Of a stretch of 49,473 nt of DNA, positions 1-49,473 are shown in pieces. The stretch is from a virus. The translations under genes and the position numbers were made by a program. Each line of letters begins with the position of its first letter. Within the stretch, counting starts at the first letter, position 1. Below the pieces are notes generated by a model. It was given only the letters and a program-made list of their open reading frames with translations, made no database searches and was not told where the DNA came from. The stretch is taken from positions 1 through 49,473 of IMG/VR virus record IMGVR_UViG_3300035691_000008, one strand, 5' to 3'.

Positions 1-127
1 TGCTCGAGCGGCTCAATGCCGAGGCCGCCCAGCTCGCGCCCGGGAGCCCTCGTGAACCAGCAACCCCTGTTCGTCTGGACACCCCACGGCTACGAACGCG
101 CCAGCGCCGCCGACAACCCCCGCGCCC
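1..127. repeat. Terminal direct repeat, left copy (assembly overlap)
   Basis: These 127 bases are identical to the last 127 bases of the window (49347-49473). The repeat cuts through a gene start and the end of the upstream gene, so it is not a biological terminus in itself. An overlap of exactly 127 is what a de Bruijn assembler with k=127 leaves on a circular or circularly permuted molecule. The non-redundant genome is therefore about 49,346 bp. Confidence 0.95.
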
Positions 128-261
128 GCCCCTGCCCCTACTGCCTCGCCCCAGCCCGACAGCCATGCACAGCACCAGCACCCCGCGGCCGCCGACGCAC
201 CCTCAAGGGCTACCACCCCGCCCGCACCCAACCACCCGACCAGCAGGAGCCCACCACGTGA
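52..261 (+). CDS. Small Cys/His (zinc-finger-like) phage protein
   Basis: A 69-aa protein starting at GTG 52. This start overlaps the TGA of the gene that precedes it on the circle (seen intact at 49398-49401 as GTGA), the junction style used throughout this genome. Residues about 28-51 carry CPYC, then a further Cys, a Gly-Arg stretch and HPAR. This spacing resembles the short zinc-binding modules common in actinophages, so a nucleic-acid-binding or adaptor role is possible but not shown. Its 3' end overlaps the next gene by 4 bp. The window start interrupts its natural context, and the 5' part reappears at the right edge. Confidence 0.75.
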   Translation: MNQQPLFVWTPHGYERASAADNPRARPCPYCLAPARQPCTAPAPRGRRRTLKGYHPARTQPPDQQEPTT

Positions 262-548
262 TCATCGCCAACATCACCCGCCCCGCAGCCCTCTGCCACC
301 GATGCGGCCAGAGCGACCCCGCAGGCGACTTCTGCTCCGAGCCCTGCTTCAAGGCCTGGCACCGCGACCGCCTCGGCCCCGCGCCCAACCAGCTGCTGCT
401 CGACGTCGCCCCACTCATCCAGGCATCAGCAGCCGCCGCCGCCGGCACAGCAGCCGCCAACCTCGCCACCACCATCCAGGCCGCCACCGGCTGGCTCCAA
501 CGAGCCCTCGCGTGGCTCACCTCCGACCACCAGGACATCACCCCATGA
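258..548 (+). CDS. Hypothetical protein with N-terminal zinc-ribbon-like motif
   Basis: A 96-aa protein from GTG 258, which overlaps the previous stop as GTGA. The N-terminal third has CHRCG followed by CSEPC and a following His (residues about 14-35), a four-cysteine arrangement typical of a small treble-clef or zinc-ribbon fold. The C-terminal part is Ala/Thr-rich and probably helical. No enzymatic motif is visible. It sits directly upstream of the RuvC-like resolvase with a 4-bp overlap, so it is co-translated with DNA-processing genes. Function unknown. Confidence 0.75.
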   Translation: MIIANITRPAALCHRCGQSDPAGDFCSEPCFKAWHRDRLGPAPNQLLLDVAPLIQASAAAAAGTAAANLATTIQAATGWLQRALAWLTSDHQDITP

Positions 549-1093
549 CCCGCGTCCTCGGCCTCGACCTCAGCCTCACCGCCACCGGCGTAGCCCAGCT
601 CTACAGCGACGAACACGGCACCGAACCGCCCGTCACATCCTCCATCTGCACCAAGCCCACCGGCCCGCTCATCACGGAACGACGCGACCGGATCCACTAC
701 ATCACCGACACCATCGCCCACCTCGCCGACGGCGCCCAACTGGTCGTCGTCGAAGGCCCCAGCCTCGGCAGCCGCGACGGCCACATCTGGGACCGCGCCG
801 GCCTCTGGTGGACCGTCGCGCACCGCCTCACCCACGCCGGAATCCCGATAGTCGAAATACCGCCCACCGTGCTGAAGAAGTTCGCCACCGGCAAAGGAAA
901 CGCCGTCAAAACAGCCGTCGCCGCCGCCATCACCCGACTCTGGCCGACCGTCGAACCCCGAAACGACAACGAGTTCGACGCACTCGCACTCGCCACCATG
1001 GGCGCCCAACACCTCGGCATCGACGTCCCCACCCGAGCCCACCACGCCGACACCCTCACCAAGATCACCTGGCCCGAAGGAGCAGCACCATGA
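545..1093 (+). CDS. RuvC-like Holliday junction resolvase
   Basis: A 182-aa protein starting at ATG 545, overlapping the upstream stop. The N-terminus GLDLSLTATG (Asp8) is the first beta strand of the RNase H-like fold. Glu70 in VVVEGP, the KKFATGKG segment (about 111-118) and the EFDALALA motif (Asp145) match the remaining acidic active-site and DNA-binding positions of RuvC-type nucleases. It should cleave four-way junctions or branched DNA before packaging. It lies just upstream of the terminase genes, a sensible place for an enzyme that debranches replicating concatemers. Length suits phage RuvC relatives. Family assignment is firm; the exact substrate is inferred. Confidence 0.9.
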   Translation: MTRVLGLDLSLTATGVAQLYSDEHGTEPPVTSSICTKPTGPLITERRDRIHYITDTIAHLADGAQLVVVEGPSLGSRDGHIWDRAGLWWTVAHRLTHAGIPIVEIPPTVLKKFATGKGNAVKTAVAAAITRLWPTVEPRNDNEFDALALATMGAQHLGIDVPTRAHHADTLTKITWPEGAAP

Positions 1094-1347
1094 CCACCTC
1101 CACAACGATGGATGCCTGGGCATCGACCCTCCCGTGGGACTGCCTCGTCCGCGACACAGACTGCTGCTCGCCAACCCACGACCACAGCCCGATGGCCAAC
1201 GACCCGTGCGCCGTCCAGGACTGCGAGCACCTACTCGCCGCCGGCGAGGAGTGCTACGCCGTCACCCAGCTCGGCCGCGACGACGACCGCGAGCAGTGGG
1301 TGTGTTGGCGCCACGTCCGCGACGAACCAGTGGTGGCGACCCGGTGA
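1090..1347 (+). CDS. Hypothetical Cys-rich protein
   Basis: An 85-aa protein whose ATG at 1090 overlaps the RuvC stop. It carries paired cysteines (DCCSP, near residue 25) and CAVQDCEHLL ... CYAV ... CWRH further on, a pattern consistent with a small metal-binding fold. It has no signal peptide or membrane segment. It belongs to a string of short overlapping genes between the resolvase and the terminase. I do not recognise the family. Confidence 0.7.
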   Translation: MTTSTTMDAWASTLPWDCLVRDTDCCSPTHDHSPMANDPCAVQDCEHLLAAGEECYAVTQLGRDDDREQWVCWRHVRDEPVVATR

Positions 1348-1517
1348 GCACCTCTCACTGCCGCGCCGAGCTGTGCCCGAACTGGTCAGGCGATGGCAAC
1401 GTCTGCCCCTGCGCCCTATTCGACCTCGAGCCACGGCCACGGCTCGACCTCGGCAACGACCCAGACGGCGACCTCGAAGGCGCCGACTACCCGCCATTCC
1501 CCGCCAGCTGGCCGTGA
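1344..1517 (+). CDS. Hypothetical 57-aa Cys-containing protein
   Basis: Starts at GTG 1344, overlapping the preceding TGA (GTGA), and ends in the same manner at the next gene. The N-terminal half has Cys residues in the pattern CRAELC ... CPCALF; the rest is acidic and Pro-rich. The coding call rests on the tight coupling with both neighbours and GC-rich third positions. No function can be assigned. Confidence 0.6.
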   Translation: MSTSHCRAELCPNWSGDGNVCPCALFDLEPRPRLDLGNDPDGDLEGADYPPFPASWP

Positions 1518-1666
1518 GCACCTGCAGGGTCTGCGGCTGCCGACTCCTCGACATCGAAGGCCGCGGCATCCACCCCTCATGCGACCGCACCGACGACTGG
1601 TGGTGGCCACCCGAAGCGCAAACCACCTGGCTCACCCAACGAGAGGAGGAGGACCCCACACCATGA
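1514..1666 (+). CDS. Hypothetical 50-aa zinc-ribbon-like protein
   Basis: A very short gene from GTG 1514 (GTGA overlap) to TGA 1666, which in turn overlaps the terminase small subunit start. The product has CRVCGC at the N-terminus and HPSC about 18 residues later, the usual arrangement of a miniature zinc ribbon. The C-terminal coding sequence contains the GA-rich stretch that serves as ribosome binding site for the next gene, which may be its main constraint. Confidence 0.6.
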   Translation: MSTCRVCGCRLLDIEGRGIHPSCDRTDDWWWPPEAQTTWLTQREEEDPTP

Positions 1667-2241
1667 ACAATCCGGGCCGAGGACAGCACGGCAAGTTCAT
1701 CCGCACCAGCGAAACCGCCGAACGACAAGCCGAAGCACTCCGCCTCCGATCCCGCGGACTGTCCTACCAGAAGATCGCCGAAGAGCTGGGCTATAACGAC
1801 GCCAGCGCCGCCAGCAAGGCGATCAAGACCGCTCTCGACGCGACCATCCGCGAGCCCGCCGAAGACGTCCGCGCCCTCGAGCTGGGCCGGCTGGACGACC
1901 TGTACGCGAAGGTGTCGGACATCCTCGACCGGGAGCACTACGCGGTGTCGAACGGGCGGGTGGTGCGGCGGGGGATCGCGCAGCTGGACGAGGCCGGGCA
2001 GCCGGTGCTCGACGAGAAGGGCGAGCCGCGGCTGCGGTGGGTGGACCTGTTGGACGACGGGCCGGCGATGGCCGCGGCTGACCGTCTACTGAGGATTCAG
2101 GAGCGGCGGGCGCGGCTGCTGGGGTTGGACTCGCCGGTGAAGCAGCAGCTGGAGCTGTCCAATGTGGAGGATGTGGCGGCCGCGGTCGCGCTGCTGCGGT
2201 CGGCGCTCACCCCAGCCAGCGAGGGGGAGGGCGGAGCATGA
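1663..2241 (+). CDS. Terminase small subunit-like DNA-binding protein
   Basis: A 192-aa protein with ATG at 1663, preceded by a strong GAGAGGAGGAGG ribosome binding site. The N-terminal part (about 14-65) reads as a helix-turn-helix: RQAEALRLRSRGLSYQKIA followed by an Ala/Ser-rich recognition-helix region. A helical middle section with repeated LDDLYAK and RLLRIQERRARLLGL motifs would suit oligomerisation. Position one gene before the large terminase subunit, HTH plus helical body, and length all fit TerS, which recognises the packaging start. The codon spectrum shifts toward GTG/CTG/GCG after about 1880, which may mark a mosaic joint. TerS proteins diverge strongly, so the call leans on context. 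Confidence 0.75.
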   Translation: MNNPGRGQHGKFIRTSETAERQAEALRLRSRGLSYQKIAEELGYNDASAASKAIKTALDATIREPAEDVRALELGRLDDLYAKVSDILDREHYAVSNGRVVRRGIAQLDEAGQPVLDEKGEPRLRWVDLLDDGPAMAAADRLLRIQERRARLLGLDSPVKQQLELSNVEDVAAAVALLRSALTPASEGEGGA

Positions 2242-2570
2242 TCCGGCGCCTGCTTGGGCTCTGCGAGGGGCGGCACGGTGGGTTCACCGAGGTCCGCTGC
2301 CGGCTACGTCACGGCCACGCCGGCGACCACCGGTTCGGGATCGTCAACCTCGGCGGCCGGCTGACCATGGATCTCGACTATCCGATCAGGACGGTCCGCG
2401 AGCGACCGACCGAGCCGGCCACCCCGGTCCACAGGCCCTACGGAGGAGGGCACCCGATCGGCGGCCACGTCGCGGAGCCGACCGCGGGCCCCGCCGGGCC
2501 GAGCGGCTGTTCGAGCGCCCACCGGCCAGCGGTGTGCCCGCACTGCCCCGACCCAGACCACGGCCGATGA
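2238..2570 (+). CDS. Hypothetical protein between terminase genes
   Basis: A 110-aa protein, ATG 2238, overlapping both neighbours by 4 bp. The N-terminus has a Cys-rich segment with the CRLRHGHAGDH motif, a C-x(n)-H-x-G-x-H pattern found in many tiny actinophage proteins; a C-terminal CPHC adds a second potential metal site. The middle is Pro/Gly-rich and probably disordered. It may be an HNH-like remnant or a packaging accessory, but no catalytic triad is visible. Function unknown. Confidence 0.65.
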   Translation: MIRRLLGLCEGRHGGFTEVRCRLRHGHAGDHRFGIVNLGGRLTMDLDYPIRTVRERPTEPATPVHRPYGGGHPIGGHVAEPTAGPAGPSGCSSAHRPAVCPHCPDPDHGR

Positions 2571-4279
2571 TCACCGACGCTGACCGGCAGCTCGCCGCCC
2601 GCATCGCCGGCGGACTCAGCCCCGCCGGCCGAGCCCAGCTCGCCGCCCAGTTGCGCGCCGAGGCAACCCGGGTCGCGTTCCTCCGCGACAACCCGACCGC
2701 GCTGCACCTGTCCCACACGCTCGACCCCAGCATCGTGCGCACGCCCGCGCTCGAACTCCTCACCCGCGAACTGCACCAGTGCGTCGCCACCCCAGGCGGC
2801 CGGCTCGTCGTGTCGATCCCGCCCCAGGAAGGCAAGTCCACCCTCCTCGGCGCGCTGTGCACCTGGGTGCTCATCGAGAACCCCAACCGCAGGATCGTGT
2901 ACGCCTCCTACGCCGCCGCCCTGGCCCGCAAGTCCGGCCGCGAAGTCCGCTCCATGATCCGCGACAACCACAGCCTGGTCGGGCTGGGCATCTCTACCGA
3001 GCACGCCGACGCCGCCGACTGGGAGCTGGCCGGCCACCGCGGCGGCATGTTCTGCGTCGGCATCGGCGGCGGCCTCACCGGCCGCCCCGCCGAAGTACTC
3101 GTCATCGACGACCCCGTCGGCTCCCAACAGGACGCCGACAGCCAAGTCGTACGCGACGGCATGCACGGCTGGTACTCCAGCGTCGCCCGCACCCGCCTCG
3201 CCCCCGGCGCGGCGCAGATCATCGTGCAAACCCGGTGGCACGAGGACGACCTCGCCGGCCGCAAAGCCAGCGAGGGCTGGCCCGTCGTGAACATCCCTGC
3301 GCTGGCCGACGGCAAGACCCCCGACGCACTCGGTCGCCCACCCGGGACGTGGCTGGTGTCCGCCCGCGGCCGCACCACCACAGAGTGGGAAGACACCAAA
3401 CGCGACGTCGGCGAACGCACCTTCGCCGCCCTCTACCAAGGCCGCCCATCACCACTCGAGGGCGGCAACTTCCGCACCGCCTGGTTCGACATGCACCGCG
3501 TCGCCGAGCTCCCGGCCGGCTGCGACTCGCCCACGATCGTCGTCGACCCCGCCGACAACGAAGGCACCGGCGACGAAGCCGGCATCATCGTCGCCACCCG
3601 CCACCTCCAGACCGGCGTGGTCTACCTGATCGCCGACCTGTCCGCGCGGCTCACCGTCGCCCAGTGGGGCCGCCGCGCACTGCTCGCCGCGATCGAGCAC
3701 GGCGCCCACGCCATCGCCTACGAGCGGTCCCTGTCCGGGCTGCGCAAACGGATCAAGGACGCGTGGGACCTGCTGCACAAGCAGGCCACCGCGCTGCGCA
3801 CCGCGGCCGCCGGCACCGTGCCGAACCTCGACCACGTGCCGGCCGCGGTCGAGTACCTGCACACCCCGATCGACAACGACGAGGCCCGGCAAGCCACGCA
3901 CGAGCAACTCGTCGAGCTCGTCCCGCTCGTCGACCAGGTCCTCGCCGTCCCGCCGGCCGGGCCGCAGGTGAAGCTGATCACCGCCCGCGGGTCGAAAGCC
4001 GACCGGGCCCGCTCGGTCACCGCCACGTTCGAGACCGGGCGCGCCCGGATGGTCGGCCGGCTCCCGCAAGCCGAGCACCAGATGGCCACCTGGCAGGTGG
4101 GTCAGGACTCACCGGACCGCATGGACACGGTCGTGCACGCGGTGATGCTGCTGTCCGGCGCGGTCACAGCCGAGTTTGCTCGGCCAGCAGGGCAGATTCC
4201 CGTACGATCCACGGGTATCGGCGCTGGTGGCGGGCAGATTGTCCGGTCGACTCGATCGGGAGGTGGTGGACGCCGATGA
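2567..4279 (+). CDS. terL: Terminase large subunit (packaging ATPase-nuclease)
   Basis: A 570-aa protein starting at ATG 2567. The N-terminal ATPase has a Walker A-like loop PPQEGKST (about 85-92), a Walker B EVLVIDDP (about 176-183) and a QTRWHEDDL motif (about 221-229) that matches the coupling motif of TerL proteins. The C-terminal part shows VVDPAD (Asp327) as the first acidic residue of the RNase H-like nuclease, a further acidic region near YERSLSGLRKR, and a late Asp in SPDRMDTVVHA. It cuts concatemers and pumps DNA into the prohead through the portal. Length and domain order are normal for TerL. The DNA-end strategy (cos or headful) cannot be read from it. Confidence 0.95.
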   Translation: MITDADRQLAARIAGGLSPAGRAQLAAQLRAEATRVAFLRDNPTALHLSHTLDPSIVRTPALELLTRELHQCVATPGGRLVVSIPPQEGKSTLLGALCTWVLIENPNRRIVYASYAAALARKSGREVRSMIRDNHSLVGLGISTEHADAADWELAGHRGGMFCVGIGGGLTGRPAEVLVIDDPVGSQQDADSQVVRDGMHGWYSSVARTRLAPGAAQIIVQTRWHEDDLAGRKASEGWPVVNIPALADGKTPDALGRPPGTWLVSARGRTTTEWEDTKRDVGERTFAALYQGRPSPLEGGNFRTAWFDMHRVAELPAGCDSPTIVVDPADNEGTGDEAGIIVATRHLQTGVVYLIADLSARLTVAQWGRRALLAAIEHGAHAIAYERSLSGLRKRIKDAWDLLHKQATALRTAAAGTVPNLDHVPAAVEYLHTPIDNDEARQATHEQLVELVPLVDQVLAVPPAGPQVKLITARGSKADRARSVTATFETGRARMVGRLPQAEHQMATWQVGQDSPDRMDTVVHAVMLLSGAVTAEFARPAGQIPVRSTGIGAGGGQIVRSTRSGGGGRR

Positions 4280-4941
4280 CCGCAAGCATCCGCCGCACCA
4301 CCGCCAGCGCAGGCCTCCCCGGGCCAGCGCGCACCGCGCACCAAACCCGCAGCATCACCGTGCGGGTCGACGCCCTCGACGGCGGCATGATGCGCCTGTC
4401 CCAACCCGGCGACGTACGCGGCTGGGCAGTCGTCGCGCGCACCCCGATGGAACTCGCGCGCGGCCTCGGCGAGGCCTTCCGCGAGGCCCAGCTCGCGAAC
4501 TACGCACGGTGGCGCGGCGCGCAGGCCGACCAAGACGCCCTCACCGACCACGTCCCCGGCGACCCGCTCGCCCCGCCCCGCCCGACCTCCTCACGCAAGG
4601 TGCCGCGCCGCGCCCCGCACCGCTCCGACACCCACGACCCGCGCGCCTGGGTCGCCTACGACGACGGCACCTGGTGCTCACCCACTGGCCGCCGCTACGG
4701 CGGCCAGACCAGCCACGTGCAGCGCGTCATGCACCAGCGGGTCCGGCTCGGTCTTCCGCCCGTTCCGGCGGCGCTGGCCGAGGCCCCGCCCGGTCCGTGC
4801 CGGCTCGGCCGCTACCGCAACACGAAACTCGTCGCCGTCCCGGCCGCGCTCGTCGCAGCCGCCACCCCCGCCGCGCGGCCCCGGACCCGCCGCCACCACG
4901 CCCCGCCCGCCAACCAGCTCATCCTGTGGGAGACACCATGA
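4276..4941 (+). CDS. Hypothetical protein
   Basis: A 221-aa protein, ATG 4276 overlapping the TerL stop. Residues 1-20 are low complexity. Residues about 30-80 form a plausible alpha/beta domain (SITVRVDALDGGMM, then a helical stretch). A central segment with WVAYDDGTWCSPTGRRYGG and an Arg/His-rich tail suggest nucleic-acid contact. No recognised catalytic motif. It lies between TerL and the portal, where phages often carry packaging or head accessory genes. I do not recognise the family. Confidence 0.75.
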   Translation: MTASIRRTTASAGLPGPARTAHQTRSITVRVDALDGGMMRLSQPGDVRGWAVVARTPMELARGLGEAFREAQLANYARWRGAQADQDALTDHVPGDPLAPPRPTSSRKVPRRAPHRSDTHDPRAWVAYDDGTWCSPTGRRYGGQTSHVQRVMHQRVRLGLPPVPAALAEAPPGPCRLGRYRNTKLVAVPAALVAAATPAARPRTRRHHAPPANQLILWETP

Positions 4942-5273
4942 ACGCGCCCGTCAACGCCGTCCGAGCCCGCTACTACCCGGCGGCCGTGCTGCTGCCCGGC
5001 GAGCAGCAGCCCTGGCAGCGCGTCGCCGTCTACCTCGCCGACGACGGCATCCACATCTACCGCCAGCCCACCGAGCAGGCCGACTTCGAGGCCCCCGTCA
5101 ACTGGGACGCCACGCACCTGCCCGCCGTGCCGAACGCCGCCGGCATCTACGTCACGCTCGCCGACGGCGGGGTCGTCAGCATCACCGCGAACACCGGCTG
5201 CTCCAGCTGCGGGTCTCGCCTCGCGCAGTGGGCCGGGCCGAGCTGGGCACGGTTCGAGCGAGCGCGCGGATGA
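4938..5273 (+). CDS. Hypothetical protein
   Basis: A 111-aa protein, ATG 4938 in an ATGA-type overlap. The sequence is rich in beta-type segments (WQRVAVYLADDGIHIYRQ; GIYVTLADGGVVSITAN) and ends with GCSSCGSRLAQWAGP, a CxxC pair near the C-terminus. It looks like a small beta-sandwich or beta-barrel accessory. No membrane segment. Co-translated with its neighbours in the late operon. Confidence 0.7.
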   Translation: MNAPVNAVRARYYPAAVLLPGEQQPWQRVAVYLADDGIHIYRQPTEQADFEAPVNWDATHLPAVPNAAGIYVTLADGGVVSITANTGCSSCGSRLAQWAGPSWARFERARG

Positions 5274-5410
5274 TCTACTTCCTCGTCGGGGTCGTCATCG
5301 CCGCCGCGATCCACAGCTGCACCCACGACTACGCCGGCCACAACGTGCCCCGCGAGCTGTGGGACGGCATCACCAACGCTGTCGGCCATCTGGCCTGGTG
5401 GCGACGATGA
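5270..5410 (+). CDS. Small membrane protein
   Basis: A 46-aa peptide starting at ATG 5270, which overlaps the previous TGA. Residues 2-16 (IYFLVGVVIAAAI) form one likely transmembrane helix, followed by a short polar tail rich in His and Trp. The overlap at both ends (next ATG at 5407) supports it being a gene. It may act with the next gene, also a membrane protein. Function unknown. Confidence 0.65.
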   Translation: MIYFLVGVVIAAAIHSCTHDYAGHNVPRELWDGITNAVGHLAWWRR

Positions 5411-5715
5411 ACCGGCCCTCGCTCCAGGCGACAGACCGAGTCGTGGACGCGCTCGCCACCTACCGGCTGACCAGGCTGTGGACACGCGACTCCCTCCCAC
5501 CCGTCGTGCACGCCCGTCACGCTTGGCTCGACCGCTTCGGCAACCACCCGCTGGGCGACCTCGCCGAGTGCGCCTGGTGCTCCAGCTGGTGGATCGCCCT
5601 CGGCGTCACCGCGGCCCGCGCCATCGCCCCCAAGGCGTGGCAACTGGTCGCGGTACCGCTGGCCTACAGCGCGGTCGCCGGATGGCTCGCCGACCAGGAG
5701 CGGCCACCGCAGTAG
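5407..5715 (+). CDS. DUF1360-like small membrane protein
   Basis: A 102-aa protein, ATG 5407. The pattern ATYRLTRLWTRD (17-28), then LAECAWCSSWWIAL (52-65), then two hydrophobic helices (about 63-75 and 79-94) matches the DUF1360 family, whose hallmark is an early Arg-rich helix followed by a C-x-W-C-S/L-x-W/F-W motif at the start of a membrane helix. Members are widespread in actinobacteria and their phages but have no established role. It sits immediately before the portal gene. Confidence 0.75.
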   Translation: MNRPSLQATDRVVDALATYRLTRLWTRDSLPPVVHARHAWLDRFGNHPLGDLAECAWCSSWWIALGVTAARAIAPKAWQLVAVPLAYSAVAGWLADQERPPQ

Positions 5716-5736
5716 CCGGAACGGGAGGCCGCAGGG

Positions 5737-8361
5737 GTGGGGCTGTTCAACCGGCGACCCGAACCCAACCAACCACGGCCGCCCCGCGTGATCCGGGCCG
5801 CCGGGCAGCGCATCGACCTCACCAGCACCCGCGAGATGAACCTGCTGCACGCCACGCGGCAGCAGTGGCAGCGCGACGCCTGGGCCTACCGCGACATGAT
5901 CGGCGAACTGCGCGACGCGATGCGGGTCCGCGCCCGCGGTGTCGCGAAAGCCCGCTTCTACGTCGCCGAGTTCCAAGCCTGGCCCGAAGCGCCGATCCCC
6001 GTCGACGACGACACCAACTCGACCCTCGACCGGCAGATGTGCGACGACGCCGTCGGCAACCTCGACCGGCTCCCGCTCGACGTAGACCCCGAGGGATTCA
6101 TCGCCCGGCTCGCCGAGAACCTCGCGCTGGTCGGCGAGGGCTACATCCACGGCCGTGTCGACGACGACGGCGAAGAGCTGTGGGCCGTCCGCTCCGTGGA
6201 CGAGGTCAAGTTCTCCATCGGCGCGCCGACAATGATCTCCGAGTTCCCCGACGCACCGCAGGACCTATGGCACAAGGTCGACCCCGAGGCCGAGGAGGTG
6301 CTGCGCTGCTGGGTTCGGCACCCCCGCTGGGGTGGGCTGCCCGACTCGCCGCTGCGCGCGGTCCTCGACGTGTGCGAGGACATCGTCCTGATCGGCCGCG
6401 AGCTGCGCGCAGCCTCCCGCTCCCGCGCGGCCGCGAACGGCATCCTCCTGGTCCCCGACGGCGTCACCGTCCTGCGCGCCGCAACCAACGACGACGACGA
6501 CGAGACCGTCGACACGAACCGGTTCATGACCCAGCTGACGGCGATGATGCTCGCCCCGATCCAGAACGAGGGGGAGGCCGGCGCGGTCGTCCCCGCCGTC
6601 ATCAAGGGCGCGCTCGACGACCTGGCCGGCATCCGGCACCTGCGCCTCGAACGGGAGGACAGCGAGCGCCTCATCGAGAAGCTGCAGGCCGCGATCCGCC
6701 GTCTCGGCGGTGGCCTGGAAGTGCCGATGGAGAAGGTCACCGGCATGGGCCAGGTGAACCACTGGGGCTCCTGGCAGCTGGACTACCTCGACACCCGCGA
6801 CTATTCCGAGCCGCTCGCCGCCACCGTCGCCGGCTGCCTCACCCAGGCGGTGATCCGCCCGGCGCTGCGGGTACTGGGCCACCCGCGTGACCAGATCCGC
6901 CGCATCGGGGTGTGGTACGACCTGTCGGCGCTCACCGAGGCCCCAGACCGCGGCCAGGACACCAAGGACGCGCACGACCGGCTCTTGATCAGCGACGAGG
7001 CCGGCCGCCGCGGTCTCGGGTTCACAGACGACGACGCGCCCAGCGATGAGGAGTACCGGCGCCGGATCGCCGCCCGCACCCTGATCGACCCGGCGACTGC
7101 CGCGCAGGTGCTGCTGCAGGCGCAGCGCTCGGTCATCACCATCCCCTCGACCGTCGTGCAGCCCGACAACCAGCGGGCTGTGCCGGCGGCGCAGCTGCCC
7201 GCGGCAGAGCCGGTCGCCGCCGGCCCTGGGCAGCCGCCCGGTGATCCGCTGCCGCGCGCGGCACGTCCACCGACGGTGGTCGCTGCCGCCGCGCCCGCCT
7301 GGCAGGTCGACGTCGACACCGCCCGCCGGCTCACCGACGTCGACACAGCGCTGCGCGAGAAGATCCTCACCGCCGCCAACGCCGAGGTGGAGCGCGCGAT
7401 CGAACGCGCCGGCGGCCGGCTCCGCAACGCCGTGCGCAACCACAAGCCGCTCGCCGCGCAGCTCGTCGGCATCGACGCCCAGCTCGTCGGGATCACCCTC
7501 GGCCGCGACCAGGTCGCCGAGTTTGGCATCGACCAGACGAAGATCCTCACCGACACCTACGACCGGCTGCGGGACCGCTTCACCGCCTGGGTGACCGCCG
7601 CCATCGACGAGATCACCAGCCTCGTCGTGCGCCTGCTGCGGCTGCCCGCCGGCAGCCCGGCCGCCACGCAGGTCGAGTCCGCGCTGCAGCAGCGGCTCAC
7701 CGCCAGGGTCGACGCCGGCTGGCAGAACCTCCACGCCGCGCTCGACGCCGCCACCGCCGACCACCTCTACGCACCGCCCCCGGCGCACGAGCACGGCGAA
7801 AACCCCGGCACCGTGCTGTCCGTGTCAGCAGTACGCGACGCGCTCGCCATCGTCAGCAGCACCCACACCGCACCCACCCCGCCCGGCCACCCGGTCGACG
7901 GGCTGGCCACCGGCGCGACCGTCACCACCCTGCTCGTCGACCAGGGCGCCAGCCCCCTCGGGTTCGAGTGGCGCTACGGCATCACCAGCGTCCACCGCTT
8001 CGAGCCGCACCACCGCCTCGACGGCGCCCGGTTCACCCGCTGGGGCGCAGCTGTCCTGTCCACGGCCGGCACCGGCGGCGAATGGGTCGGCCCCACCTAC
8101 GCGCCCGGCGACCACCGCGGGTGCCTGTGCGACTTCACCACCATCTGGGCGACACCACCCGCGGACGGCACCTCCTACGGCGAGCTGCTCGCACCCGACT
8201 CGCCGGCGATGGCCAACATCCGCCAGCTCGCCGAGCTGGACGACGCCGCCGGCCGGGTCGGCACCCAGGCGCAGCGCGACCGCGACGCGCGCGACGAGAT
8301 CCTCGCGCTGCAGGCCCGCCACATCACCGACTACCAGCACGGCACCGGGAGAGCAGCATGA
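5737..8361 (+). CDS. Portal protein fused to MuF-like head morphogenesis domain
   Basis: An 874-aa protein. GTG 5737 is chosen because GGGAGG lies just upstream at about 5723. Residues about 20-480 look like a siphovirus portal: a helical wing with repeated Arg/Glu helices, the EGYIHGRVDDDGEELW strand pair and the long helix around SERLIEKLQAAIRRL. A Pro/Ala-rich linker (about 480-525) leads to a second helical region and then FEWRYGITSVHRFEPHHRL (about 743-761) and HRGCLCDF (about 793-800), the signature of the MuF/SPP1 gp7-like minor head domain. The fused protein would form the dodecameric DNA channel and carry the minor head function on the same chain. A portal of about 500 aa plus a MuF domain of about 350 aa accounts for the length. 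Confidence 0.88.
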   Translation: MGLFNRRPEPNQPRPPRVIRAAGQRIDLTSTREMNLLHATRQQWQRDAWAYRDMIGELRDAMRVRARGVAKARFYVAEFQAWPEAPIPVDDDTNSTLDRQMCDDAVGNLDRLPLDVDPEGFIARLAENLALVGEGYIHGRVDDDGEELWAVRSVDEVKFSIGAPTMISEFPDAPQDLWHKVDPEAEEVLRCWVRHPRWGGLPDSPLRAVLDVCEDIVLIGRELRAASRSRAAANGILLVPDGVTVLRAATNDDDDETVDTNRFMTQLTAMMLAPIQNEGEAGAVVPAVIKGALDDLAGIRHLRLEREDSERLIEKLQAAIRRLGGGLEVPMEKVTGMGQVNHWGSWQLDYLDTRDYSEPLAATVAGCLTQAVIRPALRVLGHPRDQIRRIGVWYDLSALTEAPDRGQDTKDAHDRLLISDEAGRRGLGFTDDDAPSDEEYRRRIAARTLIDPATAAQVLLQAQRSVITIPSTVVQPDNQRAVPAAQLPAAEPVAAGPGQPPGDPLPRAARPPTVVAAAAPAWQVDVDTARRLTDVDTALREKILTAANAEVERAIERAGGRLRNAVRNHKPLAAQLVGIDAQLVGITLGRDQVAEFGIDQTKILTDTYDRLRDRFTAWVTAAIDEITSLVVRLLRLPAGSPAATQVESALQQRLTARVDAGWQNLHAALDAATADHLYAPPPAHEHGENPGTVLSVSAVRDALAIVSSTHTAPTPPGHPVDGLATGATVTTLLVDQGASPLGFEWRYGITSVHRFEPHHRLDGARFTRWGAAVLSTAGTGGEWVGPTYAPGDHRGCLCDFTTIWATPPADGTSYGELLAPDSPAMANIRQLAELDDAAGRVGTQAQRDRDARDEILALQARHITDYQHGTGRAA

Positions 8362-10568
8362 GCACCGGCGGAATGATCGCGCTTGTCCCCGCTGACCCGG
8401 ACCTGCTGACCGTGCCCGGCGGGGACCCAGCTGGAGAGATGCACCTGACCCTGGCCTACCTCGGCGACGATGCCGGCGCCTTCTCACCCGAGCAGGTGGC
8501 CGCTCTGCACGACGCCGTGCAGGGCATCTCCGGCATGTGGGCGTCGCCGTTCGAGGCCGACGTGTTCGGGCACGCGGCGTTCAACCCCAACGGCGGCGAC
8601 CACGAGCCCTGCGCGGTGTACCTCGCCTCCGCCGACCAGCTCGGCACGCTGGCCGAGCACACCCAGGAGCAGGCGCGTTCCGCGCTCGGCGCGCAGATGC
8701 CCGACCAGCACCCGACGTTCGTCCCGCACATCACCGCCGGCTACGGGCTCGACCCGTCGGCGCTCTCGTACACCGGCCCGGTCACCTTCAACGCGGTGCG
8801 GCTCGCGCTCGCCGACGAGGTCACCGACTACCCGATGGGAGAACCCATGGCCGACACCATCGACACCCCGGGCGAGTCCACCGTCGACCAGCTGGCCACC
8901 GCGCCGGACGACCCGACCCTGCAGCCGCAGCAGCCGGCCACACCACAGGTCGTCGAGGTCGGACAGCGCAACCCCGACGGCAGCCTGCCGATCACCTTCC
9001 CCGCGCTCGTCGTCGAGGGCATGCAGACCGCCGACGGCCGCTACATCGAACCGGGCGCGCTGGACGCCCGCGCGCTGCCGCTCACCGTGTTCGGCATGAT
9101 CCGCAACCCAGACGGCGGGGGAGACGGGCACGACGGCGCGCTCGTCGCCGGCCGCCTGGACACCCTCGACCGGATCCCCGGCACGCAGGTGATCAACCGG
9201 CAGACCGGGCAGCCGTTCGGCGACGGGGTGTTCGTCTGGTCGGCGACCGGTGAACTGATGGCAGGCCCGGTCGCTGACTTCGTCGAGCGCCGCTACCTGA
9301 CCGGCGTGTCCGCTGACCTGATCGGGCTCGAAGCCGAGGAGATCTACGGGGAGGAACTGGCCCCCGACGTGCCGCCGGAGGCCACGCAGCTGCGGCTATA
9401 CAAGGGCACGATCGCCGCCTGCACGATCGCCGGCATCCCCGCCTTCGGCGAGGCCTACGTCGAGCCCACCGGGCAGCCGCTGCTGCCCGGCCCGGACGAC
9501 TACGCGCTCGCAGCGTCCGCCTCGTGGCGGTCCGCCGAGCTCGGCGACTGGTCACCGGTCGCGCTGACCGCCTCGGCGGACACCGACATCCCCGCCGACG
9601 CCACCGCGGCGCCCCTGGTTCCGGTGCAGGCCTCGGGCCCGTTCCGGCCGCCGCTGTCGGCGTTCGCGCAGCCCAGCGTCGACGGTCCGACGCCGATCAC
9701 CGTCGTGCCCGAGCAGTGGGGCCTGCGGGTGTACGGCCACATCGGCGACCGGTCGATCCCGCACATCTCCTTCAGCGGCCAGAAGATCTACATCCCGCGG
9801 TCGCGGTCGGACTACCAGTACTTCAACACCGGCGCCGTCCGCTGCATCGACGGCGCCGGTGTTGACCGGGTCGTCGCGGTCGGCCGGTTGACCGTCGGCA
9901 AGGGGCATGCTGACCTTGATATGTCCAGTCGCGAGGCCACCCGCTTCTACGACAACCCGGACAGCGCATGGGCCTGGGTCACCGCCTACGACGACGAGTT
10001 CGGTTGCGTGGTCGCCGGTGTCGTCATCCCCGGCACGCCCGACGAACTGGTCACCACCGCGCTGGCGCACCCGCCGTCGGGGGACTGGCGGCCGATCGGC
10101 GGCGTCCTCGAGCTGGTCGCCGCGATCAGCGTGAACACCTCCGGGTTCCCGGTCGCGCGGGCCCGGGTCGCGTCCGGGCAGGTGCAGGCGCTCGTCGCCG
10201 CCGGCGCGCTCCGCCCGGCCGACACCGCGCTCACCGCGCTGCGCGCCGAGGTCGCCGACCTGCGGGCCGCTGTCACCGCCCTGAATACCCAGCGGTGGGC
10301 CGACCAGACCGCGCACCTGCTCGCCTCATTCCACGCCGATGAGCGCGCCGCCCTGCTCGCCGAACTCGCCGCCGACGGCAACCAGCTGGAGCAGTACTGG
10401 AAGCACGGCGAGGGCGCCGCGAAGATCAGGTGGGGCACGCCGGGGGACTGGACCCGCTGCCACGCGCAGCTGACCAAGCACGTCGGCTCCGAGCGGGCGA
10501 AGCGGATCTGCGCGCAGTGGCACCATGACGTGACCGGCGTGTGGCCGGGCGACAAGAACAACCCGTAG
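8358..10568 (+). CDS. 2H phosphoesterase-like domain fused to capsid maturation protease
   Basis: A 736-aa protein, ATG 8358 overlapping the portal stop. Residues 1-155 hold two H-x-T motifs, MHLTLAYLG (His29) and PHITAGYG (His124), about 95 residues apart with matching beta context: the 2H phosphoesterase signature (LigT/2'-5' RNA ligase fold). Residues about 165-600 match the actinophage capsid maturation protease family, with VFGMIRNPDGG, HIGDRSIPHISF, GKGHADLDMS, SGDWRPIGG and NTSGFPVARARV blocks. The C-terminus (KHGEGAAKIRWG ... RICAQWH) is a conserved basic tail also seen in such head proteins. The protease would trim scaffold and capsid. An in-frame ATG at 8847 with its own ribosome binding site may yield the protease alone. 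Confidence 0.82.
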   Translation: MSTGGMIALVPADPDLLTVPGGDPAGEMHLTLAYLGDDAGAFSPEQVAALHDAVQGISGMWASPFEADVFGHAAFNPNGGDHEPCAVYLASADQLGTLAEHTQEQARSALGAQMPDQHPTFVPHITAGYGLDPSALSYTGPVTFNAVRLALADEVTDYPMGEPMADTIDTPGESTVDQLATAPDDPTLQPQQPATPQVVEVGQRNPDGSLPITFPALVVEGMQTADGRYIEPGALDARALPLTVFGMIRNPDGGGDGHDGALVAGRLDTLDRIPGTQVINRQTGQPFGDGVFVWSATGELMAGPVADFVERRYLTGVSADLIGLEAEEIYGEELAPDVPPEATQLRLYKGTIAACTIAGIPAFGEAYVEPTGQPLLPGPDDYALAASASWRSAELGDWSPVALTASADTDIPADATAAPLVPVQASGPFRPPLSAFAQPSVDGPTPITVVPEQWGLRVYGHIGDRSIPHISFSGQKIYIPRSRSDYQYFNTGAVRCIDGAGVDRVVAVGRLTVGKGHADLDMSSREATRFYDNPDSAWAWVTAYDDEFGCVVAGVVIPGTPDELVTTALAHPPSGDWRPIGGVLELVAAISVNTSGFPVARARVASGQVQALVAAGALRPADTALTALRAEVADLRAAVTALNTQRWADQTAHLLASFHADERAALLAELAADGNQLEQYWKHGEGAAKIRWGTPGDWTRCHAQLTKHVGSERAKRICAQWHHDVTGVWPGDKNNP
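8838..8849 (+). promoter_or_regulatory. Internal ribosome binding site and in-frame ATG
   Basis: GGGAGAA at 8838-8843 followed five bases later by ATG 8847 in the frame of the enclosing gene. Translation from here would give a 573-aa protein beginning MADTIDT, starting exactly at the boundary between the 2H domain and the protease. Nested starts are well known among phage head protease/scaffold genes. This is a prediction from spacing and domain position. Confidence 0.5.
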
Positions 10569-10570
10569 AG

Positions 10571-10581
10571 ACGCGACTCCC
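10571..10581 (+). repeat. Intergenic ACGCGACTCCC element, copy 1
   Basis: The 11-mer ACGCGACTCCC begins three bases after the protease stop codon and continues into ACCCGCCGGT. The same core follows the next gene (10979) and lies upstream of 25250. A fourth match at 5484-5494 is inside a coding region. Role unknown; a regulator site, RNA-processing site or remnant of insertion are all open. Confidence 0.5.
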
Positions 10582-10617
10582 ACCCGCCGGTCAGCCGGTT
10601 CGCCGCACCCTCTCCCC

Positions 10618-10632
10618 GTCCCGTGACGGGAC
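10618..10632. promoter_or_regulatory. Short palindrome upstream of 10662 gene
   Basis: GTCCCGT-G-ACGGGAC, a perfect 7-bp inverted repeat around a single base, lies 29 bp before the GTG at 10662. It is too short-looped for a stable RNA hairpin, so it fits an operator better than a terminator. No partner protein is evident. Confidence 0.4.
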
Positions 10633-10661
10633 TCCGTGAAGGAAACGAGAGGAGCACCACC

Positions 10662-10970
10662 GTGCCCAAGGAACGCATCTATGCCACAGGCGACCCGACC
10701 TATCGCGAGGCGGCGACACCTGACGACGAGGCCGCCATGGCCGGCGTTGAACTCCAGTGGTCCCAGTTCGAGCCTGCGAGTGACAACGACGCCGCGGTCG
10801 CCATCGCAACCGGCCACCTCAACCTCCACCTCGAGCAGCTCGGCGAAGGGGAGGCGGGGAAGGCACCCATCAGCACGCCCTACTTCGTGTGGCTCAACCG
10901 GCGGCAGATCAACAAGCTGATCTCCGACCTGCGCCGTGCCCGACGCGCCATGTACGGCGACGACCAGTAA
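10662..10970 (+). CDS. Hypothetical protein between protease and major capsid
   Basis: A 102-aa protein from GTG 10662, with an ACGAGAGGAG ribosome binding site 6-8 bases upstream. It is acidic in the N-terminal half (PDDEAAMAGVELQWSQF) and ends in a basic amphipathic helix (RRQINKLISDLRRARR). Unlike its neighbours it does not overlap other genes; it is isolated by 93 bp and 195 bp non-coding gaps, each beginning with the same ACGCGACTCCC element. That makes it a candidate moron or an independently regulated gene. Position could also suit a decoration or scaffold-like protein. Function unknown. Confidence 0.75.
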   Translation: MPKERIYATGDPTYREAATPDDEAAMAGVELQWSQFEPASDNDAAVAIATGHLNLHLEQLGEGEAGKAPISTPYFVWLNRRQINKLISDLRRARRAMYGDDQ

Positions 10971-10978
10971 CCGGCGAC

Positions 10979-10990
10979 ACGCGACTCCCC
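10979..10990 (+). repeat. Intergenic ACGCGACTCCC element, copy 2
   Basis: ACGCGACTCCCC starts nine bases after the stop of the 10662 gene and is followed by ACCCCCGCCAGGT, similar to the downstream bases of the other two intergenic copies. With copy 1 it brackets the 10662 gene as a direct repeat. Confidence 0.5.
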
Positions 10991-11000
10991 ACCCCCGCCA

Positions 11001-11029
11001 GGTGGCGCCCACCTACCGTGGGCGCCACC
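11001..11029 (+). terminator. Strong GC hairpin before major capsid gene
   Basis: GGTGGCGCCCAC and GTGGGCGCCACC form a perfect 12-bp stem around the loop CTACC. There is no T tract, as is usual for actinobacterial hairpin terminators. It lies 137 bp upstream of the major capsid start, so it may end or attenuate upstream transcription, or protect the 3' end of the upstream message. Readthrough must still be allowed unless the capsid gene has its own promoter. Confidence 0.6.
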
Positions 11030-11165
11030 ACGGGGACCACCCCGCGCAGCCGCTTCCCGGCACCGCATAGCGGGCCATTCCATCAGCAGCGCGCGGCGGA
11101 TGTCTCGGCATAGCCGGTCACCCCGGACCTTCCGCATCCGCATGTGACCAGCAAGGACGCCAGAC

Positions 11166-12872
11166 ATGGACGACATCCGCAGTGTCATCGCCGCGCTCCA
11201 GCAGGACGCGGCCAACGTGACCGACGAGCAGCTGGCCGCCGCGCTCGACGCGATCCACGCCGCCGTCGCCGAGCACAGCGCGAACCCGTCGCACACCGCC
11301 GAGGCCGTGCAGATGCTCACCGAGCTGCGCGACGCGAAGAACGCGGTCCTCGCCGAGCAGACCAGCCGCGCCGACGCCGCCGCCGCACTGGAGGAGTCGA
11401 CCGCCGCGCTGCTGGCCGAACTCACCCCCGCACCCGTCGACGAGGCGGGCACCGACGGCGGTGAAGGCGGCCCGGGCGACGCGCCAGCCGACGCTCCCGC
11501 AGGTGCTCCCGCCGCCGACCCCGCGCCCGTCCCGGTCGCCGCGTCGGGTCGCCGCGCACCGATCGGCGCGCTCACCCCACGCCGCGCCCCCGCGCCCGCG
11601 GTCACCGCACCGCGCGCCAAGCAGACCGTCACCGTGTCCGGCCCGATCGTCGGCTACAACACCGGCCAGGAACTCGCCACCAGCGGCGAGGTCATCAAGG
11701 CCTTCGACGTGCGCCGGCAGGCGTTCATGAACGGCCGCGGCCCGGACAAGGTCCACGTCCTGCGCGTGCAGACCAGCTACCCGCCCGAGCGTGTGCTGTC
11801 CTCCACCGACTTCACCGCGAACTACGACAAGATCGAGGCCGCGACCAGCCCGAAGGCACTCACCGCCGCCGGCGGTGCCTGCGCGCCCTGCCAGGTCGAC
11901 TACAGCGTCGAGGTCATCGGCTCGGTCGCCCGCCCGGTCCGCGACGGCCTGGCCAAGTTCGGCCTGGACCGCGGCTGCCTCACCTTCCGGCCCGCCATCG
12001 ACGGAGCCAGCGCAGTCTCCGGCGTCGGCACCTGGTCCCTGCAGGACGACATCGACGCCGGCACGCCGGGCGCCCCGGACCCGACGAAGACCTGTGTCGA
12101 GGTCGCGTGCCCAGGCGCGCAGAACGCCGAGGTCCAGGCCGTGTACCAGTGCCTGACCTTCAGCAACATGTCCACGACGTTCGACCCCGAAGGCACCGCG
12201 GCGAACATCAAGGCCTCCGCAGTCGCCGCGGCGCGGGTGGCCGAGAACCGGCTGCTCGCGGGGATCTTGGCCGGGTCGAAGCTGCTCACCTCCGCTCGCG
12301 TGCTCGGCGCAGCCCGCGACATCCTGGTCACGCTGGACAAGGCCAGCGCCTACCTGGACAACCGACACCGCGACGAGCGGCCGAAGGTCTGGATGGCCCC
12401 GGATTGGGTGCTCGACCTGATGCGCGCCGACATCGTCCGCCAGCTCGCGTCCGGCGACTGGGGCCCAGAGGCGCTCTCGATGGCCGACCAGATGATCACG
12501 CGGTGGTTCACCGACCGCGACATCACCCCGATCTGGCACATCGACGGCCTGGCCGGCGCCACCGTCGGCGCGGTCACCATCCCGCAGCAGTTCTACGACA
12601 ACGCGGCAGCCGGCGCCGCCGTGACGCCGTTCATCGACAAGATCGACAGCTCGCTGTTCTACGCCGGCGACTGGATGTTCCTCGACGGCGGAACCCTGGA
12701 CATCGGCATGGTCCGCGACTCGGCCAACAACGCCCGCAACCGCTACCAGACCTTCTCGGAGTCCTTCGAGGGCCTCGCGTTCAAGGGTGTCGAGTCGCTG
12801 CGCCTGGTGATGAGCGTGCAGCCGACTGGCCAGTCCGCCGGCACCAAGGACACCGACGCTCTGGTCGACTGA
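11166..12872 (+). CDS. Major capsid protein with N-terminal scaffold-like region
   Basis: A 568-aa protein, ATG 11166. Residues 1-100 are strongly helical (IAALQQDAANVTDEQLAAAL onward), like the delta domain that acts as an internal scaffold in HK97-type capsids. A Pro/Ala linker (about 100-160) with basic residues (SGRRAPIGALTPRRAPAP) is a likely processing site. The remainder, with extended N-arm, helical spine (IKASAVAAARVAENRLLAGI) and VWMAPDWVLDLMRADIVRQ, matches an HK97-fold major capsid body of about 400 aa. It is placed after the protease and before connector genes, as expected. Cleavage of the first 110-160 residues by the upstream protease is an inference. Confidence 0.85.
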   Translation: MDDIRSVIAALQQDAANVTDEQLAAALDAIHAAVAEHSANPSHTAEAVQMLTELRDAKNAVLAEQTSRADAAAALEESTAALLAELTPAPVDEAGTDGGEGGPGDAPADAPAGAPAADPAPVPVAASGRRAPIGALTPRRAPAPAVTAPRAKQTVTVSGPIVGYNTGQELATSGEVIKAFDVRRQAFMNGRGPDKVHVLRVQTSYPPERVLSSTDFTANYDKIEAATSPKALTAAGGACAPCQVDYSVEVIGSVARPVRDGLAKFGLDRGCLTFRPAIDGASAVSGVGTWSLQDDIDAGTPGAPDPTKTCVEVACPGAQNAEVQAVYQCLTFSNMSTTFDPEGTAANIKASAVAAARVAENRLLAGILAGSKLLTSARVLGAARDILVTLDKASAYLDNRHRDERPKVWMAPDWVLDLMRADIVRQLASGDWGPEALSMADQMITRWFTDRDITPIWHIDGLAGATVGAVTIPQQFYDNAAAGAAVTPFIDKIDSSLFYAGDWMFLDGGTLDIGMVRDSANNARNRYQTFSESFEGLAFKGVESLRLVMSVQPTGQSAGTKDTDALVD

Positions 12873-12890
12873 GCACAGGGGACCTGACTC

Positions 12891-13715
12891 ATGCTGTTCA
12901 CCCCCGCGCGCGGGCCGGAGGCGGCCCCACCGGACATCAGTCTGGTGGGGTCCGCCCAGAAAGCGCCTGACGCCAACGACGTCCGCTGGGAGACCGGGTT
13001 CGCGTTCCGGACGGAGTGCGGCACGTACCGGCTGATCCCTCAGTGCGACGACCCCGCCGACCCCTACCCCGACATGCGCGACGGCAGCGTCTACTACCTG
13101 CCGCCGTTGCTGCAGGTCGAGGACGAGTGCACGACCCTGCAGCCGGCCGCGGCAGACCTCGACCGGCTGCGTCGGATGGTCGAGGCAGTCACCCCGTACG
13201 CCGTGGCCCGCGAGCTGTGGACGGGGGAGCTGTCCGACGTCGACCCGTATGTCGTCGGCGGCGTGACGATGACGAACCTGCGGCTCGCTTCCCCGGCCGC
13301 AACCGTCGTCGCGGGCGGGCCTTTCCCGGCGAACAAGGCGCTCGGCGCGCTCGAGCAGGCCGCCGGTGTGGTGGCGCTCGGGCAGCGGCTCATGCTGCAC
13401 GTTCCGCGGGTCATCGTCGACCAGGTCGGGCAGAACCTCTATCGCGTCGGGAACACGCTCTACACGCCGGCCGGGTCCATCGTCGTCACCGACGCCGGCT
13501 ACCCCGGCACCGGGCCTGCTGGTGAGCCTGCCGGCGCCACGGTGTGGGCCTATGCCACGACCACCGTGCAGGTGCGCATCGGCCGGATCAACGACATCAC
13601 CGATGTCGCCTCGACCGTCGACCGTTCAGTGAACCGGCGTGGCCTGTGGGCCACGCGCCCGATCGCGGCTGTGTTCGCGCCCTGCGTGCACGTCGCCATC
13701 GAAATCACCGTCTGA
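12891..13715 (+). CDS. Virion structural protein downstream of major capsid
   Basis: A 274-aa protein, ATG 12891, 18 bp after the capsid gene. It shows alternating beta and short helical segments, including TGFAFRTECGTYRLIP, VARELWTGELSDVDP and a C-terminal beta-rich part (VWAYATTTVQVRIGRI). No enzymatic motif. Being sandwiched between the capsid and tail-tube genes suggests a head or neck structural role, for instance a minor capsid or decoration component. I do not recognise a named family. Confidence 0.75.
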   Translation: MLFTPARGPEAAPPDISLVGSAQKAPDANDVRWETGFAFRTECGTYRLIPQCDDPADPYPDMRDGSVYYLPPLLQVEDECTTLQPAAADLDRLRRMVEAVTPYAVARELWTGELSDVDPYVVGGVTMTNLRLASPAATVVAGGPFPANKALGALEQAAGVVALGQRLMLHVPRVIVDQVGQNLYRVGNTLYTPAGSIVVTDAGYPGTGPAGEPAGATVWAYATTTVQVRIGRINDITDVASTVDRSVNRRGLWATRPIAAVFAPCVHVAIEITV

Positions 13716-13736
13716 GAAGCAGCAGGGAGAAAGATC

Positions 13737-14699
13737 ATGTCTTGGGATGGAGCCGGCTCCCTCTACGTTCTCGGGTGCCGCATGTGCCTGCTCGACGCGA
13801 GCGGCGCGCCGCTGGTCGGTGCGAACAACTCCTACGTGTCCGGGTCGCTGATCACCGTGTCGGTCGGCCTGGAGTATGAGGCCGGCCAGGAGGTGACCGA
13901 GAAGAACGGCGCCGGCGTCACCTGTCTCTCGTACAAGACGCCGGACACCCTCAAGCGCGGCACGATCACCAACTTCCAGTGGTGCACCCCGGACCCGAAC
14001 GTGATGACGTTCCTGATCGGCGGCAACGCCATCGTCGCGGGCACCAACGAGGTCCAGACGGTGACGATCACCGGCACCCCGACCGGCGGCACCTTCACCC
14101 TCACGTTCGCCGCGCAGACCACCACTCCCATCGCCTTCAACGCGACCGCGGCGACCGTCCGCGCAGCGCTGGAGGCACTGTCCAGCCTGGACGTCGGCGA
14201 CATCACCGTGACCGGCTCGGCGGGCGGGCCTTGGACGGTGACGTTCAACCCGGCGCTCGGGAACGTGCCGGCGATGACCGCCGACGGTACCGGCCTCACC
14301 GGCGGCACCACCCCCACGGTGGTTGTCGCGACCACCACCCAGGGTGTGGCCGGCGACCAGACGGGCTACCGGGCGCCGCAGGTCGGTGTTGCATCCAACC
14401 CCAACGGTGTCGGCCTGGAGTTCTGGACTCGGGCGATCATCAACGGCGCGTTCGCGTCGAACCTGCCCTTCATGCACTGGGTGGTGCCGCGCGCGTTCCT
14501 GTCGATCGACGGCACGTTCGACCTGTCCGGCACCGCCGCGCTCAAGCCGCAGTTCACCGGGTTCTGCACCCAGAACGCGGCCTTCGGCGACGGCCCGAAC
14601 AACGACATCCTGTTCCCGACCGACCGGGTCTGGCAGTGGAACCGGGAGGCGACGACCCCGAACCTGTCGGCCCCGGGCTTCCAGCCGGTCCTGACGTAG
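13737..14699 (+). CDS. Major tail (tube) protein-like, with inserted beta domain
   Basis: A 320-aa protein, ATG 13737. N-terminal (1-100) and C-terminal (205-320) parts look like one beta-rich tube domain: LYVLGCRMCLLDASGAPL, ending with WNREATTPNLSAPGFQPVL. Residues about 103-200 are a separate module, NEVQTVTITGTPTGGTFTL ... FNATAATVRAALEALSS ... GGPWTVTFNPALG, a repeat-type beta-sandwich also seen in other phage tail proteins and bacterial surface proteins. The insert would decorate the tube surface. Calling it the tube protein rests on fold appearance and size; its place before the connectors is somewhat early, so another structural role is possible. Confidence 0.65.
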   Translation: MSWDGAGSLYVLGCRMCLLDASGAPLVGANNSYVSGSLITVSVGLEYEAGQEVTEKNGAGVTCLSYKTPDTLKRGTITNFQWCTPDPNVMTFLIGGNAIVAGTNEVQTVTITGTPTGGTFTLTFAAQTTTPIAFNATAATVRAALEALSSLDVGDITVTGSAGGPWTVTFNPALGNVPAMTADGTGLTGGTTPTVVVATTTQGVAGDQTGYRAPQVGVASNPNGVGLEFWTRAIINGAFASNLPFMHWVVPRAFLSIDGTFDLSGTAALKPQFTGFCTQNAAFGDGPNNDILFPTDRVWQWNREATTPNLSAPGFQPVLT

Positions 14700-14703
14700 C
14701 CCC

Positions 14704-15483
14704 ATGGTCGCTTCCCGGGTCGTGTGTTCGCCGTGGGCGACCGTGGCGGACCTGCCAGCCGATGTGGTCCCGCTCCTCCCGGCCGAGGAGTGGGACCGGT
14801 GGCTGCTGTTCGCCTCCGAGATCCTCTACGCGGCGACCGCCCGCCAGTGGCGCAACAGCGGGTGCAGCGCGACGGTGACGCTGCGCGGGGCAGCCCCTTG
14901 GGACGGTGAAGGCTCCTACCCCTACCACCGGTCGTGGGGGCAGTGCGGCTGCCTCACCGGCTGGGAACCAGCCCCGGGCGGCTGGGGCCTCTGGCCGGTG
15001 TGGGACATCGGGTGGCGGGGCGTGCACCACCAGCCGCTGGCCGTGCAGCTGCCGCACCGCGACGTCACGCAGGTGACCGCCGTCCTCGTCGACGGGCAGG
15101 CGTTCGCCGCGTGGCGGCTCACCGGCGCGGGCTGGCTGGAGCGCACCGACGGCCATCCGTGGCGGGTGTGCGGCGAGGCCACCCAGGTCACCTACGCATT
15201 CGGCCGGCCACCGCCGGTCGGTGGTGAACTCGCCTGCCGCCAGCTGGCGGTCGAGCTGGGCAAGGCCGCCGCGGGGGAGCCGTGCTCGCTGCCCAAGCGG
15301 GTCCAGTCGATCACCCGGCAAGGGGTGACCGTGGCGATGCTGGACCCGATGACGTTCATCGACAAGGGCCTCACCGGGCTGCCCACCGTCGACATGTGGA
15401 TCAGGTCGATCAACCCCAAGGGCCGGCAGCAGGACGCCGAGGTGTGGTCGCCGGACATCCCGACCGGAAGGAGACTCCCGTGA
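14704..15483 (+). CDS. Head-to-tail adaptor-like protein
   Basis: A 259-aa protein, ATG 14704. The N-terminus (WATVADLPADVVPLLPAEEW) followed by a helical stretch (LFASEILYAATARQW) is typical of gp6-like adaptor subunits that bind the portal. A long Trp/Cys-rich beta insertion follows, then the helix ACRQLAVELGKAAAG and a C-terminal strand region (VQSITRQGVTVAML). It overlaps the next gene by GTGA. The order adaptor, small SAP protein, stopper, gp10-like protein matches the neck region of siphoviruses. Confidence 0.7.
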   Translation: MVASRVVCSPWATVADLPADVVPLLPAEEWDRWLLFASEILYAATARQWRNSGCSATVTLRGAAPWDGEGSYPYHRSWGQCGCLTGWEPAPGGWGLWPVWDIGWRGVHHQPLAVQLPHRDVTQVTAVLVDGQAFAAWRLTGAGWLERTDGHPWRVCGEATQVTYAFGRPPPVGGELACRQLAVELGKAAAGEPCSLPKRVQSITRQGVTVAMLDPMTFIDKGLTGLPTVDMWIRSINPKGRQQDAEVWSPDIPTGRRLP

Positions 15484-15713
15484 CCGACGAGGACATCCAG
15501 GATCGCCGCAGGTGGGACCCGTTCGCACCGCACACACCCGCACCCGCACCGGACACCGAAGACGACGACGACAGTTCGACCGTCGTGGATCCGGTCGACG
15601 AGCTCGACGCGCTGAGCAAGGCCGAACTCGTCCAGCGAGCCACCGACGCCGGCGTCGCCACCTACGGCAACAAGACCCAGATCAAGGAGCGGCTCAGGCA
15701 GGCCAGCCAGTGA
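15480..15713 (+). CDS. Small SAP / Rho-N-like domain protein
   Basis: A 77-aa protein from GTG 15480 (GTGA overlap). The first half is acidic and disordered. The last 30 residues, beginning LDALSKAELVQRATDAGV and ending with a basic helix (TQIKERLRQA), match the helix-extended-helix of SAP or Rho N-terminal-like domains, which bind nucleic acid. Similar short proteins are common in siphovirus head-tail connector clusters. Role unknown. Confidence 0.7.
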   Translation: MTDEDIQDRRRWDPFAPHTPAPAPDTEDDDDSSTVVDPVDELDALSKAELVQRATDAGVATYGNKTQIKERLRQASQ

Positions 15714-16240
15714 TCGGTCAGGGCCTGGCGCTCGGACCCCTCGCCCAGGCGATCCTCACCAACGTCGAGAACCACTACGCGGCCGCCCCACCCGGCACGC
15801 TGCCGCTGCCCGAGCGGCGGGTCATCGTCGCCGGCAACCCGCTGCTGGTCGCCTGGGACTGCGAACAGGTCGCCGTCGGCCTGTCCAGCATCGGCCGCGG
15901 CGCCGACCCGGCGATCCCGCTCACCATCGACCAGACCGGCAACTGCGTCGGCTGCCAGATGCGGCACGCCGTGATGACCGTGCAGATCGTGCGGTGCATC
16001 CCAGGCCCCGACGACAACGGCGCGGCACCCACAGCGGACGCGATCACCACCTCCGGGCTGCAGATGCTCACCGACGCCGGCCTGCTGTCCCAGGCGCTCC
16101 TGGAATCCGCCGCCCAACTACGGCTGGGGGTCCCGCTCGGCGTCGACGTGCAGGCCGGCACCATCGACCCCCTCGGCCCCGAAGGCAACCTCTCCGCCGT
16201 GCAGGGCACGATCATCCTGTCCACCGGGGTCCTAGCATGA
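15710..16240 (+). CDS. Neck/head-tail connector protein (putative)
   Basis: A 176-aa protein starting GTG 15710. It contains helix LGPLAQAILTNVENHY, a beta-rich part with VIVAGNPLLVAWDCEQVAV, and a Cys pair (GNCVGCQMRHAVMTVQIVR). The C-terminal strand region ends VQGTIILSTGVLA. Alternating strands plus its place between adaptor and gp10-like genes fit a connector or stopper, but sequence signatures for that are weak. Confidence 0.6.
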   Translation: MIGQGLALGPLAQAILTNVENHYAAAPPGTLPLPERRVIVAGNPLLVAWDCEQVAVGLSSIGRGADPAIPLTIDQTGNCVGCQMRHAVMTVQIVRCIPGPDDNGAAPTADAITTSGLQMLTDAGLLSQALLESAAQLRLGVPLGVDVQAGTIDPLGPEGNLSAVQGTIILSTGVLA

Positions 16241-16656
16241 CCGGTGTCGACGCCTCCCTGCGTGCGGTCACCGTCGACACCGCCGCGCTGCAGGCCTTCT
16301 TCAACGACCCGACCGGGCCTGCCTTCGCCGACCTGACCCGCCGCGCCGACAACGTGCAGGCCCTCGCGCGACTGCTCGTCGGCAAACGCAGCGGCCGACT
16401 GCTGGCCACCATCCGCAAGAACCCGGTCGTGCTCGCCAGAGGCCCCGCTATCGACGTGGTAGCCGGCAAACCAGGGCTGACCGACTACCTCGGGTTCCAC
16501 CACGACGGCACCCCAGCGCACATCATCCGAGCCCGGCACGCCAAGGCCCTCCGGTTCGTGTCCAAGGGACGCGTGGTGTTCGCCCAACAGGTGCGACACC
16601 CCAGCGTGGCCGGCACCCGATTCCTCGTCCGCGCGCTGGAAGCCGCCCGCGACTGA
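16237..16656 (+). CDS. HK97 gp10-like neck/tail-completion protein (putative)
   Basis: A 139-aa protein, ATG 16237. The N-terminus is helical (TAALQAFFNDPTGPAFADL); the C-terminal segment VVFAQQVRHPSVAGTRFLVR plus ALEAARD is the characteristic end of gp10-like proteins, where a conserved H-P-[GS] turn precedes a final helix. Such proteins sit at the head-tail junction. The gene directly precedes a 75-bp gap and the tail chaperone gene. Confidence 0.7.
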   Translation: MTGVDASLRAVTVDTAALQAFFNDPTGPAFADLTRRADNVQALARLLVGKRSGRLLATIRKNPVVLARGPAIDVVAGKPGLTDYLGFHHDGTPAHIIRARHAKALRFVSKGRVVFAQQVRHPSVAGTRFLVRALEAARD

Positions 16657-16731
16657 CCGACCTCTCGCGATGGGGGAGTTGCGTAGTTGCGGTGGTCGTG
16701 ACAGCCACCCACCGGACGCTCTCATGAGCGC

Positions 16732-17205
16732 ATGGGCAAGGTCATCGCACGACACACCAGCACCGACGAGCCAGTCATCGACGAGTTCACCATCGTCGGT
16801 GAACGCGACGGGCAGGCCGAAGAGCACACCTTCACCGTCTCCCCGAACGTCTCGATCGGCAACATCCTCGGCCTGATCAAGAATGCCGGCGAGATCGCGT
16901 CGGTGCCCTATATCGAGAAGGTGATCCGCCGCAGCTGCCTCGACGGCGACGGCGTGCCCGCCCGGTGGAAGCCGGTGATCCGCGAGGGCCACTTCACCGC
17001 CCCCAACGGCGACCACACCCCGGTCGCCGACCTGGACAAGTTCACCGCCGTCGAGGCCGGCTCCAGCCGGCGCCGCTGGGTGCACCTGATCGAGAACGAC
17101 GACGACATCGACATCCAGGCCGAGCAGTTCGCGGAAGCCTTCGAGTTCCTCCTCAGCCTGGTGGCCGAGCGCCCTACGCAGAGGTCCTCGTCTTCGCGGC
17201 GATGA
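16732..17205 (+). CDS. Tail assembly chaperone (upstream frame, G-type)
   Basis: A 157-aa protein, ATG 16732. The N-terminus is beta-rich (EPVIDEFTIVGERDGQ), the middle helical, and the C-terminus DIQAEQFAEAFEFLLSLVA followed by ERPTQRSSSS resembles the end of actinophage chaperone G proteins, which carry an ERPT-Ser tail. It lies immediately upstream of the tape measure gene, the fixed place for tail chaperones, and a second reading frame in the -1 register overlaps its end. The chaperone coats the tape measure during tail assembly and is absent from virions. Confidence 0.8.
   Translation: MGKVIARHTSTDEPVIDEFTIVGERDGQAEEHTFTVSPNVSIGNILGLIKNAGEIASVPYIEKVIRRSCLDGDGVPARWKPVIREGHFTAPNGDHTPVADLDKFTAVEAGSSRRRWVHLIENDDDIDIQAEQFAEAFEFLLSLVAERPTQRSSSSRR
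17170..17178 (+). other. Candidate -1 ribosomal frameshift site
   Basis: In the upstream frame the codons are CGC CCT ACG. A -1 slip after CCT lets the ribosome read TAC next, changing AERPT into AERPYAEVLVF. The downstream frame is open from 16965 to 17474. The tRNA on CCT could re-pair with CCC, but CGC would re-pair poorly, so this is not a classic X-XXY-YYZ heptamer. The same ERPT/ERPY divergence is a familiar mark of actinophage chaperone frameshifting. Confidence 0.55.
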
Positions 17206-17474
17206 CCTCTGACCCAGTCATCGGCGCCTTCGTGCGCGGCCGGATGCACATGGCCGGCATCCGGCACGACACCGACGCCCGGGTGGCTCTGGACGTGCTC
17301 ACCGTGATCGCGCTCGAGGTGCCCCGGCAGGCGCTCCAGCAGCTGCGCACCAACGTCGAGCGCGCCTCCTGGGACATCGCCGAACCCGACCGCGAGACCT
17401 GGGGCCTGCTGCCGCAGCACCAGGCGGCCATGGCTCGGCAGCTCGACCTGATGCAGACCGCGGTGAGGGGGTGA
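17175..17474 (+). CDS. Tail assembly chaperone T extension (-1 frame)
   Basis: The -1 frame continues as YAEVLVFAAMTSDPVIGAFV and ends LMQTAVRG just six bases before the tape measure start. If reached by frameshifting it yields a GT-type fusion of about 247 aa joined near 17175. Alternatively it could be a separate 90-aa gene from ATG 17202, which overlaps the upstream stop in the ATGA fashion common here. The protein-like sequence between 17175 and 17202, upstream of that ATG, favours the frameshift. Confidence 0.7.
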   Translation, partial: YAEVLVFAAMTSDPVIGAFVRGRMHMAGIRHDTDARVALDVLTVIALEVPRQALQQLRTNVERASWDIAEPDRETWGLLPQHQAAMARQLDLMQTAVRG

Positions 17475-17480
17475 TCGTGC

Positions 17481-20400
17481 GTGGCGCGGATCATCGGTGA
17501 GGCTGCGGTCCGCATCAGCTTCGACACCCGCGGGTCGGCCACGCAGGCCAGGGTCGCCGGCGAGAAGGTCGGCCGCGAGTTCGCCAAGGGCGCCAACAAC
17601 CCCCAGGGCGCGTCGTTCATCCAGTTCAACGAGGCCGACTTCCTCCCCAAGGCGGAGAAGGCCGGCGACGATGCCGGCAAGTCCTTCGGCGAGAAGATGC
17701 TCGCGCGCCTGAAGAACATCGACCTCGGCGCGCTGCTCGGGTCGGCGTTCGCGTCGCTAGGGAACCTGGTCCAGGGCAGCGTCGGGCTCACCCTGCTCGG
17801 CGCCAAGGCCGGGATCGCGCTCGCTGCGATCACCAACCTGACCACCGGCGTCGCCGGGCTGCTGTCCGCGCTCGGAACGCTCGCCGGCGGAGCCGCGGCC
17901 GCGGCCCCAGCGGTTCTCGCGACCCTCGCCGCGGTCAGCCTCACTCTCAAGGTCGGCCTGTCCGGGGTCGGGGACTCGCTCAAGGCGCTCACCTCCGGCG
18001 ACCTGGAGAAGTTTCAGCAGTCCCTCACCACGCTGGCACCCGAAGCACGCGCCGCGGTCTCCGAGTTCGCCAAGTTCAAACCCCAGCTCGACGGGATCCG
18101 CAGCAGCACCCAGAACGACCTGTTCCTGGGGCTGTCCAAGCCGCTCGGCACGCTGCTGACCAACTTTCTCCCGCAGACCAACGCGCTGTTCAACGGCATC
18201 GCGCTGAGCCTGAACTCCGCGGCCCGGGAGACGCTCGGGTTCCTCAACAGCACCAGCGGCGTCGGCCAGGTCCAGCAGCTGTTCGGCAACATCCGCGGCA
18301 CGGTGGCCGGGCTCGCCCCTGCGGTGTCGCCGTTCCTGGAGGCGCTGCTGCGGGTGGCGTCGGTCGGGTCGTCGTTCCTGCCCGGGCTGGCCGAGCAGCT
18401 CGGCGGTGTGTCGCAGCGGTTCGCCGCCTTCATCGACAACGCCAACGAGAGCGGGGCGCTGCAGAACTTCTTCGGCAAGGCGATCGGCGTCGCCTCCCAG
18501 CTGGGCAGCATCCTGCACGACCTCTTCAGTTCGCTGAGCAGCGTGTTCGGCCTGGCCTCGCAGGCCGGCGGCGGCGTGCTCAACAACCTGCAGGCCATGG
18601 TCACCGCCCTGCACGCCTTCACCAGCAGCGGCAGTGGTCAGGCGGCGATCCTCGGGTTCTTCGAGTCGATGCGGACGATCACCGCGTCGCTGATGCCGGT
18701 CTTCACCACCCTTGCCGGCGTCATTGGCACGACGGTGGCGCCGATCCTGGCGCGGCTGGCCTCCATCATCGGCCCCGCGTTGACCCCGCTGATCCAGGGG
18801 CTCGGCACCGCCCTGCAGGCTGCTTCCCCAGGTCTCGCGGCGATCGCCACTGGGGTGGCTGCTCTCTTCACGGCGGCCGGGCCTGCCCTGACCGCGCTGG
18901 GCCGTCTCGCCGGGGTCATCGGTCAGTCCCTCGGTGCCGTTCTCGAGCGGCTTGCGCCGGTCCTGAACGACGTCGTGACCGCGCTGGCCGACGCGCTGAC
19001 CCAAGCGTTGTCTGACCCGGCGATCGTCGACGGGCTGGTCGCGGTCGGGCAGGCGCTCGGCGACATGGTGATCGCCCTCGCGCCGCTGCTGCCCCAGCTG
19101 GCCAAGCTGGCCGGCCCACTGCTCGACTTGCTGGTGCAGGCGCTCGACGCCGTCAAGCCGTTGCTGGGTCCGCTTGTCGGGCTTTTCGGCTCGCTGGTCG
19201 ATATCGTCGTCGCATTGTTGCCGATCCTTGAGCCGCTGATTCCGCTGATCGAACTTGTGGCGAAGGCATTGGGATTGGTCGCTGTCGTCGCCGAAAAGGT
19301 GGTCGAAGCGCTCGCCTTCCTCATCAATAAGGTGAAGGAGCTTTTCGGATTTATCGGTGACCTAGTCGGCGCTGCCGTGGATCTCATTACCGGCAATTTC
19401 GATACCGCCGGGCAATTGACGAGCAATCTTAGTGACAAATTCGGTGAAATGTCCGGCCGAATCGACACCTCGGTCGGGAACGCGACAACCTCAATTCTTC
19501 AATTCACCGACAATGTAACCAAGAATCTGGAGGTCTTCTCCGGGGCGCTCGGTGGGGCGCTTGGCGACGGAGCACTCGCCGCCGACCACTTCCAGGACCG
19601 TTTCACCAGCGCGCTGCAGAACTTCTCCGGCTCGGTCGGCGCCAACCTGGGCAGCGTCCTGCAGCAGACCGACGATTTCCAGAGGCGGTTCACCATCAGC
19701 ATGGCCGAGTTCAGCGGCAGCCTCGGCGGTGCCGCCGGCTCGGCCGTCGACTTCTCCACCCGCACCGGCTCCGCGTTCTCCGCCGCGGCCGACCAGGTGC
19801 AGGCGTCGATCAACCGCATCCTCGGCATCACCAACGCAGCAGTCGGCCCGCTCGGTGCCGCTGGCTCGGCCGCCGGCTCCAACTACGCGGCAGGCGTCGG
19901 CGCAGGTGGCGGACTCGCCAGCACCCAGGCCCACTCGATCGTCGACAACCTCACCGCGATCTTCGGCGACACGACACGGTTCGGAGCGGCTGGCTCCGCG
20001 CTGGTTGGCGCCTTCTCCGACGGCATGTCCCGGTCGGCCGCCGCCGCCAAGGCAACCGCGGCCCGGATCATGGCCAACGTCGCGGCGTTGTTCCCGAGCT
20101 CGCCCGCGAAGGAGGGCCCGTTCTCCGGCACGGGGTGGACCCCGTTCCGCGGTGCCGCGTTGGTCGACGGGTTCGCCGGCGGCATCCTGTCCCGACTCAC
20201 GGCCGCCCGGGACGCCGCCGCGCAGGTGGCGGCCGCCGTGGCCGACCCGCTCTCACAGGCCGTCCCGACCAGCACGACAGCCGGCACGTCGGCGACGTCG
20301 GCGGCCGGAACGGGCCAGCAGGTGACGATCAACCAGACCAACGTGATGCTCCCCGGCACCGACGTCCAGCAGTTCGCCAGCGAAGTCAACCGACGCGGCG

Positions 20401-20495
20401 CGCTCGCCCTCTCGGCCGGCCCCGTGTCCCTGCCGACCAGCCAAGGCAGCGTCCAGTCCGGCATGGCGGCCCCCAACACACTGATCGGGGTGTGA
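17481..20495 (+). CDS. Tape measure protein
   Basis: A 1004-aa protein starting at GTG 17481. It is the longest gene, follows the chaperones, and has the usual composition: an N-terminal domain (GEAAVRISFDTRGSATQAR), a long Ala/Gly/Leu-rich hydrophobic middle (GIALAAITNLTTGVAGLLSA; repeated APLLPQLAKLAGPLLDLL type helices) and a C-terminal Gly/Ser-rich part (FPSSPAKEGPFSGTGW). It spans the tail lumen and sets tail length; at about 0.15 nm per residue it predicts roughly 150 nm. Bases about 19170-19530 use AT-ending codons unlike the rest, a sign of mosaic exchange. Confidence 0.93.
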   Translation: MARIIGEAAVRISFDTRGSATQARVAGEKVGREFAKGANNPQGASFIQFNEADFLPKAEKAGDDAGKSFGEKMLARLKNIDLGALLGSAFASLGNLVQGSVGLTLLGAKAGIALAAITNLTTGVAGLLSALGTLAGGAAAAAPAVLATLAAVSLTLKVGLSGVGDSLKALTSGDLEKFQQSLTTLAPEARAAVSEFAKFKPQLDGIRSSTQNDLFLGLSKPLGTLLTNFLPQTNALFNGIALSLNSAARETLGFLNSTSGVGQVQQLFGNIRGTVAGLAPAVSPFLEALLRVASVGSSFLPGLAEQLGGVSQRFAAFIDNANESGALQNFFGKAIGVASQLGSILHDLFSSLSSVFGLASQAGGGVLNNLQAMVTALHAFTSSGSGQAAILGFFESMRTITASLMPVFTTLAGVIGTTVAPILARLASIIGPALTPLIQGLGTALQAASPGLAAIATGVAALFTAAGPALTALGRLAGVIGQSLGAVLERLAPVLNDVVTALADALTQALSDPAIVDGLVAVGQALGDMVIALAPLLPQLAKLAGPLLDLLVQALDAVKPLLGPLVGLFGSLVDIVVALLPILEPLIPLIELVAKALGLVAVVAEKVVEALAFLINKVKELFGFIGDLVGAAVDLITGNFDTAGQLTSNLSDKFGEMSGRIDTSVGNATTSILQFTDNVTKNLEVFSGALGGALGDGALAADHFQDRFTSALQNFSGSVGANLGSVLQQTDDFQRRFTISMAEFSGSLGGAAGSAVDFSTRTGSAFSAAADQVQASINRILGITNAAVGPLGAAGSAAGSNYAAGVGAGGGLASTQAHSIVDNLTAIFGDTTRFGAAGSALVGAFSDGMSRSAAAAKATAARIMANVAALFPSSPAKEGPFSGTGWTPFRGAALVDGFAGGILSRLTAARDAAAQVAAAVADPLSQAVPTSTTAGTSATSAAGTGQQVTINQTNVMLPGTDVQQFASEVNRRGALALSAGPVSLPTSQGSVQSGMAAPNTLIGV

Positions 20496-20498
20496 CCC

Positions 20499-21455
20499 GT
20501 GACCGCGCCCAACGCACTCGCCTCGTTCCCGGACACCGACGTCAACATCCACTACCGGATGGGGCCCCAGTTCACCTCGACGACCGACGACTTCGTCTGG
20601 AACGCGGTGCTCGATGACGGCACCTACACCGCGTGCGCCGAGCCGGTCGGTTGGGAATCGGTCGACTACATCACCCCGGTCGACCAAGTCGGCGGCCGCG
20701 ACGGCGGCCTCACCGGCCCCCAATCGGTGGCACCCCGCGTCCTCGAATGCTCAGCGCTGATCACCTGCCCGACCCCGCAGATCATGCGCCACCACCTGGC
20801 CAGGCTGCGGAAGATCCTCGGCCCGCAGGGCCTGCCCGGGCCACGGCAGCCGATCATCTGGGAGCAGTACGACTGGTGGCTCGGCTACCGCCTCGCCCTG
20901 ATCACCCGGCCACAGGGGCGGTTCGAGCCCCGGATCATCCCCGGCTTTCAGAACGGCGCGCTCGCCGCGCAGATCAGGTTCCAACTCGTCGCGGCCAACC
21001 CGCCGTGGAAGTACCGGTCCGGCCTGCCCGAGGGCGGCCCGTCCGGCGGAGGGTGCACCGGGCTACCCAACCCCGCTCTGCTCGGTGGCCGCACCTACGA
21101 CAAGACCTTCAGCTACACCTACGGGTTCGCCACCAACCCCGGCGGCGAGATGCTGCTCGTCAACAGCGGCGACCTCCCTGCCTTCCCGGTGTTCACGATC
21201 ACCGGCCCGGTCGACCAACCGGTGATCACCAACATCACCAGCGGCGCCGAGTTCACCGTCAACAAGACCCTCGCCGCCGGCGAAGTCCTCACCATCGACG
21301 CCAAGACCGGCGTGATCACCCCATCGACGGTGCGGCTGACCGGCCGGCCGTGGCTGCTCGCCCCGGGCTCCAACACCGTGCGCTGGCGCTCGACCAGCGG
21401 TTCCTTCGACCCCGCCGCCCAGCTGTGCCTGGCATGGCGCTCGACCTCGAGCTGA
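20499..21455 (+). CDS. Distal tail / minor tail protein
   Basis: A 318-aa protein from GTG 20499, three bases after the tape measure stop. The first 170 residues (TYTACAEPVGWESVDYITPV ... FQNGALAAQIRFQLVAANPPW) match the N-terminal ring domain of siphovirus distal tail proteins, and the NPPWKY motif before a linker is typical. The C-terminal part (FTYTYGFATNPGGEML onward) is a beta-sandwich. It should cap the tail tube and seat the baseplate. Position directly after the tape measure supports this. Confidence 0.8.
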   Translation: MTAPNALASFPDTDVNIHYRMGPQFTSTTDDFVWNAVLDDGTYTACAEPVGWESVDYITPVDQVGGRDGGLTGPQSVAPRVLECSALITCPTPQIMRHHLARLRKILGPQGLPGPRQPIIWEQYDWWLGYRLALITRPQGRFEPRIIPGFQNGALAAQIRFQLVAANPPWKYRSGLPEGGPSGGGCTGLPNPALLGGRTYDKTFSYTYGFATNPGGEMLLVNSGDLPAFPVFTITGPVDQPVITNITSGAEFTVNKTLAAGEVLTIDAKTGVITPSTVRLTGRPWLLAPGSNTVRWRSTSGSFDPAAQLCLAWRSTSS

Positions 21456-21465
21456 GGAGACACCC

Positions 21466-22578
21466 GTGACCCTGTTGACCCCACCCGCCTACGAGCAGGG
21501 CGGCACCTACACGGCGCTGCTGGACCGCCAATACCAGGTCACCACGACCACCATGCGGGACTTCTCGGTGTCGCACCGCGCCCGGCAAGGCGCCTACTCG
21601 ACCCGATTCCCGGCGTTCAGCAACCCCTCCGGGATGAACGTGGTCGTCGGCCCCTGCGCCGGGGTCGTCACCAACACGTTCGCCACCGATGCCGGCGACT
21701 ACCGGTACGCCAACCCCTCCAACTTCCAGGTCACTCTTGCGGGCTCCTCGCCGACGTTGAACCGCAACGACATCATCGGCGTGCAGGTCAAGGACAACTT
21801 CTACGACGGCAGCGGCCTGGTCACCGTCGTGCCGGCTGTCGTGCAAGGCACCGGCTCGGCCGGCACCCCGTCCGACCCGACCCTCCCGAACACCTTCCTC
21901 GGCATGGTCCGCGGCGTGGTCAACGCCAACGTGACCAGCCCGACCTTGCAGGCGATCTGCCCGAAGATCGTCATGGATGGCGGAGTCCTGCCGATCGGCT
22001 CGGACACCGACCGCGCGGCACTGGGAACCCCGAACGCCGGGTTCGTGATCTGGCGGACAGACAAGAAGGCGTTCGAGATCTTCAACGGGAGCTCGTGGGA
22101 CCTTGCCGGCGCGGTGCAGCCGATCCGCGCACAGCTGCGGCAGACAGCAGCGCACTCGCTGGCCAACGCGGTCTACACGTCGATCCAGTTCCAGAACGAG
22201 GACTCCGACACGGCCAACGGGCACGACACGGTCACCAACAACACCCGCTACACCGCGCAGGTCGCCGGTACCTACGAGTTCGACGGTGCCGTCGTGTTCG
22301 CCTCCAGCACGGCCGGCCAGCGGGCCGTCCGGTGGCGCAAGAACGGGGCCACGACCGCCCTGGATGCCTCGCAGACCTCCTGCAACCCGGTCACCGATCC
22401 TGCTGCGGTAACCACCCTGGCCGCGCGCGGCATCCAAATCGCGCTCGCGGTCAACGATTACGTGGAGCTGCAGGCCTACCAGAACACCGGCGGCGCCCTC
22501 AACACCTTCTCGGGCACCACCGGCGCGTTCAACAACGAGGCGCAGTCGTCCATGTCGGTCAAGTACCTCGGGCCGTAG
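21466..22578 (+). CDS. Minor tail protein with C1q/TNF-like C-terminal domain
   Basis: A 370-aa protein, GTG 21466. Residues 1-150 form a conserved tail-tip domain (PPAYEQGGTYTALLDRQYQV). From about residue 225 the chain reads YTSIQFQNEDSDTANGHDTV ... AGTYEFDGAVVFAS ... RWRKNGATTALDAS ... VNDYVELQAYQNTGG, the strand and turn pattern of a C1q/TNF-like jelly roll. Such trimeric domains commonly bind host surface polymers. It is probably a receptor-binding or baseplate component. Domain call is from sequence pattern only. Confidence 0.75.
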   Translation: MTLLTPPAYEQGGTYTALLDRQYQVTTTTMRDFSVSHRARQGAYSTRFPAFSNPSGMNVVVGPCAGVVTNTFATDAGDYRYANPSNFQVTLAGSSPTLNRNDIIGVQVKDNFYDGSGLVTVVPAVVQGTGSAGTPSDPTLPNTFLGMVRGVVNANVTSPTLQAICPKIVMDGGVLPIGSDTDRAALGTPNAGFVIWRTDKKAFEIFNGSSWDLAGAVQPIRAQLRQTAAHSLANAVYTSIQFQNEDSDTANGHDTVTNNTRYTAQVAGTYEFDGAVVFASSTAGQRAVRWRKNGATTALDASQTSCNPVTDPAAVTTLAARGIQIALAVNDYVELQAYQNTGGALNTFSGTTGAFNNEAQSSMSVKYLGP

Positions 22579-22581
22579 CCG

Positions 22582-23859
22582 ATGGTGCTGAAAGCGTTCG
22601 CGCCCCTGGCTGATCCGGTCGTCACCACCGAGCAAGAGGTGCGCTGGATCTACTGGGCGGTGGCCTACCTCGACGGCGACCCGACGGTGATCGGCGGCCC
22701 GCTGCCTCTGTCGGGTGTCAAGATGTCGGAGATCATCCGGGGCGTCGGGCAGCTCGACGCCAGCCTGCAGCTCACCGACCCGGACGTCCGAGCGCTCGAC
22801 CCGTGGTCGCTGATCATCGACGGCAAGACCGGGATCGTCGCCGTCCGCCAGTTCTACGACACCGCCTCCGGGGCATGGTTCGACAGCTATCTGTGGCACG
22901 GCACCGTGTTGCGATCACCGATTGACCCCATCACCGGGCGGATGGCGATCACCGCGCTGACCGTTGAAGGCAACTGGGCCCGATGGTTGATCACCAAAGC
23001 GAACACGTGGACGAGCGTGGACCAGCAGCAGATCGCCGCCGATCTGCTCGACCCGTCGAAGTTCTCGCTGATCCCGCTCGGCGCCGGCCGGTTCACCGGA
23101 TGGATCAACGTCGACCCGCCCACCACACCCACCGGAGTACTCCGCACCTTCGCCTACGCCGACCGGCAGGAGACCGGGCTGCTCGACGCGCACCAGGCCC
23201 GGTCGCAGCTGCAGACCAACTCCTACGAATGGACCACCGGGGTGAAGGTGCTCGCGGGCGCCGACGGGGCCTCCGCGTCGACGTTCCGGCTGCAGTACCT
23301 CCTCGGCTACCCGAGGCTCGGCCGCAAGGTCACCGACGAGGTGCCGGTGCCCCGGTTCACGTTGGACACCCGCGGCTCGGGAAACGTGCTGTCGTACCGG
23401 TACGAACGTGACCGCACCAACGTGCCCAACGTCGTGTGGGGCCGCGGCAACGGCTACGAGGACCAGCAGATCAAGGCGCAGGTGCAGAACACCGACGCGC
23501 AGGGCAACAACGAATGGGACTACGGGTTCCTGCGCTCCGAGGTGCGATTCAGCGACCCAGACGTCAGCGACGTGAACACGTTGACCGCCTACTGCTACCG
23601 GCTGATGTGGGACCGGCTCGGCTCCTCGAAGTTCCTCACCGCGCTGAAGGTCAGCGGGAACACCCCGCCCTACTTCGGCACGTACAGCAAGGGCGACGAC
23701 CTGATCCTGCAGACCAACGACCTCACCTGGCCCTCCGACCGCTACAACAGCGACGGCAACGTCGAGATCACCTCGCGGATCTTCGGGTGGACGATCACCC
23801 CACCACAGGGCGAGCAGTCCGAGCAGATCGAGCTCGTCGTCGCAGGAGGCCTGACGTGA
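22582..23859 (+). CDS. Tail-tip hub protein, Sipho_Gp37-like
   Basis: A 425-aa protein, ATG 22582. Features such as LSEIIRGVGQLDASLQLTD-type early strands, a central LTVEGNWARWLITKANTW segment, and the C-terminal DLILQTNDLTWPSDRYN region are those of the ReqiPepy6 Gp37-like family, structural relatives of the gp27 baseplate hub. It would sit at the tail tip and connect the distal tail ring to receptor-binding proteins. Order after Dit-type and before another minor tail protein is normal. Confidence 0.75.
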   Translation: MVLKAFAPLADPVVTTEQEVRWIYWAVAYLDGDPTVIGGPLPLSGVKMSEIIRGVGQLDASLQLTDPDVRALDPWSLIIDGKTGIVAVRQFYDTASGAWFDSYLWHGTVLRSPIDPITGRMAITALTVEGNWARWLITKANTWTSVDQQQIAADLLDPSKFSLIPLGAGRFTGWINVDPPTTPTGVLRTFAYADRQETGLLDAHQARSQLQTNSYEWTTGVKVLAGADGASASTFRLQYLLGYPRLGRKVTDEVPVPRFTLDTRGSGNVLSYRYERDRTNVPNVVWGRGNGYEDQQIKAQVQNTDAQGNNEWDYGFLRSEVRFSDPDVSDVNTLTAYCYRLMWDRLGSSKFLTALKVSGNTPPYFGTYSKGDDLILQTNDLTWPSDRYNSDGNVEITSRIFGWTITPPQGEQSEQIELVVAGGLT

Positions 23860-24632
23860 CCACACCCGCCCAGTACTCGCCCCACCCGCCGTCCGCGATG
23901 GAAACCCTCGGCTACGTGCAGCGCGTCGTCGACTCGATCCTGCGCAACAACCCGCTCACCAACGCGGTGACAAGCCACGGCCTGATGAAGTGGTTGGGCA
24001 ACTACAACACCGCCGGCACCAGCAGCAAAATCAACTTCCTGTGGATCGGCGAGTTCCTGCCGGCCGACCCGAACCTCCCCGGGACCCCGCCCCAACGGGG
24101 TTTCTCCCTCGTCCGCGACGACTCCCGTGGCGGTATCTCGGCGATCTCCATGTACGACCCGTATACGGGCATTCCTGGTGGGCTCAAGCAAATCTTGCAG
24201 ATCACCAGCGGCGACAGCATCAAGCTGTTCGAGGAGTCCCGGGACGGGGGATGGCGCTGGCCGGAAGAGGAAATCCCAATGGGCGGCCGCGACAGCAACC
24301 TCGCGTCGTGGCCGGGCACCGACCAAGGCACATTCGGCACCCTGTACGAAGGCCGAGCGAACATCCGCGGGAACGTGCTCGCCTACCGGTTCGTGATTGC
24401 CGGCACCAACGGGGGAGCCGGCGACTTCCAGTTCGTCGTGAACGGCGGCACGGTGATCGGCCCGACGCATTCGGTCGGGGTCAACGGGTTCGCCGTCGCC
24501 GACTCGACTGTCGACGTAACCCAGTTCCGCGGCAAGACTGTGCAGGTCGAGCTGCAGGCGCGCCGCACCACCGGTACCGGCACGGCGAAGGTCAACGCCG
24601 TCTACGTGTCGGTGCGCTCGTTCACGCCCTGA
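23856..24632 (+). CDS. Minor tail protein
   Basis: A 258-aa protein starting at GTG 23856 (GTGA overlap with the hub gene). The N-terminus is helical (TLGYVQRVVDSILRNNPLTN), the middle carries FLWIGEFLPADPNLPGTPPQ and RGFSLVRDDSRGGISAISM, and the last 90 residues are a beta-sandwich (LAYRFVIAGTNGGAGDFQFV). Context and composition indicate a tail-tip component. Its 3' end overlaps the opposing gene 24602-24904 by 31 bp. Confidence 0.75.
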   Translation: MTTPAQYSPHPPSAMETLGYVQRVVDSILRNNPLTNAVTSHGLMKWLGNYNTAGTSSKINFLWIGEFLPADPNLPGTPPQRGFSLVRDDSRGGISAISMYDPYTGIPGGLKQILQITSGDSIKLFEESRDGGWRWPEEEIPMGGRDSNLASWPGTDQGTFGTLYEGRANIRGNVLAYRFVIAGTNGGAGDFQFVVNGGTVIGPTHSVGVNGFAVADSTVDVTQFRGKTVQVELQARRTTGTGTAKVNAVYVSVRSFTP

Positions 24633-24904
24633 GCGGACAAGCCGTCGACCGCAACCTCGTCGTCGTTGGCCTGCTCGACGAGCGGGCTCCGCTCCAGCTG
24701 CCACGGGCACGGGAACGCGCCGCCGCAGCCGCACGACTCCTCACCGTTCACGGTCAGCAGGAAGTGCGGCTGGCCGGCCTCGTCGCAGTTCCCGATCGGA
24801 AGGTCAGGCACCACACCGAGATCCTCGACCGCGACGTCGTCCTCGGGATCGGTCACCGGCTCGCTGATCGGCTCGCTGATCGGCTCCGTGATCGGCTCGG
24901 TCAT
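24602..24904 (-). CDS. Hypothetical protein with TEP/SEP repeats
   Basis: A 100-aa protein on the minus strand, ATG at 24904. It begins with four-residue repeats (TEPI/SEPI/SEPV/TDPE) encoded by a 12-bp tandem repeat, followed by an acidic stretch and a central CGCGGAFPCPW cysteine cluster. The start overlaps the stop of the upstream minus gene as ATGA, so the two form a pair. It overlaps the end of the tail gene convergently. The opposite orientation in a late operon suggests a moron expressed separately. Function unknown. Confidence 0.65.
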   Translation of the reverse strand: MTEPITEPISEPISEPVTDPEDDVAVEDLGVVPDLPIGNCDEAGQPHFLLTVNGEESCGCGGAFPCPWQLERSPLVEQANDDEVAVDGLSAQGVNERTDT

Positions 24905-24906
24905 CG
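24847..24906. repeat. 12-bp tandem repeat, five units
   Basis: Five consecutive units related to GCTCGCTGATCG fill 60 bases; units 2 and 3 are identical and the others differ at one to four positions. They encode the N-terminal four-residue repeats of the minus-strand gene. Copy number may vary by slippage. Confidence 0.85.
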
Positions 24907-25161
24907 CTGCTCTCCTCGCAGGTAGGCGCGGATCGCCGCGCTCGACTCGTCCAAGACCCTCGCCGCGTCCGGCATACCCATCTCGTCCAACAGATCGGCC
25001 AAGTCGGCCAGCGTCTCCGCCTTCACGAATGGGCCGGCGGCCGTGAGCGCCACCGCCGCGAACCCCAGCGCCGCATCCTCGGTCAGCAGCAGCCCACCGA
25101 CCTGCAGCAGCGCCGCCGATGCCGCCTGATAGCCAGGGATCTCGTCGGCGGTCAGCATCAC
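24901..25161 (-). CDS. Hypothetical helical protein
   Basis: An 86-aa minus-strand protein, ATG at 25161 (a second ATG at 25158 is equally possible). It is almost entirely helical: SAALLQVGGLLLTEDAALGF then AETLADLADLLDEMGMPDAA. No Cys, no signal peptide. It is translationally coupled to 24602-24904. The upstream region (25162-25249) is shared with the divergent gene at 25250 and carries an ACGCGACTCCC element, which could regulate both. Family not recognised. Confidence 0.65.
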   Translation of the reverse strand: MMLTADEIPGYQAASAALLQVGGLLLTEDAALGFAAVALTAAGPFVKAETLADLADLLDEMGMPDAARVLDESSAAIRAYLRGEQR

Positions 25162-25203
25162 CTGGCCGACGGTAGAACCCCGCGCTCGTGCTGGTGAGGG
25201 GAG

Positions 25204-25215
25204 ACGCGACTCCCC
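25204..25215 (+). repeat. Intergenic ACGCGACTCCC element, copy 3
   Basis: ACGCGACTCCCC lies in the 88-bp divergent intergenic region, flanked by GGGGAG on the left so that GGGGAG and CTCCCC form an inverted repeat around ACGCGA. It is followed by GCCGGTAGCGCC, extending the similarity to the copies at 10571 and 10979. Confidence 0.5.
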
Positions 25216-25249
25216 GCCGGTAGCGCCGTCGACCGGTCACCGTTGCTGC

Positions 25250-25495
25250 ATGAACCGCTCTCGTTTGGCCTCGGTCCTGGCCGCTGCCACCGTCGTCGCC
25301 AGCGCCGCGGTGATCGCCCTCGTACCGGCGGCTCCTCAGGCCCGCGCCGACGCGCCCGTTGTCGGTGTGCTCCAGCCGACCTGCCTGCTGTCGATCGGCG
25401 GAATCTGCCTCGTGCAGCTCGGTGGTGGCGGGGCGACCAGCACGACCACCCCGACAACGACCACGACGACCGGTGGCGTGCCGCCTACGGGCTGA
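25250..25495 (+). CDS. Small secreted protein with Thr-rich tail
   Basis: An 81-aa protein, ATG 25250. Residues 1-34 form a clear Sec signal peptide: basic N-region (MNRSRL), hydrophobic core (ASVLAAATVVASAAVIALV) and an ARA cleavage site before DAP. The mature part is about 47 aa with two cysteines eight apart (CLLSIGGIC), a Gly run, and a Thr-rich tail (TTTPTTTTTT) like a surface linker or O-glycosylation site. Export during infection or lysogeny is implied. No clear Shine-Dalgarno is seen before the ATG. Function unknown. Confidence 0.65.
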   Translation: MNRSRLASVLAAATVVASAAVIALVPAAPQARADAPVVGVLQPTCLLSIGGICLVQLGGGGATSTTTPTTTTTTGGVPPTG

Positions 25496-25558
25496 TCGAT
25501 CACACCCCACCAGGCCAGCAGTGAGGACCCCGTCCATGACGAAGAACAGGAGCGCGTG

Positions 25559-25768
25559 GTGGGCGACTGGGCGACTCTGCTCACCGCCGGCAAGGACGGG
25601 ACAGATGGCCAGCCCCCAGCCGGCTGGACGTGGACCGACGAGGCCGGCCGCACCCAATCGTGCACACGCGACGCCGACTCGCCTGACACCGCGCCGATCT
25701 ACACCTGCTCGGCAGGCCCGCCACCGACCACGGTTCCCGGCCTGCCACAGATCCGCGCACGAGGCTGA
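25559..25768 (+). CDS. Short protein with collagen-like linker and Cys domain
   Basis: A 69-aa product; GTG 25559 is chosen because AGGAG at 25548-25552 gives six-base spacing (GTG 25556 is the alternative). After a short lead it reads GKDGTDGQPPAGWTWTDEAG and then CTRDADSPDTAPIYTC, resembling C-terminal domains that follow collagen-like GxxG repeats in actinophage lysis-region proteins. Here the usual N-terminal membrane and collagen parts are missing, so it may be a trimmed version. Function unknown. Confidence 0.5.
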   Translation: MGDWATLLTAGKDGTDGQPPAGWTWTDEAGRTQSCTRDADSPDTAPIYTCSAGPPPTTVPGLPQIRARG

Positions 25769-25775
25769 GTGAGAC

Positions 25776-26174
25776 ATGACCGCAATGCAGGCGCTCGGCA
25801 TAGTGCTCGCCCACCTCGTCGGCGACTACCTGATCCAGTCGCACTGGATGGCTACCCAGAAGACACAACGCTGGTGGCCGGCGGTCGCCCATGCGGTCAC
25901 CTACGGGCTGCCGTACACGCTGGTCACCCAATCCCCGGCGGCTCTCGCGGTCATCGTGGCCACCCATGCAGTGATCGACCGCTACCGCCTTGCGCGGCAC
26001 CTGGTGTGGGCGAAGAACCTCCTGGCCCCTGCCGGATTCAACCCATCCTGGAGCCGCTGCAAGGCGACGGGCTACCCACCAGAGACCCCGGTCTGGCTTG
26101 CGGCCTGGCTGCTGATCATCGCCGACAACACCGTCCACCTGCTCATCAACGCGGCGTCCGTCGCGTGGCTATGA
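25776..26174 (+). CDS. DUF3307-like membrane protein
   Basis: A 132-aa protein, ATG 25776. AHLVGDYLIQSHWMATQKT (12-30), a His-containing helix (AVAHAVTYGLPYTLV), THAVIDRYRLARHLVWAKN (about 63-82) and a last hydrophobic helix (LAAWLLIIADNTVHLLI) match the DUF3307 pattern of conserved D and H residues in membrane helices. Its place just before the endolysin suggests an accessory role at the host envelope. The biochemical role of the family is not established. Confidence 0.7.
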   Translation: MTAMQALGIVLAHLVGDYLIQSHWMATQKTQRWWPAVAHAVTYGLPYTLVTQSPAALAVIVATHAVIDRYRLARHLVWAKNLLAPAGFNPSWSRCKATGYPPETPVWLAAWLLIIADNTVHLLINAASVAWL

Positions 26175-26194
26175 CTCGGATCGGAGGCTGACTG

Positions 26195-26530
26195 ATGCCG
26201 ACGACCTACCCGGGCCGTGAAGACCAGCACGACCTTGGTAACGGCCACAGCTTCGTGTGGTTGAGCGACGGCGCCGGCAACCGCATCGGGCTGATCGAGC
26301 ACCACCCGAAAGGCCCGGACGCCACGCCCGGCGCGCTGTACTGCGGCGGCTACATCGCCTGGGTGCCAGAGGAAGCGCAGGTCGGTGTCCACCCGGCGTG
26401 GACGGCGCGGCACCAGCTGGTGGCCGGCGGCCCCGGCGACGAGAGCGCCTTGACGATCGCGCCGAGCCTGGCCTGCCGCAATTGCCCCAGCCATGGCTTC
26501 ATCCGAGACGGAAAGTGGGTGCCTGCCTGA
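26195..26530 (+). CDS. Small zinc-binding protein (DUF6527-like)
   Basis: A 111-aa protein, ATG 26195. The body is beta-rich (HSFVWLSDGAGNRIGLIEHH). The C-terminus CRNCPSHGFIRDGKWVP resembles the C-x2-C-x2-H-x-F ... DGKW ending of DUF6527-type proteins, a probable single zinc site. It overlaps the endolysin ATG at 26530 by one base, so it is co-expressed with lysis genes. Role unknown. Confidence 0.65.
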   Translation: MPTTYPGREDQHDLGNGHSFVWLSDGAGNRIGLIEHHPKGPDATPGALYCGGYIAWVPEEAQVGVHPAWTARHQLVAGGPGDESALTIAPSLACRNCPSHGFIRDGKWVPA

Positions 26531-27456
26531 TGTTGGGGCTGGACTACTCGCGCGGCGCGCCGCGCGGCTCGGCGGTGAAGGCGGCCGGCTACGACTTCGT
26601 AATCCGCTACTGCGGTCAGCCGGGCACCGCCAAGAACGCGACGGTGGCCGAGGTAAACGACATGCTCGCGCACGGCGTGGCAGTGTGCCTGGTATTCGAG
26701 GCGACCGCGGCCCGCGCCGGCCAGGGTTACGACGCCGGCGTCGCCGACGCGCACAAGGCCGCCTACCACCAGCTGATCCTGGGTATCCCGGCCAGCCGGC
26801 CGATCTTCTACGCGGTGGACTACGACGCCGACCCGGCGACCGTCGAGCCTTACTTCCGCGGCCTCAACTCCGTCGCCGGACCCGACTCCGCCTACGGCGG
26901 GTTCCGTGTGGTCCAGCGGCTGCGCGACGACAACCTGGTGGTCGACACCTGGCAGACCGTCGCATGGTCGGCCGGCAAGCAAGACCCGCGGATTGACGTG
27001 TTCCAACGCCTCGGCCAGGTCGTGGTCGACGGCGTCACCTGCGACGTGAACGAAGCCCGCACGGCCGACTTCGGCCAGTACCCCATCGAGGAGGACCCCT
27101 TGTCCGCACTCTCCGACCAGGAACAGCGCGACCTCTACAACCGGATCATGGGCTTCTGCCGCCAGCGCTGGTATGTCATCAAGAACGGCCAGCCGGTCGA
27201 GGTGTCCGCGGACACGCCAGGGGCGATCGCGGCTCACGCGCTGGACACCCTCGACGGCAACTACATCGTCACCGAGGACGAGAAGCTGCTCGCCGCCCTC
27301 AAGACGCTGCCGGCCGGCGGCGATGTCAAGTCGTTGGCCGCCGCGTTGGCGCCGGTGCTCGCCCCGCTGTTGCCGGCCGGATCCACTCCGGAGCAAGTCG
27401 GCGAGGCCGTCGTCGCCGCACTCCGGGCGCACCCGCTCGCGCCGGCAGGCGCCTGA
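26530..27456 (+). CDS. Endolysin with DUF1906 glycoside hydrolase-like domain
   Basis: A 308-aa protein, ATG 26530. Residues 1-190 match the Rv2525c-type DUF1906 fold (a TIM-barrel glycosidase relative): GLDYSRGAP (Asp5), FVIRYCG, CLVFEATA (Glu58), IFYAVDYDADP (Asp97, Asp99) and FQRLGQVVVDGVTCDVNEA. These acidic residues line the pocket in relatives. Residues 190-308 form a helical region with a linker and no obvious cell-wall-binding repeat. It should cut host peptidoglycan or attached glycan at lysis. The holin-like gene follows two bases later. The exact bond cleaved is not known. Confidence 0.85.
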   Translation: MLGLDYSRGAPRGSAVKAAGYDFVIRYCGQPGTAKNATVAEVNDMLAHGVAVCLVFEATAARAGQGYDAGVADAHKAAYHQLILGIPASRPIFYAVDYDADPATVEPYFRGLNSVAGPDSAYGGFRVVQRLRDDNLVVDTWQTVAWSAGKQDPRIDVFQRLGQVVVDGVTCDVNEARTADFGQYPIEEDPLSALSDQEQRDLYNRIMGFCRQRWYVIKNGQPVEVSADTPGAIAAHALDTLDGNYIVTEDEKLLAALKTLPAGGDVKSLAAALAPVLAPLLPAGSTPEQVGEAVVAALRAHPLAPAGA

Positions 27457-27457
27457 C

Positions 27458-27652
27458 ATGAAGACCTGGATCAGTTATGTCGCCAAGGCCCTCATCGCCG
27501 CCGGGACCGCCGGTGTCGGGGTGCTGGTGACAGCACTCGGCGATGGGCACGTCACCCCGCTGGAGGGCGCCGAGATCGCGGCAGCGGCGTTGCTCGCGCT
27601 CGGAGCCGTCTACGGCGTGCAGAACGGCCCAAAGCCGCCGGCGGAGGGCTGA
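27458..27652 (+). CDS. Holin-like protein
   Basis: A 64-aa protein, ATG 27458, one base after the endolysin stop. Two hydrophobic helices, ISYVAKALIAAGTAGVGVLV (4-23) and AEIAAAALLALGAVYGV (37-54), are separated by a short polar turn (GDGHVTPLEG). The helix 2 ending with GAVYGVQN is typical of actinophage holins, which often end in VYxVPN. It would permeabilise the membrane and release the endolysin. Confidence 0.8.
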   Translation: MKTWISYVAKALIAAGTAGVGVLVTALGDGHVTPLEGAEIAAAALLALGAVYGVQNGPKPPAEG

Positions 27653-27657
27653 CCCCG

Positions 27658-29256
27658 ATGCCGCTGCCGTCCCCGCTGCAAACCGTCACCGTCCGCGGCG
27701 ACTGGATCTCGCCGGTCACCGGCGACCCGCTGACCGGCGAAGCCAAGCTCGCGGCGGTAAGGCCGGTCCAGGTGCCGGCCGCCGACCTCGAGCTGACCAC
27801 CACACCACACCTGGCCACCATCACCGGCGGTGTCGCCCAGTGGACCGATGTGGTGCTCTCGGACTCAGCAGGCCTGTCCGAGCCGATCCTGTATCGGCTC
27901 ACCGTGAACGGGAACGGGTTCCGCGAGGATCGGCTGCTGCAGCTGCTCACCACGCAGGCCGTCGCCGGGGTGATCCAGCTCGCCGACATCCCGACGGCGG
28001 TCGAAGGCATCCCGGTCGTCACCTACGTGCTCGCCGCATCGGTCGGCCTCCCTGGCGGCCCGGCTGGCCCGCTGGACTCGTCCGGGAAGGTTCCGCTCGT
28101 GCAGCTGCCGCCTGGTGGCGGTGGGGGAGTCGCCTCGGTCACCGCAGCCGACGCGACGATCGTGGTCGCCGGCACTGGGACCGACCCGACCGTCCGCGTC
28201 GGCACGATCGCCGAGGCCCAGGTCGCCGGCCTGGTCGCCGACCTTGCCGGCAAAGCCGCCGTCGTGCACACCCACACGTCCGGCCAGATCACCGACTTCG
28301 TCACCGCGGTGGATGGGCGGATCGCGCTGGTCGTCGACGCTGCCCCGGCGTCGCTGGACACGCTCAGGGAACTCGCCGATGCGCTCGGCGATGACCCGAA
28401 CTTCGCGGCCACCATGGCCGCTGCGCTCGCGAGCAAGGCACTCGCCGCCAGGCAGATCACCGCCGGCACCGGCCTGACCGGTGGTGGCGACCTCACCGCC
28501 GACCGGACGCTCGCCGTGCAGTTCGGCGCCGCTGCGGGCACCGCAGCCGAGGGCAACGACAGCCGCATCACTGGGGCGGTGCAGGCCAGCATCGTGGACG
28601 CCAAGGGCGACCTACTCGCAGGCACCGGCGACAACACGATCGCCCGCCTACCGGTCGGCACCGACGGCCAAGCAGTGGTGGCTGATTCCTCGCAGGCGTC
28701 CGGGTTGCGCTACGTCGACCGGCAGATCGGCGACTTCCCGTTCGCCGGCGACGGCCTGATCGCCGCCTCGGCGCCGCTCACCAACTTCCGGGACAACTCC
28801 AGCCTCGGCGCCGCCGGCTGGGCTGTGCGACTGCCTATCCCCGCCGGCAAGCCGATCACCACCTGCTGGGGATCCGTGGTCGGTGTGGGCACCGTGGGCG
28901 CTGGTGGTGTCAACGGATTCGCCGTCTATGACGACGCCGGCAACCTGCTGTCCAGCACGGTCGACGACAACAACCTGTGGACCGTCGGCGGCGTGCGCTC
29001 CAAGCCGCTGCCGGCCGCCATCGCCGCGCAGAGCAGCGACCGGTACGTCTACCTCGCGATGCGGATCACCGGCTACAGCGCCCCGCCGACGCACCCGTTC
29101 TGCCAAGGCCAAGCCGGCGGGCAGCTCCTCGACGGGCTGTTCGGGGCCGGCCGCCGCCGCGGCGTCGTGCTGTCCGGCAGCAGCTGGGCCGGCACCATCG
29201 ACACCGCCACGGGTACCAGCCCCAGCGGCTACACCCCGTTCCTCGCGCTGTCCTGA
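27658..29256 (+). CDS. Tail fibre / receptor-binding minor tail protein
   Basis: A 532-aa protein, ATG 27658. N-terminal 110 residues form a beta domain (TVTVRGDWISPVTGDPLTGE). A Pro/Gly linker leads to fibre repeats: AAVVHTHTSGQITDFVTAVD, then SLDTLRELADALGDDPNF, then ITAGTGLTGGGDLTADRTLA, motifs shared by many trimeric tail fibres. The C-terminal 150 residues are a beta-rich domain with GYSAPPTHPFCQGQ, probably the host-contact head. It stands after the lysis genes, as in many actinophages. The 3' end overlaps the minus-strand gene 29229-29531 by 28 bp. Confidence 0.8.
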   Translation: MPLPSPLQTVTVRGDWISPVTGDPLTGEAKLAAVRPVQVPAADLELTTTPHLATITGGVAQWTDVVLSDSAGLSEPILYRLTVNGNGFREDRLLQLLTTQAVAGVIQLADIPTAVEGIPVVTYVLAASVGLPGGPAGPLDSSGKVPLVQLPPGGGGGVASVTAADATIVVAGTGTDPTVRVGTIAEAQVAGLVADLAGKAAVVHTHTSGQITDFVTAVDGRIALVVDAAPASLDTLRELADALGDDPNFAATMAAALASKALAARQITAGTGLTGGGDLTADRTLAVQFGAAAGTAAEGNDSRITGAVQASIVDAKGDLLAGTGDNTIARLPVGTDGQAVVADSSQASGLRYVDRQIGDFPFAGDGLIAASAPLTNFRDNSSLGAAGWAVRLPIPAGKPITTCWGSVVGVGTVGAGGVNGFAVYDDAGNLLSSTVDDNNLWTVGGVRSKPLPAAIAAQSSDRYVYLAMRITGYSAPPTHPFCQGQAGGQLLDGLFGAGRRRGVVLSGSSWAGTIDTATGTSPSGYTPFLALS

Positions 29257-29531
29257 GTCATCATCTGCCGGTACTGGTTCTCGCGGTCGCGCAGCTCGGT
29301 GAGCACCTGATAGCGGTCCCACGAGTCGACCGGGTCCTCTTGGTGGAAGCCGATCCGGCGGCGGAATCCAGGCGGCGGGTCGGGCATCTCGTAGGTGCGG
29401 ATCTCGAACGGCGTCACCACCCACACGTCCGGGCTGCACTCCGTGATCTGGTCAGCGCGCCCCGGCGTGCAGATGTGGTCATACCGGCCGTCGGGCTCGT
29501 AGCGGTTGTGTACCCGCACGTAGGCGGTCAT
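29229..29531 (-). CDS. Hypothetical protein, leftward
   Basis: A 100-aa minus-strand protein, ATG at 29531 with a very strong GGGGAGGGGAGG ribosome binding site upstream. It begins MTAYVRVHNRYEPDGRYDHI, has two Cys and a polar helical C-terminus (LTELRDRENQYRQMM). No membrane or signal segment. It is the last gene of the leftward accessory block and converges on the tail fibre gene. Similar small proteins occur near the right end of actinophage late operons, but no function is known. Confidence 0.7.
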   Translation of the reverse strand: MTAYVRVHNRYEPDGRYDHICTPGRADQITECSPDVWVVTPFEIRTYEMPDPPPGFRRRIGFHQEDPVDSWDRYQVLTELRDRENQYRQMMTQDSARNGV

Positions 29532-29658
29532 GTGGCCTCCCCTCCCCAGGATCAGCCATCCGAGGGTAGGTCGCGACGCGCGGCATCGGTACAGCCATTC
29601 AGACCACTGACCAGCACCTACACTGGGAATCGCCGGCTACCCCCAGGGCCGGCCACAG

Positions 29659-29702
29659 CGCCCCCGCTCCCCGGGACAGACACTCCGGGTCGAGCGGGGG
29701 CG
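29659..29702. terminator. Hairpin terminator between leftward genes
   Basis: CGCCCCCGCTC (29659-29669) and GAGCGGGGGCG (29692-29702) form an 11-bp perfect stem. An inner CCCGG/CCGGG stem lies in the loop. It starts eight bases beyond the stop of the leftward 29710 gene, so it probably ends that message. No T tract is present on either strand. The 178-bp gap also holds the 29229-29531 gene's upstream region. Confidence 0.7.
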
Positions 29703-29709
29703 TCTCACA

Positions 29710-30147
29710 TCAAGCAGCAGTCTTGGTCCACTTCGCGCAGCCCCTGCTCTCGATCAGCTCGCCAGCCTTGATCGTGATCGTGCCAGGCCCTTTGAGCACG
29801 TTGTTGTCGATGATGGTGTGAGCGGCGTCGTCGGTGTTCCGCGACCAGTAGCAGCCCGCGAGGTTCGAGCCGTCCGGCCCGCTGCTCTTGTACTTGCCGG
29901 GCAGCACATCCACACCGACTTCGTATTCGCCGCTGCCGAACTCGGCCGCTGGCTGCGCCGGGCCCGAGGCGGTCGTCGTTGTCGGCGCCGGCGCAGCGCG
30001 TTCGACGGTCTTGGTGATCGTCTCGACGACCGTCACTGGCGCGGCGGCGGCCGGGGCCTGTGCCTTGCCGATCACGATGCCAACGATCAAGGCCCCTACG
30101 GCGACGGCGAGACCCACAACGGCCGCGACCCACGTCGTCATCTTCAT
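29710..30147 (-). CDS. Membrane-anchored exported protein
   Basis: A 145-aa minus-strand protein. ATG 30147 is preferred because GGGGAGG lies about nine bases upstream. Residues 3-27 (MTTWVAAVVGLAVAVGALIV) are a membrane anchor or uncleaved signal. A Thr/Pro/Ala linker (PAPTTTTASG) follows, then a C-terminal domain: GSGEYEVGVDVLPGKYKS ... NLAGCYWSRNTDD ... GPGTITIKAGELIESRGCAKW. That two-Cys extracellular domain is common in exported actinobacterial proteins. Location beside attP, facing leftward, suggests expression from the prophage, as in lysogenic conversion. Confidence 0.75.
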   Translation of the reverse strand: MKMTTWVAAVVGLAVAVGALIVGIVIGKAQAPAAAAPVTVVETITKTVERAAPAPTTTTASGPAQPAAEFGSGEYEVGVDVLPGKYKSSGPDGSNLAGCYWSRNTDDAAHTIIDNNVLKGPGTITIKAGELIESRGCAKWTKTAA

Positions 30148-30162
30148 GCTCTGGTACCTCCC

Positions 30163-30178
30163 CAGCACCCAGGTGCTG
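30163..30178. promoter_or_regulatory. Palindrome upstream of exported-protein gene
   Basis: CAGCACC-CA-GGTGCTG is a perfect 7-bp inverted repeat 16 bp upstream of the ATG at 30147, next to its ribosome binding site. TGCTGA and TCAGCA further out (30174-30204) could form a second, larger hairpin ending the upstream gene's message. Either an operator or an attenuator. Confidence 0.4.
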
Positions 30179-30207
30179 ACCGTGGGTCGCTGAGCCTGTC
30201 AGCAACG

Positions 30208-30477
30208 TTACGTCGGTTGGTCGATGACCACTTGTTGTCTGCATTCCTGGCTGGCGTCGGCGAGCAGGTCGGCCAGCTGTTCCCACCGCGCCGCGCTGGC
30301 GCCACCACATGCGATGGTCGCTGCCCCGAACTCGCGCAGCGCGCCAGCCAGGACACGCAGCCTCGACAGGAGGTCGACCTGGTCGACGGTCGCCACCGGT
30401 GTCAGGTCCCGTGGCCGGCTACGGGCAAGGGCGGCCAGCGAGGCGGCGATAGCGTCGAAGGTCTCGTCGTCGATCAC
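30208..30477 (-). CDS. Hypothetical helical protein
   Basis: An 89-aa minus-strand protein; GTG 30477 is chosen for its GTGA overlap with the upstream stop. It is largely helical (IDDETFDAIAASLAALARSR; VDLLSRLRVLAGALREFGA) with two Cys near the C-terminus. It is the third gene of a tight three-gene string. No recognised family. Confidence 0.6.
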   Translation of the reverse strand: MIDDETFDAIAASLAALARSRPRDLTPVATVDQVDLLSRLRVLAGALREFGAATIACGGASAARWEQLADLLADASQECRQQVVIDQPT

Positions 30478-30629
30478 CGCTGGTGCTCGCGGTCGTGCTC
30501 GGCTTGCGCTCGGCGCACGAAGCGGCGGTTGCGGAGACGGTAGTGCGGTGGCCGGTCGAGCCACACGTAGCCGCCGGCGAGGACGATGATCGCGATCCAC
30601 ATCAGCAGGGCCTGCACGTCGGGGCTCAC
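30474..30629 (-). CDS. 51-aa single-span membrane protein
   Basis: A very short minus-strand gene from GTG 30629 to TGA 30474. It overlaps both neighbours by 4 bp, which is strong support despite its size. The product begins with a short acidic lead, then a hydrophobic helix (LLMWIAIIVLAGGYVWL), and ends in a strongly basic and charged tail (RLRNRRFVRRAQAEHDR). It should sit in the host membrane with the tail inside. Function unknown. Confidence 0.65.
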   Translation of the reverse strand: MSPDVQALLMWIAIIVLAGGYVWLDRPPHYRLRNRRFVRRAQAEHDREHQR

Positions 30630-30838
30630 CGTGGTGTCCAGCCGGTGCGCAGCGCAGCTGCTCGCCCGTCGGCGAGGGCTTGCCGTAGCAGCTCGACGTC
30701 GCGGAGCGGGATGGTGAACCCGGCGCCTGGTGGCGGGACGAGGGTGAGGCTGTCGTCGCTGTACCGGACTGTGAGTGTGCGGGGTCGGCCGAAGGTATCG
30801 CGCACATCCAGAACGGCCACGGTCTGCGTGTCGGTCAC
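30626..30838 (-). CDS. Hypothetical small beta-rich protein
   Basis: A 70-aa minus-strand protein. The second GTG (30838) is preferred, since GGAGG lies eight bases upstream; the earlier GTG at 30847 overlaps that site. Sequence pattern TVAVLDVRDTFGRPRTLTVR then LTLVPPPGAGFTIPLRD suggests a compact beta domain followed by a helix (VELLRQALADG). First of a three-gene string; may be controlled by the palindrome at 30918. Confidence 0.65.
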   Translation of the reverse strand: MTDTQTVAVLDVRDTFGRPRTLTVRYSDDSLTLVPPPGAGFTIPLRDVELLRQALADGRAAALRTGWTPR

Positions 30839-30917
30839 GATGGTCACCTCCTGTGGTGGAGGCGACGCTACGAGCGACGATCAGTGGCGACCGGTATCAA
30901 GCGGACCGGCCTGCGGG

Positions 30918-30934
30918 GGGTACAAACCGTACCC
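30918..30934. promoter_or_regulatory. Operator-like palindrome GGGTAC-N5-GTACCC
   Basis: A perfect 6-bp inverted repeat around AAACC, between the stop of the XRE-TPR regulator (30940) and the start of the next leftward gene (30838). TTGACC on the minus strand (at the end of the regulator gene) precedes it as a possible -35 element. The site could be where the regulator controls its downstream genes. Confidence 0.45.
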
Positions 30935-30939
30935 GTCGG

Positions 30940-32151
30940 CTACGGCACCAGGTCAAGCTCGCGGACCAGCTCGGCCGCGTCCGACCGCACGGTCGACCCG
31001 CCCCGCTCGGCAAGGTCGGTCAGCGCGCCGCGGGTGAACAGGTTGAACCGCGCGGTGTCGGGGGCCTCATCGCGAGCGCGGCGCAGCAGGGCGACCGTGG
31101 CCACGTGCTCGCGGTCCTGGTGGTAGGCCCGTGCGGTCTCGATGTTGTGGAAGGCACGCCGAGTGTTCGACGGCATGCCGTCGAGCTCGAGCTGGTCGGC
31201 GCGCCGCTTCGCGTCGGCAGGTCGGTGAAGGTCGACCAGCATGGTCACCGCGTAGGCGTCGACCATGGCCTGTCCGAACATCAGCCAGGGGTGGCTGTAG
31301 CCGGAGGGGAGTGCACGGGCGGCCTGGTCGGCCATGTCCCAGTAGCGCCAGGCGTCGCCGTCCCGGCCGACCTTGGCGTAGGAGAGCGCGGAGGCGAGCA
31401 TCAGCAGTCCCCACAGCGCACGGTCCTCGTCGCTGCGCTCCGGGTGGAGCAACTGCGCTGCGTCGTTGGCCAGCTGGACCCGCGCCTCGTGTTGCTGGCC
31501 GGCGTCGCGGTACACGTGGTTGACGTACCAGGCCGCGGCCGCCATGGCGTGCGGGTCGTCCGCGTCTTGGGCGGCGATCATCGCCCGGTCGCCGGTGAGC
31601 ATGACCAGCTCGGGCGCCGGCTGGAACGACAGGTAGAGCTGGGTGAGGTGGTAGGTCTGCGCGAGAGCGCGCTGCGCCGTGGGGCGTTGGGTGTCGTCGG
31701 CCCGGCGGGCGGTGTTGCGGGCGTCGACGAGCAGGCTGGGCAGCACGGTCGCGACAGCGGTGCGGTGCCGGCGGGTGCCGTGCCACAGCTCCCAGGCCTG
31801 CGCGACCCGCGCGGCCAAGCCGGCCACGTCGATCTCGTCGTCGCCGCCGAGTACTGGATACGACGCGAGGGCGCGCTCGATCACCGGCAGCTGCTCGTGC
31901 GCGGTCTTGCCGAACGTCGCACTGGACAGTCGGTCGTCGCCGATCAGCTCGACCAGGTCGCTGATCTGCAGCGCATCGGCGATCGCCAGCAGCATGGGGA
32001 GCCGGGGCTGCAGGATGCGGCCGACCTCGACGGCCTTCACCCACTCTTCGCTGCGGCCAACCAGGCCGCCGAGAACAGCTCGGCTCATCCCGGTGCGCTG
32101 GCGCAGCCCGCGCAAGCGTGTGCCGAAGGGCATCGTGGGGTCCACGGCCAT
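30940..32151 (-). CDS. XRE-type HTH regulator with TPR-like C-terminal domain
   Basis: A 403-aa minus-strand protein. ATG 32151 is preferred because GAGGAGG lies five bases upstream; an upstream ATG (32229) would add 26 residues. Residues about 7-70 form the HTH: FGTRLRGLRQRTGMSRAVLG, then GRSEEWVKAVEVGR, then a following helix. The remaining 330 residues are helical hairpins with TPR-like spacing (AQTYHLTQLYLSFQ; AAAWYVNHVYRDAGQQHEAR; LASALSYAKVGRDGDAWRYW). This architecture is abundant in actinobacterial chromosomes and resembles peptide-responsive RRNPP regulators. In the prophage it would lie next to an attachment end, so it may be a lysogeny-expressed gene. Ligand unknown. Confidence 0.8.
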   Translation of the reverse strand: MAVDPTMPFGTRLRGLRQRTGMSRAVLGGLVGRSEEWVKAVEVGRILQPRLPMLLAIADALQISDLVELIGDDRLSSATFGKTAHEQLPVIERALASYPVLGGDDEIDVAGLAARVAQAWELWHGTRRHRTAVATVLPSLLVDARNTARRADDTQRPTAQRALAQTYHLTQLYLSFQPAPELVMLTGDRAMIAAQDADDPHAMAAAAWYVNHVYRDAGQQHEARVQLANDAAQLLHPERSDEDRALWGLLMLASALSYAKVGRDGDAWRYWDMADQAARALPSGYSHPWLMFGQAMVDAYAVTMLVDLHRPADAKRRADQLELDGMPSNTRRAFHNIETARAYHQDREHVATVALLRRARDEAPDTARFNLFTRGALTDLAERGGSTVRSDAAELVRELDLVP

Positions 32152-32292
32152 GGCCGCCTCCTCGCCTGCGTACCAGCCTCGTCGCCCCCGGCCCGTCGGC
32201 CGGGGGCTCACCTCGGCGAGGAGGTACATCTCCCAGGGTAAGGCAACCTGTCGTGGTGTGTGACACTCGACGGCGGGAGGCGACTTGGCTCG

Positions 32293-32553
32293 CTACGTGA
32301 GCGCCTCGGTGATCAGGCCGCAGAGGGTGGCGAACGCGGTCCCGAGCAGCAGCAGGTCGAGCAGTGGAAGGTAGTCGGGGGCACGCCGAGGCAGCACCTT
32401 CCACGCGACCCAGATCGCGGCCAGCCAGCCGAGCACGGCGAGCAGCGGCCCCAGGCCGGCCGGCCCAGCGGGGGCGAGCCGATAGACGCCGACAGCGCTG
32501 AGGAACCCGACGGTGATCTCGCTCAACGCGCGCAGGCGGGCCCGCGTGTTCAA
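32293..32553 (-). CDS. Small membrane protein next to attP
   Basis: An 86-aa minus-strand protein if TTG 32553 is the start; the reading frame stays open further upstream but there it runs through the tRNA-like attachment region and is unlikely to be coding. After a basic lead (NTRARLRALSE) it has three hydrophobic helices: ITVGFLSAVGVYRLA, LGPLLAVLGWLAAIWVAW and LLDLLLLGTAFATLCGL. No ATG or GTG start is visible, so the start is uncertain. Function unknown. Confidence 0.45.
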   Translation of the reverse strand: MNTRARLRALSEITVGFLSAVGVYRLAPAGPAGLGPLLAVLGWLAAIWVAWKVLPRRAPDYLPLLDLLLLGTAFATLCGLITEALT

Positions 32554-32566
32554 GATCAGCTCGCGG

Positions 32567-32800
32567 TTTATTGGCGATCTATTGGACCGATCCGCATCGA
32601 CCGAAACCGACCGGGGTCGTCCCCCGTGCGAGGGGTTACCAGCTAGGACCGACCCAGGACGACCGGGGTCGAGAGCCGACAACACTTCGAAGGGTTGCTG
32701 GTTCGAGTCCAGCTGGAGGAGCTCCCACCCCAGGTCAGACGGCCTGGGGTTGTTCTTTTTGATCATCGTTTCTCCTGGTTATCGCGATTTAGTGGCGATC
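32567..32800. other. Phage attachment region (attP) with tRNA 3' end
   Basis: Between the integrase stop and the next leftward gene. Core: GCTGG-TTCGAGT-CCAGC (32697-32713) is a complete tRNA T-arm, followed by a 7-nt acceptor strand TGGAGGA and discriminator G (32714-32721). No matching 5' tRNA half exists in the window, as expected for a phage that rebuilds a host tRNA on integration. An intrinsic terminator follows. TTTATTGGCGATC (32567-32579) and TTTAGTGGCGATC (32788-32800) flank the core, and CGACCGGGGTCG occurs twice (32608-32619, 32660-32671); both pairs are candidate integrase arm sites. The tRNA species is not determined. Confidence 0.8.
32728..32760 (+). terminator. Intrinsic terminator downstream of tRNA end
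   Basis: CCCCAGG (32728-32734) and CCTGGGG (32743-32749) form a 7-bp stem with loop TCAGACGG, followed by TTGTTCTTTTT. This is the only textbook rho-independent terminator seen here. Carried with the tRNA 3' end, it would terminate the reconstituted host tRNA after integration, and it stops rightward transcription from running into the integrase gene. Confidence 0.9.
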
Positions 32801-34061
32801 AATTCGCCGAGTGCTTCGGCTGCCGGGGCGGGGCGATCGACTCCAGCGCCGCGGCCGCGCGCTGGTTGGTGGCCTTCGGCGCGACGTAGTGCCGCTCTGC
32901 AACCGCCTGGGTGTTGTCGAGCTGGTCGGCGATCTCGCTCAGCGACAGCCCGGCCTCGTTGAGCGTGCTGCTGACGGTCTTGCGCCAGACGTGCGAGGTC
33001 ACCCACTGATAGCCGCTCGCGTCGAGCGCCTCGCGCAGTCGCTTGATCGTGTTGGACGGGTCGAGCAGGCCGCCCTCCATCGAGCGGAACAGCAGCCCAC
33101 CGCCGGAGGCGAGTTTGCGCCGGGCGAACATTGGCGCGGACCACGTCGGCACCTCGTAGACCTTCACCCGCGCTTTGCCCTGCCGGCTGCTGCGCTTCTT
33201 CCGGCCGGGCATCCGCTGCAGACCCTGGCCGCTCGAGCGCACGACGTGCGCGTCCACGATGACGGTGGTGCGCTGCCCGTTGCGGCCGGGCGTGATCCCG
33301 GAGCCCTGCACCGCGAGGATCTCGCCGATCCGCACCCCCAGCGCCAGCATCGCCTCGACCAGGTCAGGCAGGTCCGACCACACCAGCGCACGCGTGCCCA
33401 GCCGGCGGCCCTTCTTGCGTACCGACTTCTCCGCCGCGAACCTCGCCAGGCGCTCGCGCATCTCATTGAGCTGGGCCAGTGTCATCGCTTCGACGTCCTT
33501 GCCGTCGTCGGCGCCGGCCAGCAGCCGCGACACCGATCGGATCGGGTTGGCCTCCAGCGCGCCGTGTCGCACGGCGACACCGAGCACGCCGGACAGGATC
33601 GTGCGCACGGTGCGAGCTGACGCCAGGCTGGTGCTGTCGCGGACGGCGCAGATCAGCTCGTCGTAGCGGGCGACGTCCAGCTCGCCGAGCCGCAGCTGCC
33701 CGATCTGGGGGAGCACGAACACGTTGAGCAGGCTGGTGTAGGTGCGCAGGGTGCCGGGGGAGAGGACCCGGTGCTGCACTTGGTTGTCGACGTGGTCGAG
33801 CCAGGCCTTGGCCGCCGTCTCGAACTTGGTGGCGCGGGTCATGGTGGCCGACCGGCTCTGCGTCTCAGTGACCAGGTCGGCCAGCCGCTTCTTGAGCGCG
33901 CGCTCTGCGCCGGTCTGCGAGGGGCCGCGGGCGTAGACGCGGCGGCTCTCGCCGTTGCGGAACCGGAAGTAGGTGTGGGCCTGCCATACGTCCGGGCCGA
34001 GCTGCTTGCAGGTGATCTTCCCGAAGGTGCCCGGCGGTGTGGGTGGCCTACCGCGCGCCAT
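32799..34061 (-). CDS. int: Tyrosine integrase
   Basis: A 420-aa minus-strand protein. Residues about 1-60 look like an arm-binding domain (FGKITCKQLGPDVWQAHTYF). Residues 75-170 are the SAM-like core-binding domain (TAAKAWLDHVDNQVQHRVLS; TLRTYTSLLNVFVLPQIG). The catalytic domain shows Arg244 (LGVRIGEILAV), His357-x-x-Arg360 (SHVWRKTVSSTLNEAG) and Tyr392 (AERHYVAPK). The usual second His in LGH is Asn here (LDNTQ), a change common in actinobacterial integrases. It recombines attP with a host tRNA gene. The stop codon is at the edge of attP. It is preceded by, and overlaps 14 bp with, a small membrane protein gene. Confidence 0.95.
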   Translation of the reverse strand: MARGRPPTPPGTFGKITCKQLGPDVWQAHTYFRFRNGESRRVYARGPSQTGAERALKKRLADLVTETQSRSATMTRATKFETAAKAWLDHVDNQVQHRVLSPGTLRTYTSLLNVFVLPQIGQLRLGELDVARYDELICAVRDSTSLASARTVRTILSGVLGVAVRHGALEANPIRSVSRLLAGADDGKDVEAMTLAQLNEMRERLARFAAEKSVRKKGRRLGTRALVWSDLPDLVEAMLALGVRIGEILAVQGSGITPGRNGQRTTVIVDAHVVRSSGQGLQRMPGRKKRSSRQGKARVKVYEVPTWSAPMFARRKLASGGGLLFRSMEGGLLDPSNTIKRLREALDASGYQWVTSHVWRKTVSSTLNEAGLSLSEIADQLDNTQAVAERHYVAPKATNQRAAAALESIAPPRQPKHSAN

Positions 34062-34410
34062 GGTCTGGTCTCCGTGGACTGTGCATTGGTCGCTGTCCTC
34101 CGTTCATCGGCGTGTAGGGCAGGGTGTGCAGCTCGCCGCCCGCGTTGGCCAGGTGCTCGTCGCCGTAAGCGGCGGCGTAGACAGCTACGGTGCGGCGCAG
34201 CTCGTCGACCTCGTCGCGCGTCTCGATCAGTCGCCGTACCACGTACGTTCCGATCGCGGTTGTAGCGGCTATCCAGCCCAGCATGGCCGCTTTCCAGAGG
34301 CGTTCCATGCCGTCACTCCGGTCTGGATCGAGCACTGCGAGCACCACGAAAGTGGCGCTGGCCAGCACAAACGGGCAGGTGTACAGACAGATTCGAGCGC
34401 GAAGTGACAT
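34048..34410 (-). CDS. Small membrane protein between repressor and integrase
   Basis: A 120-aa minus-strand protein, ATG 34410. Two membrane helices are apparent: ICLYTCPFVLASATFVVLAV (7-26) and AAMLGWIAATTAIGTYVV (41-58), followed by a helical cytosolic region (LIETRDEVDELRRTVAVYAA) and a polar tail. Coupled to the integrase by a 14-bp overlap. Membrane proteins in this location in other temperate phages sometimes give superinfection exclusion; nothing in the sequence proves that. The 118-bp gap upstream is AT-rich for this genome and may hold a promoter (TATAGT on the minus strand). Confidence 0.7.
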   Translation of the reverse strand: MSLRARICLYTCPFVLASATFVVLAVLDPDRSDGMERLWKAAMLGWIAATTAIGTYVVRRLIETRDEVDELRRTVAVYAAAYGDEHLANAGGELHTLPYTPMNGGQRPMHSPRRPDHGAR

Positions 34411-34528
34411 CGTTAGTCCCCAGTGGCATTCGGCTTATCAAACGTCCCAGCGGTCATATTTCTGCGTACCGTTGGCCGAACTATACCGCCTATTGAACTA
34501 ATGCATGTCACCCTAATAGAGCAGCGAC

Positions 34529-35029
34529 TTAACCGGCCGCATTCGGAAAATCACCTTCCGCGTCCCGCTGGCCCCGCTCGGCGTCCCGCCGGTGCGCCTC
34601 CTCGCGGCGCGCTCGCTCAGCAGCCACCCGAGCCGCCAAGGCTAGGAAGTCCTCCATGCTCTCCGACACGTCGTAGAGCCGCTCCAGCACGGCGATCCGC
34701 GGATCGACCCCATCGTCAGCTTGGGTCGGTTCGGCGGCCACGAGTGCCGGTGCCGGACCACCTTCCAAGATGACCCATGGCGTGTCCTCGTTCCAGGTCT
34801 GCCAGTAGGTGCCCAAGGCACGAGCCACGGCCTTGAGTGCGTCCTGCCCGGCGCTCTGGTCGGCGTTCTCGATCGCCTCGAGGCTGCGCTTGCCCACCTC
34901 CGGGTGAGCCGTACGGAACGCCGGTCGCTTCGCAAAGCCAGCACGTTCGCGTGCTTCAACGACTGCAAGTGCTAGCCGTCGACGGTCGGCCTGGGGGTAG
35001 GCGCCTGTACCTGGCCGTCGCAGACTCAC
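34529..35029 (-). CDS. Immunity repressor-like XRE HTH protein
   Basis: A 166-aa minus-strand protein using GTG 35029. The frame is open further upstream but there it runs through the operator region. Residues about 12-75 resemble an XRE HTH: DRRRLALAVVEARERAGFAK then VGKRSLEAIENADQSAGQDA and LKAVARALG. Next, WVILEGGPAP and a helical, Arg/Glu-rich C-terminus (FLALAARVAAERARREEAHR) could mediate oligomerisation. There is no Ser-Lys LexA-type peptidase domain. It is divergent from a cro-like gene across an array of TCGCA motifs, the standard layout of a phage immunity switch. Two to three of these motifs overlap its own start. Confidence 0.75.
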   Translation of the reverse strand: MSLRRPGTGAYPQADRRRLALAVVEARERAGFAKRPAFRTAHPEVGKRSLEAIENADQSAGQDALKAVARALGTYWQTWNEDTPWVILEGGPAPALVAAEPTQADDGVDPRIAVLERLYDVSESMEDFLALAARVAAERARREEAHRRDAERGQRDAEGDFPNAAG

Positions 35030-35254
35030 AATCGCAGAGTTTCGCAGACTCCAACATGGCGGTGCACGTCGGAATCCCGCCTGTCGGCTGTGTCTTCGGC
35101 ACCCCAAGCTCTTAATCACTCGCACAGGATCGCACGTTATCGCATGACATGCAACGTGTCGCTCCTCCAACTGGGGTAACTGCGAGCGATCGTGCAACTT
35201 CATGCGACTTCATGCTTGACAAGATGTCGCATGAAATCGCATGATGTGCGACAT
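35018..35254. promoter_or_regulatory. Immunity operator array (phased TCGCA motifs)
   Basis: TCGCA occurs at 35018, 35032, 35042, 35120, 35130, 35140, 35227 and 35237, and its complement TGCGA at 35181, 35203 and 35247. Within clusters the spacing is exactly 10 bp (35032/42; 35120/30/40; 35227/37/47), so the sites face one side of the helix. ATGTCGCA (35224-35231) and TGCGACAT (35247-35254) form a perfect inverted repeat around the cro-like start. The array fills the gap between the divergent repressor and cro-like genes, so repressor and Cro presumably compete for it. Confidence 0.8.
35216..35245 (+). promoter_or_regulatory. Rightward early promoter (P_R-like)
   Basis: A perfect -35 hexamer TTGACA (35216-35221) is followed after 18 bp by CATGAT (35240-35245), four of six matches to the -10 consensus. 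Initiation 7-8 bases further on would fall at 35252-35253, the A of the cro-like ATG. The operator inverted repeat covers the spacer, -10 and start site, so repressor binding would block it. Confidence 0.7.
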
Positions 35255-35669
35255 GCCCAACGTCAACCACATCCGCGTCAAGCGGTGGATGGGCTCCACT
35301 GGCCGAGACCTTTCCCAGCTCGCAAGCGAGATGAGTCGGCTCGCGATCGTCCGAGGCTGGAAGCCCGAGGACAGCGAGATCACGGTGAACGGGATTCGCA
35401 ACGCGCTCATCGGTGGGGTCGCCCAGGAACCCATGAGCACCGGCCGAATCAGCCTCATCGAGGAGCTCAGCGGCATCCCGTTCGACGACCTAATCGCGCA
35501 GGATGATCCGCCTCCTCCGCCCTCCGAGCCGTCGCGCCGAAAGATGCCCGATCCGCCACCGGAGCCGAAGGTCGAGAAGACGCACCCCGACAAGCGCGGT
35601 GGGCGTGACCGGCGAAACCCGACCCGCGGCAGCGACACCGCCGCGGCGGGGGAGCGGGTGGCATCGTGA
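35253..35669 (+). CDS. Cro-like XRE HTH protein, first early gene
   Basis: A 138-aa protein. ATG 35253 is chosen because it coincides with the predicted transcription start; ATGs at 35241 and 35244 lie inside the -10 region. Residues about 18-70 fit an XRE-like HTH (DLSQLASEMSRLAIVRGWKP; ITVNGIRNALIGG; GRISLIEELSGIPFDDLI). The C-terminal half is Pro-rich and then basic, probably disordered. As the first gene under the rightward promoter it would repress the leftward repressor transcript. No ribosome binding site precedes it, consistent with leaderless translation. Confidence 0.75.
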   Translation: MPNVNHIRVKRWMGSTGRDLSQLASEMSRLAIVRGWKPEDSEITVNGIRNALIGGVAQEPMSTGRISLIEELSGIPFDDLIAQDDPPPPPSEPSRRKMPDPPPEPKVEKTHPDKRGGRDRRNPTRGSDTAAAGERVAS

Positions 35670-35914
35670 CTGTCCACGACCGCACCAAGTTCGCCGTCAT
35701 GGCAGACGTCCCCCGCATCGCCTGGACCGTCCGTGAGTTCGCCGCCTCCATCGGCGTGAACTACGAGACCGCCCTGGCCATGGTCCACGACGCCACCGTC
35801 GGCCACTTCAAGGTCGGGTGCGAGTACCGCATCCCGCACGACGAGGTCGTCCGGCTGGTGGACGAGGCACGCAAGCAGGCCGCCGCAGAGCGTGAAGCGA
35901 GGGCTGCGTCGTGA
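35666..35914 (+). CDS. Excisionase-like / MerR-type HTH protein
   Basis: An 82-aa protein from GTG 35666, overlapping the previous TGA. IAWTVREFAASIGVNYETAL (about 18-37) is a winged-helix start of the excisionase type, and VGCEYRIPHDEVVRLVDEA is the wing and following helix with the typical [YW]RIP strand. It probably binds attP and steers the integrase toward excision. Its place as second gene of the rightward operon links excision to lytic induction. A simple regulator is the alternative. Confidence 0.75.
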   Translation: MTVHDRTKFAVMADVPRIAWTVREFAASIGVNYETALAMVHDATVGHFKVGCEYRIPHDEVVRLVDEARKQAAAEREARAAS

Positions 35915-36096
35915 GCACGGTCGCGGATATCCACATCGACTGGCGGAAAGTCGCGGTCAACCTCGGTCGGCCCGACGGCGGCTACCACCTGCTGTCCACT
36001 GCCGAGCGCGACGCTCTCGAAGCCGCTATGGACGACGCAGCGGAGATCGCGCGGGATGCCCGGTTCGAGCGCACCCAGGACGCGGGTGACCGGTGA
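35911..36096 (+). CDS. Hypothetical 61-aa protein
   Basis: Starts at GTG 35911 with GTGA overlap. The sequence reads IHIDWRKVAVNLGRPDGGYH then a helix (STAERDALEAAMDDAAEIA), acidic overall. Both ends overlap neighbouring genes, supporting coding status. No function recognised. Confidence 0.65.
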   Translation: MSTVADIHIDWRKVAVNLGRPDGGYHLLSTAERDALEAAMDDAAEIARDARFERTQDAGDR

Positions 36097-36428
36097 TGGA
36101 CATCGAGCCAGCCGTCTACACCCTCGCCGAGCTGATCGAGCGTCTCGATCGGGAGGACCCGGCAAGGGTTGTCCCGATCGGGTTCGCGGACCCGCACAGC
36201 TACCGGGGCTTCTACGACGAGTTGGCGTTCAGCCTGCGCCGCGGGATCACCGCGGGGGAGATGGCTGCGGCGGCCAGGTCGGCGTTGCGGCGCACCTTCC
36301 AGGGGTGGAAGGGCGGCGATTACACCATGTGCGAGTGGACCGCCTGCTGGCTGGTGACTGGTCCTGGTGAGTGCGGCGAGTCGATCGGGCACCTGCTGCT
36401 GGAGCTGATGCTCGGCGGTGCGCAATGA
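36093..36428 (+). CDS. Hypothetical protein
   Basis: A 111-aa protein; GTG 36093 overlaps the upstream TGA, and ATG 36096 is an equally good start. It contains YTLAELIERLDREDPARVVP, then PIGFADPHSYRGFYDELAF and a C-terminal helical region with two Cys. The HSYRG and FDEL-type motifs recur in small early proteins of actinophages with no assigned role. Compact alpha/beta fold likely. Confidence 0.7.
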   Translation: MMDIEPAVYTLAELIERLDREDPARVVPIGFADPHSYRGFYDELAFSLRRGITAGEMAAAARSALRRTFQGWKGGDYTMCEWTACWLVTGPGECGESIGHLLLELMLGGAQ

Positions 36429-36607
36429 CTGCTGTCCGGCATCCGCTGGGTCGGTCCTGCGAGATGACCCTTCTCGGCGCGGTGGTGGTTCCCGCACTGC
36501 TGCTGCGCCTCATCTGCTCGGCCCGCGCTGTTGAGCGCCACTCCGGCCAGCCTGCCCGCACCCGCGGGCTGGGGCGAACCGGCGCGGGCCGAGCACCCAG
36601 CTCCTGA
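36425..36607 (+). CDS. Possible small membrane protein
   Basis: A 60-aa reading frame, ATG 36425 overlapping the previous stop. One hydrophobic helix (MTLLGAVVVPALLLRLICSA) is followed by a basic, Gly/Arg-rich tail that may be only the readthrough of a GC-rich stretch. The tail overlaps inverted sequences (CTCGGCCCGCGC/GCGCGGGCCGAG). The overlap at its start is the main support. Weak call. Confidence 0.45.
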   Translation: MTAVRHPLGRSCEMTLLGAVVVPALLLRLICSARAVERHSGQPARTRGLGRTGAGRAPSS

Positions 36608-36614
36608 ACGCAGC

Positions 36615-36644
36615 GGCGCCCCGGTGCTGAACCACCGGGGCGCC
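36615..36644 (+). terminator. GC hairpin within the early operon
   Basis: GGCGCCCCGGTG and CACCGGGGCGCC form a perfect 12-bp stem with loop CTGAAC, 40 bp before the ATG at 36684. No T tract. It could be an attenuator or antitermination target between immediate-early and delayed-early genes, or an RNA processing site. Confidence 0.6.
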
Positions 36645-36683
36645 AAGCACGGAGAACCCAACACAACACAGGAAGTGATCTCC

Positions 36684-37097
36684 ATGCCAGACCAGAAGAT
36701 ACCCGCCCCGCCAGCCAGCCGGTGGCAGCGCGTTGTCCGCCGCCGCGAGCTGGTGGCGCGTGTGCGGGCGTGGCGCAGCCGCCTGACCGACACACTCCGC
36801 TCGGAGACCCGCGCGACGTCGGAGACGGATTGGTTGCGCGCAGCGCACAACACGGCGACTGCCCGGCAGGCGCTGGCCGCCACCTACGCCGAACTCGCTG
36901 GGTTCTACCGCGAGGGGTCCACCACCCGGGGTTCGATGCAGGACGCCAGCGCGGCCTTGTTCGAGCAGGCTGCGGACTGGCTGGCCGTGCAGAAGATGAC
37001 CGAGCAGGCACGGCGCCTGGGCGACGCCTACCTGCTGCAGGCCGACCGGTCGACCGCGGACCTCACCTGCGTGACCGCGGCGGAGGTGACCCGGTGA
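36684..37097 (+). CDS. Hypothetical helical protein
   Basis: A 137-aa protein, ATG 36684 with AGGAAG nine bases upstream. It is basic at the N-terminus (RWQRVVRRRELVARVRAWRS) and then a long run of helices (TARQALAATYAELAGFYRE; ALFEQAADWLAVQKMTEQAR). No metal or catalytic motif. It is the first gene after the operon hairpin, with a stand-alone ribosome binding site. Possibly a helical DNA-binding or adaptor protein; unknown. Confidence 0.75.
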   Translation: MPDQKIPAPPASRWQRVVRRRELVARVRAWRSRLTDTLRSETRATSETDWLRAAHNTATARQALAATYAELAGFYREGSTTRGSMQDASAALFEQAADWLAVQKMTEQARRLGDAYLLQADRSTADLTCVTAAEVTR

Positions 37098-37585
37098 TCA
37101 CCAGCGATCCGGCCGGCGAGCCGGTCAAGCTGTGGCACCCCGCCGACGTCGACCCGTTCGTGCAGTTCGAGGACGACGAGGGTGCCAGTGTGGCGGCCCT
37201 GCTGGCCGAGCACCGCGCGCAGCAGGCCGCCACCCCGGCCACCTCGCCGGCGGCGCGGTTCTTCGTCGCGCTCGACGGCTACGACGAGCCGACCTTGTGG
37301 GAACAGGTCGGCGACGCCGACCCGTACCCGATCGCCGTGCACTGGCAGCTGACCAAGGTGCACCCCGCGTTGTGGCCGGTGGTGGTGGCCGCGTTCACCA
37401 GCACCCCCGACCAGGTAGCCGCGGCTGTGGCCGCGTTCCAGCCGCGGCTGCCGGCCACGGGTGGCCAGCGAGGTGACCCAGTGAGCCGCCGCGGGCCCGT
37501 GGACCCGGACAAGGTGCTGGGCCAGCACTGGCCCTACGACGGACCACACAGCCACCACGGCCCGTCCACATCGGACGGTGCGTGA
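37094..37585 (+). CDS. Hypothetical protein upstream of exonuclease
   Basis: A 163-aa protein, GTG 37094 (GTGA overlap). Central block FFVALDGYDEPTLWEQVGDA then HPALWPVVVAAFTSTPDQVA looks like an alpha/beta domain; ends are disordered. The C-terminus is His/Gly/Pro-rich. Coupled to the exonuclease gene. Family not recognised. Confidence 0.7.
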   Translation: MITSDPAGEPVKLWHPADVDPFVQFEDDEGASVAALLAEHRAQQAATPATSPAARFFVALDGYDEPTLWEQVGDADPYPIAVHWQLTKVHPALWPVVVAAFTSTPDQVAAAVAAFQPRLPATGGQRGDPVSRRGPVDPDKVLGQHWPYDGPHSHHGPSTSDGA

Positions 37586-38484
37586 TGGCCGACATGATCA
37601 CCGAGCCTGGTGTGTACAGCGTGCCGGCCCAGGAGTACCACGCCGACCCGGTGCAGGGCGGGTCGCTGTCCTCGACCGGGGCGCGCAAGCTGCTGCCGCC
37701 GTCGTGTCCGGCGTTGTTCAAGCACTGGCAGGACAACGGCGGCCGGCCTTCACGGGCGTTCGACTTCGGTCACGCCGCGCACTTGCGCGTGCTGGGCACC
37801 GGACCGGAGCTGGTGCTGATCAAGGCGGACAACTACCGCACCAAAGCCGCGCAGCAGGCGCGAGACGAGGCACACGAGCAGGGTGCGGTGCCGCTGCTGC
37901 CCGATGAGCACGCCACCGTGCTGGCGATGGCCGCGGCATTGCGCGCGCACCCGGTCGCCGCCGCGCTGTTCGCGCACGGCTCCGGCCTTCCGGAGCAGAC
38001 GCTGGTATGGCGCGACACGGAGACGGGGGTGACGCGGCGGGCGATGTTGGACTGGCTGCCCGAGTCCCGCCCCGGCCGCGGCTTGATCGTCCCCGACTAC
38101 AAGACCGCCGCGCACGCCGACGTGCCCAGCTTCGAGAAGGCGATGGCCGACTACGGCTATCACCAGCAGGCCGACTGGTACCTCGACGGCGTGCGCGCGC
38201 TGGGGCTGTCGGACCTGGAGCCGGCGTTCGTGTTCGTGGTCCAGGAGAAGAACCCGCCCTACCTGGTCAACGTGATCCAGCCCGATGTGGTCGCCCTCAA
38301 GTGGGGCCACATCCAGAACGAGGCCGCGCTCGCCGTCTACCGGCAGTGCGTCGCCACCGGCCGCTGGCCCGGCTACAGCGACCGGGTCGAGCTGGGCGCG
38401 TTGCCCCGCTACGCCGAGTACCGCATCGAAACCGACTACGAACAGGGCGCCTACCGCGCCTCCAGGGACGTGACACCCCGATGA
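37585..38484 (+). CDS. PD-(D/E)XK exonuclease (RecE/Cas4-like)
   Basis: A 299-aa protein from ATG 37585 (GTG 37582 is an alternative). The early region GGSLSSTGARKLLPPSCPAL matches the opening of phage-type PD-(D/E)XK exonucleases. FDFGHAAHLRVLG gives the conserved G-x-x-x-H. RRAMLDWLP (Asp156) and IVPDYKTAAH (Asp171, Lys173) form the nuclease centre, and HQQADWYLDGV the Q-x3-Y motif. It should resect double-stranded ends to expose 3' strands for annealing by the next gene product. The pair overlaps by 4 bp. Strong family call; polarity inferred. Confidence 0.88.
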   Translation: MADMITEPGVYSVPAQEYHADPVQGGSLSSTGARKLLPPSCPALFKHWQDNGGRPSRAFDFGHAAHLRVLGTGPELVLIKADNYRTKAAQQARDEAHEQGAVPLLPDEHATVLAMAAALRAHPVAAALFAHGSGLPEQTLVWRDTETGVTRRAMLDWLPESRPGRGLIVPDYKTAAHADVPSFEKAMADYGYHQQADWYLDGVRALGLSDLEPAFVFVVQEKNPPYLVNVIQPDVVALKWGHIQNEAALAVYRQCVATGRWPGYSDRVELGALPRYAEYRIETDYEQGAYRASRDVTPR

Positions 38485-39665
38485 CCAGCCCCAGCACCGA
38501 GATCGCCCTTCCGCAACCGGCCGCCGCGCCGGCCAGGATGGGCCAGGCCACCGCCGTCGAGCAGGCCCGCGCCGTGGCCGAGGTCCAGGGCGCCATCATC
38601 GTGGCCCAGCAATGCCCCCGCGACACCCAGCTCGCGCTGAGCCAGATGCGTGACTCGTGCGCCCAGACCCACCTCGCGCAGAAGGCGTTCTTCCGCTACT
38701 CCCGCGGCGGCTCGCAGATCACCGGCCCCTCGGTGCACCTCGCCCGCGAGCTGGCCCGCTGCTGGGGCAACGTCCAGTACGGCGTCAAGGAGATGCGCCG
38801 CGACGACATCGCCGGCGAGTCGGAGATGCTCGCCTTCGCCTGGGACGTGCAGACCAACACCCGCACCGAGACCACGTTCATCGTGCCGCACAAGCGGGAC
38901 AAGAAAGGCGGCCCGGAGCGGCTGATCGACCTGCGCGACATCTACGAGAACAACGCCAACGCCGCGGCCCGCCGCGTGCGCGAGTGCATCTTCGCGGTGC
39001 TGCCGCCGTGGTTGACCGAAGAGGCGAAGGACCTGTGCCGCAAGACCAACGCCGACGGCGGCGGTGTCCCGCTGGCGCACCGGATCTCCGAGGCGCTGGC
39101 CAAGTACGCCGAGATGAAGGTGACCGGCGAGCAGCTGGAGCGCAAGCTCGGCCGCCCGACCGGGAAGTGGACCGGCGACGACGTCGCGGTGCTGATCACC
39201 ATCTACCGGTCGCTGATGGCCCGCGAGACAACCGTCGAGGACGAGTTCCCCACCACGCGGGTGACCGTCGAGGACATCCACTTGCAGGCCGCGCCGGTGG
39301 CCCCACCGGTCGCGCCGCCGGCCTCGGCCGGTGAGGACATCGTCGGCGCCAGCACGCACGGCCGGCTCAACGGAATCCCGGACCCACAGGGCGATGCGCC
39401 GAAGGCCGAGCAGCCGCTGGTCAACCGTGCGCAGCAGACCAAGATGCACGACCAGCTCGGCGAGCTGGGGATCAAGGAACGCGCCGACAAGCTCACCACC
39501 CTGGGCCTGCTGGTGCGGCGCACCCTGTCGTCCTCCAGCGACCTGACCCACCTGGAGGCCACCCAGGTCATCGACATTCTCGAACGCTGCCTGGCCGATG
39601 CCAACCCCGGTGGCGCTCTGGACTTCGTGCTCGCCGAGCTGGAGAACGCGGGCGGTGGGGCATGA
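38481..39665 (+). CDS. Candidate single-strand annealing recombinase
   Basis: A 394-aa protein, ATG 38481. Residues about 30-185 form a conserved block: EVQGAIIVAQQCPRDTQLAL, then RGGSQITGPSVHLARELARC, an AFAWDVQTNTRTETTF strand pair, then IYENNANAAARRVRECIFAVLPPWL. A helical C-terminal part (EQLERKLGRPTGKWTGDDVA; MHDQLGELGIKERADKL) follows a disordered linker (about 260-310). I do not see textbook RecT or Erf motifs, but direct coupling to the PD-(D/E)XK exonuclease and this organisation match actinophage annealing proteins. The role is inferred from that pairing. Confidence 0.7.
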   Translation: MTSPSTEIALPQPAAAPARMGQATAVEQARAVAEVQGAIIVAQQCPRDTQLALSQMRDSCAQTHLAQKAFFRYSRGGSQITGPSVHLARELARCWGNVQYGVKEMRRDDIAGESEMLAFAWDVQTNTRTETTFIVPHKRDKKGGPERLIDLRDIYENNANAAARRVRECIFAVLPPWLTEEAKDLCRKTNADGGGVPLAHRISEALAKYAEMKVTGEQLERKLGRPTGKWTGDDVAVLITIYRSLMARETTVEDEFPTTRVTVEDIHLQAAPVAPPVAPPASAGEDIVGASTHGRLNGIPDPQGDAPKAEQPLVNRAQQTKMHDQLGELGIKERADKLTTLGLLVRRTLSSSSDLTHLEATQVIDILERCLADANPGGALDFVLAELENAGGGA

Positions 39666-40051
39666 CCGCCACCACGAGGACGCGGCGTGCCTTTCACCCG
39701 AAGGCAGGCGCCCCGCTGAGCGAGCGGGAGATCCAGGTACTGAGGCGGATCAGCCAGGGCCACAGCAACGCCCGGATCGGCCGCAACCTCAGCGTGTCGG
39801 AGGACACCGTCAAGACCCACGTGCGGCACATCCTCGTCAAGCTCTGCGCCCGCGACCGCGCGCATGCGGTGTTCCTCGGCGTGCGCGCCGGGGTTGTGCC
39901 TGTCAGGCCCGCTCAGAGGCCGACCCCAGTCCCTCCTGCACCTGGCCGCATCCCGCCTCACATGTGGCGGCCGATCACCGACCAGCACAAGGCGCATTGC
40001 CCCGCCTTGCACGGTGAGAAGAGCTGCGCCTGCACCGCGGAGCGTGCCTGA
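39662..40051 (+). CDS. LuxR-type HTH DNA-binding protein
   Basis: A 129-aa protein, ATG 39662 overlapping the annealing-protein stop. Residues about 18-75 are a GerE/LuxR HTH: LSEREIQVLRRISQGHSNAR, IGRNLSVSEDTVKTHVRHIL, then CARDRAHAVFLG. There is no receiver or ligand-binding domain. The C-terminal 30 residues contain HKAHCPALHGEKSCACT, a possible zinc site. It may be an early-to-late regulator of phage or host genes. Stand-alone LuxR-type domains are known in actinophages. Confidence 0.85.
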   Translation: MTATTRTRRAFHPKAGAPLSEREIQVLRRISQGHSNARIGRNLSVSEDTVKTHVRHILVKLCARDRAHAVFLGVRAGVVPVRPAQRPTPVPPAPGRIPPHMWRPITDQHKAHCPALHGEKSCACTAERA

Positions 40052-40422
40052 TGACCTCGTTCTGGTTGATCCTGCTGGGCACGGTCATCGCCGTGATGGT
40101 CATCGGCTGGTGGTGGATGCGTCTGCACCCCGACGTCGACGAGACCGAGGAGCAGGCTGCCGCCGACCTGGATATCCAGGCGGCCAAGCACCGCGAGGTC
40201 GCGCTCCCGCCGCCCGGCCCCGCGCTCCAACTCCAGTCGGAGCTGTCGCCGAGGGACAACCTCGCTACGCGCGTGGCGTTGGCGAGGATCGTCGTGCCGC
40301 TGGCTGCGATCCCCAGGGGGAGGCGGACCCGCGAACAGCGGCGCCTGCTGGCCGCTCTGCGGTACACGATCCGATCCCTGCTGGCGCAGGCCTCCCGGAA
40401 CGACCAGGAGTCGATCCGATGA
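40051..40422 (+). CDS. Hypothetical N-terminally anchored membrane protein
   Basis: A 123-aa protein, ATG 40051 sharing one base with the upstream TGA. Residues 3-22 (SFWLILLGTVIAVMVIGWWW) are a membrane helix; the rest is cytoplasmic, acidic then basic (VDETEEQAAADLDIQAAKHR; AIPRGRRTREQRRLLAALRY). Followed by another membrane protein gene with overlap. No known family. Confidence 0.7.
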   Translation: MTSFWLILLGTVIAVMVIGWWWMRLHPDVDETEEQAAADLDIQAAKHREVALPPPGPALQLQSELSPRDNLATRVALARIVVPLAAIPRGRRTREQRRLLAALRYTIRSLLAQASRNDQESIR

Positions 40423-40640
40423 CCGCCACCAGGTTTGCGGTCGGCGCGGCGGTCGCCGTGATCGTCATCGCCGTGGCCGTGGTGGTCATCCTGCTGTGGG
40501 CCGAGGCCATCCACGACGACGACTGCGTCGGGTTCGACACCGACGACCAGGGCGGCGACGAGCCGGGGGAGACGGACGGCTGGTCCGAAGTGGACGAAGC
40601 CGCGCTCAACGACCTACTCATGAGAGGACATGGACCGTGA
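40419..40640 (+). CDS. Small membrane protein
   Basis: A 73-aa protein, ATG 40419 overlapping the previous stop. Residues 5-28 (RFAVGAAVAVIVIAVAVVVI) form one helix, followed by an acidic tail (FDTDDQGGDEPGETDGWSEV). Coupled to the next gene by GTGA. Pairing with 40051-40422 suggests a small membrane complex. Unknown. Confidence 0.65.
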   Translation: MTATRFAVGAAVAVIVIAVAVVVILLWAEAIHDDDCVGFDTDDQGGDEPGETDGWSEVDEAALNDLLMRGHGP

Positions 40641-40963
40641 CCCAACCGTCCACACAGGACACCACCAGCGAGGCGCAGGACTTCCTCGTTGTCATGGCCA
40701 ACCTGAACAAGGGCCGCACCGTGGCCGAGCTGACCACGAAAATGCAGGAGCTGGTCGCCGCAGTCATCGCGACCAAGAAGGGCGGCACCCTCAAGCTCGA
40801 CATCACGGTCACGCCGATCAAGAACGTGACCGACGACGAGGTCGAGGTCGCCGACCGCATCACCATCAAGCTCCCCACCCACGACCGGTTCGTCACCCGG
40901 TTCTTCGTGGACGACGGCTCCAACCTCGTCCGCAACCCCGTCAACCAAGCCAACCTGTTCTAG
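40637..40963 (+). CDS. Hypothetical protein upstream of DUF2303 gene
   Basis: A 108-aa protein, GTG 40637. It has a helix (VAELTTKMQELVAAVIATKK), then strands GTLKLDITVTPIKNV and ADRITIKLPTHDRFVTRFFV. A conserved alpha/beta appearance with a short C-terminal tail ending NQANLF. Homologues typically sit beside DUF2303 genes in phage early operons, but their role is unknown. Confidence 0.7.
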   Translation: MTQPSTQDTTSEAQDFLVVMANLNKGRTVAELTTKMQELVAAVIATKKGGTLKLDITVTPIKNVTDDEVEVADRITIKLPTHDRFVTRFFVDDGSNLVRNPVNQANLF

Positions 40964-40975
40964 GAGAACGCATCC

Positions 40976-41851
40976 ATGTCTCAGTCCCTTGACGCCGAGG
41001 TCGCCAGCCTTCCCTCCGCGTTCGAGACCGCCGCCGACCTTGGCCGCCGAGACTCCGGCCGAGTCCCCGATCCGTACTCGCTGGAGCCGGACACCAGCAT
41101 CGTCGTCGTCCGCGTCCGCAACGACGAGACCATCCAGACCCACGACCTGGAGCGCTACCTCGAGGTGCCGCGCACCACCCGGGGACACGCCGACCTGCAC
41201 GACCCCGACGGGTTCATCGCCTACGTCAACCGACTCTCCGACACCGAGCGCACCACCGTGTGGGCCGACGAGAAGGCGGGCACCATCACCGCTGTCCTCG
41301 ACGACCACGCAGACGCCGACGCCGCCGGCTGGCGCCAGCACACCGTCAAGCTCACCCTGCGCGCCGACGAGGACTGGCAGCGGTGGGTCGCGCTGGACCG
41401 CAAGCTCTCCTCCCATCAGGAGTTCGCCGACTTCATCGACGGCAACTACCACGTCATCACTCGCCCGGACGCCGCGACCATGCGCGAGGTCTCAACCTCC
41501 ATGCAGGCCAAGCGGAACGTCACCTTCAACAGCCAGGTTCGGCTGGACAACAACGATGTCCAGTTGACCTACGTCGAGAACACCACTGCCCAGGCCGGCA
41601 AGAACGGCAGCCTGGAGGTGCCCCGGGAGTTCGACATCCAGCTCAGCCCGTTCGTTGGCTGCGACCCGATCCCGCTCACCGCTCGCCTGCGCTACGCCAT
41701 CGTCGACGGACACCTGCGCCTCGGCTTTGTGCTGATCCGACCGGACCTCGCACGACTGGACGTGTTCGAGTCGACGGTTCGGAAGATCCACGACGAGCTG
41801 CTCGGCGACATCCCCGTGTTGTACGGCACCGCGCCCGCCTCGCTGCGATGA
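40976..41851 (+). CDS. DUF2303 family protein
   Basis: A 291-aa protein, ATG 40976 with TAGGAGAAC upstream. Features include HDLERYLEVPRTTRGHADLH, then FIAYVNRLSDTERTTVWAD, VKLTLRADEDWQRWVALDRK, FADFIDGNYHVITRPDAATM and EVPREFDIQLSPFVGCDPIP, the ordered blocks of DUF2303 proteins. These are widespread in phage early regions near recombination genes; the function is not established. Length is normal for the family. Confidence 0.85.
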   Translation: MSQSLDAEVASLPSAFETAADLGRRDSGRVPDPYSLEPDTSIVVVRVRNDETIQTHDLERYLEVPRTTRGHADLHDPDGFIAYVNRLSDTERTTVWADEKAGTITAVLDDHADADAAGWRQHTVKLTLRADEDWQRWVALDRKLSSHQEFADFIDGNYHVITRPDAATMREVSTSMQAKRNVTFNSQVRLDNNDVQLTYVENTTAQAGKNGSLEVPREFDIQLSPFVGCDPIPLTARLRYAIVDGHLRLGFVLIRPDLARLDVFESTVRKIHDELLGDIPVLYGTAPASLR

Positions 41852-42093
41852 CCAAGCAGCAGCCCCGGCCGCCGCACCCGTGCCCGTGCGGGTGCGGCAA
41901 CCAGATCCCGCACCACCTCCTGGCCTGCCAGGCGGGCTGGTACCTGCTGCCGCAGCCGTTGCGGCACCGCATCACCGGCGGCGGCGCCGGCAGGCTCACC
42001 GCGGTCTCCGAAGCCCTGACGTGGTACCGCGAACACGTCCGCGACGGCGCGCCGCTGCCGGCGTCCACACGGGACGGAGACGACCGTGGCTGA
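41848..42093 (+). CDS. Small Cys-rich protein
   Basis: An 81-aa protein, ATG 41848 overlapping the DUF2303 stop. CPCGCGNQIPHHLLACQAGW (12-31) is a compact C-x-C-x-C ... C motif common in tiny actinophage zinc-binding proteins, followed by LPQPLRHRI. The remainder is polar. Possibly a metal-binding adaptor; unknown. Confidence 0.7.
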   Translation: MTKQQPRPPHPCPCGCGNQIPHHLLACQAGWYLLPQPLRHRITGGGAGRLTAVSEALTWYREHVRDGAPLPASTRDGDDRG

Positions 42094-42463
42094 ACCTCAG
42101 CACCTGTTCGCTCCGCACCCCGCCGAGCCGGCGCGGTGCATGGCCTGCGGACTGTCCGACCCGGACGGCGACCACGTCCAGGTCGAGGCCGACCCCAACC
42201 CGCCCGCCGTCGCACAGTCCATCGTGGACGCCGTCACCGACTTGACCGGCGACCGGCGCACAGCCCGCGACACCGCCGCCGCCGTGCTCGGCGCGCATCC
42301 CGAGGTCGGGGCGTTCCGCGTCGGCAACTCGGCGATCGCCGACATGGACCTCATGTGCCTGATCGACGCCGGCCGATTCGTCCTCGGCGAGCTCGACCAG
42401 ACCACCGGGCGCCACCCGACGAGGACTGATCCGGAGATGCCCCCGCCAGCAGCTCAGAACTAG
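42086..42463 (+). CDS. Hypothetical protein with CxxC motif
   Basis: A 125-aa protein, GTG 42086, overlapping the upstream gene by 8 bp. LFAPHPAEPARCMACGLSDP gives a CxxC near the N-terminus; the rest is helical (AQSIVDAVTDLTGDRRTARD; AVLGAHPEVGAFRVGNSAIA). No recognised family. Confidence 0.65.
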   Translation: MAEPQHLFAPHPAEPARCMACGLSDPDGDHVQVEADPNPPAVAQSIVDAVTDLTGDRRTARDTAAAVLGAHPEVGAFRVGNSAIADMDLMCLIDAGRFVLGELDQTTGRHPTRTDPEMPPPAAQN

Positions 42464-42482
42464 ATCGAGGGAGGTGTGTCCG

Positions 42483-43106
42483 ATGGCTGACACCTGCACC
42501 GGCACGTTCCAGTGCCGGGCCGTCGAGCACGACGAGGACACCGACTGCGACTCGGTGATCTACCGCCCACCGCAGTGCGCACACCACGTGGACGTCGGGT
42601 TCTGTCGGGAGTGCGCGGCGAACCCGCCGCCCGGCTGGCAGCTGGTGGACTGCGACCAGGGCCACCCGGTGATGTGGATGCCCGACGACGACTGGTCCTA
42701 CCCGCCGCCGTGCATGTACTGCTGCTACGACCTGATCAGCAAGCAGCACGCGCCGTGCAGGCACGCTGGGCACGGCCGGTGGCGGCGCTGGAAGATCACC
42801 CACAAGCTCAGCCTGTGGTCCTACAGCATGGGCATCACCGTCGGTGGCGCAACGACGTGGGACGGGCATTGCAACGGCTGCCTGAACTCCGTCCGGTTCC
42901 GCGGGAAGCGGCACTACATCTTGGGGTGGCAGCGGGAGAAGTGGCGCTGCCTGTTGGTGATGCGGCACTGGCCGGGCGAGATGGTCGGCATGGGCCTATG
43001 TGGCAAGTGCGCGCCCTGGCCGTGCTGCGGCAGCACATTCGAAGCCCACACCGAGGACTGCCCCGAGCAGTTCGACCCTCGCGCGCTGGAGGTGTCGTGT
43101 GGGTAA
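42483..43106 (+). CDS. Hypothetical Cys/Trp-rich protein
   Basis: A 207-aa protein. ATG 42483 is chosen because GGGAGG lies about 10 bases upstream; an earlier GTG (42474) would be too close to that site. It has about 25 cysteines in several pairs (CMYCCY; HCNGC; CGKCAPWPCCG) with many His and Trp residues, implying two or more zinc sites. The middle (HKLSLWSYSMGITVGGATTW) is strand-rich. Possibly a nucleic-acid-binding multi-zinc protein; no family recognised. Confidence 0.75.
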   Translation: MADTCTGTFQCRAVEHDEDTDCDSVIYRPPQCAHHVDVGFCRECAANPPPGWQLVDCDQGHPVMWMPDDDWSYPPPCMYCCYDLISKQHAPCRHAGHGRWRRWKITHKLSLWSYSMGITVGGATTWDGHCNGCLNSVRFRGKRHYILGWQREKWRCLLVMRHWPGEMVGMGLCGKCAPWPCCGSTFEAHTEDCPEQFDPRALEVSCG

Positions 43107-43392
43107 GGCACAGCGAAACCGCGAGCAGCGCACCGCCGTGCGCTCAACCGGCGTGCGGGTCCGGGTCGACGGCGACCGGCTGGCCGGCATGCACATCCCC
43201 GAGCCTGTGCCAGGCCAGCACTCGTGGGGCATCTACGCCATGTGGCGGGTCACGCCGGCCACCTACCTCGCCGGCGAGTTCGAGCTGGACACCGAGAACC
43301 TCGTCACCGTCAGCCCGCTCGCGTGCCTGTGGTGCGAGCTGGGCTACTCGCCGGCGGTCGACGCCGCGCCGTGCGCAGGTGACCCGACATGA
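43099..43392 (+). CDS. Hypothetical protein
   Basis: A 97-aa protein from GTG 43099, with GGAGG six bases upstream inside the previous gene. A basic N-terminus (GKAQRNREQRTAVRSTGVRV) leads to strands (WGIYAMWRVTPATYL; GEFELDTENLVTVSPL) and a late CLWC pair. Unknown function. Confidence 0.65.
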   Translation: MGKAQRNREQRTAVRSTGVRVRVDGDRLAGMHIPEPVPGQHSWGIYAMWRVTPATYLAGEFELDTENLVTVSPLACLWCELGYSPAVDAAPCAGDPT

Positions 43393-44141
43393 GCACCAGC
43401 ACGTCCACCTACTACGAGAAGCTCGCGGCGATGGCGAAGCGGTTCGCCGGCGACACCGCCAACCACCAGATGACCGTGGCGCTCGACCAAGGCCTCTACC
43501 GGCACCTCAAGTTCCGCAACCCCAACCACAGCTGGCACTACTGGTTCGACCTGATCACCGTGCCGGGTGCGCTGATCTTCCAGGGCGACGGCGACTCGTT
43601 CGTGTTCCGCCGGCTGGAGGACATGTTCGAGTTCTTCCGCACCGCCAACGACACTGGCCGGCCGAACCTCGGGTACTGGGCGGAGAAGCTCACCAACGCC
43701 GGCGGCGAGCGGTCGGTGATGGTCTACGACCAGGACCTCCTGGACCAGCAGGTGCGCGAGGCCATCGCCGACCGCGCGGCGGACCTACCGGAGTTGGCCG
43801 GCGCCGTGCAGAGCGAGGTGCTCGACGAGCTGGTCGGGGACAGGACAGTCGACCTCAAGATCGTGGAGGACTTCCGCTACTGGGGCGCGGGTAAGACTCC
43901 GGAGTTCGAGTTCCACGATGTGTGGGAGTGGGGGGTCACCGACTACTCGTGGTGGTTCAGCTGGGCCTGCCACGCGATCGCATGGGGCATCGCGCAGTAC
44001 GACAGCCGCGGGTGCACCGACACGCCGCCGTCGACTCCCGGGCGCTCCGACGCCCCGGTGGCGGCTCCCGTTGAGGCGCCACCGATTCCCGTGCCCGCTC
44101 CTATGTACGTCACCGCGACCGTGGTCGGTGATGTCCTGTGA
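43389..44141 (+). CDS. Hypothetical protein
   Basis: A 250-aa protein, ATG 43389. The first 100 residues hold a distinctive block: YRHLKFRNPNHSWHYWFDLI, TVPGALIFQGDGDSFVFRRL, EDMFEFFRTAND. The middle is helical and acidic, and residues about 165-205 are Trp-rich (VWEWGVTDYSWWFSWACHAI). The tail is Pro/Ala-rich. I associate the HYWFDLITVPG-type block with conserved actinophage proteins of unknown function; no catalytic motif can be named. Confidence 0.75.
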   Translation: MSTSTSTYYEKLAAMAKRFAGDTANHQMTVALDQGLYRHLKFRNPNHSWHYWFDLITVPGALIFQGDGDSFVFRRLEDMFEFFRTANDTGRPNLGYWAEKLTNAGGERSVMVYDQDLLDQQVREAIADRAADLPELAGAVQSEVLDELVGDRTVDLKIVEDFRYWGAGKTPEFEFHDVWEWGVTDYSWWFSWACHAIAWGIAQYDSRGCTDTPPSTPGRSDAPVAAPVEAPPIPVPAPMYVTATVVGDVL

Positions 44142-44428
44142 CCGCCGACGCCGAGGTCGATTACATGCGGACCTACCGCGAGTTCTGGCAGGACATCGTC
44201 GAGACCGATGGCCAGCTCGACCTGGACAAGGTCGCCCGCGAACTCCACGACTTCAAGGGAATGCTCGAAGAGGTCCCCGGGATCGTCAGCCACGTCACCA
44301 ACGGCTTGCTATCCAAGCCGAACTACCGGGCAGCCAGCGTGATCACCGTCGCCGAAGAGGTCATGGAGGAACGCATCCAGACGGCGATCGCCGAGGCCAC
44401 CGGCTCGCCCGCTAAGGGGGCCGAGTGA
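44138..44428 (+). CDS. Hypothetical acidic helical protein
   Basis: A 96-aa protein, GTG 44138 (GTGA overlap). Nearly all helical: MRTYREFWQDIVETDGQLDL, DKVARELHDFKGMLEEVPGI, then VTNGLLSKPNYRAASVITVA and EEVMEERIQ. The pattern is typical of small phage regulators that bind other proteins. Unknown. It directly precedes the DpdA-like gene. Confidence 0.7.
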   Translation: MTADAEVDYMRTYREFWQDIVETDGQLDLDKVARELHDFKGMLEEVPGIVSHVTNGLLSKPNYRAASVITVAEEVMEERIQTAIAEATGSPAKGAE

Positions 44429-45231
44429 TCAACACCTACTACACGGGCACGCACGAGCCGTCGTGGCTGGCCAAGGTCGACATACCGCTGTTCGTGTCGC
44501 ACAGGCGGCTGACCTGCCGGCGCACCCTGCCACGCGCCACCTGCCACTGGGCGCTGGACTCCGGCGGGTTCTCCGAGCTGAGCCTGTACGGCACGTGGCG
44601 CACCACCCCGGCCGAGTACCACACCGCCGTGCGCCGCTACGACGAGGAGATCGGCGAACTCGGGTGGGCCGCACCGCAGGACTGGATGTGCGAGCCGATC
44701 ATGCTGGCGCGCACCGGCCTGACCGTCGCCGAGCACCAGCGCCGCACAGTGGACAACTTCGTGCTGCTGCAGGACTTGTGGGGCGACCGGATCACCTCGC
44801 CTTACATGCCGGTGCTGCAGGGCTGGGACCGTGACGACTACCTACGCTGCATCGACCTGTACGAGGCGGCCGGCGTCCAACTGGACGAGTACCCGGTCGT
44901 CGGGGTCGGTTCGGTGTGTCGCCGGCAGGCCACTACGGAGATCGTCACGATCCTGACCGCGATCAGGCAGGTCGACCCTGGCATGCCGCTGCACGGGTTC
45001 GGGGTGAAGGTCAAGGGCCTGCAGCAGGCCGCACACCTTCTGGAGTGCGCCGACTCGATGGCCTGGTCCTACGACGCCCGCCGTTCTGCCCCGCTGCGTG
45101 GCTGCACCACCCACCGCAACTGCGCCTCGTGCCTGCCCTACGCGTTGGCCTGGCGTGGCCGAGTGCTCGCCTCGATCGGCCAGCCGCCGGTTGATCAACT
45201 GGATCTGTTCCGGGAGGTGACGGCGGCATGA
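44425..45231 (+). CDS. DpdA-like (TGT-fold) deazapurine DNA modification protein
   Basis: A 268-aa protein, GTG 44425. It has the tRNA-guanine transglycosylase-like pattern of the DpdA family: YYTGTHEPSWLAKV, VPLFVSHRRL-type start, WALDSGGFSELSLYG (DSGGF matches the TGT substrate-binding Asp loop), WAAPQDWMCEPIML, VVGVGSVCRRQAT, LHGFGVKVKGL and ADSMAWSYDARR (catalytic Asp candidate). A C-terminal H-x2-C-x2-C (THRNCASC) could hold zinc. DpdA enzymes swap guanine in DNA for a 7-deazaguanine base. No preQ0 synthesis genes are seen here, so the host must supply the base if it is active. It is coupled to a DNA methyltransferase by a 4-bp overlap. Confidence 0.8.
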   Translation: MINTYYTGTHEPSWLAKVDIPLFVSHRRLTCRRTLPRATCHWALDSGGFSELSLYGTWRTTPAEYHTAVRRYDEEIGELGWAAPQDWMCEPIMLARTGLTVAEHQRRTVDNFVLLQDLWGDRITSPYMPVLQGWDRDDYLRCIDLYEAAGVQLDEYPVVGVGSVCRRQATTEIVTILTAIRQVDPGMPLHGFGVKVKGLQQAAHLLECADSMAWSYDARRSAPLRGCTTHRNCASCLPYALAWRGRVLASIGQPPVDQLDLFREVTAA

Positions 45232-46064
45232 GCATGCCCCCGTTCGCCTACTTCGGCGGAAAGACCAGCACGGCAGCCAGGATCGTGGGCCGGTTCCCGC
45301 CACATGGGCACTACGTTGAGCCGTTCGCCGGGTCGCTCGCGGTGTTGCTTGCCAAGCCGCCGTCGCTGATGGAGACCGTCAACGACCTCGACGGCGACCT
45401 GATGGTGTTCTGGCGGATGTTGCGGGACCAGCCAGCCGAGCTGGCGCGGGTGTGCCAGCTGACGCCGCACTCGCGAGCCGAGTGGGAGTCCAGCGCGGAC
45501 CTCGATGTGTCCGACCCCCTCGAGCGTGCCCGCCGGGTGTGGGTGCGCCTGACGCAGGGCCGCAGCGGCAGGCTGCTGCGCACCGGATGGCGCCACTACG
45601 TCGCGCAGGTCGGCGTGGGCACCGCCTTCCCGTCCTACCTGGACGGCTACGTCGACCGGATGGCCGCCGCAGCGCAGCGTCTGCACCACGTGACGCTGGA
45701 GTGCCGGCCGGCGCTGGAGATCATCGAACGGTACGGCGCCGGCGATGACGTCCTGATCTACGCCGACCCGCCCTACCTCGGCTCCGCGCGCGGCAGCTAC
45801 GACAAGGGCTACCGCCACGAGATGCGCGACGAGCAAGCCCACCGCGACCTCGCCGCCGCGCTGCACCGCTGCCGCGCCACCGTCGTGCTGTCCGGATACG
45901 CCTCCGACCTCTACGACCTCGAGCTGTACCCGGACTGGCACCGCACCACCTTCGTCTCCGGCACCGGTCACGGCGTCGACGGAGGCTCCAACCGCACCGA
46001 GGTCTTGTGGTCCAACCGTGCGGCCACTCCTGACCTGTTCACCATTGGGGAGGCGTCGGCATGA
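45228..46064 (+). CDS. DNA adenine methyltransferase (D12 class, Dam-like)
   Basis: A 278-aa protein, ATG 45228. Motif X is AYFGGKTSTA (7-16); motif I is YVEPFAGSLAVL (29-40); motif IV is the catalytic ADPPYLGS (DPPY 180-183); the region RGSYDKGYRHEM follows as usual. VVLSGYAS is motif V/VI. It should transfer a methyl group from S-adenosylmethionine to N6 of adenine at an unknown site. No restriction enzyme gene accompanies it, so protection of phage DNA is the likely use. It sits between the DpdA-like and HerA-like genes in one overlapping run. Confidence 0.9.
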   Translation: MSMPPFAYFGGKTSTAARIVGRFPPHGHYVEPFAGSLAVLLAKPPSLMETVNDLDGDLMVFWRMLRDQPAELARVCQLTPHSRAEWESSADLDVSDPLERARRVWVRLTQGRSGRLLRTGWRHYVAQVGVGTAFPSYLDGYVDRMAAAAQRLHHVTLECRPALEIIERYGAGDDVLIYADPPYLGSARGSYDKGYRHEMRDEQAHRDLAAALHRCRATVVLSGYASDLYDLELYPDWHRTTFVSGTGHGVDGGSNRTEVLWSNRAATPDLFTIGEASA

Positions 46065-47152
46065 CCGTGCAGAAACTCAAGGTCGAGCCAGCGCTGCACA
46101 TCGCGGACGGGTTCGACCTCGACGTCGACTACGTCGCCGGCGGCACCTTCGCCCTGCTCGCGAAGAAGGGCGCTGGCAAGACCTACACCGGCCGGGTCAT
46201 GGCCGAAGAGCTGTGGCGGGCGCGGGTGCCGTTCGTGGCGATCGACCCGATGGGCGCCTGGTGGGGGCTGCGGTCGTCGGCCGACGGCACCACGGGAGGT
46301 ATCCCGGTCGCGATCTTCGGTGGGGAGCACGGCGACGCCCCGCTCGAACGCACCGGCGGCGCGCTGATGGCCGACCTGGTCGTCGACGAGCGGCTGTCGA
46401 TGATCCTCGACCTGAAGGGCCTGGGCTCGCGTGCGGCGGAGCGGCAGTTCGCGCACGACTTCCTCGACCGGCTCTACCGCCGCAACCGCGAGCTGGTGCA
46501 CCTGTTCGTTGACGAGGCCGACCTGTTCGCCCCGCAGAAGCCACAGGCCGGCGACCAGCAGCTGCTGGGGGTGACCGAGAACATCGTGCGCCGCGGCCGC
46601 AACGCCGGCATAGGCATCACGCTGATCACCCAGCGGCCGGCGGTGCTGAACAAGGACGTCCTCACCCAGGTCGACGGGCTGGTCGCGCTGCGGATCACCG
46701 GCTACACCGACCGGGAAGCGATCGACGACTGGGTCCGCGGGCACGCCGACCAAGACGCGGCGCGGGAAGTCAAGGGCACGCTGGCCGGACTTGGCAACGG
46801 CGAGTGCTGGTGGTGGGTCCCCGAACTCGGTGTGCTGCGGCGGGTGCAGGTGCGGCGCGCCGGCACGTTCGACTCCTCGCCGACCCGCCGGCGTGGCGAT
46901 CAGGTGCGGGAGCCGCGCGGGTTCGCCGACATCGACATGGCCACCATCAAGGATCGGATGGCCGCCACGATCGAGCGCAGCCAGGCCGAGGACCCCAAGC
47001 AGCTGCGCGACGGCGGCGTCGTGGTGCAACGCCACCCGGCAGGCTCCGGCCTCGTTAATCCATGCCCAATCCACGGCTGGTACCGGCTGGTGTTGAGCGA
47101 CGCGAAAGCGATGTGCGCCTGCGGGCGAGGAGGAGAGACCGACCGTGGATGA
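46061..47152 (+). CDS. HerA/FtsK-like P-loop ATPase
   Basis: A 363-aa protein, ATG 46061. LLAKKGAGKTYTG (Walker A, Lys40), VHLFVDEADLFAP (Walker B, Asp151-Glu152) and GIGITLITQRPAVLNKDVLT (sensor region with Gln-Arg) are those of HerA-type hexameric translocases. The N-terminal segment before the P-loop is short. The C-terminus holds CPIHGW and CACGRGG, a possible zinc knuckle. HerA relatives drive DNA translocation with nucleases or act in defence complexes. No NurA partner is adjacent. Contiguity with the modification genes suggests a shared process, though a replication or packaging role is possible. Confidence 0.85.
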   Translation: MTVQKLKVEPALHIADGFDLDVDYVAGGTFALLAKKGAGKTYTGRVMAEELWRARVPFVAIDPMGAWWGLRSSADGTTGGIPVAIFGGEHGDAPLERTGGALMADLVVDERLSMILDLKGLGSRAAERQFAHDFLDRLYRRNRELVHLFVDEADLFAPQKPQAGDQQLLGVTENIVRRGRNAGIGITLITQRPAVLNKDVLTQVDGLVALRITGYTDREAIDDWVRGHADQDAAREVKGTLAGLGNGECWWWVPELGVLRRVQVRRAGTFDSSPTRRRGDQVREPRGFADIDMATIKDRMAATIERSQAEDPKQLRDGGVVVQRHPAGSGLVNPCPIHGWYRLVLSDAKAMCACGRGGETDRG

Positions 47153-47828
47153 CCAGATCCCCGACCAGATCCCCGACCGGATCGCTCGGCTGCCCAAGAA
47201 CAAAGCCGGCTACCCGATCCCGTGGTTCGTCGGCTATGTCGACGGCGAACCGGACTTCCGTGTCATCCGCGCGGGCGGCATCCGAGACGCGGTCCAGTTC
47301 GGGCGGTGTTGGGTATGCGGCCAACCACGCGGCAGCTACGCGGCCTTCACCATCGGCCCGATGTGCGCGGTCAACCGGATCTCCGCCGAGCCGCCAGCAC
47401 ACCGCGACTGCGCGATCTACTCAGCCACCCACTGCCCATTCCTGACCACACCGAACATGGTCCGCCGCGAACGACACATCCCGGAAGGTGCGACCAACCC
47501 GGCCGGGGTCATGATCAAACGCAATCCGGGTGTCGCCCTGGTGTGGATCAGCAAGCGCTGGAAGATGGGCCGCGTCGGCGATGGTGTGCTGTTCGACGTC
47601 GGCGACCCGCACGCCACGCACTGGTACGCCCACGGCCGAGAAGCCACCCGGGCCGAGGTGCTCGCGTCCATCGACTCCGGACTGCCCGCGCTGCGCGCCG
47701 TCGCCGAGAAGGACGGGCCGCTCGCCGTGGCCGAGCTGGAGTCCATGACCCTTCGGGCCATGGCGCTCCTACCACCAGAGGCCGCCGTGCTGCACGAGGC
47801 AGTCGCCCGCGGGGGCGGCCATGGCTGA
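47145..47828 (+). CDS. Conserved hypothetical phage protein
   Basis: A 227-aa protein, GTG 47145, overlapping the ATPase by 8 bp. It begins with a repeated IPDQ/IPDR stretch encoded by a 12-bp tandem repeat, then ARLPKNKAGYPIPWFVGYVD, CWVCGQPRG, TIGPMCAVNRISAEPPAH, RDCAIYSATHCPFL and RRERHIPEG. The Cys and His positions suggest a metal-binding domain. Similar sequences are frequent in actinophage early regions, but I know of no assigned function. Confidence 0.75.
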   Translation: MDDQIPDQIPDRIARLPKNKAGYPIPWFVGYVDGEPDFRVIRAGGIRDAVQFGRCWVCGQPRGSYAAFTIGPMCAVNRISAEPPAHRDCAIYSATHCPFLTTPNMVRRERHIPEGATNPAGVMIKRNPGVALVWISKRWKMGRVGDGVLFDVGDPHATHWYAHGREATRAEVLASIDSGLPALRAVAEKDGPLAVAELESMTLRAMALLPPEAAVLHEAVARGGGHG

Positions 47829-47991
47829 CAACACCCCGAACCCAGGCAGCCCACAAGCCCGAGAGCAGGGCTGCACCTGCCCGGTGATGGACAACGCCCG
47901 CGGCCTCGGCCGGGGCCGGGACGGCGCACGCAATGGCTGGGTGATCAACGAGGACTGCCCGCTCCACAGCAGGAAAGGCGGACCATCGTGA
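47821..47991 (+). CDS. 56-aa Cys-containing protein
   Basis: A short gene from ATG 47821 to TGA 47991. It overlaps the upstream gene by 8 bp and the downstream GTG by 4 bp. The product reads QGCTCPVMDNARGLGRGRDG then GWVINEDCPLHSRK: three cysteines and a His, a probable one-zinc peptide. The CTCPVMDN ... INEDCPLH pattern recurs in actinophage small proteins. Function unknown. Confidence 0.7.
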   Translation: MADNTPNPGSPQAREQGCTCPVMDNARGLGRGRDGARNGWVINEDCPLHSRKGGPS

Positions 47992-48434
47992 CCCTCGCCG
48001 CGTCGAACTACGAGATGGAGATCCTGCGCCTCATCGGCGCGACCACCACCATGACCGCGCTGCTCGCGGCCGGCCCGTGGTCGGCCGACGACGTGCTGAT
48101 CACCCTGCGCCGCAACGGTCTGCGCGCGACCGAGGGCGGCGCGATCATCAAGGGTGTCGACCCGGGCGTGCTCCTCGATGAGGCGCTGGAGTCACCGAGC
48201 CCGGTGGTGCGCCGCTACGCCGCCCGCGCGCAGGCGCTGCTGACCGAGATCAGCCGCCTGGACGCCGTCGAGGCCAGTGGTGAGCGGGCGGAGTTGTTGC
48301 GCCGCCAGCAACGCAACGCGGTCGAGCAGTGGATCGCGTTCCTGCGGACGGCGCGGGAAGACGCGCAGATCGAGCTGAGGCGGCTGCAGCAGCTGTACGG
48401 CAAGCGGCGCCACGCGCGGAACGAGGCGACATGA
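47988..48434 (+). CDS. Hypothetical helical protein
   Basis: A 148-aa protein, GTG 47988. The N-terminal 60 residues resemble a DNA-binding fold (YEMEILRLIGATTTMTALLA; SADDVLITLRRNGLRATEGG). The C-terminal half is a long coiled-coil-like helix (AQALLTEISRLDAVEASGER; LLRRQQRNAVEQWIAFLRTA). It precedes the WhiB-like gene. May be a regulator; not recognised. Confidence 0.7.
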   Translation: MTLAASNYEMEILRLIGATTTMTALLAAGPWSADDVLITLRRNGLRATEGGAIIKGVDPGVLLDEALESPSPVVRRYAARAQALLTEISRLDAVEASGERAELLRRQQRNAVEQWIAFLRTAREDAQIELRRLQQLYGKRRHARNEAT

Positions 48435-48694
48435 CCAGTCCTCGCCCTGCCTGCGACGGGGTCGCCACCGAGCAGTTCTACGGCCGCGACGGCGAGTCCG
48501 GCCAGGCCCTGTACACCCGCCTGCGTGAGGTGGCCCGCCGCTACTGCGCCGGCTGCCCGATCTACCGCGCCTGCCGGGCCCAGGGCTACCGGAACAACGA
48601 GCAAGGCATGTGGGGCGGGGTGTTCCACGCCCGCTACGGCGACGCCCGATACCGACACGTCGACCTGCTCACGACAACGACAGGGGGGCGCTGA
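48431..48694 (+). CDS. WhiB-like iron-sulfur transcription factor
   Basis: An 87-aa protein, ATG 48431 overlapping the upstream stop. Four cysteines (C8, C39, C42, C48) in the C ... C-x2-C-x5-C order bind a 4Fe-4S cluster, and GMWGG (59-63) is the family turn before the basic region. Wbl proteins exist only in actinobacteria and their phages, fixing the host phylum. Phage members can displace host WhiB regulators from the sigma factor. The gene shares one base with the initiator gene that follows. Confidence 0.92.
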   Translation: MTSPRPACDGVATEQFYGRDGESGQALYTRLREVARRYCAGCPIYRACRAQGYRNNEQGMWGGVFHARYGDARYRHVDLLTTTTGGR

Positions 48695-49401
48695 TGGTCG
48701 AGCGTGCTGTACCGACCGGCCGCTTCGAGTGGGAGCGGCTGGTGCGCCGGATGACGCTGCCCCGGCCGCAGAAGTTCCTGGCGTTCGTGCTCGCCACCTA
48801 CGCCGACCCTGACGGCACGCGCGTGCGCCCGGGTGTCGAGGTGCTCGCCGACGTGACCTGCCAGTCGGAGAAGAACGTGCGCCGGCACCTGGCCGAGCTG
48901 CGCGGGCTGCAGCTGATCGAGCTGGTGTCTCGTGGCGGTGGTCGCGGTGGTGCCGGTCGCACGAGTGAGTACCGGCTGACGATCCCGACCGATCTTCTGG
49001 ATCGGCTGGTGATGCTGGACCCGGGGGAGCGGTGCAACCCCACCGTTTCACCGGACACCGAGGTGTCCGGTCAAAGTGGACTGTCGCGAGTGGACGGCCC
49101 TGTGGATAACCCCGAATCACCGGACACCCAGATGACCGCCCAATTCGGTCGAGTCACCCCGATTGACCGGACATCTAACACCGTTACCAAACCCATTGAC
49201 CGGACATTTTCGCCGATTGACCGGACACCCAGATGTCCAACTACCAGCCACATACACCAACCACCTAGACCACCCACTCTGGTCACCACCCAACGCAACT
49301 CACGACCGCGCGCGCACGCCCGACCCGCACCCGTCCACCTCGCCGCTGCTCGAGCGGCTCAATGCCGAGGCCGCCCAGCTCGCGCCCGGGAGCCCTCGTG
49401 A
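48694..49401 (+). CDS. Winged-helix replication initiator candidate
   Basis: A 235-aa protein, ATG 48694 sharing the A of the previous TGA. Residues about 10-95 form a winged-helix domain typical of phage initiator or DnaD-like proteins: PRPQKFLAFVLATYADPDG, VEVLADVTCQSEKNVRRHLA (recognition helix), ELRGLQLIELVSRGG and SEYRLTIPTDL. From residue 110 the protein is low complexity with PIDRT and SPDT repeats, encoded by iteron-like DNA repeats. The layout recalls lambda O, where origin repeats sit inside the initiator gene. The C-terminal end continues to a TGA that overlaps the gene at 49398. Initiator role is inferred. Confidence 0.75.
   Translation: MVERAVPTGRFEWERLVRRMTLPRPQKFLAFVLATYADPDGTRVRPGVEVLADVTCQSEKNVRRHLAELRGLQLIELVSRGGGRGGAGRTSEYRLTIPTDLLDRLVMLDPGERCNPTVSPDTEVSGQSGLSRVDGPVDNPESPDTQMTAQFGRVTPIDRTSNTVTKPIDRTFSPIDRTPRCPTTSHIHQPPRPPTLVTTQRNSRPRAHARPAPVHLAAARAAQCRGRPARAREPS
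49050..49240. other. Candidate replication origin (iteron-like repeats)
   Basis: ATTGACCGGACA occurs three times (49162-49173, 49195-49206, 49216-49227), and its core ACCGGACA also at 49050 and 49119. ACCGGACACC-GA-GGTGTCCGGT (49050-49071) is a perfect 10-bp inverted repeat. Repeat spacings of 33 and 21 bp place copies near the same helix face. The stretch 49140-49230 is clearly richer in A/T than the genome. All lie inside the low-complexity part of the initiator gene. An origin is the best reading; an operator cluster is the alternative. Confidence 0.65.
49101..49109 (-). other. DnaA box
   Basis: TGTGGATAA is the exact complement of the consensus DnaA box TTATCCACA. It lies between two of the ACCGGACA repeats. 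A single match could be chance, but its location inside the repeat cluster supports origin function with host DnaA. Confidence 0.55.
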
Positions 49402-49473
49402 ACCAGCAACCCCTGTTCGTCTGGACACCCCACGGCTACGAACGCGCCAGCGCCGCCGACAACCCCCGCGCCC
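49347..49473. repeat. Terminal direct repeat, right copy (assembly overlap)
   Basis: Identical over all 127 bases to positions 1-127. It begins inside the 3' end of the initiator gene and ends inside the next gene. It shows how the right edge joins the left edge. Confidence 0.95.
49398..49473 (+). CDS. 5' part of the small zinc-finger-like gene (partial)
   Basis: Second sight of the gene annotated at 52-261, cut by the window edge. GTG 49398 overlaps the TGA of the initiator gene (49399-49401), which confirms the start chosen for the complete copy and shows that the early operon runs on into the gene string before the terminases. Confidence 0.85.
   Translation, partial: MNQQPLFVWTPHGYERASAADNPRA

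Follow-up and report, generated by a model that had tools for sequence, protein, structure and literature searches.

DpdA-type transglycosylases have been described in phages with and without a precursor pathway of their own. Phages of the Rosebush type, which carry FolE, QueD, QueE and QueC, are self-sufficient for preQ0, the base that their DpdA-type transglycosylase is expected to insert, and in Rosebush itself 28% of G is replaced (PMC6884629). In contrast, Mycobacterium phage Orion carries DpdA only, its DNA is without 7-deazaguanine, and its M. smegmatis host is without a preQ0 pathway (PMC6884629). The role of DpdA in phages without precursor genes was left open, and YhhQ was not correlated with any phage group (Hutinet et al., PMC6884629). 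In the bacterial dpd islands (dpdA-K), YhhQ is found in approximately 9% and preQ0 genes in approximately 27% (PMC11888242). The family PF02592 corresponds to QPTR/COG1738, a preQ0/preQ1 transporter family (PMC5372724, PMC11130926).

The dpdA gene analyzed here is located in a stretch of 49,473 bases with a GC content of 70% (the window), an IMG/VR virus record that is linear and from which part of the genome may be absent. With genes for terminase, portal, major head and tape-measure proteins, an endolysin, a tyrosine integrase and WhiB, it is a temperate siphovirus of an actinobacterium (Table 1). Its capsid protein had no match in IMG/VR and is only 30-37% identical to those of named phages.

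Compared with these systems, the window DpdA shares its Pfam family with the singleton mycobacteriophage DpdA (Orion; group 3, Hutinet et al., 2019, PMC6884629). It is approximately 57-61% identical to mycobacteriophage members and, in both kinds, preQ0 genes are absent from the genome; however, the window represents a different phage lineage, a Dam-type methylase and a HerA-like ATPase are encoded downstream, and its host may make preQ0. Phages of approximately 68 kb that match cluster B1, the cluster of Orion, carry the DpdA family of the window at 57% identity. The genes of the Rosebush pathway are missing, as had been claimed in the original prediction: scans of 52 further window ORFs identified no QueC, QueD (PTPS), QueE (radical SAM), FolE or YhhQ-type gene, which holds for the linear record, beyond whose ends such genes are possible. 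With the bacterial dpd islands, the locus shares a TGT-fold enzyme and the theme of 7-deazaguanine in DNA, sometimes with precursor genes or a transporter alongside, but it is without DpdB, DpdC and restriction genes, and its DpdA is of the phage rather than the bacterial type.

Table 1. Positions of genes and sequence motifs in the window.
Feature	Position	Strand	Evidence
Canonical terminase large subunit	2162-4279		
Tyrosine integrase	32799..34061	-	phrog_1 E=3.5e-27; homologue in Amycolatopsis taiwanensis prophage L086
Co-directional early region (RecT-like, DUF2303, DpdA, Dam, HerA, WhiB, replication initiator)	38007..49401	+	
Small ORF of no assigned family, 4-bp overlap with dpdA start	44138..44428	+	ORF list, profile scans
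dpdA, 268 aa	44425..45231	+	PF23859, phrog_1279, AlphaFold model, Foldseek, residue conservation
Codon of putative catalytic residue D45	44557-44559		
Codon of putative catalytic residue D210	45052-45054		
D12-class (Dam/DpnM-like) N6-adenine DNA methyltransferase, 278 aa	45228..46064	+	PF02086, phrog_56
DPPY motif of the methylase	45765-45776		
Compact HerA/FtsK-type ATPase, 363 aa	46061..47152	+	PF05872, alignment, AF2 model, Foldseek
Walker A motif (GAGKT) of the ATPase	46169-46183		
Walker B motif (DE) of the ATPase	46511-46516		
Gene of no assigned family, 8-bp overlap with HerA gene end	47145..47828	+	ORF list

The three overlapping genes originally placed at 44425-47152 were recovered there on the plus strand with successive 4-bp overlaps, and their assignment as DpdA, Dam-like and HerA-like was upheld by matches over the cut-offs of PF23859, PF02086 and PF05872. 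Their GC3 of 0.90-0.91 follows the high-GC3 pattern typical of coding genes, and we regard all three ORFs as real coding genes. The explanation that we consider probable is a functional DpdA fed by the host, with a methylase and an ATPase that act independently, the three genes being neighbors in one early operon. In this explanation, we infer the activity of the window DpdA, the inserted base and its host origin, and the separate action of the other two enzymes.

DpdA matches PF23859 with 371 bits (E=4e-111; curated cut-off 27 bits) and phrog_1279 with E=4e-112. An AlphaFold (AF2) model built from 113 window and locus sequences reached a pLDDT of 94.7, and its top PDB matches in Foldseek are tRNA-guanine transglycosylases (TGTs; E 5e-7 to 3e-4) with TM values of 0.54-0.57 by query length (best match E=5e-7, TM 0.56). 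The kinship of DpdA and TGT is visible only by fold search: PDB searches by sequence and by sequence profile returned no TGT match, and hhalign of DpdA against four TGT-family sequences was not significant. The motifs DSGGF (D45), QDW (D86), LQG (Q132), VGVG (G162), LHGFG (H190) and ADS (D210) follow in TGT order, and a Cys/His zinc-type motif lies near residues 227-236. Read off the motif positions, the Q-G-H-D spacing is 30/28/20 compared with 30/28/19 in a Nocardia TGT. D45 and D210 are assumed to be the counterparts of the two catalytic Asp residues in Zymomonas TGT, an equation drawn from motif order rather than from superposition. The original prediction depended on the retention of these Asp residues in close homologues, and indeed, of 137 DpdA homologues, 135 retain D45 and all 137 retain D210. 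The near invariance of the putative catalytic residues speaks for selection on DpdA activity, and the protein is a predicted DNA guanine transglycosylase belonging to the phage DpdA family.

A census of the genes beside DpdA points to the likely class of substrate. Two genes on either side of DpdA in 47 non-redundant loci yielded 113 ORFs of at least 150 aa, among them six DNA methyltransferases of three Pfam families, three PF02592 transporters, two QueC and two PAPS-reductase-type proteins; none of these families was listed among 97 ORFs four to five genes away, where single-member families may be hidden. In a larger set of 162 DpdA loci from IMG/VR, GTDB genomes and named phages, whose flanks were searched, a transporter HMM placed the gene upstream of DpdA in 39, mostly 0-30 bp away, including loci of close relatives of the window DpdA (L002/L019, L004). 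Of the 62 DpdA-bearing Pseudonocardiaceae genomes, 41 have a PF02592 gene that precedes DpdA by 16-137 bp and shares its strand, and this position accounts for 43 of the 52 PF02592 matches in 297 genomes of the family; among the nine matches elsewhere, five are separated from queC by 2.3-6.8 kb. Precursor genes occur beside DpdA in viral contigs as well, in the orders dpdA-queC-queE (L079) and queC-queD-dpdA (L040), and queC, queD and queE are found upstream of DpdA in L014.

The linkage to transporter and preQ0 genes points to 7-deazaguanines as the substrate class of DpdA and to their acquisition by salvage or from the host. Since the transporter is the recurrent neighbor, DpdA probably works by salvage of a precursor from the surroundings or the host. 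The DpdA-linked PF02592 proteins likely transport 7-deazaguanines, a grade that reflects their short length and modest family matches (approximately 35-55 bits, cut-off 27); the L043 transporter falls below the stricter TIGR00697 cut-off. That most DpdA-bearing Pseudonocardiaceae genomes encode a YhhQ/QPTR-type transporter immediately before DpdA bears on the question of Hutinet et al., and mobile DNA of actinomycetes may carry salvaged 7-deazaguanine marks. We regard the transporter-DpdA operon as a more interesting lead than the three-gene arrangement. The window itself is a transporter-less variant: the transporter HMM had no match in it and no PF02592 gene lies upstream of dpdA, where the small ORF overlapping the dpdA start occupies the slot held by the transporter gene in many DpdA relatives. 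Modification of its DNA should consequently depend on the host.

The dependence on host preQ0 that had been proposed is therefore plausible, as both the transporter and the preQ0 genes are missing from the window. Amycolatopsis taiwanensis, host of the closest DpdA, possesses a tandem queC-queE-queD cluster. In Pseudonocardiaceae, QueC was found in 28 of 62 DpdA-bearing and 28 of 235 other genomes (Fisher OR 6.1, p=4e-8). The association gave OR 4.3 (p=2e-5) after adjustment for genome size in the 275 genomes of known size, and OR 3.4 (p=7e-4, size-adjusted) after six genomes with QueC within approximately 100 kb of DpdA were dropped; kinship is ignored in all three estimates. Prim-Pol, chosen as a control gene, was near saturation (250 of 297 genomes) and served only for genome sizes. 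The association was not significant in Streptomycetaceae, in which DpdA was present in 17, QueC in 29 and both in 3 of 298 genomes. According to the match tables, full-length QueC is present in 19 and absent in 31 of 50 DpdA-bearing actinomycete genomes, and canonical TGT is present in only 3 of the 50. Given these 31 genomes and the null result in Streptomycetaceae, many DpdA copies are maintained in hosts that make no preQ0, and QueC-family members may have other functions (PMC13329287). A DpdA that takes effect only as far as precursor is supplied fits all of these data, those on Orion and Rosebush included.

In the explanation that we favor, D210 would attack the deoxyribose of selected guanines, by analogy with TGT, the base would leave and a host-derived 7-deazaguanine (preQ0 or a derivative) would take its place. 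In any host that contains the base, the phage DNA would thus become resistant to some of the restriction enzymes of that host. Adenines would be marked independently by the Dam-like methylase, and the HerA-like ATPase of the early replication/recombination region would likewise work independently, as a DNA translocase. Alternatively, DpdA may be idle in its natural host, as a relic of earlier hosts or as an enzyme of use only when precursor chances to be present, with virion DNA that is normally unmodified. This would be consistent with the Orion result (PMC6884629), with the missing transporter and preQ0 genes of the window and with the many DpdA-bearing genomes that are devoid of QueC. However, the almost invariant catalytic residues argue for selection on activity, and the recurrent coupling with transporter and preQ0 genes, together with the QueC association in Pseudonocardiaceae, also speaks against an idle enzyme, which we consider unlikely though deserving of serious attention.

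The methylase encoded next to dpdA matches PF02086 (MethyltransfD12) with E=7e-19, over the curated cut-off, and phrog_56 with E=9e-59, whereas its score of 59 bits against the Dam subfamily TIGR00571 is below the cut-off of 115. DpnII methylase was matched in the PDB (E=1.4e-7), and motif I (VEPFAG) spans residues 30-35. The protein resembles the DpnM/Dam D12 methylases of actinobacterial prophages, being 57% identical to those of Mycobacterium abscessus prophages, and differs from them in that its gene adjoins dpdA. GATC is not avoided in the window (355 observed versus 345 expected), which gives no sign of GATC specificity.

The ATPase matches PF05872 (HerA_C) with E=7e-9, over the curated cut-off, and is far below the cut-off of NF040819; PADLOC mad8 matches it over much of its length (E=2.9e-11). 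Both Walker motifs are intact. Its AF2 model (pLDDT 86.9, with a tail below 50 from residue 318) has the HerA/FtsK fold, with HerA-NurA matched at E=2e-11 in Foldseek and TdpA and DndH among the structural neighbors. The ATPase core, the Walker motifs and the fold are thus shared with the HerA/FtsK-type ATPases of HerA-NurA, SIR2-HerA, TdpA, DndH and MADS (mad8). In contrast to these, the window copy is without the N-terminal HAS barrel, as its core starts at approximately residue 11 (alignment with relatives, model), without the C-terminal winged helices and without a gene for a partner nuclease or effector; NurA was not found among the window proteins scanned. Four full-length relatives of 566-628 aa carry a variable stretch and C-terminal winged-helix-like repeats. 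The window ATPase ends at 363 aa, with a short Cys/His-containing tail in place of the winged-helix part. In viral contigs, relatives of it are encoded in no fewer than 129 stretches.

The original prediction joined the three enzymes into a possible combined protection system. In such a system, the motor would help to distribute the two modifications along the DNA of the phage. The 4-bp overlaps speak for probable translational coupling, HerA/FtsK-type ATPases occur in modification-based systems, as illustrated by the TdpA and DndH neighbors and the mad8 match, and methyltransferases of several types recur in the immediate vicinity of DpdA (6 of 113 near ORFs, none listed among the 97 far ORFs). 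However, the genes are embedded rather than set apart: flanking genes of the early region overlap equally tightly (4 bp upstream, 8 bp downstream), so that the overlaps by themselves are a poor guide to joint function. The HerA C-terminal domain has also been lost. Conserved three-gene order, proposed as a check, was not found: homologues of both Dam and HerA accompany DpdA in none of the 162 loci other than the window. A Dam homologue lies beside DpdA only in L150 (Streptomyces tuirus; order Dam, transporter, DpdA), and two viral contigs (L026/L237 and L079) have a HerA homologue in the region of DpdA but no Dam-type homologue. Apart from the window, none of 84 HerA loci has all three genes, a Dam homologue being in range in two (L197, L202), and relatives of DpdA and of HerA mostly sit apart. 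The three genes occur together in no whole record of several close relatives searched; in the L003 record, a Dam homologue (64%) lies approximately 16 kb from DpdA. Among the relatives found, the prophage L086/L001 of Amycolatopsis taiwanensis shows the most synteny: the integrase, DpdA (68-71%) and two early genes are common to it and the window and follow the same order, but its record contains neither a HerA nor a Dam homologue. As no other locus or relative record unites all three genes, the cassette is peculiar to the window record as far as searched. Only the weaker statement stands, namely that DpdA recurs beside DNA methyltransferases of unrelated types. A joint system is accordingly very improbable, and Dam and HerA most likely function independently. 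In the favored reading, the genes adjoin because of one long early operon in a mosaic temperate phage and do not constitute a machine.

A two-mark camouflage of 7-deazaguanine and methyladenine aided by a HerA-type motor, a coupling undescribed in the literature searched, has in our view a slighter chance still. The least probable reading, in which the methylase and the ATPase are the remnant of a prophage defense module (MADS-like or HerA-effector) while DpdA protects the phage itself, could draw on the mad8 match and those of several defense HerA models to the ATPase, and on Type II MTase models matching the methylase, but Sir2, DUF4297, NurA and other mad genes were not found among the window proteins scanned and the genes lie in the early region rather than in a lysogeny cargo position.

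A role of the HerA-like ATPase as packaging motor was rejected since the window encodes a canonical terminase large subunit. The gene that follows the ATPase has homologues in the vicinity of DpdA (L002) and of HerA (L189, L204), where the gene order differs.

A compact HerA-like ATPase, for which no published function was found in the literature searched, is encoded in at least 129 viral stretches (loci including L179-L257). Upstream of it, look-alikes of ParB-type and DUF5131-type proteins recur in L179-L257, as judged by eye without a profile. The window copy lacks the C-terminal winged-helix part that is present in full-length relatives, which we read as truncation or recombination. A HerA-like ATPase gene is also found on a viral contig of 102.9 kb (L079/L276), on the opposite strand and about 5 kb from a tandem dpdA-queC-queE arrangement.

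In most DpdA-bearing Pseudonocardiaceae genomes, the phage-type DpdA gene is directly preceded by a short gene of the queuosine-precursor transporter family PF02592, and the pair is apparently a salvage operon carried by mobile elements.

Locations of the transporter gene and of the window HerA-like ATPase gene
Feature	Genomes	Loci	Window position (strand)
PF02592 gene directly upstream of DpdA	G182 contig 85, G273, G066 (examples)	L002, L004, L043, L113-L131, L150 (Streptomyces tuirus)	
HerA-like ATPase gene			46061-47152 (+)

Three genomes (G066, G072, and G094) hold syntenic stretches of about 50 kb each (L258-L266) that look like conjugative elements. In these, DpdA lies close to one end together with the transporter gene and a gene for a C5 methylase, and a QueC-family gene lies close to the opposite end. 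Close to the latter gene, G066 carries a gene for DUF6884, the DpdC family (PMC11888242). In Actinokineospora diospyrosa (L273), a QueC-QueE-QueD cluster is accompanied by a divergent TGT-like protein, an apparent ATP-grasp protein and an apparent oxygenase, and is perhaps a biosynthetic cluster with preQ0 as its input.

Across the whole window, the tetranucleotide CTAG is strongly depleted (9 observed vs. 35 expected occurrences).
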